From Meiothermus sp. (lineage in GTDB: Bacteria; Deinococcota; Deinococci; Deinococcales; Thermaceae): DNA of 64,000 nt. Each line of letters begins with the position of its first letter. Positions within the stretch are counted from its first letter, which is position 1. Below are positions 1 through 64,000 of this stretch, piece after piece. The stretch is taken from the NCBI RefSeq assembly GCF_026004075.1, contig NZ_BPIK01000001.1, forward strand, positions 1 through 64,000, given 5' to 3'. Under the pieces are notes generated by a model. The model saw only the letters and a list, made by a program, of their open reading frames with translations. It searched no databases and was not told the DNA's origin. The position numbers and the translations under genes are program-made.

Positions 1-867
1 AATCTACAAACCACCTTACCCAAATCAGGCACTGCAGTTATGTTTAGAGCATGAACCGCCGTGCTTACCCATCGGACGTCCGTGATGAGGAATGGGCTCT
101 GGTGCTGCCCTATTTGACCCTCGCCCCGCTGGAAGCACCCCAGCGCAAGTACGACCTGCGCGAAGTGTTCAACGCCCTGCGCTGGATGGTTCGAACCGGT
201 GCTCAGTGGGACTACCTGCCCCACGACTTCCCACCCCCCCATATCGTTCAGGCGCAAGCCTACCGCTGGATGAACCGGGGGGTCTTCGAAGACCTGGTAC
301 ACGACCTGCGCATGACCCTGCGAATGCTCCAGGGCAAAGCCGCCCATCCCAGCGCTGCCATCTACGATGCTCGCACCCTACAGTCCACCCCGCAAAGTGG
401 GGAGCGGGCCGGATACGATGGGTACAAACGACGCAAGGGAAGCAAAGTTCACCTGGCGGTAGATACCCTGGGGCATCTGCTGGCCCTGGTAGTAACGGCG
501 GCCAGTGAACAGGAACGGGCCCAGGTGGGAGCCCTCAGTCAACAGGTGCAGGAAGTGACGGGGGAGCAGGTGGAAGTGGCCTTTGTGGATCAGGGTTACA
601 CTGGGGAGGAAGCGGCACAAGCGGCAGAGGCGGAAGGCATCGCCCTGTGTGTGGTCAAGGTGGAAGGGGCCAAACGAGGATTCGTGCTGCTGCCGAAGCG
701 TTGGGTGGTGGAACGTTCGTTTGCCTGGACATCCCGGTTTCGCAGGCTGGCGCGAGACTATGAGCGGCTGGCTGAGACCTTGCGAGGTTGGCACTGGTTG
801 GCTTTTTCGATTCTGATGACAGCGAAAACTGTGGAGCTTTTACGAACAGCTAGTTAGCAGGCTCTAA
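1..867 (+). mobile_element. IS5-type insertion sequence, left copy (outer end may lie before the window)
   Basis: This segment is repeated without visible difference, in inverted orientation, at 10933-11799. Identity runs from the first base of the window to the AA at 866-867; the inner flanks then differ, so 867 is one true end. The inner end read inward begins TTAGAGCCTGCTAACTAG. The other end is uncertain. A GAGCATG just before and over the transposase start could be a short terminal repeat. Alternatively the element continues upstream of base 1, because the right copy has a GAGCACGGGTTCACTAG match ending near 11816. The second view explains better why the 46 bases before the transposase gene are also identical. 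Confidence 0.85.
51..857 (+). CDS. IS5-family DDE transposase (left copy)
   Basis: A 268-residue protein that should catalyse cut-and-paste movement of its element. The N-terminus ([17 protein letters not shown]) is the usual IS5-family start with an insertion-element HTH domain. The middle has [10 protein letters not shown] and [17 protein letters not shown], the DDE region; the C-terminal [10 protein letters not shown] holds the catalytic Glu. The length is normal and there is no frameshift, so it looks intact. The same protein is encoded at 10943-11749 on the other strand, which indicates recent movement or gene conversion. Confidence 0.93.
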
Positions 868-913
868 GGCTTCGCGTAAGTTCATGCCTCTATCTAGCCT
901 CAACCCTGAATAA

Positions 914-1228
914 CGGTCAAGTCTGGCCCTGCGGCGCGTGGCCCAGGTGCTCTCGGCCCAGCGCCGCGGCGGCGACCGCTACTTCCGCTGGGGCGGCGAC
1001 GAGTTCGCGGCCCTCCTGCCCCACACGCCCCGCGAGGGGGCGGTGGGCGCGGCCGAGCGCCTGGCCCGCCACGTCGAGGCGATCGACCTCGAGGGCCGCC
1101 TCCTGGGGGTCAACGTGGGGGTGGCCGCCTTCCCCGAGGACGGCACCGACGAGGACGTCCTGCTCAGCACCGCCGACCACCGCATGTACCGGGCCAAGAC
1201 CCACGGGGTCGCGGTCTGGGCACAATGA
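914..1228 (+). pseudogene. C-terminal fragment of a GGDEF diguanylate cyclase
   Basis: The open frame runs from just after a stop at 911-913 to 1228 and encodes about 104 residues. It starts inside the GGDEF domain (LALRRVAQVLS), keeps the signature as RWGGDEFAALLP, and ends with the usual NVGVAAFPEDG and ADHRMYRAKTHG blocks. The N-terminal half of the domain and any sensor region are missing. The break lies about 45 bp from the insertion-sequence end at 867, so truncation by insertion or deletion is likely. No start codon with a ribosome site is evident. The DNA is very GC-rich, like the sulfite genes that follow. Confidence 0.8.
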
Positions 1229-1370
1229 TTGTGGACCAGAACCTCTCGAAGCGCAGGGGCTGGGGGAGATGACCCCCTCGGCCGTCCGCAGGGGAACGGC
1301 CAGAAAACTACGGTCGGAAACGGCGGGTTGCGCCTGCGCCTACAGGGGCCTTTGTTCGGGCACCCCGTTT

Positions 1371-1387
1371 ATACCGCCGGGGGGTAT
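1371..1387. promoter_or_regulatory. CsoR/CstR-like operator palindrome 1 upstream of sorA
   Basis: ATACCGCCGGGGGGTAT: A/T-rich ends flanking a C tract and a G tract, the shape recognised by CsoR-family repressors, including the persulfide sensor CstR. It resembles the sites at 8022-8038 and 8047-8063. It lies about 255 bp from the sorA start, so it may be an auxiliary site or serve another start site. Confidence 0.5.
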
Positions 1388-1534
1388 GGCCGCCAACGCG
1401 GTAGGGGCGCGACCGGGGCGCCTCGAGCGGAAAAACCCTCACGCATTCGGCGTGATCATCCCGTCGCACAAGCGTCATACCTCTTGGAAATATCCCGGGC
1501 CGGGCCCCGTGAAAAATCTCACTCCGCGGTGCCC

Positions 1535-1601
1535 TTGCCTTTTTCCTTCTAGACCCCTACGATGTAGACTCGAGAACCCCAAACATACCCGATATCGGTA
1601 T
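1535..1601 (+). promoter_or_regulatory. Candidate sorA promoter with a downstream operator palindrome
   Basis: TTGCCT (1535-1540), a 17-bp spacer and TACGAT (1558-1563) form a plausible -35/-10 pair. A near-perfect palindrome, ATACCCGATATCGGTAT (1585-1601), sits 15-20 bp past the expected start point, where a bound repressor would block elongation. The half-site ATACC/GGTAT is shared with the 1371-1387 palindrome and with the operators near cstB. The promoter call is weaker than the palindrome. Confidence 0.5.
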
Positions 1602-1641
1602 ACGCGCCGGTACGGGCAGCCCCAGCGCAGGAGGTGTGGAC

Positions 1642-2889
1642 ATGCAGGACGAGAAGCATGACCTACTGGCCCGGATCAACCGCAGGGAATTCCTCAGGAA
1701 GACCGGAATCGCCGCCGCGAGCCTGAGCACGGTCCCCGGCCTGGCGGGCCTCGCCGCCGCCCAGCAGAACCCCACCGCCGACGCCCTGGTGGCGGGCAAG
1801 GACCCCGGCCTGATCGTGCGCAACACCAACCCGGTCGAGCTCGAGACCCCCGTCGCCCTGCTGCGCGAGCACCGCTACACGCCCAAGAACATCATGTACA
1901 TCCGCAACAACCAGGGGGTGCCCCCGGGCATGCAGCTCACCACCGAGCCCCCCAGGGCCGAAGAGTGGACGGTGGAGGTGGTGGGCCTGGTGGACAAGCC
2001 CCTCACCCTGCGCCTCTCCGAGCTCAAGGGGCTGCCCGCCACCGAGCTCGAGATGGTGCTGCAGTGCTCGGGCAACGGCCGCAGCTTCTTCTCCCGGTAC
2101 GCCCGCGCCAGCGGGGCCCAGTGGGAGCGGGGCTCGCTGGCCAACGTGCGCTGGAAAGGGGTGAAGCTCTCGGCGGTGCTGGAGGGCGCCGGGGTCAAGC
2201 CCGAGGCCCTCTTCCTCACCGCCGAGGGGGCCGACCAGCCCGCCAACCCCCAGGCCCCCGACATCGAGCGCAGCGTCCCCCTGCGCGACGTGCTCGCCAG
2301 CGCCCTGCTGGCCTACGAGATGAACGGCGAGCCGCTGCCCACCGTGCACGGGGGGCCGCTGCGGCTGATCGTGCCGGGCTACTACGGCATCAACAACATC
2401 AAGTGGGTCAACCGGCTGCGCCTCGAGGCCGCCGCCTCGACCAACAACACCATGATCCCGCGCTACCGGGTGCCCTTAGCCCCCGTCCCCGTGGGCAGCG
2501 CCTTCACCTTCACCCTCGACAACAGCCGCCCCAACTGGCGGCAGAACGTCAAGGCCGTCATCCTCAGCCCCGCCGAGGGCCAGAGCGTCAGCGGCATCAT
2601 CGAGGTGCGGGGCGTGGCCTGGAACGACGGCTCGGCGCCGATCACGGGGGTCGAGGTCTCCACCAACCAGGGCCGTAGCTGGCAGTCGGCCAGCCTCGAG
2701 AAGCCCTCCTCGCCCTACGGCTGGTACCCCTGGCGCGTCCGGGTGATGGTGGCGACGGGCGACACCGAGGTCTGGGCCCGCGCCACCGACGCCCTGGGGC
2801 GCAGCCAGCCCGTCGACGGGGCGATCCTGTGGAACCCCAACGGCTACGAGTGGAATGCGGTGGACAAGGTCAAGATCAAGGTGGGCTGA
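1642..2889 (+). CDS. sorA: Sulfite dehydrogenase molybdopterin subunit (SorA-like)
   Basis: Oxidises sulfite to sulfate in the cell envelope and passes electrons to a c-type cytochrome. The 415-residue protein starts with a Tat signal (NRREFLRKTG, then a hydrophobic stretch ending in AAAQQ). It continues with the oxidoreductase molybdopterin-binding domain; VLQCSGNGRSF near residue 141 carries the Cys expected to bind molybdenum, and GYYGINNIKWVNRL is typical of the fold. A Mo-cofactor dimerisation domain (about 280-415) follows. ATG 1642 is chosen over GTG 1636 because GGAGG at 1630-1634 is correctly spaced for it. The cytochrome gene begins 12 bp after the stop. Substrate is inferred from family and neighbours; a related sulfoxide reductase is possible but unlikely. 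Confidence 0.85.
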   Translation: MQDEKHDLLARINRREFLRKTGIAAASLSTVPGLAGLAAAQQNPTADALVAGKDPGLIVRNTNPVELETPVALLREHRYTPKNIMYIRNNQGVPPGMQLTTEPPRAEEWTVEVVGLVDKPLTLRLSELKGLPATELEMVLQCSGNGRSFFSRYARASGAQWERGSLANVRWKGVKLSAVLEGAGVKPEALFLTAEGADQPANPQAPDIERSVPLRDVLASALLAYEMNGEPLPTVHGGPLRLIVPGYYGINNIKWVNRLRLEAAASTNNTMIPRYRVPLAPVPVGSAFTFTLDNSRPNWRQNVKAVILSPAEGQSVSGIIEVRGVAWNDGSAPITGVEVSTNQGRSWQSASLEKPSSPYGWYPWRVRVMVATGDTEVWARATDALGRSQPVDGAILWNPNGYEWNAVDKVKIKVG

Positions 2890-2900
2890 GGGCTTTGGCT

Positions 2901-3593
2901 ATGGGTTCTTCACGCGTGAAGTGGCTCGCGGCCGCGGCCGGGGCGGCCCTCGCCCTGGCCTGGGTGATGGCCCAGGGGCTGCCGCAGGGCGAGGGCAAGG
3001 CGTTGGTGGAGCAGCGCTGCAGCGTCTGCCACGGGTTGGAGGTCATCACCAGCAACCGCCTCAGCGCCGCCGAGTGGGACGCGGTGGTGGGCAGCATGAT
3101 CGGCAACGGGGCCCGGCTCGACGACGCCGAGCGCAAGGTGGTCGTGGCGTACCTGGCGACCCACTTCGGCAAGGAGGCCGCGCAGGCCGCCCCGGCCCCC
3201 GCCGACGAGGGGGTTAAGGTGTACGCGGCGTGCCAGGGCTGCCACCAGGCCAACGGGGCCGGGGTCCCGGGGGCCTTCCCGCCCCTGGCCCGGCACGTCC
3301 CCGCCATCCTGGCGGCCCCCGGCGGGCGGGCGTATCTGCCGCTGGTGGTGCTGGGCGGCCTGCAGGGCCCGATCGAGGTCGAGGGCGTCGCCTACAACAC
3401 CCCCATGCCCGCCTTCGCCTCGCTCAGCGACGCGCAGGTGGCGGCGGTGCTCAACCACGTGGCCTCGAGCTGGGGCAACGCCGCGCTGCTCAAGGACTTC
3501 AAGCCCTACACCGCTGAGGAGGTCCGGGCCCTGCGCCGGCCCCTCACCCCGCAGCAGGTCTACGCACAGCGGGCCAAGCTGGGGCTGAAGTAG
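2901..3593 (+). CDS. sorB: Di-haem cytochrome c, electron acceptor of the sulfite dehydrogenase
   Basis: A 230-residue exported cytochrome. An N-terminal hydrophobic signal (about residues 7-24) is followed by a haem site CSVCH near residue 40. A second cytochrome domain has CQGCH near residue 111 and NTPMPAF, which supplies the Met ligand. Position directly after sorA implies it accepts electrons from SorA and feeds the respiratory chain. The start at 2901 follows the sorA stop and gives a clean signal peptide; the frame is open further upstream but lies inside sorA. SorB proteins are often mono-haem, so two haem sites is a variation. Confidence 0.82.
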   Translation: MGSSRVKWLAAAAGAALALAWVMAQGLPQGEGKALVEQRCSVCHGLEVITSNRLSAAEWDAVVGSMIGNGARLDDAERKVVVAYLATHFGKEAAQAAPAPADEGVKVYAACQGCHQANGAGVPGAFPPLARHVPAILAAPGGRAYLPLVVLGGLQGPIEVEGVAYNTPMPAFASLSDAQVAAVLNHVASSWGNAALLKDFKPYTAEEVRALRRPLTPQQVYAQRAKLGLK

Positions 3594-3594
3594 C

Positions 3595-4059
3595 ATGGGA
3601 CGGGTCCTTTCGCTGCACGTGGGCGAGCGGCCGGGGCTGCCCAAGGCCGGGGTGGGGGAGCTGCGGCTGGTCGCCGGCTACGGCGCCGTGGGCGACCGGC
3701 ACGCCGGCGGCGACCCGAGGCGGGCGGTGCTGGTGGCAGGGGTTGGGAGCTACCGCCGCGCCCTGGAGGCCGGGGTCGCGCTGCCCTACGGCGCTTTGGG
3801 GGAGAACCTGCTGCTCGACCTCGACCCCCACGCCTGGGTGGGGCGGCGGCTCGAGGCGGGCGGGGCGCTTTTGGAGCTGGTCGCCGTCTGCCCGGTCTGT
3901 GCCGCGCTCACCCGCCTGGACCCCCGCCTCCCCCGGCTGCTGTACCGGGGGCGGGGGGTGTACGCGCGGGTGCTGCGCGGGGGGGTCGTGCGCCCGGACG
4001 ACCCGGTCGAGGTGCAGGCCCTCGAGGACGACCTGGCGTTGGCTGGGCGAACGAACTGA
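3595..4059 (+). CDS. MOSC-domain protein
   Basis: A 154-residue single-domain MOSC protein (Mo-cofactor sulfurase C-terminal family), normally linked to handling of sulfur bound to molybdenum cofactor or to a pterin-dependent activity. Visible blocks are GDRHAGGDPRRAVLV, GALGENLLLD, and the Cys-containing VCPVCAALTRLDPRLP followed by RGVYARVL. It starts 1 bp after the stop of the cytochrome gene, so it is co-transcribed with the sulfite dehydrogenase. A cofactor role for SorA is inferred from this. The 3' end converges on the TauE gene. Confidence 0.78.
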   Translation: MGRVLSLHVGERPGLPKAGVGELRLVAGYGAVGDRHAGGDPRRAVLVAGVGSYRRALEAGVALPYGALGENLLLDLDPHAWVGRRLEAGGALLELVAVCPVCAALTRLDPRLPRLLYRGRGVYARVLRGGVVRPDDPVEVQALEDDLALAGRTN

Positions 4060-4071
4060 CCGAATCGGGTA

Positions 4072-4842
4072 TCAGCCGTGCAAGAACCTGGGCAGGCTCT
4101 GCCACAGGATGAAGGCCCCCATCAGCACCAGAAAGCCCGCGAAGCCGCGCCGCAGGCCGAGCTGGGGGATGCCCGCGGCGATGCGCCCGCCCAGGAAGCT
4201 CCCCGCGACCCCCAAGGCCGCGAAGAGCAGCACGACGTCCCAGTGGACGCTGTAGCCCTGCGCGGGCAGCAGGTGCAGGTACTTGTAGAAGCCCACCCCC
4301 GACTTCAGCGCGACGACGAGCAGGCTGGTGCCCACCGCCAGGTGCATGGGCAGGCCCCCCAAGAGCACCAGCGCCGGCACGATCAGGAAGCCCCCGCCCA
4401 CCCCGACCAGCCCGGTGAGGACGCCCACGCCCAGGCCCTCGAGCACGATCTTGAGGGGGGAGCGCTCGCGGGGGCGGGGCTGCCCGGGGAGCTTCTGCGG
4501 GCGGAACATGAAGTAGGCGGCCAGCAGCATCACCAGCGCGAAGAGCCCGAGCTGCCACACGCCGGGCACCCACTGGGAGAAGTAGGCCCCCAGGTAGGTC
4601 CCGGCCATCCCCGGCAGGCCGAACCAGACCACGCTGGCCCAGTCGATCTGGCGCCGCAGGCCGTAGGGGAGGGCCCCCACCAGGGCGATGAGGCCCACCA
4701 CGGCCAGCGACTCCGCGACGGCCAGCTTCTCGGGCTCGCCCACCAGATAGACCAGGATGGGCACGGTGAGGATGGAGCCCCCCGAGCCCAGCATCCCCAG
4801 GGCGATCCCGACCAGCACCGCGCCGGCCCAGGCTAGGAGCAT
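4072..4842 (-). CDS. tauE: TauE/SafE-family membrane exporter (sulfite/sulfonate type)
   Basis: A 256-residue inner-membrane protein with about eight hydrophobic helices. The family signatures [13 protein letters not shown] near the N-terminus and [19 protein letters not shown] in the second repeat are both visible. The family exports sulfur-containing anions such as sulfite or sulfoacetate. It is the last gene of the minus-strand sulfide cluster, and its start overlaps the preceding rhodanese gene by 10 bp. In staphylococcal cst loci a tauE gene accompanies cstA, cstB and sqr; by that analogy it would expel sulfite or thiosulfate made by the upstream enzymes. Confidence 0.82.
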
Positions 4843-5177
4843 GCGGCCTCCGCGGGCGCAAGGCGCCCCGCCAGGGGGTAGCCGTGCCGGGCGTAGCCCT
4901 GGATGCCCCCCAGCAGCCGGCCCACCTCCGCGAAGCCCTCGTAGCCCAGCACCTCGGCGGCGAGCGCGGCGCGGCTGCCGGAGGCGCAGACCGTCACGAC
5001 GGGGCCCCGGATCTCGCCGAGGCGCCCCAGCAGCTCCCCCAGCGGGACGTTGAGCGAGCCGGGCACGTGCCCCTGGGCGTACTCCTGTGGCTCGCGCACG
5101 TCCAGAAGGGTCGCCCCGCGGCGCGTCCAGAGCGAGAGTTCGTTGGGGAAGACGTCCTGGTACATGGCCCTGGTCAC
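4833..5177 (-). CDS. Single-domain rhodanese (sulfurtransferase)
   Basis: A 114-residue rhodanese. The catalytic loop is CASGSRAA, with the Cys that carries the persulfide; LLDVREPQEYAQGHVPGSLNVPL is the family CH2A motif region. Rhodaneses move sulfane sulfur between thiosulfate, persulfides and acceptors. The start ATG at 5175-5177 overlaps the stop of the upstream rhodanese gene (ATGA), and the 3' end overlaps tauE by 10 bp, so translation is coupled through three genes. It is one of four rhodanese genes in a row, which look like tandem duplicates that have diverged. Confidence 0.85.
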   Translation of the reverse strand: MTRAMYQDVFPNELSLWTRRGATLLDVREPQEYAQGHVPGSLNVPLGELLGRLGEIRGPVVTVCASGSRAALAAEVLGYEGFAEVGRLLGGIQGYARHGYPLAGRLAPAEAACS

Positions 5178-5512
5178 TTTACGGGCAGCCCCGCCCGCCT
5201 CCAGGCCTCGAGGCCCCCCGCCAGGTTGTAGGCCTTGAAGCCCTTAGACGCCAGGAAGCGCGCCGCCGTAGCGCTGCGGCTGCCGCTGCGGCACTGGCAG
5301 ATGATCTCCTTGTCCCTGGGCAGCTTCTCCCACTCGGCGGCCAGCCTGTCCAGCGGCAGGGCCTGCGAGCCGGGGATCTTGGCCTCCTTGCGCTCCGGCG
5401 GCGTGCGCACGTCGAGGAGGAGGGCGCCGGCCTCGAGCTTCTGCCGGGCCTCGGCGGGGGAGAGGCGGCCGGGGGCGGGGCCGCCGAGCGCCTTCTTGAG
5501 CCAGCCGATCAA
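5174..5512 (-). CDS. Single-domain rhodanese with an unusual TTG start
   Basis: A 112-residue rhodanese with catalytic loop CQCRSGSRSA (second Cys in the usual position) and LLDVRTPPERKEAKIPGS. No ATG or GTG lies at a sensible place. A TTG at 5510-5512 overlaps the TGA stop of the preceding double rhodanese (TTGA) and has a GGTGGAG ribosome site just upstream, so it is the preferred start. The N-terminal IGWLKKALGG then reads as a short amphipathic tail. It overlaps the next gene by 4 bp. The role is sulfane-sulfur transfer within the sulfide-oxidation cluster. Confidence 0.78.
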   Translation of the reverse strand: MIGWLKKALGGPAPGRLSPAEARQKLEAGALLLDVRTPPERKEAKIPGSQALPLDRLAAEWEKLPRDKEIICQCRSGSRSATAARFLASKGFKAYNLAGGLEAWRRAGLPVK

Positions 5513-6171
5513 CGCTCCACCTCGAAGCCCGCGCTCATCCAGCCGTAGGTGCCGCCCTCGAGGTTGCCCACGAGCTCCTTGCCGAAGCCCTGGCCCACCA
5601 GGTAGGCCGCGGCCTGGGAGGAGCGGTTGCCCGAGGCGCAGGCCAGCAGGATCTTGCGGCCTTTGGGCAACTGCCCGGCCTGGGCCACGAAGCGCCCCAG
5701 CGGGACGTTGACCGCGCCCGGCAGGTGCCCCATGGCGTACTCGTAGGGCTCGCGCACGTCCACGACGTAGGCCCCTTCCCGGATCCACTGCTGGGCCTCG
5801 TGGGGGGTGAGTTCGGTAAAGGCGGTGTCCTGGTAGGTGACCTCGAGGGGCGCTGTGTCCAGCGGCAGCCCGGCCTGGTACCAGGCCATGATGCCCCCAT
5901 CGAGGTTAAGCAGGTTCGAGTAGCCCTTGGCCGAGAGCCAGGCCGCGGCCTGGGCGCTGCGGTTGCCGCTGCGGCAGTACAGCACCACCGGCTGGTTCTT
6001 GGGAATCTCGCTAAAGCGCCCGCCGAACTCGGACAGTGGAATAAGTTCGGCCCCCTCGATGCGCACCTGGGCAAACTCCTCGGGTTCGCGTACGTCTACA
6101 AACAGAGCCTTTTCTTCTTGCAGTTTACGGGCTTCTTGCGGGCTGATGTCTTTGTATGGAACGGTGAGCAT
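5509..6171 (-). CDS. Tandem-domain rhodanese (thiosulfate sulfurtransferase type)
   Basis: A 220-residue protein with two complete rhodanese domains: residues about 8-105 with CRSGNRSA and about 118-215 with CASGNRSS. Both keep the active Cys, unlike many two-domain enzymes where only the second does. The DNA changes composition inside the gene: the first 150-170 bases (about 6000-6171) are ordinary, while the remainder is strongly GC-rich like the downstream genes, which suggests a recombination joint. It lies 12 bp after the preceding rhodanese gene and is coupled to the next by TTGA overlap. Start ATG 6171 has GGAGGAA upstream. Confidence 0.85.
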   Translation of the reverse strand: MLTVPYKDISPQEARKLQEEKALFVDVREPEEFAQVRIEGAELIPLSEFGGRFSEIPKNQPVVLYCRSGNRSAQAAAWLSAKGYSNLLNLDGGIMAWYQAGLPLDTAPLEVTYQDTAFTELTPHEAQQWIREGAYVVDVREPYEYAMGHLPGAVNVPLGRFVAQAGQLPKGRKILLACASGNRSSQAAAYLVGQGFGKELVGNLEGGTYGWMSAGFEVER

Positions 6172-6183
6172 GGGTTCCTCCTG

Positions 6184-6492
6184 TTATACAGGGCTTGTGC
6201 AGGGGATGCCGGCCTCGCACCAGGCTTTGATGCCGCCTTCGAGGTGCCAGACCTTGGGGTGGCCCAGGTTTTTCAGGGTTTTGAGGGCTTCTTGTGAGCG
6301 GTTGCCGCTGCGGCAGTACAGGAGCACGGGCCGTTCGCGCTCGAGGTACAGAGGGGCCAGGGCCTGAAGCCTGGACAGGGGCAGGCGCAAAGCCCCCGGC
6401 AGAAGGCCATCGGCCCACTCCTCGGGCTCACGGACATCTACCACCTGAAAGCGTTCTAGCGTGTGGTAAGCGGTTTGGACAGAAAGGTTCAT
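6184..6492 (-). CDS. Single-domain rhodanese
   Basis: A 102-residue rhodanese with VVDVREPEEWADGLLPGALRLPL and the catalytic loop CRSGNRSQEA; the C-terminus carries EGGIKAWCEAGIPC. The ATG at 6490-6492 gives the usual domain length; an upstream extension to 6519 lacks support. It sits between the CstB-type gene (61 bp away) and the tandem rhodanese. A small rhodanese at this place would be the natural sulfur acceptor or donor for the CstB-type enzyme, comparable to CstA in staphylococci, although CstA has extra TusA and DsrE-like parts that are absent here. Confidence 0.82.
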   Translation of the reverse strand: MNLSVQTAYHTLERFQVVDVREPEEWADGLLPGALRLPLSRLQALAPLYLERERPVLLYCRSGNRSQEALKTLKNLGHPKVWHLEGGIKAWCEAGIPCTSPV

Positions 6493-6553
6493 GGTGCTTG
6501 TAGGGGAGCCCCCGGCCACTGCCAGGGGGCTCGGTATGCAGGGTCAGACTCGA

Positions 6554-7996
6554 CTAGGCATTTACCAACTCACGGGAAGGGCCTTTCTCAACGGGGAAGC
6601 CCTCCTGCTGCCAGGCCCGGATGCCACCGGTGAGGTTGACCAGGTTGCTAAAGCCTGCGCCCATCAGTGCGCTAATGGCCGTGGACGAACGGTCGCCACC
6701 CAGGCAGTGCACCACCACCGGCTTGTCCTTGGGGATGCGGTTCAGGTTGTTCATCACCCGCCCGGCGTGGATGTTCTGGGCCCCAGGGATGTGGCCGGCC
6801 AGGTACTCGTCGGCCCCGCGCACGTCCAGAATGGTGGCCTCGCCCTTTTCCCACAGGGCTTTGGCCTGGGCTGCGGTGACCTGAGGAACGGTCTCGAGCT
6901 CACCCTGTGCGTAGCCCTCGAGGCTAGGAATATACCCCACCACCCGATCCAGCCCGATGCGAATGAGCTGCTTGACCAGCTCGCCCACCCGTTCAGGGCT
7001 GGCCAGCAGCACCAGGTCGCGGTCGTAAGGCAGCAGCCAGCCGGCCCAGGTGCTGAAGCTCTTGCCTGCCGGAATGTTGATGGCCCCCTTCAGGTGCCCT
7101 CCGGCGAAGGCCAGCTTGTCGCGGGTATCCACCAGCAAGGCCCCCTGGCCCAGCTTCTGCTGAAACTGCTCGGGGGTGAGCTGGTGGGGTATGGGCAGGT
7201 CGCCCAGGATGGGCATCCCGTCGCGGTTAAGCCGCTTCATCTGGGCAAAGTAGTAAGGGGCTTCGGGCTGGCCCGAGAGCAGGGCCTTCACAAAGCCTTC
7301 CTCGTCGCCCGTGCGCAGGTAGTCGGCCCACCAGGCAAAGCGGCGCTCATAGCCCACCGTGGTGCTAGCAACAGCCCCCAGACCCTTCCCGCAGGCGCTA
7401 CCCGCGCCGTGGCCCGGCCAGACCTGCACATAATCGGGCAGGGTGAGGAATTTTTCCTTCAAGCTTTTGAACATGCGCCGGGCGCCGGGTTCGGCGGTGC
7501 CCAGGATGCCGGCAGCCTCTTCCAGCAGGTCGGGACGGCCAATATCCCCCACAAACACAAAGTCGCCGGTCAGGAAGAAGCCGGGCTCGGTGGCAGCGGC
7601 TCCGTCCTGCACCAGAAAGCTGATGTGCTCGGGGGTGTGGCCGGGGGTATGCACCACCGTGAGGGTGATGTTGCCAAGCCTGATCTGGTCGCCATCGCGC
7701 ACGAGCTGGTAGTCGAAGCCCTCGAGGCCCCTGTACTTCCAGTTTTCGTCGCCCTCATCGCTCAGGTAGAGCTTGGCTCCGGTGGCTTTGGCCAGCTCGC
7801 GGGCGCCCGAGAGGTAGTCGGCGTGGATGTGGGTCTCGGTGACAGCCACAATCTTCATGCCGTTCTTCTGGGCCTCGTCCAGGTAGATCTGTATGTCGCG
7901 CCGGGGGTCTACCACGATAGCAGTGCCCTGCGATTGACAGCCGATAAAGTAACTGCCCTGCGCCAGTCCTTCCTCGTAGATTTGCTTAAAAAGCAT
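6554..7996 (-). CDS. cstB: Persulfide dioxygenase-rhodanese fusion (CstB type)
   Basis: A 480-residue enzyme with three parts. Residues 1-230 are a metallo-beta-lactamase-fold persulfide dioxygenase with THIHADYLSG, HTPGHTPEH, GDFVFVGDIGRPD and WPGHGAGSACGK supplying the non-haem iron ligands. A rhodanese-like domain (about 270-370) has VLLASPERVG where the catalytic Cys should be, so it is inactive in transfer. A C-terminal rhodanese (about 375-470) has an active CLGGDRSS loop. This is the architecture of staphylococcal CstB, which turns persulfides into thiosulfate. GGAGG precedes ATG 7996. The promoter region 8019-8063 carries two palindromic operators. The quinone reductase gene lies immediately upstream. 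Confidence 0.9.
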   Translation of the reverse strand: MLFKQIYEEGLAQGSYFIGCQSQGTAIVVDPRRDIQIYLDEAQKNGMKIVAVTETHIHADYLSGARELAKATGAKLYLSDEGDENWKYRGLEGFDYQLVRDGDQIRLGNITLTVVHTPGHTPEHISFLVQDGAAATEPGFFLTGDFVFVGDIGRPDLLEEAAGILGTAEPGARRMFKSLKEKFLTLPDYVQVWPGHGAGSACGKGLGAVASTTVGYERRFAWWADYLRTGDEEGFVKALLSGQPEAPYYFAQMKRLNRDGMPILGDLPIPHQLTPEQFQQKLGQGALLVDTRDKLAFAGGHLKGAINIPAGKSFSTWAGWLLPYDRDLVLLASPERVGELVKQLIRIGLDRVVGYIPSLEGYAQGELETVPQVTAAQAKALWEKGEATILDVRGADEYLAGHIPGAQNIHAGRVMNNLNRIPKDKPVVVHCLGGDRSSTAISALMGAGFSNLVNLTGGIRAWQQEGFPVEKGPSRELVNA

Positions 7997-8002
7997 TCGC
8001 TA

Positions 8003-8063
8003 ACCTCCTGACCGTAAGGATATATCCCCAGGGGGTATTTTGTCAAATACCCATGGGGGATAT
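8003..8063 (-). promoter_or_regulatory. cstB promoter covered by two CstR-like operators
   Basis: On the minus strand TTGACA (8041-8046), a 16-bp spacer and TATATC (8019-8024) form a strong promoter, followed by GGAGG before cstB. Two 17-bp imperfect palindromes overlap it: ATATCCCCAGGGGGTAT (8022-8038, filling the spacer and -10) and ATACCCATGGGGGATAT (8047-8063, just upstream of -35). Their centres are 25 bp apart, placing them on nearly the same face of the helix. The A/T-C-tract-G-tract-A/T form is typical of CsoR-family operators, and the gene content points to the persulfide-sensing member CstR. No repressor gene lies in the window. Confidence 0.72.
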
Positions 8064-8095
8064 TAAGGCGCTGCCCCCCTGAAGACACAAAAGTC

Positions 8096-9364
8096 TCATG
8101 CCAGGCCTTTCAGCATGAACTGCCAGTACATGACTGGTAGCACGTGCTTCTTGAGCAACCACATGTCGTAGCGTTCCTTTTGGGTGTTGATGGGTAGGGT
8201 GGGGTGCCAGCGGTTGTCGTAGAGGAACTCGGCTAAAAACATCTTGCCGTAGGCCGTTACGAGTGGGCAGGAAGTATAACCGTCGTACTTAGCCTTGGGG
8301 TTTTGACCCCTGATTGCCTGTAGTAGGTTTTCCACCAGCACCGGCGCTTGCTTACGCACCGCGGCGCCGGTCTTGGAGGTGGGCAGATTACTGGAATCGC
8401 CCAGGCTAAACACGTTGGGAAAACGCACGTGCTGAAGCGTATGCTTGTCTACCTCAACCCATCCCAAGGGTGTGCTGGGATCCGCCAAGGGGCTTTGCTT
8501 GATGAAGTCGGGCGCACTTTGTGGAGGAACCACATGTAAAAAATCAAATGGGATGGTGACCCTGGGTCTGGGAGTGCCCGGATTGGCCTTGACCTGGGGA
8601 TGGTTGAGGGTGTACTCGAAGGTGGCTTCTTTTTTGGAGCCATCTACTGCTACGAGTTCGTGGTTGAACTGTGTTTGAATGCTGTAACGTTCGACTACTT
8701 TGTCCAGAACTGATTTGACCTCTGGCACAGCAAAAATGGTGGTGCCAGCAGAACCAAAAATCACCTGGGTACCCCCGGCCAGTCCTTTGCGCCGCACATA
8801 GTCGGCGGTTAAGTACATAACTTTTTGTGGCGCTCCGCCACACTTGACTGGGGTGCTGGGAGCGGTAAACAGCGCAGTACCACCCCTAAATTGTTGTAAA
8901 AATGACCAGGTTTTGGGTGCCAGGTCGAAGCGGTAGTTGCTGCTAACGCTGTTTTGGCCTAGGGTTTCTTCCAGTCCAGCTATCTTATGCCAGTCGAGCT
9001 GAATGCCCGATGCTACAACCAGGAAGTCGTAGCCGATTTGCTGGTTGCTTCTCGTGGTGACAGTTCGCTGGTAGGGGTCTATTTCCTCGGCATAATCCTG
9101 AATCCATTTCACGCCCTTGGGTATCAGGGTTTCCTCGTCTCGAACCGTGGCGTCGGGGTTGTAGGTACCGGCTCCAACCAGCGTCCAGGCGGCCTGGTAG
9201 TAATGCCGGCTCGAGGGTTCGATAACCGCGATGTCCGACTCCCCTTTGCGGCGAAGCTGTGCTGCCACGGTTAATCCGGCCGTGCCCCCTCCGATGATCA
9301 GGATTTTATGGTGTAACCTATTCCTGGAATGAACAAAAAAAGGCTGTTCCCGGGTTTCAACCAT
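8096..9364 (-). CDS. sqr: Sulfide:quinone oxidoreductase
   Basis: A 422-residue peripheral-membrane flavoprotein that oxidises sulfide to a persulfide and reduces quinone. It has the FAD-binding ILIIGGGTAGLTVAAQL near residue 25, the second dinucleotide-fold region, VKCGGAPQKVMYL with a conserved Cys of the mitochondrial-like type II enzymes, and NVFSLGDSSNLPTSKTGAAVRKQAPV near the C-terminus, the usual FAD contact. GGAGG lies before ATG 9364. It is the first gene of the minus-strand sulfide cluster, and its product feeds CstB. Expression may come from its own promoter facing the LysR gene. Base composition is less GC-rich than the sulfite half of the island. Confidence 0.88.
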   Translation of the reverse strand: MVETREQPFFVHSRNRLHHKILIIGGGTAGLTVAAQLRRKGESDIAVIEPSSRHYYQAAWTLVGAGTYNPDATVRDEETLIPKGVKWIQDYAEEIDPYQRTVTTRSNQQIGYDFLVVASGIQLDWHKIAGLEETLGQNSVSSNYRFDLAPKTWSFLQQFRGGTALFTAPSTPVKCGGAPQKVMYLTADYVRRKGLAGGTQVIFGSAGTTIFAVPEVKSVLDKVVERYSIQTQFNHELVAVDGSKKEATFEYTLNHPQVKANPGTPRPRVTIPFDFLHVVPPQSAPDFIKQSPLADPSTPLGWVEVDKHTLQHVRFPNVFSLGDSSNLPTSKTGAAVRKQAPVLVENLLQAIRGQNPKAKYDGYTSCPLVTAYGKMFLAEFLYDNRWHPTLPINTQKERYDMWLLKKHVLPVMYWQFMLKGLA

Positions 9365-9481
9365 TGTGCAACCTCCCTGTTAGGCGTTTACCTTTTCCAT
9401 TAACGGTTAACGGTAGTGATAACTTGCAGTTATGACAAATGAAATTTAGTTATACTATCTATGAACCTTGGGGTATAGCAC
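9365..9481. promoter_or_regulatory. Divergent control region between sqr and a LysR gene
   Basis: The 117-bp gap holds a 15-bp palindrome ATAACTTGCAGTTAT (9419-9433) with six-base arms, the size and form of a LysR-type recognition site, plus the repeat TTAACGG (9400-9413 region). A -10-like TATACT lies at 9451-9456, about 25 bp before the LysR start. Autoregulation of the LysR gene together with control of sqr is the simplest reading. Confidence 0.5.
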
Positions 9482-10402
9482 ATGCGTTTGAATCCTCGGT
9501 ACTTGGTGGTATTTTGCGTGGTGGCTGAGTTGCGCAGCCTGAGCCGCGCCGCCGAAGTTTTGCATCTGAGCCAGCCTGCGGTGAGCAAAACCCTCAAGGC
9601 CCTCGAGGACGCTGTACGGCAGCCCCTTTACGAACGTACCCCCCAGGGTATCACCCTGACCGAAGCTGGTAAAGCCTTGCTGCCCTATGCCTGTGCGGTA
9701 AGCCGCAGCCTGGCCCAGGCCACCCGTTTTATTGAGGAGAAGCGGCACCGGCGTATCCCGAGCCTCGAGGTGGGCCTGGCCTGGAGTCTGATACCACGCT
9801 ACCAGGCCCCCCTGCTGAGCTGGGCCCTGGCCCACCAGGCCCGGGCCGAGCTAAACCTAAAAAACGGTACCACACTGGAGCTCATCGAGCAGGTATTCCA
9901 GCGCGATCTGGACGCGGCGCTGGTGTTGGGGGGAACCGATGCCCTGCCCGAGCCACTGCTGGCCCAACGCCTGACCAGCGAAGAGATGGTGCTAGTGGTG
10001 GCCCCTTCCCATCCCTGGGCTAGTTTAGGGGGTGTGGCTTTAGGGCAGCTCGAGGGGATGACACTGCTGGTGCCCCAGCGCAACTCGCGGCTGCGCCTGC
10101 GGCTCGAGCAGTTCTTAGAGCGCCACGGAATTGTGCCAGCGCGTTTGCTGGAGTGCGGCAGCCTATACGGGGTCAAAGCCGCTGCTGCCGCCGGGCTGGG
10201 AGTGGGCCTAGCCAGCCGCTCGTTTGTGGGGCCCGAGCTCGAGGCCGGCCTGCTGCGGCTCCTGTTCATCGAAGACGCAGGTTTTTCGCTGGGGATACAC
10301 TGGGTTTCCTATCCCGAGTCCTCTGTGGACTTTGCCACCCGCGAACTGATGGGATCGTTGTGGCGTGCCCTTAGCACCGCCCAGGGGCTGGTGAAGATGT
10401 AA
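9482..10402 (+). CDS. LysR-family transcription regulator
   Basis: A 306-residue regulator. Residues 1-62 form the winged HTH (RYLVVFCVVAELRSLSRAAEVLHLSQPAVSKTL is split here only by the usual helix turn). The rest is a periplasmic-binding-like effector domain with SLEVGLAW and LDAALVLGG segments. It faces away from sqr with a palindrome between them, which suggests it regulates the sulfide genes, itself, or both. The effector cannot be read from sequence; LysR proteins in sulfur loci (CysB/Cbl relatives) sense sulfur metabolites. It is the last gene before the left attachment site of the integrative element. Confidence 0.85.
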   Translation: MRLNPRYLVVFCVVAELRSLSRAAEVLHLSQPAVSKTLKALEDAVRQPLYERTPQGITLTEAGKALLPYACAVSRSLAQATRFIEEKRHRRIPSLEVGLAWSLIPRYQAPLLSWALAHQARAELNLKNGTTLELIEQVFQRDLDAALVLGGTDALPEPLLAQRLTSEEMVLVVAPSHPWASLGGVALGQLEGMTLLVPQRNSRLRLRLEQFLERHGIVPARLLECGSLYGVKAAAAAGLGVGLASRSFVGPELEAGLLRLLFIEDAGFSLGIHWVSYPESSVDFATRELMGSLWRALSTAQGLVKM

Positions 10403-10511
10403 TTTTTAGGCTAATCCCGCTTTGCTTTTGTAAACGATAGCCTCGTGGAACCCTTAAGTTCCGGTAACGCCCAAAATACGAAAAAGCCGCTCAGGATTAA
10501 TTTGGCATGTA

Positions 10512-10591
10512 TCAATAATCTTGTCCTGAACGGCTTTTCTTTTGGTCGAGGCGAGAGGATTTGAACCTCCGACCACACCCACCCCAAGGGT
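10512..10591. repeat. Left attachment site (attL): 3' fragment of tRNA-Pro
   Basis: Eighty bases identical to 29305-29384 in the same orientation. The copy contains the tRNA-Pro 3' half (minus strand) up to the anticodon stem and the encoded CCA, then the start of the terminator hairpin. The 5' half of the tRNA is absent; element DNA begins after 10591. Sequence to the left (10440-10511) also resembles the 29240-29304 region at lower identity, including a matching terminator hairpin arm. Confidence 0.9.
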
Positions 10592-10725
10592 ATGTCGCAC
10601 TCTTTTGGCGTTTTACGAGAAAAGTAACGAGGTCGCATTCTTGCTTTTCTAAAGCTATAAAGCTGAAATTTGTTCATCCGGTTTCATACTAGCACATACG
10701 ACCTAAATCGAGTTCATACGGATTC

Positions 10726-10747
10726 GGTAACTCCCCGGTAACTCCCC
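10726..10747. repeat. Tandem 11-bp repeat near attL, candidate integrase arm sites
   Basis: GGTAACTCCCC occurs twice in direct succession. The same tandem pair lies at 29245-29265 next to the other end. Position inside both ends of the element fits arm-type binding sites of a tyrosine integrase. The rest of 10592-10932 shows no supported gene. Confidence 0.6.
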
Positions 10748-10932
10748 TTGGTGTGAGTGGAAGTTATACCGACCATGTCTGCATTTGCTAGATTGGCAAC
10801 CCCAAAGATTGAGAACTCGAGACCATGTTCTTGTAGGGTTTTGTGGACAAATTCAAGGCCGAAGCTGGGAGGGGCGAGACTGAAGCTGGGCTCGTGAGGG
10901 CAACACAAGCTGTTGTTGACTATTAATCTTGT

Positions 10933-11799
10933 TTAGAGCCTGCTAACTAGCTGTTCGTAAAAGCTCCACAGTTTTCGCTGTCATCAGAATCGAAAAAGCC
11001 AACCAGTGCCAACCTCGCAAGGTCTCAGCCAGCCGCTCATAGTCTCGCGCCAGCCTGCGAAACCGGGATGTCCAGGCAAACGAACGTTCCACCACCCAAC
11101 GCTTCGGCAGCAGCACGAATCCTCGTTTGGCCCCTTCCACCTTGACCACACACAGGGCGATGCCTTCCGCCTCTGCCGCTTGTGCCGCTTCCTCCCCAGT
11201 GTAACCCTGATCCACAAAGGCCACTTCCACCTGCTCCCCCGTCACTTCCTGCACCTGTTGACTGAGGGCTCCCACCTGGGCCCGTTCCTGTTCACTGGCC
11301 GCCGTTACTACCAGGGCCAGCAGATGCCCCAGGGTATCTACCGCCAGGTGAACTTTGCTTCCCTTGCGTCGTTTGTACCCATCGTATCCGGCCCGCTCCC
11401 CACTTTGCGGGGTGGACTGTAGGGTGCGAGCATCGTAGATGGCAGCGCTGGGATGGGCGGCTTTGCCCTGGAGCATTCGCAGGGTCATGCGCAGGTCGTG
11501 TACCAGGTCTTCGAAGACCCCCCGGTTCATCCAGCGGTAGGCTTGCGCCTGAACGATATGGGGGGGTGGGAAGTCGTGGGGCAGGTAGTCCCACTGAGCA
11601 CCGGTTCGAACCATCCAGCGCAGGGCGTTGAACACTTCGCGCAGGTCGTACTTGCGCTGGGGTGCTTCCAGCGGGGCGAGGGTCAAATAGGGCAGCACCA
11701 GAGCCCATTCCTCATCACGGACGTCCGATGGGTAAGCACGGCGGTTCATGCTCTAAACATAACTGCAGTGCCTGATTTGGGTAAGGTGGTTTGTAGATT
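10933..11799 (-). mobile_element. IS5-type insertion sequence, right copy
   Basis: Inverted copy of the element at 1-867 with no visible difference. The end at 10933 is well defined, because the flanks of the two copies differ there. The opposite end is either at about 11753, with a GAGCATG terminal repeat, or extends to about 11816, where GAGCACGGGTTCACTAG (read inward) resembles the inner end. It lies inside the integrative element, about 340 bp from attL, and abuts the 3' end of the next gene. Confidence 0.88.
10943..11749 (-). CDS. IS5-family DDE transposase (right copy)
   Basis: The 268-residue protein is the same as that encoded at 51-857: N-terminal insertion-element HTH, central DDE domain, and the C-terminal catalytic Glu in WVVERSFAW. 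It is intact, so the element should be able to move. No separate role in the island is expected. Confidence 0.93.
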
Positions 11800-12591
11800 C
11801 TAGTGAACCCGTGCTCTGGTAGTGGTGGCTCCAAGAGGCAATAACTCTAAACGAAGTGGGTTCAGAATCTCTCTCCTTAGGCTTTCCTCTAATAAGTCCA
11901 GTTGTTTTTGGCTGGCTATCTTTGCGAAAGTATCTCGTGCTGCGCTGATGTACAGAATAAGCTGTTGAAGTTCTAGCATTTTGGCCAACTTAAAGCGAAT
12001 AGTGGCCCGGGTCTTCTCGAGCATGATAATTTTGCTCGCAAGACGTTCAATCTGATTAGACGATTGTTCCGAGAAGTAGAGCAAATCGTTGAGTTCCTGG
12101 ATTTCCTTACGTATCGCGGTAGCTTTTATTGGTTTTCCGACCTGTGCGAAATGGCTTAACTTGCGTTTCAGAGCTTTATATGCGTGATCTATTTCCTCGA
12201 GTAAGTTGGGTCGGGATGCATAGCGGTTTATAGCAGTCTCCAGAGCACTTTTAACCACTGCCAGTTCGCGGTTGGTGGCGTGATGCTCGTCTATTGTTGC
12301 AAGGATGCGATCAAGCAAAGTGGAGAAGTCATCGTAAACCAGACCGGAGTAGAGCCTGTGCTTCACAGAAGCTGTCATAGGGTCTTTACGCTTTCCCTCC
12401 TTAACCCGCTTGGGATAACCCGCGCCGTGATTGGGGCAGACCCGTAGCCCTCGTACCGCAGCCTTTTTGCACTGCTTGCCCGTGCTTTTCACAATCGCCT
12501 GGCAACGGGGCGGGTGACCCCGCAGGTGGTCACAACAGGGCTCCAATGCTTTGGCCGAACCTAGTGAACGGGTGATTCTTTGCTTGCCCAT
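11800..12591 (-). CDS. Protein of unknown function with a Cys/His cluster, C-terminus cut by the insertion sequence
   Basis: A 263-residue protein. Near the N-terminus, RCQAIVKSTGKQCKKAAVRGLRVCPNHG has the spacing of a small zinc-binding knuckle found in various phage and mobile-element proteins that bind DNA. The rest is rich in helices with charged heptad-like stretches (about residues 75-240). The last residues (TTTRARVH) and the stop fall at the insertion-sequence boundary, so the natural C-terminus is probably lost. Composition is lower in GC than the island to the left. A role in DNA binding is a guess; no family is recognised with confidence. Confidence 0.6.
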   Translation of the reverse strand: MGKQRITRSLGSAKALEPCCDHLRGHPPRCQAIVKSTGKQCKKAAVRGLRVCPNHGAGYPKRVKEGKRKDPMTASVKHRLYSGLVYDDFSTLLDRILATIDEHHATNRELAVVKSALETAINRYASRPNLLEEIDHAYKALKRKLSHFAQVGKPIKATAIRKEIQELNDLLYFSEQSSNQIERLASKIIMLEKTRATIRFKLAKMLELQQLILYISAARDTFAKIASQKQLDLLEESLRREILNPLRLELLPLGATTTRARVH

Positions 12592-12712
12592 AAAACTACC
12601 CTAGCACTAACATCCATAGGGCTCACAAAACCCAAGAGACTATTTGGCACCCTTCTGTGGATGGGTGGGGCAGGTTTAGTAAGATTTCAGGGCCGGTGCG
12701 TAAACTCAAGCT

Positions 12713-13040
12713 ACCCCCAACCGTGCCAGTAGCTCAAAGGGCCTGGCGGCGATACGCTTAAGGGCGGTGGTCATGCTGGACACGCCCCACGCGTGTAAAC
12801 AGTTGATGATAAACGCCTGGAGGCGGGCCAGATCCATTAGCTGCCTGGTCCCGCACTCGACAATGATCCTTGCCCAAAAGTCACATCACGCACCAGAAAG
12901 TCATGGTTCTTGATGCCCCCACCGTTCGCGTACAAGCTGACCCAGGTGCAGCGCTTCCCAGTCCAGCAAGGCCCCACTGGCCCGCACCTGGTACGTCCAG
13001 ACCTTGCCACGACGCACCTCTAACCAGCTTGCCTGTCTCT
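12713..13040 (-). pseudogene. Decayed transposase C-terminus
   Basis: Reading the minus strand in one frame gives fragments such as VRRGKVWTYQVRASGALLDWEALHLG, then, after stops, FWARIIVECGTRQLMDLARLQAFIINCLHAWG and a final KRIAARPFELLARLGVA. The style (basic and aromatic residues, helices ending in an ELLARLG tail) matches C-terminal parts of DDE transposases, with at least two in-frame stops. The family was not identified. It occupies most of the roughly 590-bp gap between 12592 and 13179; no promoter for the downstream operon stands out there. Confidence 0.45.
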
Positions 13041-13179
13041 CCATTGCAGCGGCGGGACGCCGGGATCATAAATAATACAACAACTTTCAGTAGTACGTCC
13101 TCTAGGGTATCTTGGAAAGAGAAAGGACTGACTGTCAAAATAAGATACTTCTTAACCAGTCGCCTTATGAAAACGTCGT

Positions 13180-14925
13180 ATGAGCATCATAGCCGCGATT
13201 GATTGGCCAACACTGAATGCCACGGTAGATAAGGAAATCCGCCGGAGGGAGCACCATAACCCTGCTATCTCGGTGTTCCGGTGGTGGGCCCGGCGCCCCC
13301 ATAGCGTGATTCGAGCCTTGCTAGAGGCTGCTCAAAGCCAAGGGGTTCGCTATGTGGCGGATCCCTTCAGCGGCGGTGGAACGGTGGCTCTCGAGGCGGC
13401 GGCTTTAGGCCTGCGTGCATATGCGCAGGACCTGTACCCATGGCCGGTGTTCGGCCTACAGACGGCCCTGAGCCAGGTCGATCCTAAACGGCTGCGTGTG
13501 GAAGGGAGACGCCTGTTACATCACCTCGACCCACTCCGCCGATACTACCAGCGAGAGGATGGCCGGGAGCTTATGGGCATTCTGCGGGTGAGGGTTGTGC
13601 GCTGCCTGGAATGCGAGTTTACCTTTCCACTCTATCCAGAAGGAGTACTGAGTAAGGTGCGACGCAGCGGGAGCGAGGCATATTACGGCTGTCGCCGATG
13701 TGGTAATGTCTCTCTTGAGGCTGGATGTGCTTGTGGCTATGAACTTCCTGCCTCCCCGGCAGGAAAAGTGGCTTGCCCCCACTGCGGTGTGGCTGGCTCC
13801 GTTGCCACAGTCGGCTGGACTGCTCCGTTAGTACTGGAAGATAACAACGGCCGAGTGCTGGTGCGCCCCACCGTGGAGGGCGATCCGGTGGCCTTTATCC
13901 CAGCTAGCAACACATTCCTCCAGTTGAGGCAACCGATCAAGGTCGGGCTGGAAACCCGGCGATTGCACAGAAGCGGGTTACAGTATTGGGGAGACTTATA
14001 CAGCGAGGCCCAGGCTGCGGTGATCCTCGAAGGCCTCAACTACCTTAAGGAGCGCCGGATGCCTGGTAGTGTGCGTAACCGCTTGGCTATGGTGTTGCTG
14101 GGACTGGCAGAAATGGCCGCTCTGCTAGCCCGTTGGGATCGGCTATACTGTAAGGGCATCGAGGGTGTTGCCAATCATCGCTATGCCATCCCGCCTGTTG
14201 CCTTTGAGGCCAACCCGCTGGCAAACGTTGGTCGAGGTGTGCTCAGACGGCGCCTAGAGGCTGCCTACCGAGCCACCGACTGGTACCACGGGTTGGAGAA
14301 TAAGGGCCGTGTCCAGCTGGTTGCAGGTAGCAGCGAACGACAGGCCCTAAAAAGAAGGGTCGTGGACTTGGTACTCACGGATCCCCCCTACTTTGATGAC
14401 GTGCAATACGGGGAAATGGCCCAGCTGTTCCATTTCTGGCTGGGCCAGTACCGACCGATGGTTGCTGACGAGAAGCAGGAGGCGGTGCCAAATTCGATGC
14501 GCGGCGTCGGCGCTGAAGGATATGCTGAGCGGCTCGAGGCAATCTTCAAGGAGTCGTTGCGCAGCTTGCGGAGGGGAGGTCGGATCATTTTGAGTTACCA
14601 CAACCGTGAGCTCAGGGCCTGGGAAGCCCTGGCTAGCGCCTTACGCGTCAACGGGCTGCGCTTGCGTGGTGCTGCGGTGGTGCTCGCAGAGAGTGCCAAT
14701 GATCACTCCAAGCGCGGTACGAATGCCCAGCTATACGACGCGATCTTAGAGCTTGAACTGGGATACAGAGGGGACGCTGAGGCGGTCTGGTGTCCGGAGA
14801 ATCCCGTTGCCAAAAACCTGCTCGCGGTGGCTTTGGCGCTGGGTGAGGCCCTCGAGGGGCAATCCTTGGCTGAAAGCTATGCCGCTCAGTGCGCGGCCCT
14901 TGGAGTAGAGCCTTCGATTTGCTGA
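13180..14925 (+). CDS. DUF1156/COG1743-type DNA methyltransferase with zinc ribbons (DISARM-associated)
   Basis: A 581-residue amino-methyltransferase (N6-adenine or N4-cytosine). Residues 26-41 (HNPAISVFRWWARRPH) are the DUF1156 signature; DPFSGGGT (61-68) is the SAM-binding motif I; DPPY (401-404) is the catalytic motif IV. Between them lie Cys pairs at about 142/145, 171/174, 183/185 and 199/202, forming two zinc ribbons. As first gene of the defence operon it should mark host DNA so that the other components attack only foreign DNA. Its stop overlaps the next start (TGATG). Published DISARM systems use a drmMI adenine or drmMII cytosine methylase; whether this protein equals drmMI needs alignment. 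Confidence 0.85.
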   Translation: MSIIAAIDWPTLNATVDKEIRRREHHNPAISVFRWWARRPHSVIRALLEAAQSQGVRYVADPFSGGGTVALEAAALGLRAYAQDLYPWPVFGLQTALSQVDPKRLRVEGRRLLHHLDPLRRYYQREDGRELMGILRVRVVRCLECEFTFPLYPEGVLSKVRRSGSEAYYGCRRCGNVSLEAGCACGYELPASPAGKVACPHCGVAGSVATVGWTAPLVLEDNNGRVLVRPTVEGDPVAFIPASNTFLQLRQPIKVGLETRRLHRSGLQYWGDLYSEAQAAVILEGLNYLKERRMPGSVRNRLAMVLLGLAEMAALLARWDRLYCKGIEGVANHRYAIPPVAFEANPLANVGRGVLRRRLEAAYRATDWYHGLENKGRVQLVAGSSERQALKRRVVDLVLTDPPYFDDVQYGEMAQLFHFWLGQYRPMVADEKQEAVPNSMRGVGAEGYAERLEAIFKESLRSLRRGGRIILSYHNRELRAWEALASALRVNGLRLRGAAVVLAESANDHSKRGTNAQLYDAILELELGYRGDAEAVWCPENPVAKNLLAVALALGEALEGQSLAESYAAQCAALGVEPSIC

Positions 14926-17090
14926 TGTGGGGGATTGATCGAAATAGTCTGATCGACGATGCCCTGCTGCGCCGCATCTACCCGCAGGGACTCGACGTCT
15001 ATGCTCGGTTATCCGGCGTGCTGGGGCGGCGCGCCTGGGAGCAGAGACGGCGTCTGATCCTGATGGACTCCACCCGCCCGAGCCCCCTACCCCAAACCCT
15101 GGCGGTGGGCCTGTTGGTCGCCGATTTCTTCCATCGGGAGATGTACCACTCCCCATACTTGAAAGGCAATCTGCTCATCGTCACCCGCCAAGTAGGCCAG
15201 TTGCGAGAAAGCTTGCGCGAGTTCCGCCTGGGAGAAGCAGGCGACAGCTTGGAGCGCTTTTGGGAAATCCGCACCCTCTCCCGCTACCAACCGCCAGGCA
15301 GCCGACCGGCGATCTACCTAGCTAACCCCGGCTGGCCGCTCGAGCACCCCTTCGCTGCGGTGATCATCGATGCCACCGATCCCCGGGTCTTGGCTTGCCT
15401 AGAGAACCTGCCCTTCAACCATTACCTAGCCGTTACTCCGCCACTGGATGAGGCCACGTTAGCTCGGCTAGGCAGGTCGGCCGTGCTATGGGATGAGGCT
15501 GCCAAAGGATGGGTAGCCCGGGAGTTCAATAGGCACGAACATCCCGGGCATCCAGCTTCATCGCCATCCTACCGCTGGGTGGAGGTGATCGAAGATGCAG
15601 AACTGGACAAGGTTCTTTGGGCGGCTTACCAGCAGCTAGCCGAGGCCCAGGCGATGTTCGGGGGGTTTTTTCCCCTCCGGCAAGCCTGGGGTTTGTTCCA
15701 TCAGCTACGCATGCTCAGCGTGCCGCTGTACCGGCTTGAAAACCTGCGTAAGCATAAGGGACGCCCCACCCTGCGCGACCGGCTGGACTCCCTCGAGCCG
15801 GAAGCCCCCTCCCATCCGGTGCAGCGCCTGCTTTGGCAACGGGTGCTCGATCGGCTGAGCGAAGCCTACGAAGCCTTGCAGCACCGCGACCTGCCGCCCA
15901 AGTTTTTCGCCCTCGTGGAGTGGCTGGAGCAGCACAACGCGGAGCTGCGATCCTGTTGGGTAGTAGCCACCACCCAGACTGAAGCAATCCTGCTGCAGAG
16001 CCTATGCATGGATGTCAGTCCACGGCAGCTGTTCATCGGCTTCGGAGGCTCAGCCGAGGTGCTGTGGTCTAACGAGGAGGAACGCCGGGCGGCACAGGGG
16101 TTGGGATCAGAGCGGCTGCTGCTTGGCTACCGCAGCGCCAGTCAGCGCTACTTGGACTTAGGTCCGGCCAATGTAGCGGTCCTAGCCTACCCTTTCGAGG
16201 CACGCATCGAGAGCTACCTCTGCGAGCAGCGTCAGCGCTGGCTGGAGTATCTGGTAACAGAGCGCGACCGAGTCCTGCATTCCCTGGGTCTGAAGCCCCC
16301 TTCTCCGCCAGACCTTCCCGTCACCAGGTTGGAATTTTCTAAACAAAAAGCAGTGGTTCAGCCCTTAAGTGTCTTGACGGAGGAGGCGCCGCGACTTGAC
16401 CTGCACGCCTTAGCAGAGTACCAAGTAAACCCCCGGACCGGAGGGAACCGCGGACCGACAGTCGAAGAGATGAAGGTGGAGCTGGAGGGTGGGTTGATCC
16501 TCTATCTGCCCAAGACCCGGTTGGTCACCCTGTTCGTGCCCGGGCAAGGCAACGTGGAAAAGCTTGCACAACAGCTACAACCCGGCGACCGGATGATCAT
16601 CTTTGTCGACGGCGTGTACGATGACCTGTTCGAGCGCATCAGCGAAGCCTTGCAGCCGCTAGTACAGATGGAGGAACGGTTATACTTGGAATTGTGGGAA
16701 GCAGCCAAGCTAAAACTACAAGTGCAGTATCCCAACATGGCAGAGTTGCACCGCGCGCTGGCACGTCGTGGCTTGGAACGTGACCCGACAACGGTGCGCA
16801 GCTGGTTCGCCAAGGGGCAGACCCTTGCCCCCCAACAGTTCCACGACTTCCTGCTTCTGACTAGTATCATGGGGCTCCCCGAGTCTCTGAACCGCCCCCA
16901 GCTGTGGCGGGCCATAGAGAACCACCGCACGAGACATCGCCAATTGGGCCGGCTGCTGCACCGAGTGCTGGAGAGCATCGTCAGCGGCAGCGGCTACGAG
17001 GGGTCATTGCGAGAGGCGAGGCAGCAGGGGATATCCCTGGAAGAGTTGCTCAGCGCAGTGGACGTGAGGAGGGTAGTTCGACGCTCATGA
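14925..17090 (+). CDS. DrmE-like protein of the DISARM-type operon
   Basis: A 721-residue protein of largely unknown activity. ATG 14925 overlaps the methyltransferase stop (TGATG), which decides the start. No Walker motif, nuclease motif or membrane helix was found by eye. The middle has a pattern resembling a Rossmann-like domain (CWVVATTQTEAILLQSL, LLLGYRSASQRYLDLG), and the C-terminal third (about 490-720) is helical with a VDGVYDDLFERI block. Position directly before the drmA helicase and its length match drmE of class 2 DISARM, where drmE has no known domain. The assignment is by position and general likeness, not by a diagnostic motif. Confidence 0.65.
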   Translation: MWGIDRNSLIDDALLRRIYPQGLDVYARLSGVLGRRAWEQRRRLILMDSTRPSPLPQTLAVGLLVADFFHREMYHSPYLKGNLLIVTRQVGQLRESLREFRLGEAGDSLERFWEIRTLSRYQPPGSRPAIYLANPGWPLEHPFAAVIIDATDPRVLACLENLPFNHYLAVTPPLDEATLARLGRSAVLWDEAAKGWVAREFNRHEHPGHPASSPSYRWVEVIEDAELDKVLWAAYQQLAEAQAMFGGFFPLRQAWGLFHQLRMLSVPLYRLENLRKHKGRPTLRDRLDSLEPEAPSHPVQRLLWQRVLDRLSEAYEALQHRDLPPKFFALVEWLEQHNAELRSCWVVATTQTEAILLQSLCMDVSPRQLFIGFGGSAEVLWSNEEERRAAQGLGSERLLLGYRSASQRYLDLGPANVAVLAYPFEARIESYLCEQRQRWLEYLVTERDRVLHSLGLKPPSPPDLPVTRLEFSKQKAVVQPLSVLTEEAPRLDLHALAEYQVNPRTGGNRGPTVEEMKVELEGGLILYLPKTRLVTLFVPGQGNVEKLAQQLQPGDRMIIFVDGVYDDLFERISEALQPLVQMEERLYLELWEAAKLKLQVQYPNMAELHRALARRGLERDPTTVRSWFAKGQTLAPQQFHDFLLLTSIMGLPESLNRPQLWRAIENHRTRHRQLGRLLHRVLESIVSGSGYEGSLREARQQGISLEELLSAVDVRRVVRRS

Positions 17091-20000
17091 GTCAAGTCAG
17101 CTATAACGACGAGATCAAGCTGGTGGATCACCTAACTCGAGTACTGGAACACCGACTGGCGGGACGTGACCAGAGACGTCATGTAGCACGGCAGCCGGTG
17201 GACGTATGCCAGCTTGGTGTACTGGCCCCCTATGACCCGGACGCCGATGCGTACAAGCAGCCAAGTAGCTTAGGTTTGGAGTTCATGGTGCGTGATCAGG
17301 AAGCTGGGAGGATAGAAGTCGAGGGCCAACTTGCCTTTTACGTACGGCGGCTACCCACGCTGGCAGAGCAGCAGTCCGTTGCTGGCGAAGCTGGTGGACA
17401 GGGCCTAATCGAGGTCATTGAGCGCTGCGACCTATCCTTTGGCCCACTGGAGCTCCCGCTCATCGACGGGGATGACTGTGGGCAGCTACAGCAGTTGTTG
17501 GATAAAGAAATCCAAGTTCTGGCAGCACGAGCCGATGCGTGGCGCGTGATGGAACGCAGACCCTCGGTACCTGCGAACGCCACAACCTCAGCAGAAGCTT
17601 TCGCTGAGTGGTTGCAGGAAGCCTTGGGAAACAGGCCGCTCGACATCCCCCCGCTTAAGGTGCGCTTACAAGTGATGACCCGGCACTATGAGGACTGTAA
17701 GCGCGTCACCGTGTACTTGCGCAATGAGACCCCTCAAGGCAACAACCCTACCGAGAACAACTACCGGGTCATCGCGGACGTTCGGTTGCGGGTGCGTGTG
17801 CAGGGCACACTGGTACCGGTAGAGATCCTCCCTGTGGCCGAGGATTATCAGTTTGACCGCAACGTATGGGTAGTCGGAAGAAACTGCGGAGCACTGCGAG
17901 AGGGCAACTGCCTAACCACCCGCTGTCTGGCTATATCCCGCCAAAAGCGCATGACCACGCGCTCTGAACCCCCAGCTCCCTTTCAGGATCTGGCCCAACG
18001 TCCCCTCGAGGTGCTCCAGGGCATCTACGAAGCCATGCAGGCCCACGCCCAGTCCTGGGAGCGGGAACTGGATCGCAGAGGGTATACTGGCGAGTTTGCC
18101 GAGGCGGCTCAGGCGGACCTGCAGCAGTTCCGCGAGGAGATCCACCGTTTTGCCGCCGGATTGGCCGCCCTCCAGGCCGATGCCCGGCTCGAGCAGGCCT
18201 TCACCGCCATGAACCGGGTCTTTGCCCGCATATCCCCTTACCCCAGTTGGCGGCTGTTTCAGATCGTCTTCATCGTCAGCCAGCTGCCTGCCCTCGTGTT
18301 GCGAGAAGGGATCACGGCAGGCGAGTGGGCTGGGGAGCGCTACGAGTGGGCCGACGACCCGGACCAGGCGGTGGTGCTGTGGTTCCCTACCGGCGGCGGC
18401 AAGACCGAGGCGTATCTGGGTTTAGTGTGTACGGCCATGCTCTACGACCGCCTGCGTGGGAAGAAGCTGGGGGTCACCGCTTGGCTGCGCTTTCCCCTGC
18501 GGATGCTCTCGTTGCAGCAGTTGCAGCGGGCCATGCGCGTGCTGTACGGGGCGGAGCAGGAGCGGTTAGCGCTGGGCCTCGAGGGGGACCCATTCCGGCT
18601 GGGTTACCTCGCGGGCAAAGGAAACTCGCCCAACCAACTCGACGCCACCGAGCTGCAGCGCTGGAGCCAGGCGGGTGAGCTGGAGAAACTGCGGCTGGTG
18701 CCCAACTGCCCAGCCTGCGGGGGGCTAGAGACGGTGGAAGTGTATCCCCAGGCCAACCGGTTGTGCTTCGAGCATCGCTGCCGAGAGTGCGGGTACCAGC
18801 TTCCACTGGACGTAAGCGACGCCGAGGTGCTGCGGCACCAGAGTACGGTGGTGGTGGGCACGGTGGACAAGATGGCAGCGCTGGCCTATCAGCCCGCGTT
18901 GAGCATGCTCTGGCAGGTGCGCAGGTGCTGCCCGCAGCATGGGTACTTCCTGGACAAGTGCCTGGTGAGGAACTGCTCCGTAAACAGTCGGCAACTGCAG
19001 ACCGTAAATGCCTACGACCTTGGGCCAAGCCTGCACATCCAGGACGAGCTCCACCTGTTACAAGAGGAGCTGGGGGCCTTCGCCGGGCACTACGAGACAA
19101 CAATCCGCTCACTCGAGCCCAAGCCCGCCAAAGTGTTGGCTGCCACAGCGACCATCGCTGGCTACGAACACCAGCTCAGACACCTCTACGGGGTTCGGCA
19201 CGCGGTGCGCTTCCCCGGTCGCGGGATGGACCGCTACCGCACGTTCTACAGCGAGGTGGCGCGGGAAGAGGGGCAGGAAAAGATCGCGCGGGTCTTCCTC
19301 GCGTTCTGGAGCCGTCCCCACCCCGCTGAGAGTTCAGCCTTGGTGCACCGCATCCTTCTGAACGAGATCAAGCGCCTCGCCAGCAATCCTTATGAGTTGA
19401 GTGCCGTGGTAGGCCGTACCTTGAGCCCAAATGAGGCGGGCGCTTTGATTCGGCTTTACTCCACCTCGTTGGCCTACGTGGGCAGTCGGGCCAACGGCAG
19501 TCGGATCAAGGATACCTTGGAATCAGGGCAGGTCTTCCGTGTGGAATACACCCATAACAAGTCTACCCCGGCCCATATCGCCCAGGTGGTGAGCTCGATC
19601 GAAAACCCGCCTCCGTTTGGGTCGGACAGCTTCCTTGATGCGCTAGTGGCCACCAACATGATCAGCCATGGGGTGGACCTCGAGCGGATCAACCTCATGA
19701 CCCTAGATCGTCTGCCGGGCACCGTGGAGGAGTACATCCAGGCCTCAAGCCGGGCTGGGCGGCAACACGTGGGCCTAGTTGTGGTCATCCTGGCCAGTTA
19801 CAACCTGCGTGCTTCTAGCGTGTACAGCCGCTTCGTGGAGTACCATGACAACCTCGAACGCATGGTGCATCCAGTGGCCATCAACCGCTTCGCTCGTTTC
19901 GCCCTTCGCCGCACCTTACCCGGGGTGCTGGCATCGGTGTTCCTCGGACGAAGCCACTCCGGCGCGAACAGGCTGTGGGAGCGGGAGAGTGCTCGCCAAT

Positions 20001-20281
20001 ACCTGTCGCAGCAGCGCCAGCAGGTACTGGGGGAGCTTAAGGAAGCCTACCGCCTGGGGGCTGGGGTCTATCCGTCGGATCTCGAGCAGGCCATGGCGGT
20101 CGTGTTGGAGGAGGAGCTAGACCAGGTGCAAGTCACGCTATCGAGCAGCCAGGAGCGGTATCTAACGAAAGCCATCCACCCGATGACCAGCCTCCGCGAC
20201 GTCGAGGAGGGGGTTCAGGTCAACTTGACAACAAGCTACTCGATTGAGGATGCAAGGTGGTTCACACGGGGGGGGCGCTGA
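17087..20281 (+). CDS. drmA: DISARM helicase DrmA
   Basis: A 1064-residue SF2-type helicase. The Walker A motif FPTGGGKTEAYLGL is near residue 436, IQDELHLL (Walker B) near 652, ATATI (motif III) near 685, and the C-terminal motif VI region SSRAGR near 886, after TNMISHGVDLERINLMTLDRLPG. A Cys-rich insert (CPACGG, CRECGY, about 545-570) lies between Walker A and B. About 430 residues precede the motor and may bind DNA or partners. ATG 17087 overlaps the previous stop (ATGA). In DISARM, DrmA works with DrmB on incoming phage DNA, and the complex is inhibited at methylated host sites. Confidence 0.88.
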   Translation: MSQVSYNDEIKLVDHLTRVLEHRLAGRDQRRHVARQPVDVCQLGVLAPYDPDADAYKQPSSLGLEFMVRDQEAGRIEVEGQLAFYVRRLPTLAEQQSVAGEAGGQGLIEVIERCDLSFGPLELPLIDGDDCGQLQQLLDKEIQVLAARADAWRVMERRPSVPANATTSAEAFAEWLQEALGNRPLDIPPLKVRLQVMTRHYEDCKRVTVYLRNETPQGNNPTENNYRVIADVRLRVRVQGTLVPVEILPVAEDYQFDRNVWVVGRNCGALREGNCLTTRCLAISRQKRMTTRSEPPAPFQDLAQRPLEVLQGIYEAMQAHAQSWERELDRRGYTGEFAEAAQADLQQFREEIHRFAAGLAALQADARLEQAFTAMNRVFARISPYPSWRLFQIVFIVSQLPALVLREGITAGEWAGERYEWADDPDQAVVLWFPTGGGKTEAYLGLVCTAMLYDRLRGKKLGVTAWLRFPLRMLSLQQLQRAMRVLYGAEQERLALGLEGDPFRLGYLAGKGNSPNQLDATELQRWSQAGELEKLRLVPNCPACGGLETVEVYPQANRLCFEHRCRECGYQLPLDVSDAEVLRHQSTVVVGTVDKMAALAYQPALSMLWQVRRCCPQHGYFLDKCLVRNCSVNSRQLQTVNAYDLGPSLHIQDELHLLQEELGAFAGHYETTIRSLEPKPAKVLAATATIAGYEHQLRHLYGVRHAVRFPGRGMDRYRTFYSEVAREEGQEKIARVFLAFWSRPHPAESSALVHRILLNEIKRLASNPYELSAVVGRTLSPNEAGALIRLYSTSLAYVGSRANGSRIKDTLESGQVFRVEYTHNKSTPAHIAQVVSSIENPPPFGSDSFLDALVATNMISHGVDLERINLMTLDRLPGTVEEYIQASSRAGRQHVGLVVVILASYNLRASSVYSRFVEYHDNLERMVHPVAINRFARFALRRTLPGVLASVFLGRSHSGANRLWERESARQYLSQQRQQVLGELKEAYRLGAGVYPSDLEQAMAVVLEEELDQVQVTLSSSQERYLTKAIHPMTSLRDVEEGVQVNLTTSYSIEDARWFTRGGR

Positions 20282-22056
20282 TGGAGCGGGGTAGGACACA
20301 AATCCTATACAACTTTCTGCCCGGGGCACTGGCCGAACATGAGGACTTCGGCATGAGCTGGGTAACGAGTGTGGAACTGGATCCTCAGGTAGACGTCAAT
20401 CAGCGGGCTCTGTTGAACCTTGTTGACGACTACGTGAGGCGCTGGGAGTTTGACGGCAGGGCCTTCCACCAGGGTTATCCTGCCAGCCGGCTCAATCCTG
20501 CTGGTTTTGCGATAGGGCAGCCAAGCCGCGTGCTGATGGAGCCCTTCCCCAGCAGCTTCAGCTGCACGCGCTGCGGCTATACCGCGAAGCTGGTCAGTCT
20601 CAAGCAGAGGAGGGCTCGTCCTGGGGTGTGCCCACGCTGCCAAGGTCCGCTGGGCCGGATGACGGTGGTCCAGATACACAACTGCGGCGCGCTGCAGGAG
20701 CTTTCTTTCCCCGATGAGTATGACTCGAAGTACCGTGGCCACAATCTCAGGTTATTCAACCCAGGACGCACCCGCGATGCCCGTTGGTACTCTCTGGACT
20801 CAAATAAGGAGCTTGGCGGATTGCGGATGTGGCCCTGCAATTGCGAGTACAGCAAGGCAAATCCTAATGAGAAGTTCCAGCGCCAGGTGGAGGCTAAGGA
20901 GCCGACCAACCACCTCGCACACGTGCTGCCGTTCCTCAATTTCGACAAGGAGCAGGAGAGCCTGCTCATCAGCCTGGAGAAATCGAGTACGGGGTTGTTG
21001 CTGGCCAAGCTGTGGGGTCTCCTTCCGGGCAAGGTGCGGGAGGCCGTGGCCAAGAGGGAACTCAGCCCCGACGCCCAGCAAGTCCTCGAGGTTCTACGAC
21101 AGGTTGCGCCAGAGCGGGCACGGGCCATGGAGGACCAGATGAGAAATGACCCTTCCTCACAGGCGCTTGCTGAGGTAGGTCGCCTCACTGCAGGTGCCAC
21201 CATCGGGCCGCCGAGCCGTCAACTGGTGGAGCACGCCATCCTGGAAGACACCTCTGAGCTCACCACTCCCGCGATGGCAGCGGCCCGATGGTGCACCCTG
21301 GATGGGTCGGGTGCCGCATCCTACCTGCAGGAGTCTGAGCGGATGAGGGGACTGTTGGGATTCAGCAATATTCGGCTAATCAGCAACTTCCGTATCGCAC
21401 TAGCTGCGATAGGATACACACGGGTTTCCCGCGATCCCCAGCGCAGTATACTGCGGGCCTTTCCTGCGGTTGACGGAAAGACCCCCATCTACTGCGTGCC
21501 CACCGAAACCGAAGCAATCTGGTTTCAGCTAGACCCCACGCCCGTGCTACGCTGGCTGGTGCGCAACAATTTGGCACCAAAGGAAGCCCAAGGCGCTGAA
21601 GCTTGGGCTAAGCTCTGGCACCTTGGCCTGCGGGGCGAGGCTTTCCGCACCCCGCAGGACGCGGTGCCCACCCTGGTATATACGCTGCTTCATACCATTT
21701 CCCACCTCATGATGCAGCGCATCGTCTGGAGCGGCTTCGCCCCGGAGAGCATTGGGGAGTATCTGCTCCCCGAGACGCTGGGCCTGATCCTCTATGCCAA
21801 CCGCTACACGGCCAGCAAGATTGGCGGGTTGACCACTCTCTTCGAACAGCAATTGCCCTACTGGCTTGAGGAAGTTTACCAAGATGGTCGTAGCTGCATC
21901 TACGACCCGCTGTGCGCTGAGGAAGGGGGTAGTTGTGTGGGTTGCACCTACCTCGAGCACAACTGCATCGACTTCAACCACCACCTGAGCCGCCTGGTGC
22001 TGTACGGTGGGAGCCACCCGAAGTACGGCGTGCTTCGAGGATTCTGGGAGCCATGA
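20281..22056 (+). CDS. drmB: DUF1998 protein DrmB
   Basis: A 591-residue protein with the DUF1998 (MrfA-type zinc) domain at its C-terminus: HTISHLMMQRIVWSGF, IGEYLLPETLGLILYAN, then a Cys cluster including CIYDPLC, CVGCTYL and NC (about 540-562). A second zinc site, CTRCGYTA plus CPRCQGPLG, lies near residues 95-120. DUF1998 commonly accompanies DrmA-type helicases and forms a complex with them. The start overlaps the drmA stop (TGATG). The drmA-drmB-drmC order is the conserved core of DISARM. Confidence 0.87.
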   Translation: MERGRTQILYNFLPGALAEHEDFGMSWVTSVELDPQVDVNQRALLNLVDDYVRRWEFDGRAFHQGYPASRLNPAGFAIGQPSRVLMEPFPSSFSCTRCGYTAKLVSLKQRRARPGVCPRCQGPLGRMTVVQIHNCGALQELSFPDEYDSKYRGHNLRLFNPGRTRDARWYSLDSNKELGGLRMWPCNCEYSKANPNEKFQRQVEAKEPTNHLAHVLPFLNFDKEQESLLISLEKSSTGLLLAKLWGLLPGKVREAVAKRELSPDAQQVLEVLRQVAPERARAMEDQMRNDPSSQALAEVGRLTAGATIGPPSRQLVEHAILEDTSELTTPAMAAARWCTLDGSGAASYLQESERMRGLLGFSNIRLISNFRIALAAIGYTRVSRDPQRSILRAFPAVDGKTPIYCVPTETEAIWFQLDPTPVLRWLVRNNLAPKEAQGAEAWAKLWHLGLRGEAFRTPQDAVPTLVYTLLHTISHLMMQRIVWSGFAPESIGEYLLPETLGLILYANRYTASKIGGLTTLFEQQLPYWLEEVYQDGRSCIYDPLCAEEGGSCVGCTYLEHNCIDFNHHLSRLVLYGGSHPKYGVLRGFWEP

Positions 22057-22757
22057 CTTTGTCAACCGAGACCCTGCGCCTGCTAGGGGCGGCGCTCTGG
22101 AGTCGGCTGGATCAGCTGGTTACAGCCAACGACCTGCTGTGGGCGGATAGCCTGTTAGGAGAGGGAGGGCACCTCTGGCTATATGAGGCCTTACAACGGC
22201 ACGGGGCGCTGGAAGGGGGGCAGCTGCGGGCCCAGGGTCTGGCTGCTTTCCTGGGGAGGTATGCGGACCAAGGGACCCTCTTGTGGACGTTACCCGATCG
22301 TGAGAACAGCTATGTCGCGGCCATCCTGGAAGCCATCGCCAGTGCCGAGCAACACCTGTGGCTGGTAAGCCCTTACCTGGAGCAGCAGGGCATGGCTCAC
22401 CTCAGCGACGAGCTCCTGAGTGCCCTCTGGCGCGGGGTTGCCATCTCGGTGATCACCCACGCGGCCCACGAGCCAGGTAGCCCCCAGGCCAGAGCGCTGG
22501 CCCGCCTGCAGCAAGAGGCGCTGCGCGCACAGGGAACGCTGACCATCTACAGTGCTCAGATGGAGAAGGGCTTGTTACACGCCAAGATCGTGGTGGCGGA
22601 TCGGAAGTGGGGAGTGCTCGGGAGCGCGAACCTGACCGACCCCGGGCTCCGCTGGAACGTGGAGATCGGGATGCGTTTTGGTGAACAGCATGCGCGAACC
22701 ATAGTTGCCCAGCTTGAGGAACTATGCCGGGAACCGAGGTTGGTGCGCTTAGAGTAG
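22053..22757 (+). CDS. drmC: Phospholipase D-fold protein DrmC
   Basis: A 234-residue PLD-family protein with a single HKD motif: HAKIVVADRKWGVLGSAN starting near residue 176 (His, Lys, Asp, then GSxN). Single-HKD members usually dimerise and cleave phosphodiester bonds, commonly in DNA. The N-terminal 90 residues are helical. ATG 22053 overlaps the drmB stop (ATGA), so the whole five-gene operon is translationally coupled. In studied DISARM systems drmC is dispensable for defence against some phages. A block of decayed insertion sequences follows. Confidence 0.85.
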   Translation: MTLSTETLRLLGAALWSRLDQLVTANDLLWADSLLGEGGHLWLYEALQRHGALEGGQLRAQGLAAFLGRYADQGTLLWTLPDRENSYVAAILEAIASAEQHLWLVSPYLEQQGMAHLSDELLSALWRGVAISVITHAAHEPGSPQARALARLQQEALRAQGTLTIYSAQMEKGLLHAKIVVADRKWGVLGSANLTDPGLRWNVEIGMRFGEQHARTIVAQLEELCREPRLVRLE

Positions 22758-22894
22758 CTTTGACAAATACTTTGATCCGGATTTACGAGGTGTTTACTAA
22801 ATGCGGAAGAGTGCAGCTCCAGTCAAGAAAGAAGCCAAGCGGACAGCATACCCCCTGTATCCGCTGCACTTTAAATAACGCCAGTTCGAAGTTA

Positions 22895-23076
22895 TAAGAA
22901 ATCTTCAATACTCTTTCCACTAAAGTGGAGCCATGCAACTGGCCCAACATCAGCGCCGCCCCCGGTTGGAACTTCAACTGCAACACCATTTGACCCAGCC
23001 AGCGCCTACCCAGGGTTACACCCTATTTCACTGGTGGCCGGGGAATATTAAGGGAATAACTTAAAAGGACTTCTTA
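22895..23076 (-). mobile_element. MITE derived from an IS630-family element by internal deletion
   Basis: Both ends match the IS630 element at 57182-58317. TAAGAAATCTTCAA and the segment through ATGCAACTGGCCCAACATCAG match its transposase start region. The sequence then jumps directly to ACACCCTATTTCACTGGTGG, matching its 3' end, and closes with an inverted TAAGAAGTCC-type end at 23076. About 950 bp of transposase sequence are missing. It begins and ends at TA, the IS630 target. It cannot move on its own but could be mobilised by the intact element. Confidence 0.78.
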
Positions 23077-23081
23077 TTATC

Positions 23082-24034
23082 TCTGAAGTTACGCACAGAG
23101 GTATAAAGCGATAAAATAGGGCTTCCTGCCGATACAGGAGGCCCCTGATGAGTCTAGCACCGGTCGCAAAGTATCTTCAAGCCTTGTTGGTTGCGGTCTC
23201 TAACCACACACGCGTAGGTCTTGCCGATGCAGTTGAAGGCGTCTGCCACGACACCTTCCATCGCCTGCTGACGGGACGGATACAGTTGCTGGCGATTCTC
23301 CAACGCTTGGTCAACAAGCTGGTTCAGAAAGGTGGATACCTGATTCTGGACGATACCACCCTACAGAAGTTCACCACGGGTCTGGACTGTACGCACAAGG
23401 TTAGGGATAGCAAAACCGGGGGCTTCATTCTGGGGATACAGGTGCTGCTGGTGTGGACGAATGGCACCATCACCGTGCCGGTGGGTTTTCACCTCTACCG
23501 CGGAAAGGAAAAGCACAGCAAGCATGAGCTGGCCCTGCAACTGCTGCGACAGGCCCAGTGGCTGGGCATCGAGCCGGCGTATGTGTTGTTGGATGCCTGG
23601 TATGCCAGCGCCCGCTTGTTGCACTACCTCCAGGAGCAAGGCTGGCCCTTTGTGACCCGACTGAGGAAAAACCGCAGTTTGAATGGTCGGCAGCTCCGCT
23701 ATTTCCGCAGAGGGCCTTACTGGTCAGCGCTGCGGTATCTCAGGGGCCATATTCCGGTGGTGGTGTACCGGCGGGGAAGCAAGTTCTATGCCAGCAGCGA
23801 CCTGGAGCTACAAGATTCTGAAGCAGGCGTGCGGCTGGGAGGGGGTAAAGCAGAGGACGGTATCGTCGTACCGCCGTCACCTCACGCTGGGGCTGATGGC
23901 CTTCCTCTTCCTGGATCAGCAGAAATCCCAGCGTCGTACCACCCCCTACAAGTTGCGACGTCAGCTCATCTCCGGCAAGCTCAGGGTCTCCCAGCTTGAG
24001 CTACAACGATTCCTTGAGGCCGCGTAACTTCAGA
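23082..24034 (+). mobile_element. IS4-superfamily insertion sequence with a damaged transposase
   Basis: Perfect 13-bp terminal inverted repeats, TCTGAAGTTACGC at 23082-23094 and GCGTAACTTCAGA at 24022-24034, enclose one transposase gene. Total length is 953 bp. No clear target duplication is visible. It abuts the MITE on the left and another insertion sequence on the right. Confidence 0.8.
23148..24027 (+). pseudogene. DDE transposase, frameshifted and internally deleted
   Basis: Residues 1 to about 220 read well: the N-terminal part, the first Asp in LILDDTTLQK, and the second Asp in YVLLDAWYAS. The frame then breaks near 23810, after SSDLELQ. The natural C-terminus continues in the +1 frame as YKILKQACGWEGVKQRT and runs to VSQLELQRFLEAA, stopping at 24027. 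The segment normally lying between these blocks, including the catalytic Glu region, is also short, so a deletion caused the shift. AGGAGG precedes ATG 23148. The enzyme should be inactive. Confidence 0.75.
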
Positions 24035-24041
24035 AGGCGAT

Positions 24042-25112
24042 GATAAAGAGGAACCGTGCTGTGGGCTATAGTGGGAAGCCCGGTCAGCACAGTAACTCTG
24101 CACGATGTCTGAAGTCGTACAAGGCAGTTTATCGCATCTGGCAGGTCTGGCAGGGTGGGAAAGGCAATACGTGTTGGGCCTGCTGGAGTCCGAGTATGAG
24201 AGCCCCAGCGCGTTGGCCAGGGGACGATCCCCTGTCGGGACGGGGCTTGCACCCCGTGCACCCGGTTGCTGAAGCGGGAAGCCAAACCCTACGAGCGCAG
24301 CCGCTTGGAACGGCTGAGGCTGGCCCCCAGAGGGATGTATTTGGGGGTGGACTTGGTGCCTGTGGAGCACCAGGGGTGTTGGATCGAGGGGGTGGATCGG
24401 GTCTATTCGAGCAGTGATAAAGCCCCGGTCTGGGGTCATAACCTGCTGTCCAGCGGGCTGGTACGTTTGGGAGAGCCGCCCTATCCGTTGAGCCTGGAGG
24501 GTTTCCCCAGCGCAGCGTTGGCCTCTGAACCCTACGCCTACCGCACCCCCGGACAGGCTTTGTTGCAGACCGTAAAGGTGGTCACGGAAGCGGGGTATGA
24601 CCTCAAGGGGGTGGTGTTCGACAACCAGTTTGCGGGCCAGGTACATCTAGCAGGCTTGTGCGCTCAAAACGTTCCTTTCGTGGCCAGAGCACGCCTGAAT
24701 CAAAAGGTGGGGGTGGAGCTTGAAGGTGAAGCTCGTCATCTATCTATCCGCGAACTGGGTGAACAATATCCACCCAGTAAAGCCCGCTACTACAAGCTCA
24801 TCGTCCTGTTTTCCACCTTGCCAACGGGTGTTCAAGAGGTCATCGCGGCTTGGAAAGCCCGCTGGGATCTGGAGCGCGTACACCGCCTGCTCAAGCAGAA
24901 CCTGGGCCTGTGCAAATGCCTCTGTCGTTCTTATGCTGCCCAGCTCAAGCACGCCGACCTCACCCTTACTGCCCTGCTCTGTATCCGAGAGCAAAAACAG
25001 CTATCCCCTGCGCTTTCCTGGCGTAAGGCTCAGCTATTATCCGCTCAATCCCTCAGACGGCAGCTTCTGACCGGCCTTTCTGCCTGACCTTACTGGCTGG
25101 GTGCTCTTTATC
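24042..25112 (+). mobile_element. Second IS4-superfamily insertion sequence, damaged
   Basis: Inverted ends GATAAAGAGGAACC (24042-24055) and its imperfect partner ending CTCTTTATC (25104-25112) bound a transposase in two frames. Length is about 1.07 kb. It starts 8 bp after the previous insertion sequence ends. Confidence 0.68.
24105..25087 (+). pseudogene. DDE transposase in two reading frames
   Basis: ATG 24105 opens MSEVVQGSLSHLAGLAGWER and continues to about 24255, where the frame fails at a stop. The rest reads in the next frame from TRLLKREAKPYERSRLERL to the stop at 25087. It contains GVDLVPVEHQG, VVFDNQFAGQ and WKARWDLERVHRLLKQNLGL, where the Glu of the DDE triad lies. No slippery heptamer is evident at the joint, so this is more likely a disabling frameshift than programmed frameshifting. 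Confidence 0.7.
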
Positions 25113-25201
25113 TCAGTATTTCTACTTGGGGTTCAATCTCTTGTTTAAGGGGTCGCCTCGGTCATTGCAGAGGAGGTGTAACTTGAACCCAAAGAACTAG
25201 C

Positions 25202-25380
25202 CTATGGTATTCTTTCCTCGCCGAGCGATGCCTTACTCCCGCTCAGCCTGGATTTCGGACCAGGATTGCCTTTGGCTTCCAGCTTGACTCCCGATTCCAG
25301 CAGTCGCTGAGCTAGCTTGGCCTCGAACTCCTGGCAGAAATCGTCCACATCACAAAACAGCTCCAGTAGAGAAAGACTCA
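25202..25380 (-). pseudogene. N-terminal remnant of an IS982-like transposase
   Basis: From ATG 25380 the minus strand reads MSLSLLELFCDVDDFCQEFE followed by about 35 residues and a stop. ELFC-VDDFCQ-FE is the hallmark start of IS982-family transposases, which are normally near 290 residues. Only the first 60 or so residues remain. The rest of 25088-25604 shows no other supported feature. Confidence 0.68.
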
Positions 25381-25604
25381 TATAGACCTTCGTTTGGCTT
25401 GGGCAGTCGCTATGCTGCGCCCTTAGCCTAATGGAGGTCTTCTCTTGCAGCACGCCTTTTTTCCCAGTGCTTTGTCTCCGAACTGACGTTTGGATAACAA
25501 TCTCTGGGTGCGTCCGTTCACAAAATAAGAAACCAATTATAGCCCACAAAGTAGTAACATGATTTTACTGGCCATCAGCCACATTCTCTAAGTCTGTACC
25601 TGCC

Positions 25605-26405
25605 TTATTTATTCTTGGAAGCATATTTACCCCAAGCTTGTAGGGCAAGGGCTACAACCTTCTCTGCTTCGTGGGCTGTTATGCTTTTCAAGCTTTCCCA
25701 ATGATAGTGGTTGTGCAGTTCATTCAGGCGGGCTTCATGAGGTGCAAGTTCCCTGAAGCCCTCCCTAAAGTAGTTTTTGTACCTATCGTTGGTTAGCACC
25801 CACATACTTTGTGAGTGCGTAAAGGTAATGGAAGTTTGTTCGAATCCATTAGGTATCTCTCCTAACGGATGATATAAACGAACGGAAAGGTTGTTGGCGA
25901 ACTTGGATAGCCGGGCATAACCATTTGGAATTCCACAAGGAGAACGCATAAAAGCAGCACGTGGGCGCTCCTTGGACGTAGGCCAGAGGTAACCCGTAGC
26001 CTTACCATCGCCAGCGACTACCCTTACCCCGATGGGCCATATTTGATATGTCTTGAATGAGAAAAATATAAGTATGTAAAAGCCACGAGCATTTTCACTT
26101 TCTGACCACGCGATGTACGGAGTTTTGAGAGAGCGAGGACGCTTGATAAACCATGACTCTATCAATGCAGGATGTAAGTGGTCAACATTTGGATTTCCAA
26201 GAAGGTGAAGAGGAGATTGGTTCTTGAGGCAGCGGTAAATGCGGCGATGGGCAGCCTGGGCTGTCCAACCATTTGTATCAACCAGATATTTGACCCAGTC
26301 CTGTTTCTCAAGTGAACCTGTATTCCATACGGCTTTCAGAAGCCAATCAGGGGGCTGGCGATTAGGGGTGGGGAAATCTCCGGTCTTCCTCTGAATAATT
26401 TTCAT
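25605..26405 (-). CDS. Protein of unknown function in the integrative element
   Basis: A 266-residue soluble protein. I recognise no family. It is rich in aromatic residues (GFYILIFFSFKTYQIWPIGVR), has a single complete frame, and low GC codon use like the neighbouring Rep and integrase genes, unlike the defence operon. It diverges from the excisionase-like gene across a 94-bp gap. The C-terminal SITAHEAEKVVALALQAWGKYA looks like a helical tail. A role in replication, regulation or immunity of the element is possible; nothing in the sequence decides among them. Confidence 0.6.
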   Translation of the reverse strand: MKIIQRKTGDFPTPNRQPPDWLLKAVWNTGSLEKQDWVKYLVDTNGWTAQAAHRRIYRCLKNQSPLHLLGNPNVDHLHPALIESWFIKRPRSLKTPYIAWSESENARGFYILIFFSFKTYQIWPIGVRVVAGDGKATGYLWPTSKERPRAAFMRSPCGIPNGYARLSKFANNLSVRLYHPLGEIPNGFEQTSITFTHSQSMWVLTNDRYKNYFREGFRELAPHEARLNELHNHYHWESLKSITAHEAEKVVALALQAWGKYASKNK

Positions 26406-26499
26406 GATCCGGCCTCTACAACTTGTGACATTTATTCAGATTCTACTCCGTACGAGTTGATCGGTCAAAAAACTGTTCTGAACGCCTTAATTCGGTTTT

Positions 26500-26754
26500 A
26501 TGCTGAGTCATTTTTTCCCTACTGCTGCGATGCTCACTGTAAGTTATGTGAAAACTAGATTGTCTTCTGAACTGGAGCAGTATCCATTAACTCTGAGCCC
26601 TCGAGAGTTTGCTACAGCCTTGGGTGTTGGTCGTGACTCGATTTATGCGGCAATCCGGGCAGGAAAGCTTGTGACTATAAAGACTGGTCGTGCCTTCCGA
26701 ATCCCTCGAACGGAAATCGACCGCATCATGCGTGAGGGCCTTTGGCTGGATTGA
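26500..26754 (+). CDS. Small HTH protein, excisionase-like
   Basis: An 84-residue protein whose C-terminal 55 residues are a MerR/excisionase-type HTH: LSPREFATALGVGRDSIYAAIRAGKLVTIKTGRAFRIPRTEIDR, with the helix-turn-helix and the Arg-rich wing. Such proteins steer a tyrosine integrase toward excision or regulate element genes. A second ATG at 26530 would remove the first ten residues; neither start has a convincing ribosome site. It lies just upstream of the rep gene on the same strand and near the integrase, the usual setting of xis. Confidence 0.75.
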   Translation: MLSHFFPTAAMLTVSYVKTRLSSELEQYPLTLSPREFATALGVGRDSIYAAIRAGKLVTIKTGRAFRIPRTEIDRIMREGLWLD

Positions 26755-26803
26755 GCTTTCATCTGAACTCTGCTCCGAGGTTTGGGGCTGGTGAGAGGTT
26801 TCG

Positions 26804-27688
26804 ATGACGTACAAAAAAAACCGCGTAAATAAAAAAACGGGCTTGTCAATTCTCGGAGATTCTGTCATCAACCCCAGTCTGGTAGTCACAGAGACACCTG
26901 GCCGACTTGAGATTCACTATGAGCGCTCTCCTTCTCAAAACAGCCTCAATAATCTCAGGCGTGGTGGATTTGATGGTCTGGTTCAAAGTGGTCGGCAGGC
27001 AATTCGTCGCATTCAAAAGCATGTTGAAGATCTCCAGGCTTTGGGATTTCATCCCTGCTACCTTGTGACGCTAACCCTACCAACTAACCTAAGATCAGTT
27101 GAGTGGTGTAGATCAAAAGAAGCATTTCGAGCCGATTTTTCGAGGCTGCTGTCCAAACAAGCAAAAGGTGCGGTATGGTGGCAGGGCTTTCAGAGTAATA
27201 GACAGCCCCACCTGCATATTTTGACAGACCTAGACCTCGAGCATGGCGATTTTCTTGGATGGCTAAAAAGGGTTTGGTCAAAAGCCGTAGGTACTGAGGT
27301 GCCGTCAAATTGCGTTGATCTCAAATACAGGAGCGATTTCAGGTACCTTTACAGCTCCCACACTTTTGATCAGGCCATGGCTCCTTATAAAGACCACTGG
27401 GGCAAGTGGGCAGGCTTCATGGGGGTGTGGCTAAATGTCCGCAAACAAGTTCAACGGACGCAGATCACGACCACCCTGGAGCCTTCCGACAGTGCAGACC
27501 TTTTGGAGCACATTCGCCAGTTAAGACAGCGTAACTCCTTTTGTGAATGGTTTGATAACATCCTAAAGCGCTTTTTGGAGGGTTGGTATCGTGCAATTTG
27601 GATTGCTAAAAGGTTTTTTAAAAAGGCTTGCCAAAGCTTCTGGATCACATGCAGTCGTTTTGTGGGTCGGGAAGTAGACACCAGCTAG
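26804..27688 (+). CDS. HUH-type rolling-circle replication initiator (Rep-like)
   Basis: A 294-residue protein. The HUH motif is RQPHLHILTDLD (His136 and His138), preceded by YLVTLTLP (residues 86-93), the usual motif I strand, and followed by a Tyr-rich segment (Tyr181, Tyr183, Tyr195) that should hold the nicking Tyr. Rep proteins nick at an origin and start rolling-circle replication; in integrative elements this permits replication after excision. A GAGAGG stretch precedes ATG 26804. The 3' end overlaps the integrase 3' end by 4 bp on the opposite strand. The catalytic Tyr is not pinned down, so a relaxase-like role remains possible. Confidence 0.72.
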   Translation: MTYKKNRVNKKTGLSILGDSVINPSLVVTETPGRLEIHYERSPSQNSLNNLRRGGFDGLVQSGRQAIRRIQKHVEDLQALGFHPCYLVTLTLPTNLRSVEWCRSKEAFRADFSRLLSKQAKGAVWWQGFQSNRQPHLHILTDLDLEHGDFLGWLKRVWSKAVGTEVPSNCVDLKYRSDFRYLYSSHTFDQAMAPYKDHWGKWAGFMGVWLNVRKQVQRTQITTTLEPSDSADLLEHIRQLRQRNSFCEWFDNILKRFLEGWYRAIWIAKRFFKKACQSFWITCSRFVGREVDTS

Positions 27689-29205
27689 TTGGCCCTAGAA
27701 ACCTTATTGCGAATAGCCAACTTTTTGTTGCTTACCGATGCATCTGATTCGAGCCGTCCATAACGTTCACCATTCGCGATGTACCGGGCCATACGGGACG
27801 AAATTCCATAATCTGCAGCCACATCTTCGGGCCGTTCACCCGCTTTAATACGGGTTTTTATGCGCTGAGCTTGATACGTAGTAAGTTTGCGGCGCATCAA
27901 GCCCGGGGTTGGCTCGGGCTCGTCCTTGGTATTTTCTGAAGCTGAGTTTAGTGTAAGAGTACGTATTCCTACATCGGGACTGACCGAGTCCATCGCTTTG
28001 GCTGCTGTCAAACCCTCAGCGGCAAAAATGTGCCGGTAGGCCTCGGCAGTAAAGGTAGCCGAGTGATGACCTACTAGCTTTGAGATGACCTCGAGGGGTA
28101 CCCTTTTGGCAGCCATAATGCTCACAAAGCCGTGACGAAGATCGTGGAAGGCTACAGGGCGTAAGCCAAGACGGTTGGTAAGGCTTCTAAAACGTTTCCA
28201 AATCGAGTCTGGGCGCAGTGGAGTTCCTTCCTCTGGTTTTGCAATCACGAAACCGTCGTTTGACCAAGGCCAGCCATACTCTCGGGCCCAATCTTGTTGT
28301 TGTTCTCGGTGCACGCGTAGGGTGGCAACTGCTTTTGCAGATAGTGGTAAGGGGCGGTTGCTACGCTCAGATTTGGGTGAACCTTCGATAATTTTTCCAC
28401 CCACTCGAGTGCGTTGCACACGAACCCACAACTGGCCTTCGCCTTCGGGGTTGAGTTGCTCAGCATCAATGGCCACATCCTTCCAGCGTAAGCCTGCAAT
28501 CTCTGCCTCCCGAAGACCCATCGCACCAGCTAGAAAGAAGGCAATGAATAAATGGTGTTCAAAAGTGGCCTCAAGGAATTGGCGTAACTCAGATTCCGAG
28601 TATGGTTCGTACTTTGCCCTTCCTCCACCTACTTCGCCGCGTTTGGCCTTGTATTTTGGTATTTTCACCTTGTCGGCGGGATTTTTCTTAATAATGCCCC
28701 GCCCAACACCCCATTCTTTCAGGGCTTGCTTGAGAACTCGGTGCACCAATACGATTTGCTCGCGGGATGGTACATACGTTTTACCATTGCCCCGATGATC
28801 CGCCCGAGGCTCACGCATAGTCTCATATGCACGTTCAATATCCGATGTGGTTAGGGCCTGCACTCGCTTCGAACCCAAAGCCGGAACCAGGTATAGTCGT
28901 ATTACCGAGCTATAAGATGCCTTTGTTGTCTCGCGCAAATCACGCATTGCTTTCCAAGTAAGCCAATCCTCAAGTAGTTCTCGAACGGTCAAATTACTTG
29001 GTGGAACTACCTCACCGATTTCATGCTGGGTACGAAGGCGGGCCAACGCGTTGTCGGCCTCGGTCTTGGTTTTATATGAGCGCTTGAAAAAATCTTGTTT
29101 GCCTTCTTGATTAAAGCCAAGTGTAATCTGGGCGATCCAGCGTTTCTTTGACTTATCGAAATAGACCGACCCTGTCCGGTTTGCCCGCTTGAGTTTCTTA
29201 GGCAT
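27685..29205 (-). CDS. int: Tyrosine integrase of the tRNA-Pro element
   Basis: A 506-residue site-specific recombinase. The N-terminal arm-binding region (about 12-60) precedes a SAM-like core-binding domain (72-185) and the catalytic domain, with Arg232 (GLREAEIAGLRW), Lys278 region, His354-x-x-Arg357 (HDLRH), His380 (GHHS) and nucleophile Tyr390 (AEAYRHIF). A C-terminal extension (about 435-490) has a resolvase-like HTH (GERPEDVAADYGISSRMARYI), which is unusual. It reads away from the tRNA, with its start 130 bp from the tRNA 3' end, the classic location. It should recombine the 80-bp att sites; the GGTAACTCCCC pairs are the likely arm sites. Confidence 0.9.
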   Translation of the reverse strand: MPKKLKRANRTGSVYFDKSKKRWIAQITLGFNQEGKQDFFKRSYKTKTEADNALARLRTQHEIGEVVPPSNLTVRELLEDWLTWKAMRDLRETTKASYSSVIRLYLVPALGSKRVQALTTSDIERAYETMREPRADHRGNGKTYVPSREQIVLVHRVLKQALKEWGVGRGIIKKNPADKVKIPKYKAKRGEVGGGRAKYEPYSESELRQFLEATFEHHLFIAFFLAGAMGLREAEIAGLRWKDVAIDAEQLNPEGEGQLWVRVQRTRVGGKIIEGSPKSERSNRPLPLSAKAVATLRVHREQQQDWAREYGWPWSNDGFVIAKPEEGTPLRPDSIWKRFRSLTNRLGLRPVAFHDLRHGFVSIMAAKRVPLEVISKLVGHHSATFTAEAYRHIFAAEGLTAAKAMDSVSPDVGIRTLTLNSASENTKDEPEPTPGLMRRKLTTYQAQRIKTRIKAGERPEDVAADYGISSRMARYIANGERYGRLESDASVSNKKLAIRNKVSRAN

Positions 29206-29244
29206 AATCTGCCCCCAATGATTCCATAGAACTATTGAGCCTTA

Positions 29245-29265
29245 GTAACTCCCCGGTAACTCCCC
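29245..29265. repeat. Tandem 11-bp repeat near attR, candidate integrase arm sites
   Basis: Two adjacent copies of GGTAACTCCCC (the first lacking its first G), equal to the pair at 10726-10747 and on the same strand. It lies between the integrase start and the att core. Confidence 0.6.
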
Positions 29266-29277
29266 AAATACAAAGAA

Positions 29278-29334
29278 AACCGTTCAGGGCTGATTTGACG
29301 TGGGTCAATAATCTTGTCCTGAACGGCTTTTCTT
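29278..29334 (-). terminator. Terminator hairpin after tRNA-Pro
   Basis: Minus strand: GCCGTTCAGG pairs with CCTGAACGGT across a long loop containing a smaller inverted repeat (TTGAC/GTCAA), followed by a T-rich run. The other att end keeps a similar structure at 10484-10543. Confidence 0.6.
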
Positions 29335-29384
29335 TTGGTCGAGGCGAGAGGATTTGAACCTCCGACCACACCCACCCCAAGGGT
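29305..29384. repeat. Right attachment site (attR) overlapping tRNA-Pro
   Basis: Eighty bases identical to 10512-10591. They cover the tRNA-Pro 3' part from the anticodon stem through the encoded CCA and the first arm of its terminator. Together with the unique 5' half to the right, they keep the tRNA gene whole after integration. Confidence 0.9.
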
Positions 29385-29412
29385 GTGCGCTACCAGGCTG
29401 CGCTACGCCTCG
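29336..29412 (-). tRNA. tRNA-Pro (anticodon GGG)
   Basis: Cloverleaf on the minus strand: acceptor CGAGGCG/CGCCTCG, D arm GCGC..GCGC, anticodon stem CACCC/GGGTG with loop TTGGGGT (GGG at positions 34-36), T arm GGAGG/CCTCT with TTCAAAT, discriminator A and an encoded CCA. The 3' half is the att core of the integrative element; the gene remains intact. Confidence 0.95.
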
Positions 29413-29534
29413 ATTTGGTTGTACCTGGGCCAAGGCCTCAGGCGCACCCACAAGTCTAGCGACCTGAAGCCCAAACGTCAACACATCAGCTTGACCAATG
29501 GCAAAGCCACCGCTATACTCATAACTCGCTGTGG

Positions 29535-29611
29535 GGGCGATTAGCTCAGCTGGTTAGAGCACACGCCTGATAAGCGTGAGGTCCCGGGTTCGAGTCCCGG
29601 ATCGCCCACCA
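29535..29611 (+). tRNA. tRNA-Ile (anticodon GAT)
   Basis: Acceptor GGGCGAT/ATCGCCC, D arm GCTC..GAGC, anticodon stem CACGC/GCGTG with loop CTGATAA (GAT), T arm with TTCGAGT, discriminator A and encoded CCA. It stands alone, not inside an rRNA spacer. Confidence 0.95.
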
Positions 29612-29624
29612 AGTCCAAAAGGTA

Positions 29625-29660
29625 AAAACCGGAGTTGCCAAGGCTCCGGTTTTCGCTTTT
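29625..29660. terminator. Bidirectional terminator between tRNA-Ile and the EnvC-like gene
   Basis: AAAACCGGAG and CTCCGGTTTT form a stem with an 8-nt loop, with an A run before and T runs after, so it can stop both the tRNA-Ile transcript and the minus-strand envC transcript. Confidence 0.75.
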
Positions 29661-29697
29661 ATCTCCTACGGGGCCTATGCTTTGTACCTGGAGCAGC

Positions 29698-30984
29698 CTA
29701 ATAATACCTGGATGGGTCGACGTAGCGAAAGTTTCCGCTGCTATCAATGACAATTACCCGGAACCACATTTGGTTACTGGGAATGAGCACACCCCCGCCG
29801 GTAAAGCCAATTACCTGGCCTTGTGTAACCCGCTGGCCCACCGAGACGCGGGGTTCGAGTACGTTCACATACTGTGTAGCCATCTGGTCGGAGTGGCGGA
29901 TGGTAAGGGTGTAGCCTAGGTTGGCTATAAACAGACTATCGATCACTACTCCATCGGCGGCAGCCACAATGGGACTGGAAGCCTCATCTCCCTGGAGGGT
30001 TTGCCAGTCGTTGCCCTGGAATCCGTAGGGCTCGGCAACGCGTCCACCGCGCACAGGAAACTGCAAAGCCCCCACCAGTTCGCGCGGAACTTCAGCTATC
30101 TCGCGTTCACGGCGGGCGGTTGCTTCGCGCTGGCGCTGGGCCTGCAGCTCTCTCTGGCGGCGCTCTTCAGCTTCGCGGCGGCGCCGCTCTTCCTCGGCCC
30201 GGCGACGTTCCTCGGCGATACGCCGTAGCTCGGCAGCAATGCGGCCTTGCAATAGCCGTAGTTCGGCCTGTAGTTGAGCCTGGGCTTGTAGGGTTTCGCG
30301 CAGAATAATCTGCCGTCCAGCCTGCTGCTGCCGCAGATTGGCTAGGGTGAGCTGCACGGTCTGGCGGTTTTGGGCTAGGGCAGCAATACGCTGTTGCCGC
30401 TCGGCCCGACGCTCGCTCAGGGTATTCACCAGCAATTCTAGCCGTACCCGCTCTTCCTCAAGCTGGCGCACGGTATTTTTGATGCGCTCCATAAGATCGG
30501 TTTGGTGTTGCCCCAGCACACCTATCCACCGGCTCCGTACCGATAAATCGGTGAAGGACTCGGCTCGTAAAAGGGGCAGGTAGCGCCCAGCTCGTTCGCG
30601 GTGCAGGCTTTGCAGCAGCGCCGAGAGCCGCTCGCGCAGGCCCTCGAGCTCCTTTTGCAGGCTGGCTATGCGGGCTTCGGCTTGCTTTTTCTGGTTTTCC
30701 AGCAGCTCTATTTGTCGAGTTAGCTCGGCTCGCTCGCGCTCGAGGCGGGTGATTTCGGCCTCCAGGCGGCGCAATTCCTGAATCTGCTGTTTGGTTGCTG
30801 CATCGAGGCTAGCTAAGTCAAGATTGAGCTGCTTGATGCGCTGCTGTTGTAGCTGCTGAAGCCGCCGATTTTGCTCGGCTTGCTGCTGCAATTGGTTGAG
30901 GCTGGGCTGCCCAAGCGCCCAAGGATGAAGGGCGAGCACCCACAACAGGCCCATGAGACCCCAAGCCCCTAACCGCTGCCTCAT
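29698..30984 (-). CDS. envC: EnvC-like murein hydrolase activator
   Basis: A 428-residue exported protein. Signal peptide at residues 1-25 (WGLMGLLWVLALHPWALGQ), a long Gln/Arg/Glu-rich coiled coil (about 30-285, with EEERRRAEEERRRREAEE), and a C-terminal LytM/M23 domain (about 300-428). The metal-binding residues of active M23 enzymes (HxxxD and HxH) are missing: GDEASSPIVAAADG and QMWFRVIVID stand in their places. This is the state of EnvC, which does not cut peptidoglycan itself but activates amidases at the septum under FtsEX control. The start overlaps the ftsX stop (ATGA), so the two are made together. Confidence 0.85.
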   Translation of the reverse strand: MRQRLGAWGLMGLLWVLALHPWALGQPSLNQLQQQAEQNRRLQQLQQQRIKQLNLDLASLDAATKQQIQELRRLEAEITRLERERAELTRQIELLENQKKQAEARIASLQKELEGLRERLSALLQSLHRERAGRYLPLLRAESFTDLSVRSRWIGVLGQHQTDLMERIKNTVRQLEEERVRLELLVNTLSERRAERQQRIAALAQNRQTVQLTLANLRQQQAGRQIILRETLQAQAQLQAELRLLQGRIAAELRRIAEERRRAEEERRRREAEERRQRELQAQRQREATARREREIAEVPRELVGALQFPVRGGRVAEPYGFQGNDWQTLQGDEASSPIVAAADGVVIDSLFIANLGYTLTIRHSDQMATQYVNVLEPRVSVGQRVTQGQVIGFTGGGVLIPSNQMWFRVIVIDSSGNFRYVDPSRYY

Positions 30985-31847
30985 AAATCGGTCTCCCGCA
31001 GGTTGGCCCGGCTGGCCAGGTAGGCGCCGGTAGCGCCCAGCAGTATAGCCAGCACCAGCATGGCTACAGCCGCTCGAGCCAGGTCGTTGCCGGCCAGTAC
31101 CGGCACAAAGGGCAGCAGGTTTTGCAGGGCTTCGGCCAGGAAGCGATAAGAGACCACCCCCAGCCCCAGGGCTACCAGGCCAGCGGCTAGGGTAAGCAGC
31201 GTTCCCTCGGCCACAAAAGGCCCCTGGATGAAGCGCCGAGTGGCCCCCACAAGTTGCATTACTCGAAGCTCTTCGCGGCGGTTTTCGATGGAAAGCCGGA
31301 TAGTGCCCATTACGCTAAAAAGCGTATCCAGGAGAAGTAGAACAACCAGAATGTTTACCGCCACCCGCAGGCCCGCCAGCACCCGCACCAACTGCTCGGT
31401 GAGAGCACCACCATATTCCACGCTGTCTACACCTTCCAATCGGGCCACCCTTCGTCCCACCTCGCGCACGGCCTGGGCGTCGTTCAGCTTGATTCGAATG
31501 GTGTCGGGAAGGGGGTTCTGGATGAATTCGCGGGCCTGGGCCAGGTAAGGATAATCAAGTTGTAGCGTGGCCAGGGCTTCTTCCTTGGTTTGTAGGCGAG
31601 CCTCGCCGACTTCGGGCCAGGCTTTGACCTGGTTGAGAATCTCGGTAACCTGAGCCCCAGGTTTTAGGAAAGCCGCCACCTCCAGCTCGCGCTCGAGCGA
31701 GGTCACAATCCGATCCAGATTCCATAGCAACAGGCCCAGCAAAAACAAGAGCGAAAACGACACCAGGGCGGTAAAAAAGGTGGCCAGGGTACTGGTTAGA
31801 TGCTGACGCAATGAACGCAAGGCCTGGGAAATGGCGTACACGGCCAT
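30981..31847 (-). CDS. ftsX: Cell division protein FtsX
   Basis: A 288-residue membrane protein with four helices: one after the N-terminal tail (about 22-45) and three in the C-terminal half (about 165-280). An extracytoplasmic domain lies between helices 1 and 2 (VAAFLKPGAQVTEILNQVKAWPEVGEARLQTKEEALATL). RREELRVMQLVGATRRFIQGPFVAEG is the conserved FtsX segment. FtsX couples the FtsE ATPase in the cytoplasm to EnvC-type activators outside. ATG 31847 gives the usual length; the frame is open 41 codons further but that extension looks non-coding. No ftsE lies beside it: the upstream gene is divergent and unrelated. Confidence 0.88.
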   Translation of the reverse strand: MAVYAISQALRSLRQHLTSTLATFFTALVSFSLLFLLGLLLWNLDRIVTSLERELEVAAFLKPGAQVTEILNQVKAWPEVGEARLQTKEEALATLQLDYPYLAQAREFIQNPLPDTIRIKLNDAQAVREVGRRVARLEGVDSVEYGGALTEQLVRVLAGLRVAVNILVVLLLLDTLFSVMGTIRLSIENRREELRVMQLVGATRRFIQGPFVAEGTLLTLAAGLVALGLGVVSYRFLAEALQNLLPFVPVLAGNDLARAAVAMLVLAILLGATGAYLASRANLRETDL

Positions 31848-32035
31848 AGTGTATCGGCTGCTGACCCTTGATGGGTTAATTCCTGCTAAGTGTCGCGCGA
31901 GGGCTCTTTGTACGATACCGAGCCGATCGGGGCCTAGGATGGGTGAGATGGCTTCCTTGAACTGAACCACGACAATTTACTGTGTAGAATAAGACTGCTG
32001 TACGACGAGCAATTGAAGTTACAGGAGGCCGGAAT

Positions 32036-32821
32036 GTGCTAAGCGGAAACCTGGCGGAGTTCCCCCTTTTGCGGCTCTTGGAGACCCTGATGGGGGTGGC
32101 CAGGGGTGGGGCTTTACTTATCGAGCACCCCAGCTTTGCGGGTAGCGTTTATTTTGAAGGTGGGCATCCAGTACATGCTGAAGCTGGCCCGTTGCGGGGT
32201 TTGAAAGCCCTCGAGCTCCTGGCTGGTCTCAAATCGGCGCCGTTTCGTTTCGATGCGGAGCAGGCCACCCCCGAGCGCAGCATCGAGCGCAGCCTCGAGA
32301 CCCACCAACTCATCCTGCACCAGTTTGAAGCCTGGAGTGAGGTACACCTGCCCCATAACTGGGAACTGACGCTTCATGGCTGCTTGATTCAAGAGCCTGC
32401 CCAGCTCAGTCCCCTCGAGGCCGATGTTTTGGCCCAGGTGCAAGGAAAGAGCCTGGCCCAAGCCTTGATGAGCGGACGACTTTCGCCCCTCGAGACGGCC
32501 CAGGTGCTCAGCAAGCTGTTGCGGCTGGGCTTGCTCGAGGCCCGGAACCATCTCACAGTTGAGCCAGAGCCTTTGGTGGTGCTCACTTTGTATGGTGGGG
32601 GACAGGGGGTGGCAGCCATAGATGAGGGTTTGTTTACACACTGGCAGGGCTTAGTGGGGGGAGCGTTTATGGTGCGCTTGCGCACCAAAACCCTGGAGGC
32701 TACCCTGCGCCCCGAGCCCCGCCTTAACATGCAAGGCCGGGTGGGGCTTTTTGAGCGTGACATGCGTCAACTGCGCCTCAGCCGGGGCGTACCTGTGGAA
32801 GTCTGGCCGGAAGCTAGATAA
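32036..32821 (+). CDS. DUF4388 (PATAN-like) domain protein
   Basis: A 261-residue soluble protein. The first 100 residues (GNLAEFPLLRLLETLMGVARGGALLIEHPSFAGSVYFEGGHPVHAEAG) form a DUF4388 domain, common in Deinococcus-Thermus and other bacteria next to signalling or motility genes. The middle has two short winged-helix-like stretches (SPLEADVLAQVQGKSLAQAL and [20 protein letters not shown]). The start is GTG 32036, with AGGAGG at 32022-32028 correctly spaced. It diverges from ftsX and is followed 14 bp later by the symporter gene. The precise role is unknown; protein-protein contact or gene regulation is typical. Confidence 0.75.
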   Translation: MLSGNLAEFPLLRLLETLMGVARGGALLIEHPSFAGSVYFEGGHPVHAEAGPLRGLKALELLAGLKSAPFRFDAEQATPERSIERSLETHQLILHQFEAWSEVHLPHNWELTLHGCLIQEPAQLSPLEADVLAQVQGKSLAQALMSGRLSPLETAQVLSKLLRLGLLEARNHLTVEPEPLVVLTLYGGGQGVAAIDEGLFTHWQGLVGGAFMVRLRTKTLEATLRPEPRLNMQGRVGLFERDMRQLRLSRGVPVEVWPEAR

Positions 32822-32835
32822 AGCAAAGGCAGCCT

Positions 32836-34215
32836 ATGGATATACTCACACTTAACGACTACGTCAATCGAGCGGTCTACGGTGAATGGATGATGTTGGT
32901 GTTCATCCTGGTGGGCCTGTACCTATCCCTTCGTGCAGGCTTTCCGCAGTTCAGTCGGCTAGGTGTTGCGCTTCGCGAAACACTGGGGGCCATCCGGGAG
33001 CGTTTCCTGAGCTTTGGAGGTCAGATTACGCCCTTCCAGGCCGCCATGGTTGCCATGTCGGCTACCATCGGAACCGGACATATCATCGGCATGGTGGGAG
33101 CAGTGCTGTTGGGGGGGCCTGGTGCGGTGTTGTGGATGTGGGTGGCCTACCTGGTGGGTATGGCTACCAAGTTCTCCGAGGCGGTTCTGGCGGTGCACTT
33201 TCGCCGCCAGTACACCGATGGCTCGGTGCTGGGTGGCCCTATGGTGTATATCCGCTATGGCCTGGGCCGGCGGATGGCCTGGCTGGCGGCGCTGTTTGCG
33301 CTGTTTACCGCCATTGCGGCATTTGGAATTGGCAACCTTTCGCAGGCGGGGGCAGTGGGGGCGGCCCTGGCTCAGGAGTTCAACGTGCCACCTGCGATTA
33401 CCGGCTTGCTGGTCGCGCTTCTGGTGGGAATTTTGCTGGCCGGCGGCATTCGTTCGGTAGCACGGTTTGCCCAGGTGGTGGTGCCCCTCAAGCTGGTGTT
33501 GTTTTTCCTAGCGATTCTACCCCTTATTTTCATTCACCTCGAGAACCTCCCTGCAGCTTTTGTGCTGGTTGTTTCTTCTGCCTTTAGTTTTCAAGCAGCG
33601 GCTGGGGGTGCAGCAGGGGCGGCTGTATCGCTGGGTTTGGCCGAAATCCTAAAGGCGGGGGTGGGACGGGGGATTTTTGCCAATGAAGCCGGGTTGGGTT
33701 CAGCCGCCATTGCCCATGCCCAGGCCCAGGTCGATCACCCGGTGCGACAGGGTTTCTGGGGTCTCACGGAGATGCTCTTGAGCCTAACCGTGACCACCTT
33801 AATGGCCCTGACCTTTATTGCCAGCGGGCTCTGGCAGCGCTTTTTGGGCGGCGACCGGGTAGAAGCGGCCCGTGCTTTGTTCGCCGAGCATCCGCTGGGG
33901 GTGGCGGCGCTGGGACTCATGCTAGCTGTTTTTGCGCTGGGAACAATGGTTTCCTGGGGTTTTTATGGCGAGGAAGGGGCGGCCTACTTATTTGGTGAGG
34001 GTATCCGCTGGCCTTACCGCCTCACCTTCGCAACCTTCGCTTTCGTGGGGCCCTTGGGTGGGCTGGCAGCTCTGACCAGCGTGGCCGATACCCTCAACGG
34101 CCTGATGGCCATCCCCAACCTGATTGCTCTGCTGGCCCTCGGGGGGTTGGTGGGCCAGCTGTTGCGGGAGTTTTTTAGCGGTCTGCCCTGGCAGCCGCCC
34201 GAAGAAGAAGATTAG
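32836..34215 (+). CDS. Sodium:alanine/glycine symporter (AGCS family)
   Basis: A 459-residue inner-membrane transporter with about eleven hydrophobic helices. The family signature is seen as ATIGTGHIIGMVGAVLLGGPGAVLWMWVAYLVGMATKFSEA, with FANEAGLGSAAIAHA in the middle of the protein. AGCS carriers bring in alanine, glycine or similar neutral amino acids with sodium. It is probably co-transcribed with the DUF4388 gene. Substrate cannot be fixed from sequence alone. Confidence 0.88.
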   Translation: MDILTLNDYVNRAVYGEWMMLVFILVGLYLSLRAGFPQFSRLGVALRETLGAIRERFLSFGGQITPFQAAMVAMSATIGTGHIIGMVGAVLLGGPGAVLWMWVAYLVGMATKFSEAVLAVHFRRQYTDGSVLGGPMVYIRYGLGRRMAWLAALFALFTAIAAFGIGNLSQAGAVGAALAQEFNVPPAITGLLVALLVGILLAGGIRSVARFAQVVVPLKLVLFFLAILPLIFIHLENLPAAFVLVVSSAFSFQAAAGGAAGAAVSLGLAEILKAGVGRGIFANEAGLGSAAIAHAQAQVDHPVRQGFWGLTEMLLSLTVTTLMALTFIASGLWQRFLGGDRVEAARALFAEHPLGVAALGLMLAVFALGTMVSWGFYGEEGAAYLFGEGIRWPYRLTFATFAFVGPLGGLAALTSVADTLNGLMAIPNLIALLALGGLVGQLLREFFSGLPWQPPEEED

Positions 34216-34315
34216 GGTGATTTTCAAAAAAACTTCGCGACAGAACGCCGGGCACGCACCCTGGTTTTCATTAGGGGCTGCATTTGCAGCAGGGGCTTGC
34301 CTGTACACTTGGCGC

Positions 34316-34906
34316 ATGAGTGTACCCAAGCGACTGGTGGTGGGGCTTTCGGGCGCCTCGGGGATGCCCTACGCTCTGGATCTGCTGCAAACCCTGCGAC
34401 GGATGGGTGGGCTGGAAGTCCACCTGGTGATGAGTCAGGGGGCCAAGAGGGTGCTGGTGGAGGAGGCGGAGCTGAGCCTCGAGGCCGTGGAGGCCCTGGC
34501 CCACGGGGTGCACCGCAGCAGCGACCTGGGGGCCCCCATCGCCTCGGGAAGCTTTCGTACCCTGGGTATGGTGATTGTGCCGTGCAGCGCGACCACTCTT
34601 GCTAAAGTGGCCTATGGTCTGGCCGATAACCTTTTGACCCGGGCGGCCTATGTAACCCTTAAGGAACGTCGCCCCCTGGTGCTGGTACCGCGCGAGGCCC
34701 CGCTGCCTTTGCCGAGCCTCGAGGCCATGGTTAGAGCGGCCCAGGCTGGGGCTACCATTCTCCCGGCAGCCCCTGGGTTTTATCACAAGCCCAAAACCAT
34801 CGACGATCTGCTGGCTTTTATGACCCAGCGTATTCTGGATTTGTTTGGCCTTGAGTATTCCAGGGCGCCGCGCTGGGGCGAGCTACAGGAGCTCGAGCTC
34901 GACTAA
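34316..34906 (+). CDS. ubiX: Flavin prenyltransferase UbiX
   Basis: A 196-residue enzyme that makes prenylated FMN, the cofactor of UbiD-type decarboxylases. RLVVGLSGASGMPYALDLLQTL is the FMN-binding N-terminus; GSFRTLGMVIVPCSATTLAKVAYGLADNLLTRAA and LVLVPREAPLPLPSLEAM are conserved blocks. The frame is open upstream into the symporter gene, but ATG 34316 gives the correct family length. No ubiD gene lies beside it, so the cofactor must serve a decarboxylase elsewhere. The 3' end overlaps uppP by 4 bp, tail to tail. Confidence 0.92.
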   Translation: MSVPKRLVVGLSGASGMPYALDLLQTLRRMGGLEVHLVMSQGAKRVLVEEAELSLEAVEALAHGVHRSSDLGAPIASGSFRTLGMVIVPCSATTLAKVAYGLADNLLTRAAYVTLKERRPLVLVPREAPLPLPSLEAMVRAAQAGATILPAAPGFYHKPKTIDDLLAFMTQRILDLFGLEYSRAPRWGELQELELD

Positions 34907-35685
34907 CGCAGGAAAAACACCCCGTACACCACCCCAATCAGTATGCGGTAGATGGCGAAGGGTACAAAACTGTTGCGGCTCACGAAGCCCAGAAGCCAGC
35001 GCACCGTTAGCAAAGCCGATACGAAAGCGGCCAGAAAGCCCACTGCCAGCAGTCCCCAATTGTCGGCGCGGAAATCGTCCATGTGGCGCAGCAGGGAGAA
35101 CCCGGTGGCTGAGAGCATGGTGGGCACGGCCAGAATGAAGGAAAACTCAGCGGCGGCCCGACGGGATAGCCCCAGGGCCATACCCCCCACGATGGTAGCC
35201 CCGCTACGCGAGACCCCTGGCATCATGGCAACGGCCTGAAACAGGCCAATCAGTATGGCGTAAGGTGCTGGTAGCTGGTTGACATCGTCGTAGCGCTTAT
35301 GGTGTTGCAGCCAGCGATCCACGAACAGCAAAAGAATGCCCACGCCAACCAGATTAATCACCACAATTAGGTCGTTGCCCAGGAACACGTTCTCAATCAC
35401 ATCGGCCAGTAAAAAACCCAGAATGCCAGTGGGAATAAAGGCCACAATAATGCGCTTCCAAACCTCTATATCCCGCAAAAAACGCTGAAAGTACAGGGCT
35501 AAAACAGCCAGAATGGCCCCTAGCTGGATAACCACGATGAAGCTTTTGATAAAAGGATCGTTTTCGATATCGAGCTGGAGCAGGTGAGCGGCCAGGGTGA
35601 GGTGGCCGGTGGAGGAGATGGGTAGGAACTCGGTCAAGCCCTCGAGAATGCCCAGGATGAGCGCCTCAAAAATATTCACGCCCAC
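34903..35685 (-). CDS. uppP: Undecaprenyl-diphosphatase UppP (BacA)
   Basis: A 260-residue integral membrane enzyme that recycles the lipid carrier of cell-wall synthesis and can confer bacitracin tolerance. Signatures: ILGILEGLTEFLPISSTGHL near the N-terminus and MMPGVSRSGATIVGGMALGLSRRAAAEFSFILAVP in the middle, holding the catalytic Glu, Ser and Arg. About eight hydrophobic helices are visible. The length is normal. It is transcribed away from ispD, so the 76-bp gap between them probably holds both promoters. Confidence 0.93.
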   Translation of the reverse strand: MGVNIFEALILGILEGLTEFLPISSTGHLTLAAHLLQLDIENDPFIKSFIVVIQLGAILAVLALYFQRFLRDIEVWKRIIVAFIPTGILGFLLADVIENVFLGNDLIVVINLVGVGILLLFVDRWLQHHKRYDDVNQLPAPYAILIGLFQAVAMMPGVSRSGATIVGGMALGLSRRAAAEFSFILAVPTMLSATGFSLLRHMDDFRADNWGLLAVGFLAAFVSALLTVRWLLGFVSRNSFVPFAIYRILIGVVYGVFFLR

Positions 35686-35761
35686 GAGAATATCATGCTG
35701 AGATGAAATCCAGTGGACGGTGACGCGGCTCGAGTCGTTTTTTTACGATACGATTCCAAGC

Positions 35762-36394
35762 ATGAAGATTTCGGTGCTGTTGCCTGCGGCCGGTTCGGGT
35801 GAACGGATTGGCCGGGGACCTAAAGCGTTTTTGCGGGTGGGTGGAAAGACCCTGCTGGACTGGGCCCTCGAGGGCTTTGCCTGGGCCGACGAGGTGGTGG
35901 TGGCCCTCCCGCCGGGTTTTCGGGTGGATGGCCTGAAAACCGTTCCGGGCGGCCAGACCCGCCAGCAGAGCGTGTTTAATCTGGTGCAGGCGGCCAGTGG
36001 TGAGGTGGTGCTGGTGCACGATGTGGCCCGGCCTTTTGTGGTGCGCCCGGCGGTAGAACGGCTGCTGGAGGCTGTTCGGGCCACAGGTGCGGCCACCCTG
36101 GCGGTACCGGTGCCCGATACCTTGGTGCGGGAGGAAGATCGGCAATACGGCGAGGTGATCGCGCGCGAACACCACCGGTTGGTGCAGACCCCCCAGGGCT
36201 TTCGCCGCGAGCTGCTGTGGCAGGCCCATCAGCAGGCCCAGGCCGCGGGGACTGAATTCACCGACGATGCCCAGCTAGTTCGCTGGCTGGGTCACCCGGT
36301 GGCGCTGGTGGAGGGCGACCGTCGGATGTTCAAGGTGACCTATCCCGAAGACCTGATTCTGGCAGAAGGGCTGGCGCAGGTATGGAACTGTTAG
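35762..36394 (+). CDS. ispD: 2-C-methyl-D-erythritol 4-phosphate cytidylyltransferase IspD
   Basis: A 210-residue enzyme of the MEP isoprenoid pathway that joins CTP and methylerythritol phosphate. Residues 1-26 (VLLPAAGSGERIGRGPKAFL) form the nucleotide-binding loop; VHDVARPFV and TDDAQLVRWLG are conserved. ATG 35762 is preferred over the upstream 35720: TACGAT hexamers at 35744-35749 and 35749-35754 lie 12 and 7 nt before it, as in a leaderless or nearly leaderless transcript. The 3' end overlaps ispE by 13 bp; together with uppP nearby this is an isoprenoid/lipid-carrier neighbourhood. Confidence 0.92.
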   Translation: MKISVLLPAAGSGERIGRGPKAFLRVGGKTLLDWALEGFAWADEVVVALPPGFRVDGLKTVPGGQTRQQSVFNLVQAASGEVVLVHDVARPFVVRPAVERLLEAVRATGAATLAVPVPDTLVREEDRQYGEVIAREHHRLVQTPQGFRRELLWQAHQQAQAAGTEFTDDAQLVRWLGHPVALVEGDRRMFKVTYPEDLILAEGLAQVWNC

Positions 36395-37209
36395 CCCCTG
36401 CCAAGGTGAACCTGGGTCTTTCGGTGCTGGGCCGCCGACCCGACGGCTACCACGAACTGCACACCCTGTTTGCGGCCCTGCGGGTGGGCGACCGGCTCTG
36501 GGTAGAGGCCATTCCCGAGGGAATTGAACTGGAGGTACGGGGCCAGGGCCTGCCTGCCGACACCAATAACCTGGTATACAAGGCTGCGCAGGCTTACCTG
36601 ACGGCTGCTGGCTGGCCCGGCGGGGTGCGGGTGGTGCTGGAAAAGAACCTGCCCCTAGCTGCCGGGCTGGGTGGGGGCTCTTCCGATGCGGCGGCGGTGC
36701 TGCGGGCTTTATCCCGGCTCTATCCAGCAGCCCTCGAGCTGCCGAGACTGGCCCTTGGGCTGGGGGCCGACGTGCCCTTTTTCCTGGGGCCGGGCCTGGC
36801 CGAAGGGCGGGGGGTGGGCGAACGCCTAACCCCCCTTCCCCCCCTCCGGGCTGCGCTGGTGCTGGTGAATCCGGGCATTGCGGTTTCGGCGGCTGAGGCC
36901 TACAAAGGCCTCACACCCGAGATGTGGCAGCCCGAACTGGATATCGCCGGGGTTGTAGAAGCCATTCAGGTAGGGGAGGAACCCCCCTACTGGAATACGC
37001 TCGAGCGCTCCGTATTTCGCCTGCACCCCTACCTCGAGGCCCTCAAACAAGAGCTGTACCGCCTGGGGCTCAGGGGCGTGCTGATGTCGGGCTCAGGTTC
37101 TACGCTGTTTGGTCTGGCCCGTGAGGCCGACGAGGCCGCACACCTGGCTGGGGTTTTGCGAAGCAAGTACCCGAATTTCTGGGTGGTGGCCACCGAGACC
37201 GTAAGCTAG
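36382..37209 (+). CDS. ispE: 4-diphosphocytidyl-2-C-methyl-D-erythritol kinase IspE
   Basis: A 275-residue GHMP kinase, the next MEP-pathway step after IspD. PAKVNLGLSVLGRRPDGYHEL is the family N-terminus, LPLAAGLGGGSSDAAAVLRAL the ATP-binding glycine-rich loop, and MSGSGSTLFGLA the C-terminal motif. The start lies within the last codons of ispD, so translation is coupled. The length is normal. Confidence 0.94.
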   Translation: MELLAPAKVNLGLSVLGRRPDGYHELHTLFAALRVGDRLWVEAIPEGIELEVRGQGLPADTNNLVYKAAQAYLTAAGWPGGVRVVLEKNLPLAAGLGGGSSDAAAVLRALSRLYPAALELPRLALGLGADVPFFLGPGLAEGRGVGERLTPLPPLRAALVLVNPGIAVSAAEAYKGLTPEMWQPELDIAGVVEAIQVGEEPPYWNTLERSVFRLHPYLEALKQELYRLGLRGVLMSGSGSTLFGLAREADEAAHLAGVLRSKYPNFWVVATETVS

Positions 37210-37246
37210 GTGCTGTACATTGGCCCGAATAGGCCGTATCATCCAA

Positions 37247-37332
37247 GCGTCATCGGGGGTGCCTGGGCAGTCCAGGCTGAGAAACACCCTTTGAACCTGA
37301 TGCGGTTTGTACCGCCGTAGGGAGCATGACGC
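37247..37332 (+). ncRNA. TPP (thi-box) riboswitch
   Basis: P1 is formed by GCGTCAT (37247-37253) and ATGACGC (37326-37332). Inside are the conserved GGGGTGCC, CTGAGA, ACCCTTTGAACCTGAT and GTACCGCCGTAGGGA segments, the TPP-binding core. It precedes a thiamine transporter operon, the expected target. When TPP is bound, expression of thiB and thiP should fall. Confidence 0.95.
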
Positions 37333-37336
37333 GCAA

Positions 37337-37364
37337 CCCTCCCGATGACATGGAGGGATTTTTT
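37337..37364 (+). terminator. Riboswitch expression platform: terminator that contains the thiB ribosome site
   Basis: CCCTCC (37337-37342) pairs with GGAGGG (37352-37357) across a 9-nt loop, followed by a run of six T that ends at the thiB ATG. The GGAGGG arm is also the ribosome-binding site. The hairpin may end transcription, hide the ribosome site, or both. Confidence 0.72.
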
Positions 37365-38444
37365 ATGCAAAAAACCCCAAAAGTTGGATGGTCGGCTTGG
37401 CTAGGTGTGCTGTGGATGCTGCTGGTGTTATGGCCCGCGTGGGCGCAGCAAACCACCCTGACTGTCCTTACCCACGATAGCTGGAGCCTTGACAAGAACC
37501 TGGTCGCTCGCTTCGAGCAGGAGAACGGCATCCGGGTTCGCTTTCTGAAAGGCGGCGATGCCGGTGAGATGCTCAACAAGGCCATTCTGAGCAAGGGTGC
37601 ACCCATTGCCGATGTGATCTATGGCTTCGACAATACCCTGCTCTCGCGCGCATTGCAGGCCGATATTTTACAACCCTACCGCTCGCCGGAGCTGCCCAAC
37701 CTGCGCCCCGAACTGATAATTGACCAGACCTTCCGGGCCACGCCGGTGGACTTTGGCTATGTGGCCCTTAACTACGACCGGGATTTCTTCAAGGGCAAGC
37801 CCCTACCTCAGCGCTTCGCCGACCTGACGCAGCCGGAGTTTGCTGGGTTGCTGGTGGTGCAGAACCCGGCTACCAGCTCGCCGGGGCTGGCCTTCCTGCT
37901 GGCCACCGTGGCGGCTTTTGGGGAGGATGGGTACCTGGATTTTTGGGAGAACCTGCGCAAGAACGGGGTGCGGGTGGTGAGCGGCTGGAGCGAGGCCTAC
38001 TACACCCACTTCACCCGGGCCGGCGGCGACCGCCCGCTGGTGGTCTCGTACAGCACCAGCCCGGCCGCCGAACTGTACTACAGCGAGGCCAAGCCCAAGC
38101 CCACCGAGCCCCCCACGGCCAACCTTTTTTTGCCCCGTAGCTCATTTTTCCAGGTGGAGTATGTGGGCATTTTGAAGGGTACGCGCAATCTGCGGGCGGC
38201 CCAGCGTTTTGTGGACTGGCTGGTTTCTAAGCCTGCACAAGAGAGCATCCCCACCCAGATGTGGGTTTATCCGGCCCGGCGGGATGCCAGGCTGCCAGAA
38301 GTTTTCCGCTTTGCCCAGGTGCCCCCTGAGCCAGCCCGCTTGACGCCTCAGCAGATCGCAAACAATCGCGAGCGCTGGATTCGTGAGTGGACGCAGGTGG
38401 TGGTGCAAGGGCAGACGGCACAGGCGGTAAAGGCGCGGCGTTAG
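37365..38444 (+). CDS. thiB: Thiamine ABC transporter substrate-binding protein ThiB
   Basis: A 359-residue periplasmic binding protein. A signal peptide (WSAWLGVLWMLLVLWPAWAQ) precedes LTVLTHDSWSLDKNLVARFEQENGIRVRFLKGGDAGEMLNKAILSKGAPIADVIYGFDNTLLSRAL, the typical ThiB/iron-binding-protein N-lobe. The upstream TPP riboswitch identifies the substrate as thiamine or a derivative. ATG 37365 is chosen because GGAGG lies 8 bp upstream; an ATG at 37326 lies inside the riboswitch stem. The permease gene follows after 14 bp. Confidence 0.92.
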   Translation: MQKTPKVGWSAWLGVLWMLLVLWPAWAQQTTLTVLTHDSWSLDKNLVARFEQENGIRVRFLKGGDAGEMLNKAILSKGAPIADVIYGFDNTLLSRALQADILQPYRSPELPNLRPELIIDQTFRATPVDFGYVALNYDRDFFKGKPLPQRFADLTQPEFAGLLVVQNPATSSPGLAFLLATVAAFGEDGYLDFWENLRKNGVRVVSGWSEAYYTHFTRAGGDRPLVVSYSTSPAAELYYSEAKPKPTEPPTANLFLPRSSFFQVEYVGILKGTRNLRAAQRFVDWLVSKPAQESIPTQMWVYPARRDARLPEVFRFAQVPPEPARLTPQQIANNRERWIREWTQVVVQGQTAQAVKARR

Positions 38445-38458
38445 GTTAGGCTGCGGGT

Positions 38459-39976
38459 ATGGCGAAGGCCTACTGGCTGGCCCTGCCGGTGCTGGTGTTC
38501 CTGGCCCTGGCTTTGCTGTACCCTTTGGGGCGCATTGTGGCCCTGGGTCTGGGTGAGGGTTTTGCGCCCACGCTGGCTGACCCCTACTACCGCTCGAGGC
38601 TGGTCTGGAGTCTGGCCTATGGCCTGGGTTCCTCGCTGCTGTGTGCCCTGGTGGCCCTGCCCCTGGCCTATGCCTTTCGCTACCGCTTCCCGGGCCGGGA
38701 CTTCTGGCTGGCTTTTTCGGTGGTGCCCTTTGTGCTGCCTACCCTGGTGGTGGCGATGGGTTTTTTGAGTCTGGTGGGCCCTCGAGGGCTGCTGGGGGTT
38801 AACCTCTACGGCACGCCCTGGATTTTGTTCTGGGCCAGCCTGCTCTATAACCTGGGTCTGGTGCTGCGCCCCCTGGTGGCCCTGCTGCCCAAGCTGAGCA
38901 CCCCCATGCAGGCGGCCCGCACCCTGGGGGCCAGCCCCCTAAGGGCCTACCTGCGGGTGGGGATTCCCCTGCTGGCCCCGGCTTTGCTCTCCAGCGGAAG
39001 CCTGGTTTTTTTGTTTAGCTTTACCAGTTTTGGCGTGCCCTTGCTGCTGGGAGGGGCGGGGTGGGCTACGCTCGAGGTGGCTACCTACCAGGCCCTGGCC
39101 CAGCGCCTGGCTTTTCCCGAGGCCAGTGCGCTGGTGCTCATGCAGCTCGGGGTCACCGGCGCGGTGCTATGGTTGTACCTGCGGTTGCAGGCGGGGTGGG
39201 TGGTGGGGCTCGAGGGAGCCGAAGCCCCCCGACCCCTTACACGGGGGCGTGCATTATTGCTGAGCACTGGCGTGTCGGGGTTTTTTTTGCTGCTGTATAG
39301 CCCCTTGCTGGCGCTGGTATGGCGCGCGCTGGAGCGCCCTGGGGCCTGGCTTTCGGTGTGGCACAACCCCGACTTCACCCCAGGCCTGCTGGCCCTGCAA
39401 AACACCCTGGTCTTTGCCGCAATGGCCTTGCTGGGGGTGTTGCCTGTGGGCCTGCTGTACGCCTATGCGGTCTGGCGGGGGGCCCGCTGGCTGGACGGGC
39501 TGGGTCTGCTGCCCCTGATGGTCTCGCCGGTAGCCCTGGGCCTGGGCTACCTGCTGGTCTACCCCGGGCTTAGGGGCTCCATCTGGCTTTTGATAGGGGC
39601 CTACATCCTGCTCAGCTACCCCTTGCTTACCCGCACCCTGTTACCGGCCCTGCAGGGGCTGCCCAGGGGGGTGCTCGAGGCCGCCCGGGTGCTGGGGGCC
39701 CCGCCCTGGCGGCGGTTTATACGGGTGGAGTGGCCCCTGGTTCGACCCTCGACGATAGCCGGGCTGGCCCTGGCCCTGGCGGCCCTCCTGGGGGAGTTTG
39801 GAGCCACCCTCACCCTACAACGCCCGGAGTGGGCCACCCTGTCCCTGGCCATCTACGAGCGCCTGGGCCGGCCTGGGGCCACCCCCTTTTACGAGGCGGT
39901 GGTGCTGGCGGTGGTGCTGATGGTGCTGTGCACCGTTTTGCTGCTGGGGTTGCAGAAGAGCACCTGGGATCGCTGA
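38459..39976 (+). CDS. thiP: Thiamine ABC transporter permease ThiP
   Basis: A 505-residue permease with two fused halves of about six helices each. Each half carries an EAA loop contacting the ATPase: MQAARTLGASPLRAYLRVGIPLL (about 152-174) and LEAARVLGAPPWRRFIRVEWPLV (about 408-430). This matches ThiP. No ThiQ ATPase gene follows: the next gene is on the other strand. The ATP-binding subunit must be encoded elsewhere or shared with another importer. Confidence 0.92.
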   Translation: MAKAYWLALPVLVFLALALLYPLGRIVALGLGEGFAPTLADPYYRSRLVWSLAYGLGSSLLCALVALPLAYAFRYRFPGRDFWLAFSVVPFVLPTLVVAMGFLSLVGPRGLLGVNLYGTPWILFWASLLYNLGLVLRPLVALLPKLSTPMQAARTLGASPLRAYLRVGIPLLAPALLSSGSLVFLFSFTSFGVPLLLGGAGWATLEVATYQALAQRLAFPEASALVLMQLGVTGAVLWLYLRLQAGWVVGLEGAEAPRPLTRGRALLLSTGVSGFFLLLYSPLLALVWRALERPGAWLSVWHNPDFTPGLLALQNTLVFAAMALLGVLPVGLLYAYAVWRGARWLDGLGLLPLMVSPVALGLGYLLVYPGLRGSIWLLIGAYILLSYPLLTRTLLPALQGLPRGVLEAARVLGAPPWRRFIRVEWPLVRPSTIAGLALALAALLGEFGATLTLQRPEWATLSLAIYERLGRPGATPFYEAVVLAVVLMVLCTVLLLGLQKSTWDR

Positions 39977-39982
39977 TTTTTT

Positions 39983-40957
39983 CTAAGCCCGCACCTCCCG
40001 CCGCTGGAAGAGCACATAAGCTACGGCGAAGAGCCCTATGGTGAGGGCGATCAGGCCTGTAAGCTGCGGCCAGGCCAGCAGGAAGCTCTGCCCCAGGGGA
40101 AGGGGTGAGCCCAGCAAGGCCCCCTCGAGCTGGCTGATAAGCACCGGCCCCAGGCTGCGCACCCCAGGGTTGAGCAGGGCCTGGATGGCCTCGGCGTACA
40201 GGGTGTTGGGCGAAAGGCGTGAGAAAGCCAGCAGGGCCTCGGTCTGGCGCAGCTCACTCTCGGGGTCGAAGGGGTCGAAGGGGGCCACGGCCTGGGCCAG
40301 CAACTGGGCAATGATGCCCCAGAACAGCGCGAAGAAGAGCCAGACCGCAATGGCCGCCAGCGCCGAGGTGGCCGCGCTGCGGAAGAGCACCGAGGTGACC
40401 AGGGCAATGCCCAGCCAGACCCCGGTATAGGCCAGGGTAGCCAGCAAGAAGAGCAACGCCCGTGCGACCTCCTCGCTGCTGGGGGGTACGCCCAGGAAGA
40501 TCAGGCCCAGCCCCACCACCAGCAAAAACAGGGCCAGCAGAATGAGAGCGATGGTCGCCAGTCCGGCTAAAAACTTGCCCCACAGCAGGGCGTCGCGGTA
40601 GATGGGCTGGGCCAGGATGCGCGAAAGGGTGTTGCGGCTGTACTCCCCGTTGATGGCATCAAACCCCAGGGCAATGGCGGCCAGGGGCAAAAAGAAGCTC
40701 AGGAACGCCACAAACGAGGGCAGCGGATCCTGCGCGGCGGTAAAAACCCGCAGCAGGAGGAAGGGATCTTCGCTGATGGTCTGGCGCAGGGTCTGGGCCC
40801 CGGCATACACCGCCCCTACCGCCGAGAGCAGGATGAGCACCTCCAGGATGCGCATCCGGGTGCTGCTCAGGTGGTCGGCCATCTCCTTGAAGAAGACCGC
40901 CCACAGCCCCGTCCAGGGCGAGCCTTCACGACGACGCGGGGTAGAACTACGCTGCAT
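39983..40957 (-). CDS. ABC-2 type transporter permease
   Basis: A 324-residue membrane protein of the ABC-2 exporter superfamily with six hydrophobic segments, and [34 protein letters not shown]-like wording ([20 protein letters not shown] visible) typical of the NosY/CcmB-like group. ATG 40957 has GGAGG upstream and overlaps the ATPase gene by 11 bp. It pairs with the ATPase and the NEW3-domain protein upstream, the usual three-gene layout. Substrate unknown. Confidence 0.85.
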
Positions 40958-41876
40958 GGCGCACCTCCTGGAAATAGCGGGCATACACCTCGTCCAGGCT
41001 GGGCTGCTCCAGCACCAGGCTCTGGAGGGCAGCCCCGGCCTCGAGCACGGCTTTAGCCACCTGTGGGCGGATGTCCTGGGTGGCTTCCAGCCGCAGCCCC
41101 TGCGCGTCGGACTGCACCCGGCTCACCTCGGGCAAGGCCTGAAGCCGCTCGGCGAGGCCGTTCTGGGGGGTGGCCTCGAGGCGGATGCGGTAGGCACCCC
41201 CCAGCACCCGCTGGGCCAGCTCCTCCACCCGCCCCTCCAGCACCAGCTTCCCCTTGTGGAACAGCCCCACCCGGTCGCAGATGGCCTGCACCTGGTGCAG
41301 CAGGTGCGAGGAGAGCAGCACGGTGATGCCCTCGGATTTCAGGCTTTGGATGATCTTCAAAAACTCCTGCGCGGCCTCGGGGTCCAGGCCCAGGGTGGGC
41401 TCGTCCAGAATCACCACCTTGGGCTCTTTGAGCAGCACCTCGGCCAGCCCCAGGCGCTGGCGCATACCCCGCGAAAAAGCACCCACCGGGCGGTGGGCCA
41501 CCTCGGCCAGCCCCATGCGCTCCAGCACCCGTTCCATGCGGGTCTTGGCCAGGGCGGGGGGCAGACCGTTGAGCCGGGCGATGTAGGAGAGGTTCTCCCA
41601 GGCGGTCATCTCGCCATAAAAACCCACTGAGTCGGGCAGGTAGCCCACCTGCCGCTTGAGCGAGAGCGGTTCGCGCACCGGGTCGAGGCCCAGCACCCGC
41701 ACCTGGCCCGCGCTGGGCTCGGTGAGGCCCAGGAGCATCAGGATGGTGGTGGTTTTGCCGGAGCCGTTGGGGCCCAGCAGGCCATACACCTCACCCGCCT
41801 CGATGCGGAGCTCGAGGCCCTCCACCGCCACCACCCTGCCGTAGCGTTTGGTTAGGCCTTGGGTCTCGATGACCAT
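40947..41876 (-). CDS. ABC transporter ATP-binding protein
   Basis: A 309-residue ATPase: Walker [11 protein letters not shown] (about 38-47), Q-loop [13 protein letters not shown], signature [15 protein letters not shown], Walker [14 protein letters not shown] and H-loop SSHLL. The C-terminal 90 residues form an extra domain found in exporter-type ATPases. The in-frame extension to 41966 lies inside the neighbouring gene; ATG 41876 follows AGGAGGG. It energises the downstream ABC-2 permease. Confidence 0.93.
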
Positions 41877-41884
41877 AGGCCCTC

Positions 41885-43024
41885 CTAGCGCCGCCCGAAG
41901 CGCGAGACGGCGAAGCCCACCGCACCGACCGCTACTGCAATCAAAGCCACCCCTACCAGCCCCCACAGCGTAGAGGTCTGCACGGTGACCCGGTAATCGG
42001 CCGAGGCCTGGGCACTGCCTGCAGAGGCCCGCAGGGTCAGCATGTAGTCGCCCGCTACGGCTTTGGTTGAGGGCTTAATTTTGGCTGTGACCTCCGATTC
42101 AGCCCCTGGCGCCAGCTTTTCCAGCTTGTCGGGCTCGAACTTGACCTCCCAGCCCGAAGGTTCGCTGGCCGAGAACTCGAGGTTCTCCGCCGGGGCGCTG
42201 CCGGTGTTCTTGACCACCAGCTTGATAGGGTTCTCGCGGCCTGCATAGGCCCGTCCCGAAAGCCGCCCCTCGGGGGTGGTGAGGCTAAGCTCGGCCTGAC
42301 CAGTAATGTCCAGGTTGACCGCCAGCTCGGCCTTGGCCTCTCCGGCCAAAGCCCGCAGGGTGACGGCATAAACTTTGGCCTCCACCTGCCTGGGGGGTGT
42401 AACCTGAACGTCCAGATCCTTGGTCTCACCGGCTTTCAGGGGCAGACTGTTGACCTCCTGCCCGCCAAAGGCGGTGCTGAAGCTCACCCGGAAGTTTTCG
42501 GGGGCGTCGGCCTCGAGGTTGACCAGCAAGTCCTGATCACTTTCGTTCTTGAGGGTCACGCGGTAACGGAAGCTGGCGGTCGGGGTGCCTTTGAGCACCG
42601 GAAGCTCGGTCTCGAGGGATAGCCGCTTGGGCAGCACCTGGCCCAGCGTGAGGGCAATGGGTAGCTCGGCCCGTACCCCGCTGCCCTCGGCCAGCAGGCG
42701 GAAGCGGTAGGTGCCAGGCCGCACATTTTGCGGCGGCTCGAGCCGCAGGGAAAGGCTCTGCTCCCCATCGGGCAGCACATACACCGCGCCCACCACCCGG
42801 CCCCCACCCAGCAGGCTGGCCTTCCAGCCCGGGGCCAGCTCGGCGACCCGCACCTGCACAGTCTGTGGCGGCAGGTTGTAGCCCTTGAGGGTGATGGGCA
42901 GGCTAATGGTTTCGCCCAGCCGCACGCTTTGCGAGGGATAGGGCGTGTACAGGGCCAGACCACGGAACCCCTGGGCCAGGCCCAGGCTCGTCAGCAGCAA
43001 CAAGAGCGCAAGTAGGCGTGGCAT
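41885..43024 (-). CDS. Secreted, membrane-anchored NEW3-domain protein
   Basis: A 379-residue protein: signal peptide ([16 protein letters not shown]), three or four beta-rich repeats of about 100 residues, of NEW3 type ([27 protein letters not shown] and [41 protein letters not shown]), and a C-terminal membrane helix ([27 protein letters not shown]). It is the first gene of the ABC-2 operon, 8 bp before the ATPase. NEW3 proteins in this setting are thought to be extracytoplasmic partners of the exporter; the substrate is unknown. Confidence 0.82.
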
Positions 43025-43102
43025 GCTTCACCTCCAGACGACGTTTTTCATCTGAGAATCTAGGAGAGAAAAATTAAATATGCATTAGAGTCATAATGAT
43101 AC

Positions 43103-43131
43103 TTGACAAAGGAACGCTCAAGTTTTATAAT
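43103..43131 (+). promoter_or_regulatory. Consensus sigma-70 promoter of hsp20
   Basis: TTGACA (43103-43108), a 17-bp spacer and TATAAT (43126-43131): a perfect match to the housekeeping consensus. The expected 5' leader is about 45 nt and ends in AAGGAGG before ATG 43184. No CIRCE-type repeat was seen. Confidence 0.88.
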
Positions 43132-43183
43132 CCCCTGCTGTAGGGAGCAGACCAGGACAACCCCTACGGAAGGAGGTTTCAGT

Positions 43184-43651
43184 ATGCTGGACATTGTTCG
43201 GAACGTGCCTGTTCAGACTATGCCTCTGCGGAGCTGGAATCTCTCGACCGTGAACGACTTCTTCCATGAGTTCGACCGGCTCTGGAACGAGGTAACGACA
43301 TCTTTAGGCAGCCCAGTACCTGTTAGTGCCTACCCCTACGACCTCTACGAGACCGGGGACAGCCTGGTGCTGGAGATGGCGGTGCCGGGCCTGCGCAAGG
43401 ATGACCTCGAGGTACGCCTGGAGGGCAACCGCCTCACCATTCGGGGCACTTATCCGGAGGCCCAGGGTACCGAAGAGCGCCGCTACTGGTCGCGGGGTCT
43501 GCCGCGTGGGAGCTTCGTGCAAAGCCTTACTTTGCCTGCTTCGGTTGAGGTAGACAAGATCCAGGCCACCATCACCGACGGTCTCCTGCGCCTGACCCTG
43601 CCCAAGGTAGAGCAGGCCCGGGTGCGCAAGATTGCCATTAGCTCAGCATAG
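43184..43651 (+). CDS. hsp20: Small heat shock protein, Hsp20 family
   Basis: A 155-residue alpha-crystallin-type chaperone. Residues about 45-145 are the crystallin domain: YDLYETGDSLVLEMAVPGLRKDDLEVRLEGNRLTIRG and FVQSLTLPASVEVDKIQATITDGLLRLTLPK. It holds unfolding proteins at high temperature in the cytoplasm. The C-terminal I-x-I-type tail (RKIAISSA) is present. The start at 43184 follows AAGGAGG. A perfect consensus promoter upstream suggests high constant expression. Confidence 0.94.
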   Translation: MLDIVRNVPVQTMPLRSWNLSTVNDFFHEFDRLWNEVTTSLGSPVPVSAYPYDLYETGDSLVLEMAVPGLRKDDLEVRLEGNRLTIRGTYPEAQGTEERRYWSRGLPRGSFVQSLTLPASVEVDKIQATITDGLLRLTLPKVEQARVRKIAISSA

Positions 43652-43672
43652 GCAACCGGACTTTCCCCGAGC

Positions 43673-43707
43673 GCAGTTCCATAGCTCATGGAGCTGCGTC
43701 ATTTTTT
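43673..43707 (+). terminator. Terminator after hsp20
   Basis: GCAGTTCCAT (43673-43682) pairs with ATGGAGCTGC (43688-43697) over a 5-nt loop, one mismatch, followed shortly by six T. It overlaps the stop of the convergent MFS gene. Confidence 0.8.
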
Positions 43708-44844
43708 AACTTGCAGCAGCCCGGCGAGCAGTGTAATCACCACCGCCATCCCTGCCACCGCTGCAAAAGATACCCGCAACGATGTGACCTGTGCGATCAG
43801 GCCGATAACGGGGGGCCCACTCAAAAAACCCAGGTAGCCCAGCGTCGCCACCGAGGCCAGCGCTATTCCTGGTTGCACCCCCGGCACCCTGCCAGCGGCG
43901 CTGAACACCAGCGGAAACAGGGTACAGTAACCCAGCCCCACCATCACAAAGCCTAGCAGGGCGACCTCGGGGTGGCTGGTGGCAAGGGTGGTTACAAAAC
44001 CGGTGGCAGCCAGCAAGCCACCGGCTCGAGCCATCACCACTGGCCCAAACCGATAAATAAGGGCGTCGCCGCTCAGGCGGCCCACCACCATGGCCGCCGA
44101 AAACGCCGAGAAGGCCAGCGCGGCCACGGCCTCGCTGGTTCCGATTTCCTGCTTCATGAAGACCGCGCTCCAGTCGGCCACGGCGCCCTCGCCCAGGCCG
44201 GTGCAGAACACAATGAGGCCCAGGCCCAGCAACACCCCTCGAGGCCAGACAAAGCGCGGCCCGCTCGCCACGGGCTGAACCTCGAGCAGGTGTCGGATGG
44301 CCCATAACATCAGGAGGCTCGAGCCCAGGGCCATCCAAACAAAAAAGGGCAGTGGAGCCAGGCTGATGGCCGCAGCCCCGCCCCCCAACGCAGCACCCAC
44401 CAGACCCCCCAGGCTAAACAGCGCGTGGAAACTGGACATAATGGGCCGGGCGTAGCGTTTTTCAACCTCCACCGCTTGCGCGTTCATCGAGATGTCCATG
44501 GCAGCGTTGGCGAAGCCAAATACAAACAGAGCCAGGGCCAGCATCCAGCCGTTGGGTGCCAGGGCCAGCAGGGGCAGAGCTGCACAGTTACCCAAAGCAG
44601 CCCAGGCCAGCACCGGGTGGCTACCCCTGCGCGTGATGAGCCAGCCGGTTAGGGGCATGGCCAGCACCAGCCCGATGGGGGCGCTTGCAAGCACCAAACC
44701 CAGCTCTCCGGCGCTCAAGCCCAGATGCTGCTTGATGGCCGGGATGCGCGAAACCCAGGCGGCCAGCACCAGGCCGCATATAAAGAAAGTTACATAGATG
44801 GCGATTCTGGCCTGAAGCAGGCGATTGGGTGCGGTGGTATTCAA
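43699..44844 (-). CDS. MFS transporter
   Basis: A 381-residue membrane protein with about twelve helices. FICGLVLAAWVSRIPAIKQHLGLSAGELGLVLASAPIGLVLAMPLTGWLITRRGS is the first MFS repeat with its loop 2-3 motif in degenerate form. It resembles the YbjJ-like group of putative exporters. Substrate unknown. It stands alone, 30 bp downstream of the cupin gene on the same strand, and may be co-transcribed with it. Confidence 0.83.
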   Translation of the reverse strand: MNTTAPNRLLQARIAIYVTFFICGLVLAAWVSRIPAIKQHLGLSAGELGLVLASAPIGLVLAMPLTGWLITRRGSHPVLAWAALGNCAALPLLALAPNGWMLALALFVFGFANAAMDISMNAQAVEVEKRYARPIMSSFHALFSLGGLVGAALGGGAAAISLAPLPFFVWMALGSSLLMLWAIRHLLEVQPVASGPRFVWPRGVLLGLGLIVFCTGLGEGAVADWSAVFMKQEIGTSEAVAALAFSAFSAAMVVGRLSGDALIYRFGPVVMARAGGLLAATGFVTTLATSHPEVALLGFVMVGLGYCTLFPLVFSAAGRVPGVQPGIALASVATLGYLGFLSGPPVIGLIAQVTSLRVSFAAVAGMAVVITLLAGLLQVKK

Positions 44845-44874
44845 GGGGCAGTCCTTTCTCGGCGCGCAGCTTTT

Positions 44875-45375
44875 TTAGCGGGTCAGTTGTTCGATGAGGC
44901 TGCGGTGTTGCGGAAACTGCCGGGCCAGCTCCTCGCGCTGGGCCAGTTCGAAGTCGGCAAACTCGAAACCGGGGGCCATGGTGCAGCCTACCAGGGCGTA
45001 GGTTCCGGGGGTGTCCAGGCTGGCCGCGAACCAGTAACCGGCAGGAACTGTTGCCTGGAAATGGTGTCCCTGACTGGGATCAGGGCCTAGGAACAAGAAT
45101 GAAAGTGCACCTTGGGGTGAGATGAGCCACAGGGTCAGGGAAGCACCGGCGTAGAAATGCCAGATCTCGTCGCTTTTAAGCCGATGAAACGCCGAAAAGT
45201 CGGGGTGCTCGAGCAAAAAGTAGATGGCTGTGGAAAACGCCCGCTGGCCGTTGTAGCGCGGGGGGAGGTGAGGTTGTGCAATCAATTCATTGGATACGTA
45301 GGTTTGGCGGTAAAAGCCACCCTCGAGGTGGGGCTGCAGGCCCAGGTGTTCTACCCAGAATCGAGCGTTATACAC
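44875..45375 (-). CDS. DUF985-family cupin protein
   Basis: A 166-residue single-domain cupin. FWVEHLGLQPHLEGGFYRQTY, STAIYFLL and AFHRLKSDEIWHFYAGASLTLWLI followed by VPAGYWFAASL are the DUF985 blocks. Members have a cupin barrel and are thought to bind sugars or small molecules; no activity is established for this one. The start ATG 45375 lies 31 bp after the previous gene on the strand. Confidence 0.82.
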   Translation of the reverse strand: MYNARFWVEHLGLQPHLEGGFYRQTYVSNELIAQPHLPPRYNGQRAFSTAIYFLLEHPDFSAFHRLKSDEIWHFYAGASLTLWLISPQGALSFLFLGPDPSQGHHFQATVPAGYWFAASLDTPGTYALVGCTMAPGFEFADFELAQREELARQFPQHRSLIEQLTR

Positions 45376-45406
45376 GAGCAGTCTCCGGTTTTGCTTGCGC
45401 CCGAAA

Positions 45407-45922
45407 TTAGCGACGGCGCCTACCCCTTAGTATCCGGCCAGCATCGGGCCAGATGCCGTCGGCAATGAGGTGGAGCCATTGCGAAGCATAATACCCTAAT
45501 GCCAAGGCCCAAAGCACTTCTTGCGGTGGGGTGCTGAATCGGGGCTGCAGGTGGATACTTAGCCCCAGATAGCTCGATAGGGCGGAAAAGAGCCAGTACA
45601 CCACCATCCCCATTGCGCCCAAGTACAGAATCCGGGTTAGGGGGCCCACAATCCAGGTATGGGAAAGGCCCCGATGGGCAAACATCCAGCCATAGGGCAC
45701 CCAGAACCAGCCCATCCAGCCCCAGCGCCCTTTAGCCCGCACCTGTTGCTCGGCCAGATCCAGGTCGGGGGTGATGAGAAACGTTCCCAGCAAATAACTG
45801 CCCATAAAGGCCGCCGCAACGGGCTGGGGAACCTCGAGATCTTGCCGATAAGCCCAGTAAGCGGCTGTCGCCAGCCCTAACACACTAAGATTGATGGCTT
45901 CGTGAACGCGACCTGAGGGCAC
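45407..45922 (-). CDS. DUF2227-family putative metal-binding membrane protein
   Basis: A 171-residue protein with three or four hydrophobic segments. SGRVHEAINL, GTFLITPDLDLAEQQVRAKGRWGW, FAHRGLSHTWIVGPLTRILYLG and YYASQWLHLIADGI place conserved His and Asp residues as in DUF2227 and YdjM-like membrane hydrolases. Its function is unknown. It is the first gene of a minus-strand run with the cupin and MFS genes. Confidence 0.75.
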   Translation of the reverse strand: MPSGRVHEAINLSVLGLATAAYWAYRQDLEVPQPVAAAFMGSYLLGTFLITPDLDLAEQQVRAKGRWGWMGWFWVPYGWMFAHRGLSHTWIVGPLTRILYLGAMGMVVYWLFSALSSYLGLSIHLQPRFSTPPQEVLWALALGYYASQWLHLIADGIWPDAGRILRGRRRR

Positions 45923-46157
45923 GGTTGTAGTTTACGGGTTAGGGTTTATGAACAGGGCTGCTTGTAACCCATTGCTGCCCGACCAGGCTCGACGGAAGAT
46001 ATTTGTCTCTAATCAGAATTTTTATGGAAATATAGTTTCCAGCTAATCCTGTATCGCTTGGAACTATGCTGTTTTGGACGAGCTTTCTGTACGAATGGGC
46101 AGCTTGGAAGTGCCGGTCTCATCTAAGCCCCCTGGGGTTCTGGTACACTTTATAGCC

Positions 46158-46721
46158 GTGACCGTGGAGGCTCGGACTGCCCCCAAACGCGAAGCTATCC
46201 TCGAGGCAACCATCCGAGTTCTAAGAGACCGGGGGTTGTCGGGGCTAAAAGTCGAGGAAGTAGCCCGAGAAGCCGAAGTTGGCAAAGGCACGGTTTATCT
46301 TTATTTCCAGGATAAACAAGACCTGCTTAAGGCGCTGGTGGAGCACCACACCTTTTCCTACTATCAAAAAGTAGAGGATGTGGTGAACCGCGACAGCTCC
46401 TTTCGCGAACGCCTGGCCGAGGTGCTGCGGCTTCGTGTTGCTTGGGTGGAGGAGTGGCGCGGCCTGTGGGCTGCGGTGGCCCGTGAAGCCGAGCCCGAGG
46501 ACACTACCGGATGGCTTCGGCGCATGCACGAGCACTACCAGCACTTGCTGGAAAAGCTTGTGCAGGAAGGCAAGGCCAGGGGTGAGGTGCGGCCAGAACT
46601 CGACACTTGTCTGACCGCCGCCAGCATTGCGGCCCTGGCCTGCAATCCGCAGCTCGAGTTTCCACGGGAAGCCTACCTCGAGCACCTGCTCGAGGTGTTG
46701 TTGAAAGGAGTGGCGTTGTGA
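46158..46721 (+). CDS. TetR-family transcription regulator
   Basis: A 187-residue regulator. Residues 8-55 are the TetR HTH: KREAILEATIRVLRDRGLSGLKVEEVAREAEVGKGTVYLYFQDKQDLLKAL. The rest is a helical ligand domain. GTG 46158 is chosen because the HTH then begins at the usual distance from the start, and a -10-like TACACT (46144-46149) lies 8 nt upstream, as for a leaderless mRNA. Its stop overlaps the next start (GTGA), so it is translationally coupled to carD, which is unusual. The ligand is unknown. Confidence 0.82.
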   Translation: MTVEARTAPKREAILEATIRVLRDRGLSGLKVEEVAREAEVGKGTVYLYFQDKQDLLKALVEHHTFSYYQKVEDVVNRDSSFRERLAEVLRLRVAWVEEWRGLWAAVAREAEPEDTTGWLRRMHEHYQHLLEKLVQEGKARGEVRPELDTCLTAASIAALACNPQLEFPREAYLEHLLEVLLKGVAL

Positions 46722-47212
46722 GCGAATACCGTCCAGGAGACAAGGTTGTTTTGCCGCCGTATGGTGTAGGTGTGGTGGCGGGGATCGCCCAGCGTTCGGT
46801 TGCTGGCTCAGACAAATCCTATTATCAGGTCGACTTTCCCGGTACCCGCTCGAAAGCCTACGTACCGGTAGAGGCGCCGCAGACCACCCGTTTACGCAGG
46901 GCCTTGTCGCCGGATCAGGTCAACGAGATCCTGGCTTTGCTGCACGAGGGCCGCTTGCCCTTACCCCGCCAGTGGGCCGCCCGTCACCGCAAGACCACCG
47001 AGATTCTGGCCGATGGCGACCCTTTCCGTATCGCCACCCTGGCTGGCCAGCTTCGGGCCTGGGAGCTTGAAAAGGGCCTTCCCGACCTCGACCGCCAAGC
47101 CCTTCGCCGGGCCATGCACCTTCTGGCGGAGGAAATTTCACAGGTGCTCGAGATCACCCTCGATGAAGCCCGCAAACTATTCGAAGAGTCTGTGGGCGAG
47201 AGCCTAAACTAA
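46718..47212 (+). CDS. carD: CarD-family RNA polymerase-binding regulator
   Basis: A 164-residue protein, the same length as Thermus CarD. It stabilises the open promoter complex by binding the RNA polymerase beta subunit with its N-terminal Tudor-like domain (YRPGDKVVLPPYGVGVVAGI, YYQVDFPGTRSKAYVPVE) and DNA with its helical C-terminal domain. GTG 46718 overlaps the TetR stop and is the only start giving this N-terminus. In other bacteria CarD is essential and controls rRNA synthesis. Confidence 0.9.
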   Translation: MSEYRPGDKVVLPPYGVGVVAGIAQRSVAGSDKSYYQVDFPGTRSKAYVPVEAPQTTRLRRALSPDQVNEILALLHEGRLPLPRQWAARHRKTTEILADGDPFRIATLAGQLRAWELEKGLPDLDRQALRRAMHLLAEEISQVLEITLDEARKLFEESVGESLN

Positions 47213-47228
47213 AAACCGAAACAATAAA

Positions 47229-47258
47229 TATCGATAGGGCTTTTGGGCCCTATCGATT
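47229..47258. terminator. Hairpin between carD and apgM
   Basis: ATCGATAGGG (47230-47239) pairs with CCCTATCGAT (47248-47257) over an 8-nt loop. There is no clear T run, so termination is likely but not proven; it sits between convergent genes. Confidence 0.6.
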
Positions 47259-47271
47259 GAGCTTAACGGTA

Positions 47272-48498
47272 CTAGGCCCCGTACTTTTGCAGCTTGCCGG
47301 CGTGGGCCAGCAGCAAGGGCATTAGCTCCACCCCGCGCAGGTGGCCCAGGCTGCCTCTGGCGGCTTCGTCCTCGGTGAAGCGCCGGGCGGTGTCGTTGCG
47401 GAGGTAGGGGCCATGAAGCAGCAGCGGCACCGGGTGCCAGGAGTGGGCTTTCAAAACTGAAGGGGTGGAGTGGTCGCCGGTGATGGCCAGCACATCCGGC
47501 TTCAGGGCCAGCAGATCGGGCAACAGGTGGTCAAAAAGCTCGACCTTATGCACTTTTTCTTCAAAATTGCCGTCCTCGCCGGTGCTGTCGGTTTTCTTGA
47601 AGTGCAGATAGAAGAAATCGTACTTGTCCCAGTTTTCCTGTAGGGCCTTTACCTTGCCCTCTGGAGCGTCTTCCACCCCTTCCACCGGCAGCACCTCCAT
47701 GCCCACCAGGCTGGCCAGCCCTTTGTACATGGGGTAGCTGGCAATGCAGGCCGGCGTGAGGTGGTACACCTTGGAGAATAGAGGGAAACGGGGGCGTTCG
47801 GAGATACCCCGGAACAACGCACCGTTGATCTGGGGTTCATCGGCCAGCACCTCGCGGATGCGCTCGGACAGTTGGTTGAGCACTCGAGCGGTTCGCTGGC
47901 TCCCAGCGCCGGCGGTTTTGGGCTCGGCCTGCAAGGGAGGCACGCCGGTTTTCTGGGGGTCGGTGTCGGAAACCTGCTCACTCAGCCCCTCGCCGCGCAA
48001 AATCACCACAAAACGGTGCTCGCTTTCGGTGTAGAAGCTTACCTGCACCCCCTCGAGCTCCTGGATGGCGGCCTTTAGCCTGTCCACCACCCGCCGGTTC
48101 TCCGCGTCGCTGGGCCGGCCTGCCCGGCGGTCTTTGACCAGTCCGGCGGCGTCCAGGGTGGCAAAGTTGCCGCGCACCGCTACGTCACCGTCTTTGAAGT
48201 CGGCCCCAATCCCGATGGCCGAGAGCGCCCCGCGCCCCACCAGGTACTTGAAGGGGTCGTAGCCAAAGAGCGAGAGGTGGCCGGGGCCGGAGCCGGGGGC
48301 CAGACCGGGGTAGACCGGGGTCAGGAGCCCCAGGGCGCTTTTTTGCGCCAGGACATCCAGGTTGGGGGTATGCGCTGCGGCCAGCTCGGTGGGGCCGCCG
48401 GGGGTCTGGGGCAGGCCGCCTACGCCGTCCAGCACAACCAGGAGAATCTTGGTGGGGGTTTTTTGCGATAGCTCTGTGAGGATGGGGAGCATGTCCAT
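47272..48498 (-). CDS. apgM: Cofactor-independent phosphoglycerate mutase, archaeal type
   Basis: A 408-residue glycolytic enzyme interconverting 3- and 2-phosphoglycerate. [13 protein letters not shown] with the metal-binding Asp is near the N-terminus; [12 protein letters not shown] has the catalytic Ser; [29 protein letters not shown] near the C-terminus gives the second metal site. This is the archaeal-type 2,3-BPG-independent mutase used by several thermophilic bacteria. The length is normal. Confidence 0.92.
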
Positions 48499-48566
48499 GC
48501 GCCCATTCTACCGAGGGAGTAGCAGTGCGATAGACACACGGGCCAGGCGCATGGCGGGTAGGGCCC

Positions 48567-49097
48567 TCAGTAAAAGATGGGGGGTCGGCTCGACATCCAC
48601 TCCTCGGGCAGCAGGCTGTACATGTAAAAATCCCAGGGCTCCCCCCGGATCCAGCGCCAGCGGCGCAGAAGCCCCTCGCGCTGGAAGCCCAGTTTTTCCA
48701 GCGCCCGCTGCGAGCGGGGATTATGCACGTGGGCAATGGCCTGGATGCGGCGCAAGTCCCAGGGCCCAAAGGCAAAATCGAAGAGCACCACCTTGGCCTC
48801 GGTGTTGATGCCACAGCCCCAGTAGGGCCGCCCCAGCCAGGTCTCGGTCTCGCCCAGTTTGTTGGGCCAGTCCAGGTGCAGCCCGATCACCCCCGCGGGC
48901 CTTCCTTCGGCCTCGATGATGAAAAAACCCTCCTTGGTCTGCAGATGCCCCAGGTACTGGTAGGTTTCGTCGGGGCTCTGGTGGGGGTTCCAGTAGACAA
49001 AGGGAGCCATCTCGGGGTCGGACATCAGCGCGAACAGCGCCTCGGTGTCCTCGAGCCGAGGGGGGCGGAGCAGAAGCCGGGGGCCGCGCAGTTCCAT
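48567..49097 (-). CDS. GNAT-family acetyltransferase
   Basis: A 176-residue N-acetyltransferase of the RimJ/RimL type. RLLLRPPRLEDTEALFALMSDPEM is the N-terminal block, GVIGLHLDWPNK and ETETWLGRPYWGCGINTEAKVVLFDFAF the acetyl-CoA-binding region, and HVHNPRSQRALEKLGFQREGLLRR the C-terminal motif. The acceptor may be a ribosomal protein N-terminus or a small molecule; it cannot be told. It stands between terminators as a single gene. Confidence 0.88.
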   Translation of the reverse strand: MELRGPRLLLRPPRLEDTEALFALMSDPEMAPFVYWNPHQSPDETYQYLGHLQTKEGFFIIEAEGRPAGVIGLHLDWPNKLGETETWLGRPYWGCGINTEAKVVLFDFAFGPWDLRRIQAIAHVHNPRSQRALEKLGFQREGLLRRWRWIRGEPWDFYMYSLLPEEWMSSRPPIFY

Positions 49098-49113
49098 GTG
49101 CTCCTAGCATACG

Positions 49114-49142
49114 AAAAAAAGACCCGCCGAAGCGGGTCTTTT
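49114..49142. terminator. Bidirectional terminator between the GNAT and subtilase genes
   Basis: GACCCGC (49121-49127) pairs with GCGGGTC (49132-49138) over a 4-nt loop, with seven A before and four T after. The A side gives the U run for the minus-strand subtilase transcript. Confidence 0.85.
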
Positions 49143-49155
49143 AGAGGATTGCAGC

Positions 49156-51780
49156 CTAAGGACGGGCCAGCGTAATCACCGGCGAAGTCCAGCTTTCCCA
49201 GTGGGCCGGGTTGTTCTCGTTGCCCAGGGCCTTGAGAACACGGATACGCACCACATAATCGCCATTTGGTACGGTCTTGAACAGCGAGTTGTCGCCGTTA
49301 CCGTTGTCCATATTGCTGTGGATGCGGGTGCCGTCCCAGGCAATCGCGAAGAAGCCGGTAGACGTAGAGTTGCGTCCGACGTACTCGAGATCCACAAACT
49401 TGTTGAAGACCGGGTGCACCGGGCGGTTGTTGGAGGCGTTCAGCACCTCAAACTGCAGCTTGGCCACAGGGTGAGCCAGATGGATCAGGAAGTAAGGAAT
49501 GTCGCCGCCCTGCAAGGTGAAGGTGCTGGGGCCAGTCTGGCGGACATAGTTGGTGTCGTTCAGCCGGGCCAGCCAGGGGAAGCCGAACTGTGAGGGGGCC
49601 AGCGCCACAATGCTCTGGTAATCGCCCTTGAAGCCTGCGTAGGGCACCCGGGCTACGGTTGCACCTTCGCTGTTGCGTACCACCACATAGCCGCCAAACT
49701 GGGCTAGGTTGGCGAGGCCGGGGTTGGGGGTGATGGTCACGTTCACACTGGCCGAACCGCCCGGCCCCACCGTGACGCTGGGGCTGCTGAACGAGACCGC
49801 CGAGGGCGCGTTGAAATAACTCAGGGTGAAGGTACCGGTGGTAGCAGAGGCTGCGAGGTGGCTCAGGCTGTAAGTTTCGGTGGCGTTACCCAAATTGCGG
49901 ATGGTCAGGGTACGGGTGACCGAGCCGCTCTCCACCTCGCCCAGCGAGAGCTTGCCGGGGGTTACGCGGGTGGTGCTGTTGATGGCATCTACAATCTGCA
50001 CCATCCCTGCGCCCTGGCGGTGTGTGATGTCCAGTAAACCAGTGGCTGGGGCTACAGAAAGAAGCTTGGGATCAGCGGTGTTTTGCAGGATGGTGCGCAT
50101 CTCCGAGGCGGGGGTGCCGGGCTTGGCCTGGAGATAGAGCGCCACCACCCCGGCCACGTGCGGGCTGGACATCGAAGTACCGCTTAGGGTGGCAAACGCG
50201 CCCTTCTCAAGCGGGTAGGTGGAGTAGATCAGGCCGCCGGGTGCCCCCAGGTCGGGCTTGAGGGTCAGGTCGGGCGAGAGGCCGATGGAGCTGAAGCTGC
50301 TAATCAGGTTGCCGGTGGGGTTGGGGAAGGAGCCAGACTGGTTGGTCCAGGTGAGTGTGACCGGGCCCGAAGCCAGGCGGTTGTTGATCAGTACACCTTC
50401 GGTATCGGAGATGCTGACCACCGGAATGGTGATGGCAGGCGTACCAGCTACTGTTGCTGAGAAGCGCCCCGGTGCGTTGTTGTACAGGATAACGGCGGCG
50501 GCTCCGGCCTGCTGTGCGTTGAAGGCTTTTGTGTAGAAGGTGCAGGTGCCGCGCCGGATCAGCACAGCCTGGCCTGCGAGGCTGCCCGCAGGCAGCGGAT
50601 TGCAGGCATCGTTGGCAGTGGTGGGGGTACCGGTACGGGCCATGGGGAGACTACCGGAGGTAGGAGGGGTGGGCGCACCGGTGGCTGGCCCGTAGCCGAT
50701 GGGCCGATCATCGGGAGAGATGGTAAAGGTGTTCAGGAAGACCGCCACATTGTCGTAGGAGGCTACGCCGATGACGTCCTCACCCACGCCCGGCGCACCC
50801 AGCGAGAAAGCACCGTTGGCTCCGCTGTTGCCAGCCGAGGCCACCACCACCACACCTTTCTTCACCAGGCGGTTGGAAACCACTGCGGTGGGGTACTGGG
50901 GCCACTGGAAGGAGGCGCCCAGGCTCATGTTCACCACGTCCATGCCGTCTTTGTAGGCCATTTCCAGGGCCGCAATGATCACGTCGGCGCTGGAAGAACC
51001 TTCACAGCCGAACACCCGATAAGCGCCCAGGATAACCTCGGGCGCTACACCCTTAACAGTGCCGTTGGCGCCGGTAATCCCGGCCACGTGGGTGCCGTGT
51101 CCGTTGCAGTCGTCACCACCGGGGCGGGTGCCGGGGCCGGGCTGGGGGATGGGGGTGCTGTTGTTGGGGTCGCCTGCATTGTAGGCATCGCCCACAAAGT
51201 CGAAGCCGTAGCGGATGCGCCCGGCAAAATCGGGGTGCTGGAGGTCAATGCCGGTGTCAATAATCCCAACCTTGACGCCACGCCCACTAAGGCCCAGCGT
51301 GTTTTGGGCGATGTTTACCTGGGTCTGGGTGATAGCGGTGAACATATCGGTCTCGCTACCCCCGTCTACGGGCTGGGGTGCGCTGACCGTAAGCACCGGC
51401 CAGACTGCTTTCACGCCAGGGATTCCACGCAGCTTGGCGGCTTCGCTGGCCGTGGCCTCTACCGAGAGGCCGTTCCAAAGCTCGCCATATTCAAAGCGTT
51501 CACGGAACTTCACACCATTGGCCTGAGCCAGGGCGCGGAAGTTGTCTTTGTCGGCCTTGACCGAGGCATCGCTGCCCCCTTCGACCTTGGCCTTGCCCGA
51601 GAGCTCCACCAACCAGGCGGTAGGGGTCTCGTCCACCATCTCGGCGGCACCCGTGCTCAGGGCACCTACGCCGGTGACAAGCTCCTGTACGGGCTCAAAC
51701 TGGGGCTGTACACGCTGGGGGCTGGAACAAGCCGCTAGCAAAGCAGCAAGCCCAATCCCTAAAAACATCCATCTACGCAC
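49156..51780 (-). CDS. Secreted subtilisin-like protease (lipoprotein) with a PA domain
   Basis: An 874-residue exported protease. The signal ends in a lipobox-like LAACSS (Cys about residue 18). A propeptide (about 40-135) precedes the S8 domain with the catalytic triad in VGIIDTGIDLQHPDF, DCNGHGTHVAGI and LSGTSMSSPHVAG. A PA insert (about 390-480, VLIRRGTCTFYTKAFNAQQAGAAAVILYN) lies before the Ser motif, and Ig/Fn3-like beta domains form the C-terminal 270 residues. It should digest proteins outside the cell. The length is typical for the Deinococcus-Thermus subtilases. Confidence 0.92.
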   Translation of the reverse strand: MRRWMFLGIGLAALLAACSSPQRVQPQFEPVQELVTGVGALSTGAAEMVDETPTAWLVELSGKAKVEGGSDASVKADKDNFRALAQANGVKFRERFEYGELWNGLSVEATASEAAKLRGIPGVKAVWPVLTVSAPQPVDGGSETDMFTAITQTQVNIAQNTLGLSGRGVKVGIIDTGIDLQHPDFAGRIRYGFDFVGDAYNAGDPNNSTPIPQPGPGTRPGGDDCNGHGTHVAGITGANGTVKGVAPEVILGAYRVFGCEGSSSADVIIAALEMAYKDGMDVVNMSLGASFQWPQYPTAVVSNRLVKKGVVVVASAGNSGANGAFSLGAPGVGEDVIGVASYDNVAVFLNTFTISPDDRPIGYGPATGAPTPPTSGSLPMARTGTPTTANDACNPLPAGSLAGQAVLIRRGTCTFYTKAFNAQQAGAAAVILYNNAPGRFSATVAGTPAITIPVVSISDTEGVLINNRLASGPVTLTWTNQSGSFPNPTGNLISSFSSIGLSPDLTLKPDLGAPGGLIYSTYPLEKGAFATLSGTSMSSPHVAGVVALYLQAKPGTPASEMRTILQNTADPKLLSVAPATGLLDITHRQGAGMVQIVDAINSTTRVTPGKLSLGEVESGSVTRTLTIRNLGNATETYSLSHLAASATTGTFTLSYFNAPSAVSFSSPSVTVGPGGSASVNVTITPNPGLANLAQFGGYVVVRNSEGATVARVPYAGFKGDYQSIVALAPSQFGFPWLARLNDTNYVRQTGPSTFTLQGGDIPYFLIHLAHPVAKLQFEVLNASNNRPVHPVFNKFVDLEYVGRNSTSTGFFAIAWDGTRIHSNMDNGNGDNSLFKTVPNGDYVVRIRVLKALGNENNPAHWESWTSPVITLARP

Positions 51781-51817
51781 GGTAGACCTCCTTGGGTGTC
51801 GTTTATCTAAGACCTGA

Positions 51818-53458
<1,641 letters not shown>

Positions 53459-53461
53459 GCG

Positions 53462-54166
53462 ATGCCGAAAGCACCAAAGCCGAAGACCAGAGCGCAGGAC
53501 TCGAGCAAGCCACGCCTGCCCAGGGAATCGCTTAAGGCCAAAAAGCAACGGGCCGCGCGAATTCTGGCGGTCATGGAGCAGCTCTACCCGCAGGCCGCCA
53601 CCGAGCTGCAACACCGCAACCCCTTCGAGCTGCTAATTGCCACGGTGCTCTCGGCCCAGGCCACCGATGCCTCGGTGAACAAGGCCACCCCGGCCCTCTT
53701 CCGGCGCTACCCCGATGCTTTTGCCCTGGCCCAGGCCACACCCGAAGAAGTTGAGCCCTACATCAAAACCATCGGCCTGTACCGCTCCAAGGCCAGGAAT
53801 ATCGTGCTGCTGGCCCGCCGCCTGGTGGAGCAGTACGGGGGGGAGGTGCCGGTGGACAAGGCCAAGCTGCGCGCGCTGCCGGGGGTGGGCTGGAAGACCG
53901 CCACGGTGGTGCTGGGGGCGGCCTTTGGGGTGCCGGGGATTGCGGTGGACACCCACCTGACCCGCCTGGCCGCCCGGCTGGGCTTGTCGGCCCAGAAAGA
54001 CCCCGAGAAAATCGGGGGCGACCTCGAGCGCCTCTTCCCCAAAGAAAAGTGGGTGTTTGTGCACCATGCCCTGATTCTTTTTGGCCGCTACCGCTGCACA
54101 GCCCGCAACCCTAAGTGCCAGGACTGCCCTCTGTACAACGACTGTCTGAGCAAAGGGGCCTGGTAG
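53462..54166 (+). CDS. nth: Endonuclease III (DNA glycosylase/AP lyase)
   Basis: A 234-residue base-excision repair enzyme that removes oxidised pyrimidines. LPGVGWKTATVVLG is the HhH motif with the catalytic Lys, VDTHLTRLAARLGL holds the catalytic Asp, and CTARNPKCQDCPLYNDC binds the 4Fe-4S cluster. A basic N-terminal extension of about 28 residues (KAPKPKTRAQDSSKP) is present. It begins just after the proS stop, so the two are co-transcribed. Confidence 0.94.
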   Translation: MPKAPKPKTRAQDSSKPRLPRESLKAKKQRAARILAVMEQLYPQAATELQHRNPFELLIATVLSAQATDASVNKATPALFRRYPDAFALAQATPEEVEPYIKTIGLYRSKARNIVLLARRLVEQYGGEVPVDKAKLRALPGVGWKTATVVLGAAFGVPGIAVDTHLTRLAARLGLSAQKDPEKIGGDLERLFPKEKWVFVHHALILFGRYRCTARNPKCQDCPLYNDCLSKGAW

Positions 54167-54172
54167 CTGGAA

Positions 54173-54406
54173 TCAGTCATCCCAGCGGCGGATTTTTTGT
54201 GGCAACCTACGCCAGCGCATGGGGCGAAAGCGGGCCTCCAGGCGCCGCCAGCCATAAGCCAGCGCCCCTACCAGGCCGGCGCCCACCGCCAGCACCCACA
54301 AAGTGGTAATGAGCCACAACATCAAAAACAGGCCCACAGTTCCAGCTAGCAACAGCACAAGCACCCCCAGGGGGCCCCGCGGAAGATTGAACTGCAACGG
54401 TCTCAT
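54173..54406 (-). CDS. Small membrane protein of unknown function
   Basis: A 77-residue protein with two hydrophobic helices (LGVLVLLLAGTVGLFLMLWLITTLWVLAVGAGLVGALAYG) and a basic C-terminal tail (RRLEARFRPMRWRRLPQKIRRWDD). ATG 54406 is chosen because the upstream extension lies in the promoter region of the PP2C gene. No family is recognised. It is convergent with nth and divergent from the phosphatase gene. It is plausible as a gene because of its clean topology, but unproven. Confidence 0.55.
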   Translation of the reverse strand: MRPLQFNLPRGPLGVLVLLLAGTVGLFLMLWLITTLWVLAVGAGLVGALAYGWRRLEARFRPMRWRRLPQKIRRWDD

Positions 54407-54512
54407 GTGTTCAGGGTAGAGCAAAAGGCATGAGGTGAATGTGGCTCGAGGGTTGTTGCAGACCAGCACATTGGCGGCGCGGTGATTTTTGGCCCGCACT
54501 TGCCTCGAGGTG

Positions 54513-54518
54513 GCCTAT
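54513..54518 (+). promoter_or_regulatory. -10 element of the PP2C gene, short leader
   Basis: TATAAT lies 12 nt before ATG 54531, leaving a leader of only a few bases. There is no ribosome-binding site between. No good -35 was found at the normal distance. Confidence 0.65.
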
Positions 54519-54530
54519 AATGCGCCTTGT

Positions 54531-55493
54531 ATGCCGGGCTCCGACAGCCTACCCATGGTGTTTGCAGCGGCCTTGACCGACCCAGGCCGCAAGCGGGCCC
54601 TCAACGAGGATGCAGTTGTCCAGCTCCTAACCCCCTACGGTGGCATTTTTATTGTGGCCGATGGCATGGGTGGGCACCGCACCGGCGAGGTGGCCTCACA
54701 GATGGCGGTGAGCCAGATTGTCGAAATACTCAAGCGCAGCGAGCCCTCGCCCCAGGGTTTGCTGGAAGCCTACGAGGCCGCCAACGAGGCCATCTATCTG
54801 GCTGGCCAGAAGCCCGAATCGCGGGGGATGGGCACGACCTGTACGGCCCTCTGGCTCGATCTGCCCTATGCCCTGATTGCCCATGTGGGCGACTCGAGGG
54901 CCTACCTGCTGCGCGATGGCGAACTTATGCAACTCACCCAGGATCATTCCTGGGTGGCCGACCGGGTACGTCAGGGCCTGTTGAGCGAGGATGAAGCCCG
55001 CAACCACCGTTGGCGTAACGTGATTACCAACGCCCTGGGTTCTTTCCCCAGCGCTCGAGTGGATCTGGTGGGTTTGAAGGTGCGGCCTGGCGATGTGTTT
55101 TTGCTCTGCTCAGACGGTCTAAGTGGCGTTCTAGAAGACAGGGTGTTGGCCGAGATGGTTCTGACCAATCCGCCCGAACCTGCCGTAGCCAAACTGGTCA
55201 AACTGGCCAACGAGTGGGGTGGGCCTGACAACATCAGCGCGGTGGTGGTGACCATTGGCAGCCAGGTAGCCGAAAACCCCAGGCCCTATGCGCTGCCGCT
55301 GGAGGCCAGCAATGGCCAGCCGGTGCGCCTGCAAAGCGGCGACCACCCCGAGGTGCTCACTACCCAGATTGTTGAACCGCAAAAGAAACCCACGTTCTGG
55401 CAGCGCTGGAGTAATGTGATTTTGCTCTTGCTGTGGCTTGGCCTGCTGGCCTTCGTCTTGTTCAATCAGCTTGGTAGCGGATCTACTCCGTAA
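54531..55493 (+). CDS. PP2C-family Ser/Thr phosphatase with a C-terminal membrane anchor
   Basis: A 320-residue protein phosphatase. DPGRKRALNEDAV, GGIFIVADGMGGHRTGEVAS, ALIAHVGDSRAYLLRDGEL, LLCSDGLSGVLED and GGPDNISAVVV are the metal-binding and core motifs of bacterial PP2C (Stp/PrpC). After residue 245 a linker leads to one membrane helix near the C-terminus (NVILLLLWLGLLAFVLFNQL), so it is membrane-tethered with a cytoplasmic catalytic part. It probably opposes a Hanks-type kinase encoded elsewhere. Confidence 0.92.
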   Translation: MPGSDSLPMVFAAALTDPGRKRALNEDAVVQLLTPYGGIFIVADGMGGHRTGEVASQMAVSQIVEILKRSEPSPQGLLEAYEAANEAIYLAGQKPESRGMGTTCTALWLDLPYALIAHVGDSRAYLLRDGELMQLTQDHSWVADRVRQGLLSEDEARNHRWRNVITNALGSFPSARVDLVGLKVRPGDVFLLCSDGLSGVLEDRVLAEMVLTNPPEPAVAKLVKLANEWGGPDNISAVVVTIGSQVAENPRPYALPLEASNGQPVRLQSGDHPEVLTTQIVEPQKKPTFWQRWSNVILLLLWLGLLAFVLFNQLGSGSTP

Positions 55494-55544
55494 CAGATAC
55501 CTTGCCATTTTTTTGCTCCCGACAGCGCGGGGCAGGAGATGCCT

Positions 55545-55573
55545 TTGCCAAACTTTCCCGGATTGAATAGAGT
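55545..55573 (+). promoter_or_regulatory. Candidate dnaB promoter
   Basis: TTGCCA (55545-55550), 17-bp spacer, TAGAGT (55568-55573). The expected leader is about 35 nt and ends in AGGAG before ATG 55614. Confidence 0.5.
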
Positions 55574-55613
55574 AGAAACTTGCTGAATAGGGTGTTGGAT
55601 TAGGAGAACAGCC

Positions 55614-56969
55614 ATGGCAATTACACCGCTCGAGGGCCGCGTACCCCCCCATAACCTGGATGCCGAAGCCAGCGTGCTGGGCTCGGTGCTGCTGGATAGC
55701 GAGGTGCTAGACCGGCTCGAGGGCCTGCTGGCCGCCGACGCCTTCTATAAGGAAGCACACCGCAAAATTTGGGAGGCCATGGTGGCGCTGCGGGCCCGGC
55801 GCGACCCGGTTGACCTGGTAACGCTTTCGGAGGAGTTGCGCCAAAACGGGGAGCTTGAGAACGTGGGGGGCCTCTCGTATCTGGTCGGGCTTTCGGAGCA
55901 CACTCCCACGGCGGCCTATGCCGACTACTACGGGCGCATTGTGGCCGAAAAGTGGACGCTACGCAAGCTGATTGCCGCGGCGGGCGAGGCCATGAAAATG
56001 GCCTACGATGAGGAGGGGAGCCTCGAGGATATCCTCGATACCGCCGGGCGCAAGGTGCTCGAGGTCTCTACTCAGGGGGCTAAGTCCGAGTTCCAGAGCA
56101 TGAAAGAACTCGTGCACGAAACCTTCGAGCACATCCAGCTGCTCTACGAAAACCAAGGGCAGGTGGATGGTGTCAAGACCGGCTTTCGCGAGCTCGACAG
56201 CATGATTGGGGGACTTACCAGCGGCTCGCTCAACATCATTGCTGCGCGGCCCAGCATGGGTAAAACTAGCTTTGCCCTGACCATCGCGCAGAACGTGGCT
56301 TTGCGCGGCGAGGGTGCGGCGGTGGCCATCTTCTCGCTGGAGATGCCGGCAGTGCAATTGGTTACCCGGATGCTCTGCTCCGAGGCCCGCATTGACATGA
56401 ACCGCTTGCGGCAGGGCCAGCTTGTCGACCGCGACTTTTCCCGGCTGGTGGATGTAGCAGGCCGCATCTCTGAGGCGGCCATCCTGATCGACGACACCTC
56501 CGACCTCACCCTGATGGAACTTAGGGCTCGAGCCCGCCGCCTGCACGCTCAGCACAAGCTGGGCCTGATTGTGATCGACTACTTGCAGCTCATGTCTGGC
56601 CCTGGGGGAGGTAAGAACGGGGGCGAGAACCGCCAGCAGGAAATTGCCCAGATCTCCCGTGGCCTCAAGGGCCTGGCCCGCGAGCTGGACGTGCCGGTGA
56701 TCGCGCTTTCGCAGCTTTCGCGGGCGGTGGAGTCGCGCCCTAACAAGCGGCCCATGCTCTCCGACCTGAGAGAATCGGGATCGATCGAGCAAGACGCCGA
56801 CCTGGTGATGTTCATCTACCGCGACGAGTATTACAACCCCCACTCCGAAAAGGCCGGCATTGCCGAGATTATCGTGGGCAAGCAGCGCAACGGCCCCACC
56901 GGCACCGTGGAGCTACAGTTCCACGCCCAGCACGTGCGCTTCAACGACCTGGCTAAAGACGAAATTTGA
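55614..56969 (+). CDS. dnaB: Replicative DNA helicase DnaB
   Basis: A 451-residue hexameric helicase that unwinds the replication fork. The N-terminal domain (PPHNLDAEASVLGSVLLD, about 10-110) binds primase; the RecA-like domain has Walker A ARPSMGKTSFALTIA (about 210), LGLIVIDYLQLMSG (Walker B), and ALSQLSRAVESRPNKRPMLSDLRESGSIEQDADLV near the C-terminus. No intein is present. AGGAG precedes ATG 55614. The length is normal. Confidence 0.95.
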   Translation: MAITPLEGRVPPHNLDAEASVLGSVLLDSEVLDRLEGLLAADAFYKEAHRKIWEAMVALRARRDPVDLVTLSEELRQNGELENVGGLSYLVGLSEHTPTAAYADYYGRIVAEKWTLRKLIAAAGEAMKMAYDEEGSLEDILDTAGRKVLEVSTQGAKSEFQSMKELVHETFEHIQLLYENQGQVDGVKTGFRELDSMIGGLTSGSLNIIAARPSMGKTSFALTIAQNVALRGEGAAVAIFSLEMPAVQLVTRMLCSEARIDMNRLRQGQLVDRDFSRLVDVAGRISEAAILIDDTSDLTLMELRARARRLHAQHKLGLIVIDYLQLMSGPGGGKNGGENRQQEIAQISRGLKGLARELDVPVIALSQLSRAVESRPNKRPMLSDLRESGSIEQDADLVMFIYRDEYYNPHSEKAGIAEIIVGKQRNGPTGTVELQFHAQHVRFNDLAKDEI

Positions 56970-57206
56970 ACCGGCCTCGAGGCCACCGCCGCTTAAACTG
57001 CAAAGGTGCGGCTGTTCTGGCTACTCCTGGTGCTGGCGGGTGGCGTTTTTGGTCTGATCCGCCATGTGCAAACCCGGCCCATCGAGCGCCCACCCGGGGT
57101 GCTGGCGGCCCGCGCACCCCTCCAGCAGCCGCTGGCACCGGCCGATGTGCCGCACCTGGAAAAGCCCGGTTACCGCTTTCATATGAAATCCTTTTGATTC
57201 ATTCCC

Positions 57207-57767
57207 CTAACATCCCCCCGGCCACCAGTGAAATAGGGTGTAGCTCTGGATAAGCGCGGGCTGGGTTTGTAGGTAAGCGCACCGGGCTTCCACCTTGGCC
57301 CACAGCTCCTCTTCATCCTGCACCTGCCCATTGGCCACGACCGCGTCAATGAGCCCCCAGACTCGTTCTACCGGCTGCAACTCGGGCGAGTAGGGTGGCA
57401 GATAACACAGCCCCAGGCCCTTGGCTGGCTCCACCCGCCCCGAGGTGTGCCAGCCAGCCTGATCCAGCACCACCAGTACCAGCTTGCCCGCCCCCGCCCC
57501 CCGTAGCCGGGCAAAGGCCTCCAACACCAACTGGAACCCCTCCACCGAGACCGAGGGCAGCAGCCAGTACTCGCTTTCCCCCGTACCCGGTCTTATGAAG
57601 GCGTACACATACAGCCAGCGATAGCGGGGCCGCTCCTGCGCTAGCGGCGTCCTCCCTCGCAAGGCCCATACCCGTCGGCGGATGGGCTTCAGCCCTATTC
57701 GGCGCTCATCAAAGCCCCACACCTCCAACTCCAGTTCAGGAAAGAGCAACCTGAACAGGAAAACCAT
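57207..57767 (-). CDS. IS630 transposase, DDE part (OrfB)
   Basis: A 186-residue catalytic half with WGFDERRIGLKP (first Asp), LVLVVLDQAGWH (second Asp), and YSPELQPVERVWGLI (Glu). It is expected to be made as a fusion with OrfA by -1 slippage on an A7G run at 57778-57784, since OrfA ends a few codons later. The start at 57767 may therefore not be used. Confidence 0.85.
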   Translation of the reverse strand: MVFLFRLLFPELELEVWGFDERRIGLKPIRRRVWALRGRTPLAQERPRYRWLYVYAFIRPGTGESEYWLLPSVSVEGFQLVLEAFARLRGAGAGKLVLVVLDQAGWHTSGRVEPAKGLGLCYLPPYSPELQPVERVWGLIDAVVANGQVQDEEELWAKVEARCAYLQTQPALIQSYTLFHWWPGGC

Positions 57768-58279
57768 CAGAAAGAGCTTTTTTTGAAAGCCTCCTGCCGC
57801 TTCGCATCCGCCTCCCGGTGGCGCGGCCGGGGGCGCAGCGGGGCCAGGCCCAGGCGACGCATCCAGTACCAGGCCCGCCGCCCATCCACCGGACGTCCCA
57901 GCCTTTCAGCCAGCCACTCCGCAGCGTTGCGTATGCTCCAAAGCCCGTCCCTGGGATGGGGCTGGAGGAGGGCCTGGCGGAAGCCCTCCTGGAGTTCGGG
58001 CGGTACGAGGGGGGCCCGGCCTTTGTTCTCGTGCCGCAGATTCTTCATGGGCAGGCCCTGATTGTAGCGGTGGATTACCTGACGCACCCAGCGATCGGTA
58101 TAGCCCAGATTCCTGGCTACCTCGGGGATGCTCTGACCCCTGGCCAGCAGCCAGAGAGCGTGCCAGCGGGCGCGTTCGGTGTGGTCTTGGGACTCCCGGT
58201 AGAGGGCGTGGAGGTTATCCGGATGGTGTCGCAGTTGGAGTTCCAACCGGGGGCGGCGCTGATGTTGGGCCAGTTGCAT
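57767..58279 (-). CDS. IS630 transposase, DNA-binding part (OrfA)
   Basis: A 170-residue protein with two HTH domains: ARGQSIPEVARNLGYTDRWVRQVIHRYNQG and the later GLWSIRNAAEWLAERLGRPVDGRRAWYWMRRLGL. The 3' end contains AAAAAAAG (minus strand), a canonical -1 slippery site, just before the stop, giving an OrfAB fusion with the downstream frame. The first 20 codons are preserved in the deleted copy at 22933. Confidence 0.85.
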   Translation of the reverse strand: MQLAQHQRRPRLELQLRHHPDNLHALYRESQDHTERARWHALWLLARGQSIPEVARNLGYTDRWVRQVIHRYNQGLPMKNLRHENKGRAPLVPPELQEGFRQALLQPHPRDGLWSIRNAAEWLAERLGRPVDGRRAWYWMRRLGLAPLRPRPRHREADAKRQEAFKKSSF

Positions 58280-58787
58280 GGCTCCATTTTAGTGGAAAGA
58301 GTCTTGAAGATTTCTTATCAGCCGGTGGCTTCCTTTGAGCTCGAGGCCCGCGTGCTTGCCAAGCGGCTGTACCGCTACGATGCTGCCGCCGCCATCTCGC
58401 CGGTGGATCTGGCCCTGGGCTGGGGCCGCATGTCCGATACCGATGTGCTTCGCAAACTCAAAATCTGGCAGGCGGATCGCTTCTACTTCTATGCCTGGTT
58501 CCGCGAACCCCCCATCCCGCTGGGTGAAATTGTCGCAAGCAGCACCAACATGCACCTGATTCCCGGTAATCCCAACATCGAGCTGCGCTTGAAGCGGCTC
58601 AAACCCGGTCACCTGGTCTGGATTAAGGGGTATTTGGTTCATGTCACCGGCCCCAGGGGCTTTTCCTGGCGCACCTCCACCGTTCGCACCGACACCGGCA
58701 ACGGGGCCTGCGAGATTGTCTGGGTGGCCGACCTGAGGGTGCGGTAAAACCACATCATACACCATTTTTGGCCTGTAGCGTATGTTA

Positions 58788-58816
58788 TTTACATAACCCA
58801 AGGTGGGTGTTATACT
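58788..58816 (+). promoter_or_regulatory. Leaderless promoter of uvrA
   Basis: TTTACA (58788-58793), 17-bp spacer, TATACT (58811-58816). ATG 58823 is only 6 nt past the -10, so transcription should begin at the start codon itself; there is no ribosome site. Leaderless mRNAs are common in Deinococcus-Thermus. Confidence 0.8.
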
Positions 58817-58822
58817 CCGCGG

Positions 58823-61762
58823 ATGGACAGGATTATCGTCCGCGGGGCCAAAGAGCACAACCTGAAGAACATTACCGTTGAACTGCCCCGGGGGCAGTTC
58901 ATCGTCATTACGGGGGTCTCGGGCTCGGGCAAGAGCACACTGGCCTTCGACACCATTTACGCCGAGGGGCAGCGGCGGTATGTGGAGTCCTTGTCGTCGT
59001 ATGCGCGGCAGTTTCTGGGGGTGATGGAAAAGCCCGACGTGGAAAGCATCGAGGGGCTTTCGCCGGCCATCTCCATCGACCAGAAAACCACCTCGCACAA
59101 CCCGCGCTCCACGGTGGGCACCGTGACCGAGGTGCACGACTACCTGCGCCTGCTGTTTGCCCGTGTGGGCACGGCCTACTGCCCGCACTGCGGGCGGCCC
59201 ATCGAGCGGCAGTCGGCCACGGAGATTACCGACCGGCTCTTCCGGCAGCCCGAGGGCACCAAGGCCATCCTGATGGCTCCGGTGGTGCGGGGGCGCAAAG
59301 GTGAGTACCGCAAGGAGTTCTTGCAACTCCAGAAAGAGGGTTATGCCCGCATTCGGGTAGACGGGGTGATCTACACCCTCGAGGAAGCCCTGGGCCTGAA
59401 GCTGGAAAAGTACGAGAAGCACGACATTGACCTGGTGGTAGACCGGGTGGTCTTGAAGCCGGAGGAGCGTGCGCGCATTGCCGAGTCGGTGGAGCTGGCG
59501 CTGTTGCGGGGCGAGGGGCTGATGCGGGTGCTCTACCCCGACAGCGGCGCCGAGGAGCTTTTCTCGGAGAAGTTCGCCTGCCCGGAGCACGGGAGTGTGC
59601 TCGAGGAGCTCGAGCCCCGCCTCTTCTCCTTCAACGCCCCCTACGGGGCCTGCCCGGACTGCTCGGGCCTGGGCTACAACCAGGTCTTCGACCCCGAGCT
59701 GATTGTGAACCCCGAGCTTTCGCTGGCCGAAGGGGCCATCATCCCCTGGAGCAAGGGCCGCGACAACGGCAAGGGCTACCTGTGGGATCGGCTGCGGGCC
59801 CTCTCGGAGCACCTGGGCTTCGACATGAAAACCCCTTTCAAGCAGCTCTCGCCGGAGGCCCAGCGGGCGGTGCTCTATGGCCTGCCCGAGCCCTTCGAGG
59901 TGGTCTTCCGGCGCAATGGGCGCGAGACCATGCGCTTTATGGTGAGCTACGAGGGGGTGATTCCCTGGCTGGAGAACCGCTACAACGAGACGGAGTCGGA
60001 AGGCTTGCGCGAGGCCCTGGAAGCCTACATGACCCTCAAGGCCTGCCCGGCCTGCGGGGGTACCCGCTACAAGCGCGAGGTGCTCTCGGTGCGGGTGGGG
60101 CGGTTTAACATCGCCGAGGTCTCCAACCTGCCGGTGCGCGAGGCCAAGCTGTTCTTCGAGGCGTTGGCCCAGAACCGGGTGGTGGAGGTGGGGGAAGCGC
60201 TCGAGGCCTACCGCATCCGCCTGGAGGGCCTGGCCGAGCCCGCCGAGTACCGCAACCTGAACGATTTCCAGATGCAGGTGGCCGCCCCCATCTGGCGCGA
60301 GATTCATAGCCGCCTGGGCTTTTTGGAGGATGTGGGCCTGGACTACCTGACCCTGGATCGCTCGGCCAACACCCTCTCGGGGGGCGAGGCCCAGCGCATC
60401 CGGCTGGCGACCCAGGTGGGTTCCGGCCTGACCGGGGTGCTGTACGTGCTGGACGAGCCTTCCATTGGCCTGCACCCCCGCGACAACCAGCGCCTGCTGG
60501 TAACCCTCAAGAAGCTGCGCGACCTGGGCAACACCCTGTTGGTGGTGGAGCACGACGAGGAGACCATGCGCGAGGCCGACTGGATTGTGGACATGGGGCC
60601 GGGGGCCGGGGTGCACGGGGGCGAGATGGTGGCCCAGGGCCGGCTCGAGGACATCCTGGCCCACCCAAAGAGCCTGACCGGGGCCTACCTGCGCGGCAGC
60701 AAGCACATTGCGGTTCCCAAGACCCGGCGCAAGGGCAACGGGAAGTGGCTGGTGGTCAAGGGGGCCCGCGAGCACAACCTGAAAGGGGTGAACCTGCGCA
60801 TCCCCCTGGGCAAGTTTGTGGCCATCACCGGTCCCTCGGGCTCGGGCAAGTCCACCCTTGTTCACGATATCCTCTACGCAGCGCTGGCCCGCGACCTGAT
60901 GCGGGCCAAGACCATTCCGGGGCGCTTCGAGGGCCTCGAGGGCCTCGAGCACCTCGACAAGGTGATCGAGATTGACCAGTCGCCCATCGGGCGCACCCCG
61001 CGCTCCAACCCGGCCACCTACACCGGCATCTTCGACGAGATCCGCGACCTCTTCTCCAAAACCCCCGAGGCCCGCAAGCGCGGCTACGAGGCCGGGCGCT
61101 TCAGTTTCAACGTCAAGGGCGGGCGCTGCGAGGCCTGCAGCGGCGACGGCACCAAGAAGATCGAGATGCTCTTTCTGCCCGACCTGTACGTGCAGTGCGA
61201 GGTCTGCAAGGGCAAGCGCTACAACAAGGAGACCCTCGAGGTCAAACTCCGGGGCAAAAACATCGCCGATGTGCTGGACATGACCGTGGAGGAGGCCCTG
61301 GGCTTCTTCGAGAACATCCCCACCATTGCCCGCAAACTGCAACTGATGGTGGATGTGGGCCTGGGCTACATGAAGCTGGGCCAGCCCTCGCCCACCCTCT
61401 CGGGCGGCGAGGCCCAGCGCATCAAGCTCTCCACCGAGCTGGGCCGCCGCTCCACCGGGCGCACCCTCTACATCCTGGACGAGCCCACCACCGGCCTGCA
61501 CTTCGAGGACACCGCCAAGCTGCTCAACGTGCTGCACCGCCTGGTGGATGGCGGCAATACCGTGGTGGTGATTGAGCACAACATGGACGTGGTCAAGACC
61601 GCCGACTGGGTGATTGACCTGGGGCCCGAGGGCGGCGCGCGGGGTGGCCAGATTGTGGCCGAAGGAACCCCCGAGGACGTGGCCCAGACCCAAAGCCCCA
61701 CCGGCACTTTCCTGGCCCGGATCCCCGAGATAGCACAGAAAGTGGGCGTGGCAGCCGATTAG
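58823..61762 (+). CDS. uvrA: Excinuclease ABC subunit A (UvrA)
   Basis: A 979-residue damage-recognition ATPase of nucleotide-excision repair. Two ABC ATPase halves: Walker [11 protein letters not shown] (about 30) and [10 protein letters not shown] (about 675); signatures [19 protein letters not shown] and [19 protein letters not shown]; Walker [13 protein letters not shown] and [12 protein letters not shown]. Zinc sites CPEHG..CPDCSG and [14 protein letters not shown]. UvrA dimers load UvrB at lesions. The length is slightly longer than Thermus UvrA. It stands alone, with a leaderless promoter. Confidence 0.96.
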
Positions 61763-61862
61763 ATAGAGAGAGGCAAGGTATACCCCTTGCTGTGCTCCAC
61801 GAAGGAAGCGCCCCTTTCCAGGAAACAGCGCTACCCTTTGCTACACAGATAGCTTCGGTCAA

Positions 61863-61894
61863 GCTAGCCCGCCATCGAACAGTAGCGGGCTAGC
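61863..61894. terminator. Hairpin terminator between uvrA and gyrA
   Basis: GCTAGCCCGC (61863-61872) pairs perfectly with GCGGGCTAGC (61885-61894) over a 12-nt loop, followed by AAATTT. A smaller hairpin (GCAAGG/CCTTGC, 61773-61790) lies nearer uvrA. Confidence 0.7.
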
Positions 61895-61916
61895 CGAAAT
61901 TTGACACGCAATGGTG

Positions 61917-64000
61917 CTAGTCCTGTGGCGCAATCACGAAAGCCGAGGCAATCTCGTCCTTATCGCTCAGGTTCATTACCTTGACCCCACCGGTAGCCCG
62001 CCCGTACTGAGCGATGCTGGCTACACTGGTGCGAATGGCATTGCCCCGGCGGGAAAGCACCAGCAGGTCTTCGTTGCCCTGCACGCGCATAAGGGCCGCC
62101 AGCTGGCCCACTTTTTCGTTGGTGTTGAAGGTGATCACCCCTACGCCGCCCCGGCCCTGCAAGGGGTATTCGGAAACCGGGGTGCGCTTGCCGTAGCCGT
62201 GCGTACCTACTGCCAGCACCTCGGATTCCTCGCCTTTGGGTAGAACCACCAGCGAAACCACCTCGTCGTCGCGGCCCTCCTTGAAGCGAATTCCGGTGAC
62301 GCCCTGGCTGGCCCGCCCGGTGGCCCGCACATCTGAAAGCTCGAAGCGAATGGCCTGGCCGCTGCGGGTTGCCAGCATCACTTGGTCGCCCTCCTGGGCA
62401 ATCGCGACCCCGATTAGAGCGTCGTTTTCTACCAGATTGATGGCAATCAGACCGGCGCTGCTCAGGTTCTGGTACTCCTTAATCTCGGTTTTCTTGATAA
62501 GGCCGTTTTTGGTCGCAAACACGAAGTAGCCTTCCTGGGTCAGGTCGCGTACGTTCAGCAGGGCGGCAACTTCTTCGCCCTCTTGCAGGGGCAGCAGGCT
62601 CACGATGTGGGTGCCTCGAGCCTGCCGGCTGGCCTCGGGCAGCTCGTGGACTTTCTCGCCATAGACCCGACCCCGGTTGGTGAAGATCAGCAGGGTGTCG
62701 TGCATCGAGGCCACAAACACCGAGATGGCCTCGTCTTCCTCCTTGGTTTTGCCAGCCTGGGCCCCGGTGCCGCCGCGGCCCTGGGCCCGGTAGGCCTCGA
62801 GCGGGGTGCGCTTGATGAAACCCTGGCTGGTGAGGGTGATGACCATGGGCTCATCCTCAATCAAGTCTTCCAGGCTGAAGCCCTCCTCGAACTCGGTAAT
62901 CTGAGTGCGCCGCTGGTCGCCGTATTTGTCCTTTATGGCCAGCAATTCGTCCCTAACCACCCGCCAAAGCCGTTTTTCGTCGCCCAGGATGGCCTCGAGG
63001 CGGCCAATTTCTTCCATCAGCTCGCGGTACTCGGCCTGGAGTTTGTCGCGCTCGAGGCCCACCAAACGCTGCAAGCGCATATCCAGGATGGCCTGGGCCT
63101 GAATCTCAGTCAGGCTAAAGCGGCTCATCAGGCCGACGCGGGCTTCGGCGGCGTCCTGCGAGCCCCGGATCAGGGCGATTACCTCGTCGATGTGATCCAG
63201 AGCGATCAGGAGCCCCTCCAACACATGGGCTCGCTCCTTGGCCTTGCGCAGCTCGTACTCGGTGCGCTTGCGCACCACCAGGCCCCGGTGGTCGAGGTAG
63301 TGGCGCATCATCTCCAGCAGGGTGAGCACCCTGGGCTCGCCCTTTACGATCGCTAGCAGGTTCACGGTGAAGCTGGTCTGCAAGCGGGTGTGTTTGTAGA
63401 GCTTGTTGAGCACTACCTGGGGGTTGGCTCCGCGCTTGAGCTCTACCGCGATGCGCATACCCTGGCGATCCGACTCGTCGCGCAAGGCAGCAATTTCCTC
63501 GATTACCTTATTGCGCACCAGCGAGGCGATCTGGGCGATGAGATCGGCTTTGTTGACCTGGTAGGGAATTTCGGTGAAGACCAGCATGGCCCGGCCGTTT
63601 TTGTCCTCGTTGCGCGCCCGGGCCCGCACCTTCAGGCTACCGCGCCCGGTGGCATAGGCCTCTTTGATACCCCGGCGCGATAGCTTGGCGCCGGTAGGAA
63701 AATCGGGGCCGGGCAGCACCTTCATGACCTCCTCGAGGGTGATCTCGGGGTTGTCAATCATCTGCACCAGGGCGTCCACCACCTCGCCCAGGTTGTGGGG
63801 TGGGAGGCTGGTAGCCATACCCACGGCAATCCCCGCCGAGCCGTTGACCAGCAGGTTGGGCAGGGCGGCGGGAAGCACCTCGGGCTGTTCCTGGGTGCCG
63901 TCGTAGTTGGGTGCGAAAGGTACGGTTTCTTTATCGAGGTCTTGCAGCAGCTCGAGGCCGATATTGGAGAGCCGGGCCTCGGTATAGCGCTGGGCTGCTG
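61917..64000 (-). CDS. gyrA: DNA gyrase subunit A (5' part cut by the window end)
   Basis: About 694 residues of GyrA. The visible part starts at [23 protein letters not shown], about residue 125 of the usual protein, just past the active-site Tyr which lies outside. It includes [22 protein letters not shown], the coiled-coil tower, and the C-terminal beta-pinwheel with a QGRGGTG box (GyrA-box, normally QRRGGKG). Gyrase introduces negative supercoils; the box is needed for DNA wrapping. It is convergent with uvrA. Confidence 0.95.

Follow-up and report, generated by a model that had tools for sequence, protein, structure and literature searches.

Five overlapping genes at 13180-22757 of the window, the 64,000-nt stretch of DNA analyzed here, quite probably encode a complete DISARM-type system of an unnamed, DrmE-bearing subtype that would act against phages. 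All five lie on the forward strand, in the order of an amino-methyltransferase (MT; 581 aa, 13180-14925), a DrmE-like protein (721 aa, 14925-17090), DrmA (1064 aa, 17087-20281), DrmB (591 aa, 20281-22056) and DrmC (234 aa, 22053-22757). Each of the four junctions is an overlap of 1 or 4 bases. The MT stop codon is joined to the drmE start codon by TGATG at 14923-14927, giving a one-base overlap, and the following junctions are ATGA at 17087-17090 (DrmE/DrmA), TGATG at 20279-20283 (DrmA/DrmB) and ATGA at 22053-22056 (DrmB/DrmC). The first-pass annotation had described a five-gene DISARM-like operon of this order and extent with these same junctions; we recovered the same five open reading frames and read all four overlaps directly in the sequence. 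Promoter and terminator scans of the operon gave results at or below chance.

DrmA, DrmB and DrmC matched the PADLOC DISARM models with E-values of 7e-94, 1.6e-29 and 2.6e-19, respectively, and DrmC also matched Pfam PLDc_2 (E 1.2e-18). The NCBIfam DISARM cut-offs were reached by none of the operon's proteins. The solved DrmA and DrmB of PDB 7s9v were the sole PDB relatives found for the operon's DrmA (E 8e-43) and DrmB (E 1.6e-6). The core that defines DISARM is present, with a YprA-type SF2 helicase as DrmA, a separate DUF1998-type zinc protein as DrmB and a phospholipase-D-type nuclease as DrmC. The ATPase motifs of DrmA (GGGKT and DELH) and the HxKxxxxD nuclease motif of DrmC (HAKIVVAD) are intact.

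The identity of the 721-aa protein was examined with profiles; had none for DrmE matched it, the first-pass proposal of a hybrid operon would have fallen. The protein scored 39.2 bits against Pfam DrmE_C (cut-off 27) and 40.1 bits against NCBIfam DrmE_fam, under the cut-off of 80 for that model. The PADLOC DrmE models did not match it; the same models do detect a haloarchaeal DrmE (L024, 472 bits). A profile built from the 721-aa protein and its orthologues matched haloarchaeal DrmE, L024 among them, at 98.3% probability (E 1.3e-14) over 650 columns, nearly the full length. Because DrmE_C passed its cut-off and the profile match extends over those 650 columns, the protein is, on its sequence, a divergent but true DrmE.

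We modeled DrmE with AlphaFold2 from six sequences, generating a model of middling confidence (mean pLDDT 68.6, pTM 0.42). Residues 3-460 of the model resemble Swi2/Snf2 and RIG-I/Hef cores (Foldseek E-values down to 2.7e-8), with FANCM also among the SF2 helicases matched, and the best structural match, spanning model residues 4-460, had a Z-score of 14.6 over 352 aligned residues at an rmsd of 5.5. Two RecA-like domains are predicted in a Snf2-like arrangement, and DrmE_C lies at residues ~515-684. A search for a solved structure of DrmE found none. The Walker A signature GK[ST] is absent from the P-loop position in all seven members of the clade described below, and the DExH position reads IDAT, IDAS, IDVS or VDGM, the next residue being mostly H or D. 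A GGGKS in the DrmE of Haloplanus (L017) was considered as a Walker A motif and rejected, as it aligns after the P-loop position. The model suggests that DrmE has the helicase core of a Swi2/Snf2-like protein in which the ATPase motifs are eroded, which would make it a pseudo-translocase analogous to the Snf2-like DrmD of class 1, and this predicted fold offers the first testable role for DrmE. Comparison of the DrmE and DrmD profiles gave no sequence similarity, so the parallel between the two is one of predicted fold and gene position only.

The first gene encodes a methyltransferase of the amino type. Pfam N6_N4_Mtase and UPF0020 both passed the cut-off on MT, and Pfam gave no match to the cytosine-C5 methylase family. 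Motif I (DPFSGGGT, residue 61) stands ~340 residues ahead of the DPPY motif (residue 401), and between them lie zinc-ribbon-like cysteines at 142/145, 171/174, 183/185 and 199, the last with H201. Both active-site motifs are intact, and they and the cysteines are conserved across the aligned relatives. The description of this gene as a ‘DUF1156 zinc-ribbon methyltransferase’ held for the DPPY amino-methyltransferase and for the zinc-ribbon-like cysteines; the DUF1156 label was too specific. The Pfam DUF1156 domain was not detected in MT at an E-value of 0.1, the match to PADLOC ‘DUF1156_MTase’ covers residues 253-514, which is the methyltransferase part, and the match to NCBIfam NF042963 was at superfamily level, far under the cut-off of that model. 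Its sequence makes MT a member of the broad superfamily of the ‘DUF1156’ methylases. Zinc-ribbon amino-methyltransferases of this superfamily are known from COG1743 (DUF1156)-DUF499-Snf2/nuclease defence operons (PMC7641849), which have other partner genes and lack both DrmABC and DrmE. The predicted structure of MT matched only generic class I methyltransferases, one of them with E <= 0.001, so the methylated base is not settled by the model.

A search of genome contigs with MT returned eight loci. The order MT-DrmE-A-B-C was found in two Calidithermus species, on a plasmid of Rubrobacter tropicus, in the planctomycete Tautonia sociabilis and in Chloroflexota, betaproteobacterial and deltaproteobacterial metagenome-assembled genomes; at the betaproteobacterial locus the contig end falls within DrmC, and one further locus (L014) is too short to show gene order. 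The order is not due to chance, because it is kept in other phyla at 31-45% identity. Since six bacterial phyla share all five genes and their order, we take the arrangement as a genuine DISARM subtype, transferable and apparently without a name, and not as a one-off. A relative of MT on a Gemmataceae contig (L013, 4017-5984) has no drm genes nearby. DrmE matches were obtained in 3 of the 111 genomes searched of the window's phylum and in one of the 18 searched of its genus; phage records gave no DrmE match, and viral contigs searched with DrmE and with MT gave no relatives. The rarity in the genus, together with the position of the operon between insertion sequences, would fit a degenerate or domesticated remnant that has no present defence role. 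We regard such a remnant as very unlikely, given that all five frames are open with the catalytic motifs of MT, DrmA and DrmC intact, and that the close copies in the two Calidithermus species, at 86-92% identity to the window's operon, keep all five genes.

We analyzed the descent of the cassette in gene trees. The DrmA tree covered 27 proteins, none of them a canonical Bacillus class 2 sequence. In it the DrmA proteins of the seven cassettes formed one clade (100/100) among the DrmE-type systems, and class 1 DrmA formed a separate clade (100/100). The sister of the seven-cassette clade was a Streptomyces plasmid system (100/98), followed by a cyanobacterial one (96/97); three rows (L016, L017 and L020) have long branches, making these sister placements less secure than the clade itself. 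Quick trees of MT, DrmE, DrmA and DrmB shared, where resolved, the pairings of the window with Calidithermus, Rubrobacter with Tautonia, and Chloroflexota with the betaproteobacterium. The DrmB tree gave no resolved placement for Rubrobacter and Tautonia, and in the MT tree the Gemmataceae relative (L013) grouped with Tautonia. The cross-phylum pairings are as expected if the cassette had been transferred as a whole.

The published classes do not accommodate this arrangement. PADLOC type I requires DrmA, B, C, D and MI and forbids drmE, and type II requires DrmA, B, C, E and MII (PMC9252829); the operon falls outside both because it has DrmE and carries an amino-methyltransferase instead of MII. 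It shares with class 2 a DrmE homologue and DrmABC in the order E-A-B-C, and its DrmA lies among the DrmE-type systems. It differs from class 2 in having the zinc-ribbon amino-methyltransferase at its head, where class 2 has a 5-methylcytosine enzyme (DrmMII), and in a DrmE that lies below PADLOC and NCBIfam detection. With class 1 it has in common an amino-methyltransferase ahead of DrmABC, but it has no DrmD (the open reading frames around the operon include no drmD-sized helicase gene), its DrmA is in another clade, and MT is much smaller and of another type. The first-pass annotation had seen in the operon a DrmE-like protein combined with an amino-methyltransferase, and therefore either a hybrid of classes 1 and 2 or an unrecognised subtype. 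The DrmE_C and DPPY results bear out the combination, which fits neither published class, and its recurrence across phyla and its exclusion by both PADLOC definitions speak for the unrecognised subtype. We found no name for the MT-DrmE-A-B-C subtype in the open-licence literature searched; uncharacterised DISARM-like classes have been noted (PMC12458937). Under the two classes published so far, and in the tools that follow them, the subtype would go unclassified, and the diversity of DISARM is probably under-counted.

Two other assignments were weighed against an unnamed DrmE-bearing subtype. The operon could be a class 2 DISARM of the usual kind, with its cytosine methyltransferase encoded at some other place in the genome and an unrelated neighbour as its apparent first gene. 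This would account for the class-2-like DrmE and DrmABC and finds a parallel in some haloarchaeal DrmE loci (L019, L037), where no methyltransferase was seen in the stretch examined; it is about as unlikely as a remnant, given that MT overlaps drmE, stands ahead of drmE in every complete relative across phyla and gives a tree in broad agreement with those of the Drm proteins. The least likely is a true hybrid, in which a class 2 DrmE joined a class 1 methyltransferase and backbone: an amino-methyltransferase is typical of class 1, but the class 1 loci that we looked at have drmD and, ahead of drmA, methyltransferases of ~1,360-1,480 aa, unlike the 581-aa zinc-ribbon MT, and we rejected the hybrid on the DrmA tree. 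The trees and domain matches thus place the operon in a lineage of DrmE systems that has a methyltransferase of its own.

Comparison with other DrmE-type loci highlights the methyltransferase as the part that varies. A plasmid locus of Streptomyces cellulosae (CP109198), whose DrmA is the sister noted above, has a DrmE_C protein, DrmA, DrmB and DrmC in common with the operon and an adjoining MT relative (25%) that is distantly related and divergently transcribed; the zinc-ribbon amino-methyltransferase was seen at DrmE loci of the seven-cassette clade and of Streptomyces. Cytosine-C5 methyltransferases are annotated at the DrmE-type loci of Halorhabdus and Halobacterium, and one lies beside a candidate DrmE in Allocoleopsis. 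DISARM-like loci of Afipia, Polaromonas and Sphingomonas share the order methyltransferase, large protein, DrmA, DrmB, DrmC. They differ in having a methyltransferase of the Eco57I-like N6 family (seen in Afipia; genes of Polaromonas, Sphingomonas and Sinorhizobium are annotated similarly) and a large protein that is only tentatively DrmE (68% probability). DrmE-type loci carry at least two unrelated kinds of methyltransferase, and probably a third. Three DISARM-like loci (L025, L033 and L035) combine a methylase, Eco57I-like or N-6, with a protein of ~900 aa that weakly resembles DrmE_C and with DrmA, DrmB and a phospholipase-D-type protein, and possibly represent a further unnamed subtype.

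We put forward a broader proposal, to which we give somewhat less than an even chance. DrmE-type DISARM may be modular, the methyltransferase having been swapped repeatedly (cytosine-C5, Eco57I-like N6, zinc-ribbon amino) while the DrmE-DrmABC engine stayed the same, with the operon as the third class, and DrmE may be throughout a dead Snf2 translocase, such that a Snf2-fold subunit would be common to all DISARM classes, active in DrmD and catalytically lost in DrmE. If one engine does serve chemically different methyltransferases, self-recognition is unlikely to be tied to a single mark, which would bear on how DrmAB separates phage from host DNA.

The working of the system can be sketched by analogy with known DISARM. 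MT would methylate an exocyclic amino group at a host motif, N6-adenine being likelier than N4-cytosine as the product, and would in this way mark self DNA; its zinc-ribbon insert may read part of the motif. DrmAB has been described as a DNA-stimulated ATPase that is slower on methylated DNA (PMC9142583), and by analogy the DrmA helicase and DrmB would sense incoming DNA that lacks the mark, as has been shown for class 1 DrmAB, and DrmC would cut this DNA or help to process it. DrmE, as a catalytically dead Snf2-like fold with a C-terminal DrmE_C module, may bind DNA or serve as a scaffold, connecting DrmAB with DNA or with MT and filling the slot that DrmD, an active Snf2 helicase, holds in class 1.

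The cassette of five genes would move as one unit; in the window, it lies on a putative integrative element of 18.9 kb at a tRNA-Pro gene. An 80-bp perfect direct repeat occurs at 10512-10591 (attL-like) and at 29305-29384, with no other intact copy in the genome, and the two copies bracket the region 10512-29384, which holds the operon as its main cargo and a tyrosine integrase gene (27685-29205, reverse strand). The right copy includes the 3’ end of the tRNA-Pro (GGG) gene (29336-29412, reverse strand) and runs past it; the integrase gene adjoins this tRNA gene, and the integrase is the likely mover of the element. DISARM-related islands with flanking direct repeats are known in mobile elements at tRNA genes (PMC12458937). 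A search of three relatives for an empty integration site found none; at tRNA-Pro, related genomes show a match to the right flank and none to the left flank. In one of them (G031), the counterpart of the window's left flank (4107-10393; L044, 5740-12001) lies 0.6 Mb or more from the tRNA-Pro site, and because of this displacement a rearrangement at the left boundary of the element is possible. At the corresponding tRNA-Pro site this genome also retains the integrase's N-terminal 17 residues (L043, 8992-9042), as if another element had once been there or had been lost. Transposase-like genes flank the operon at 10943-11749, which matches transposase families, and at 23148-25087, where the genes look like transposases by eye only. 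A 294-aa protein with an HLHI motif, encoded at 26804-27688, has a weak match, below the cut-off, to REP_ORF2-G2P of the HUH-type replication proteins (E 0.07) and could be the replication protein of the element itself.
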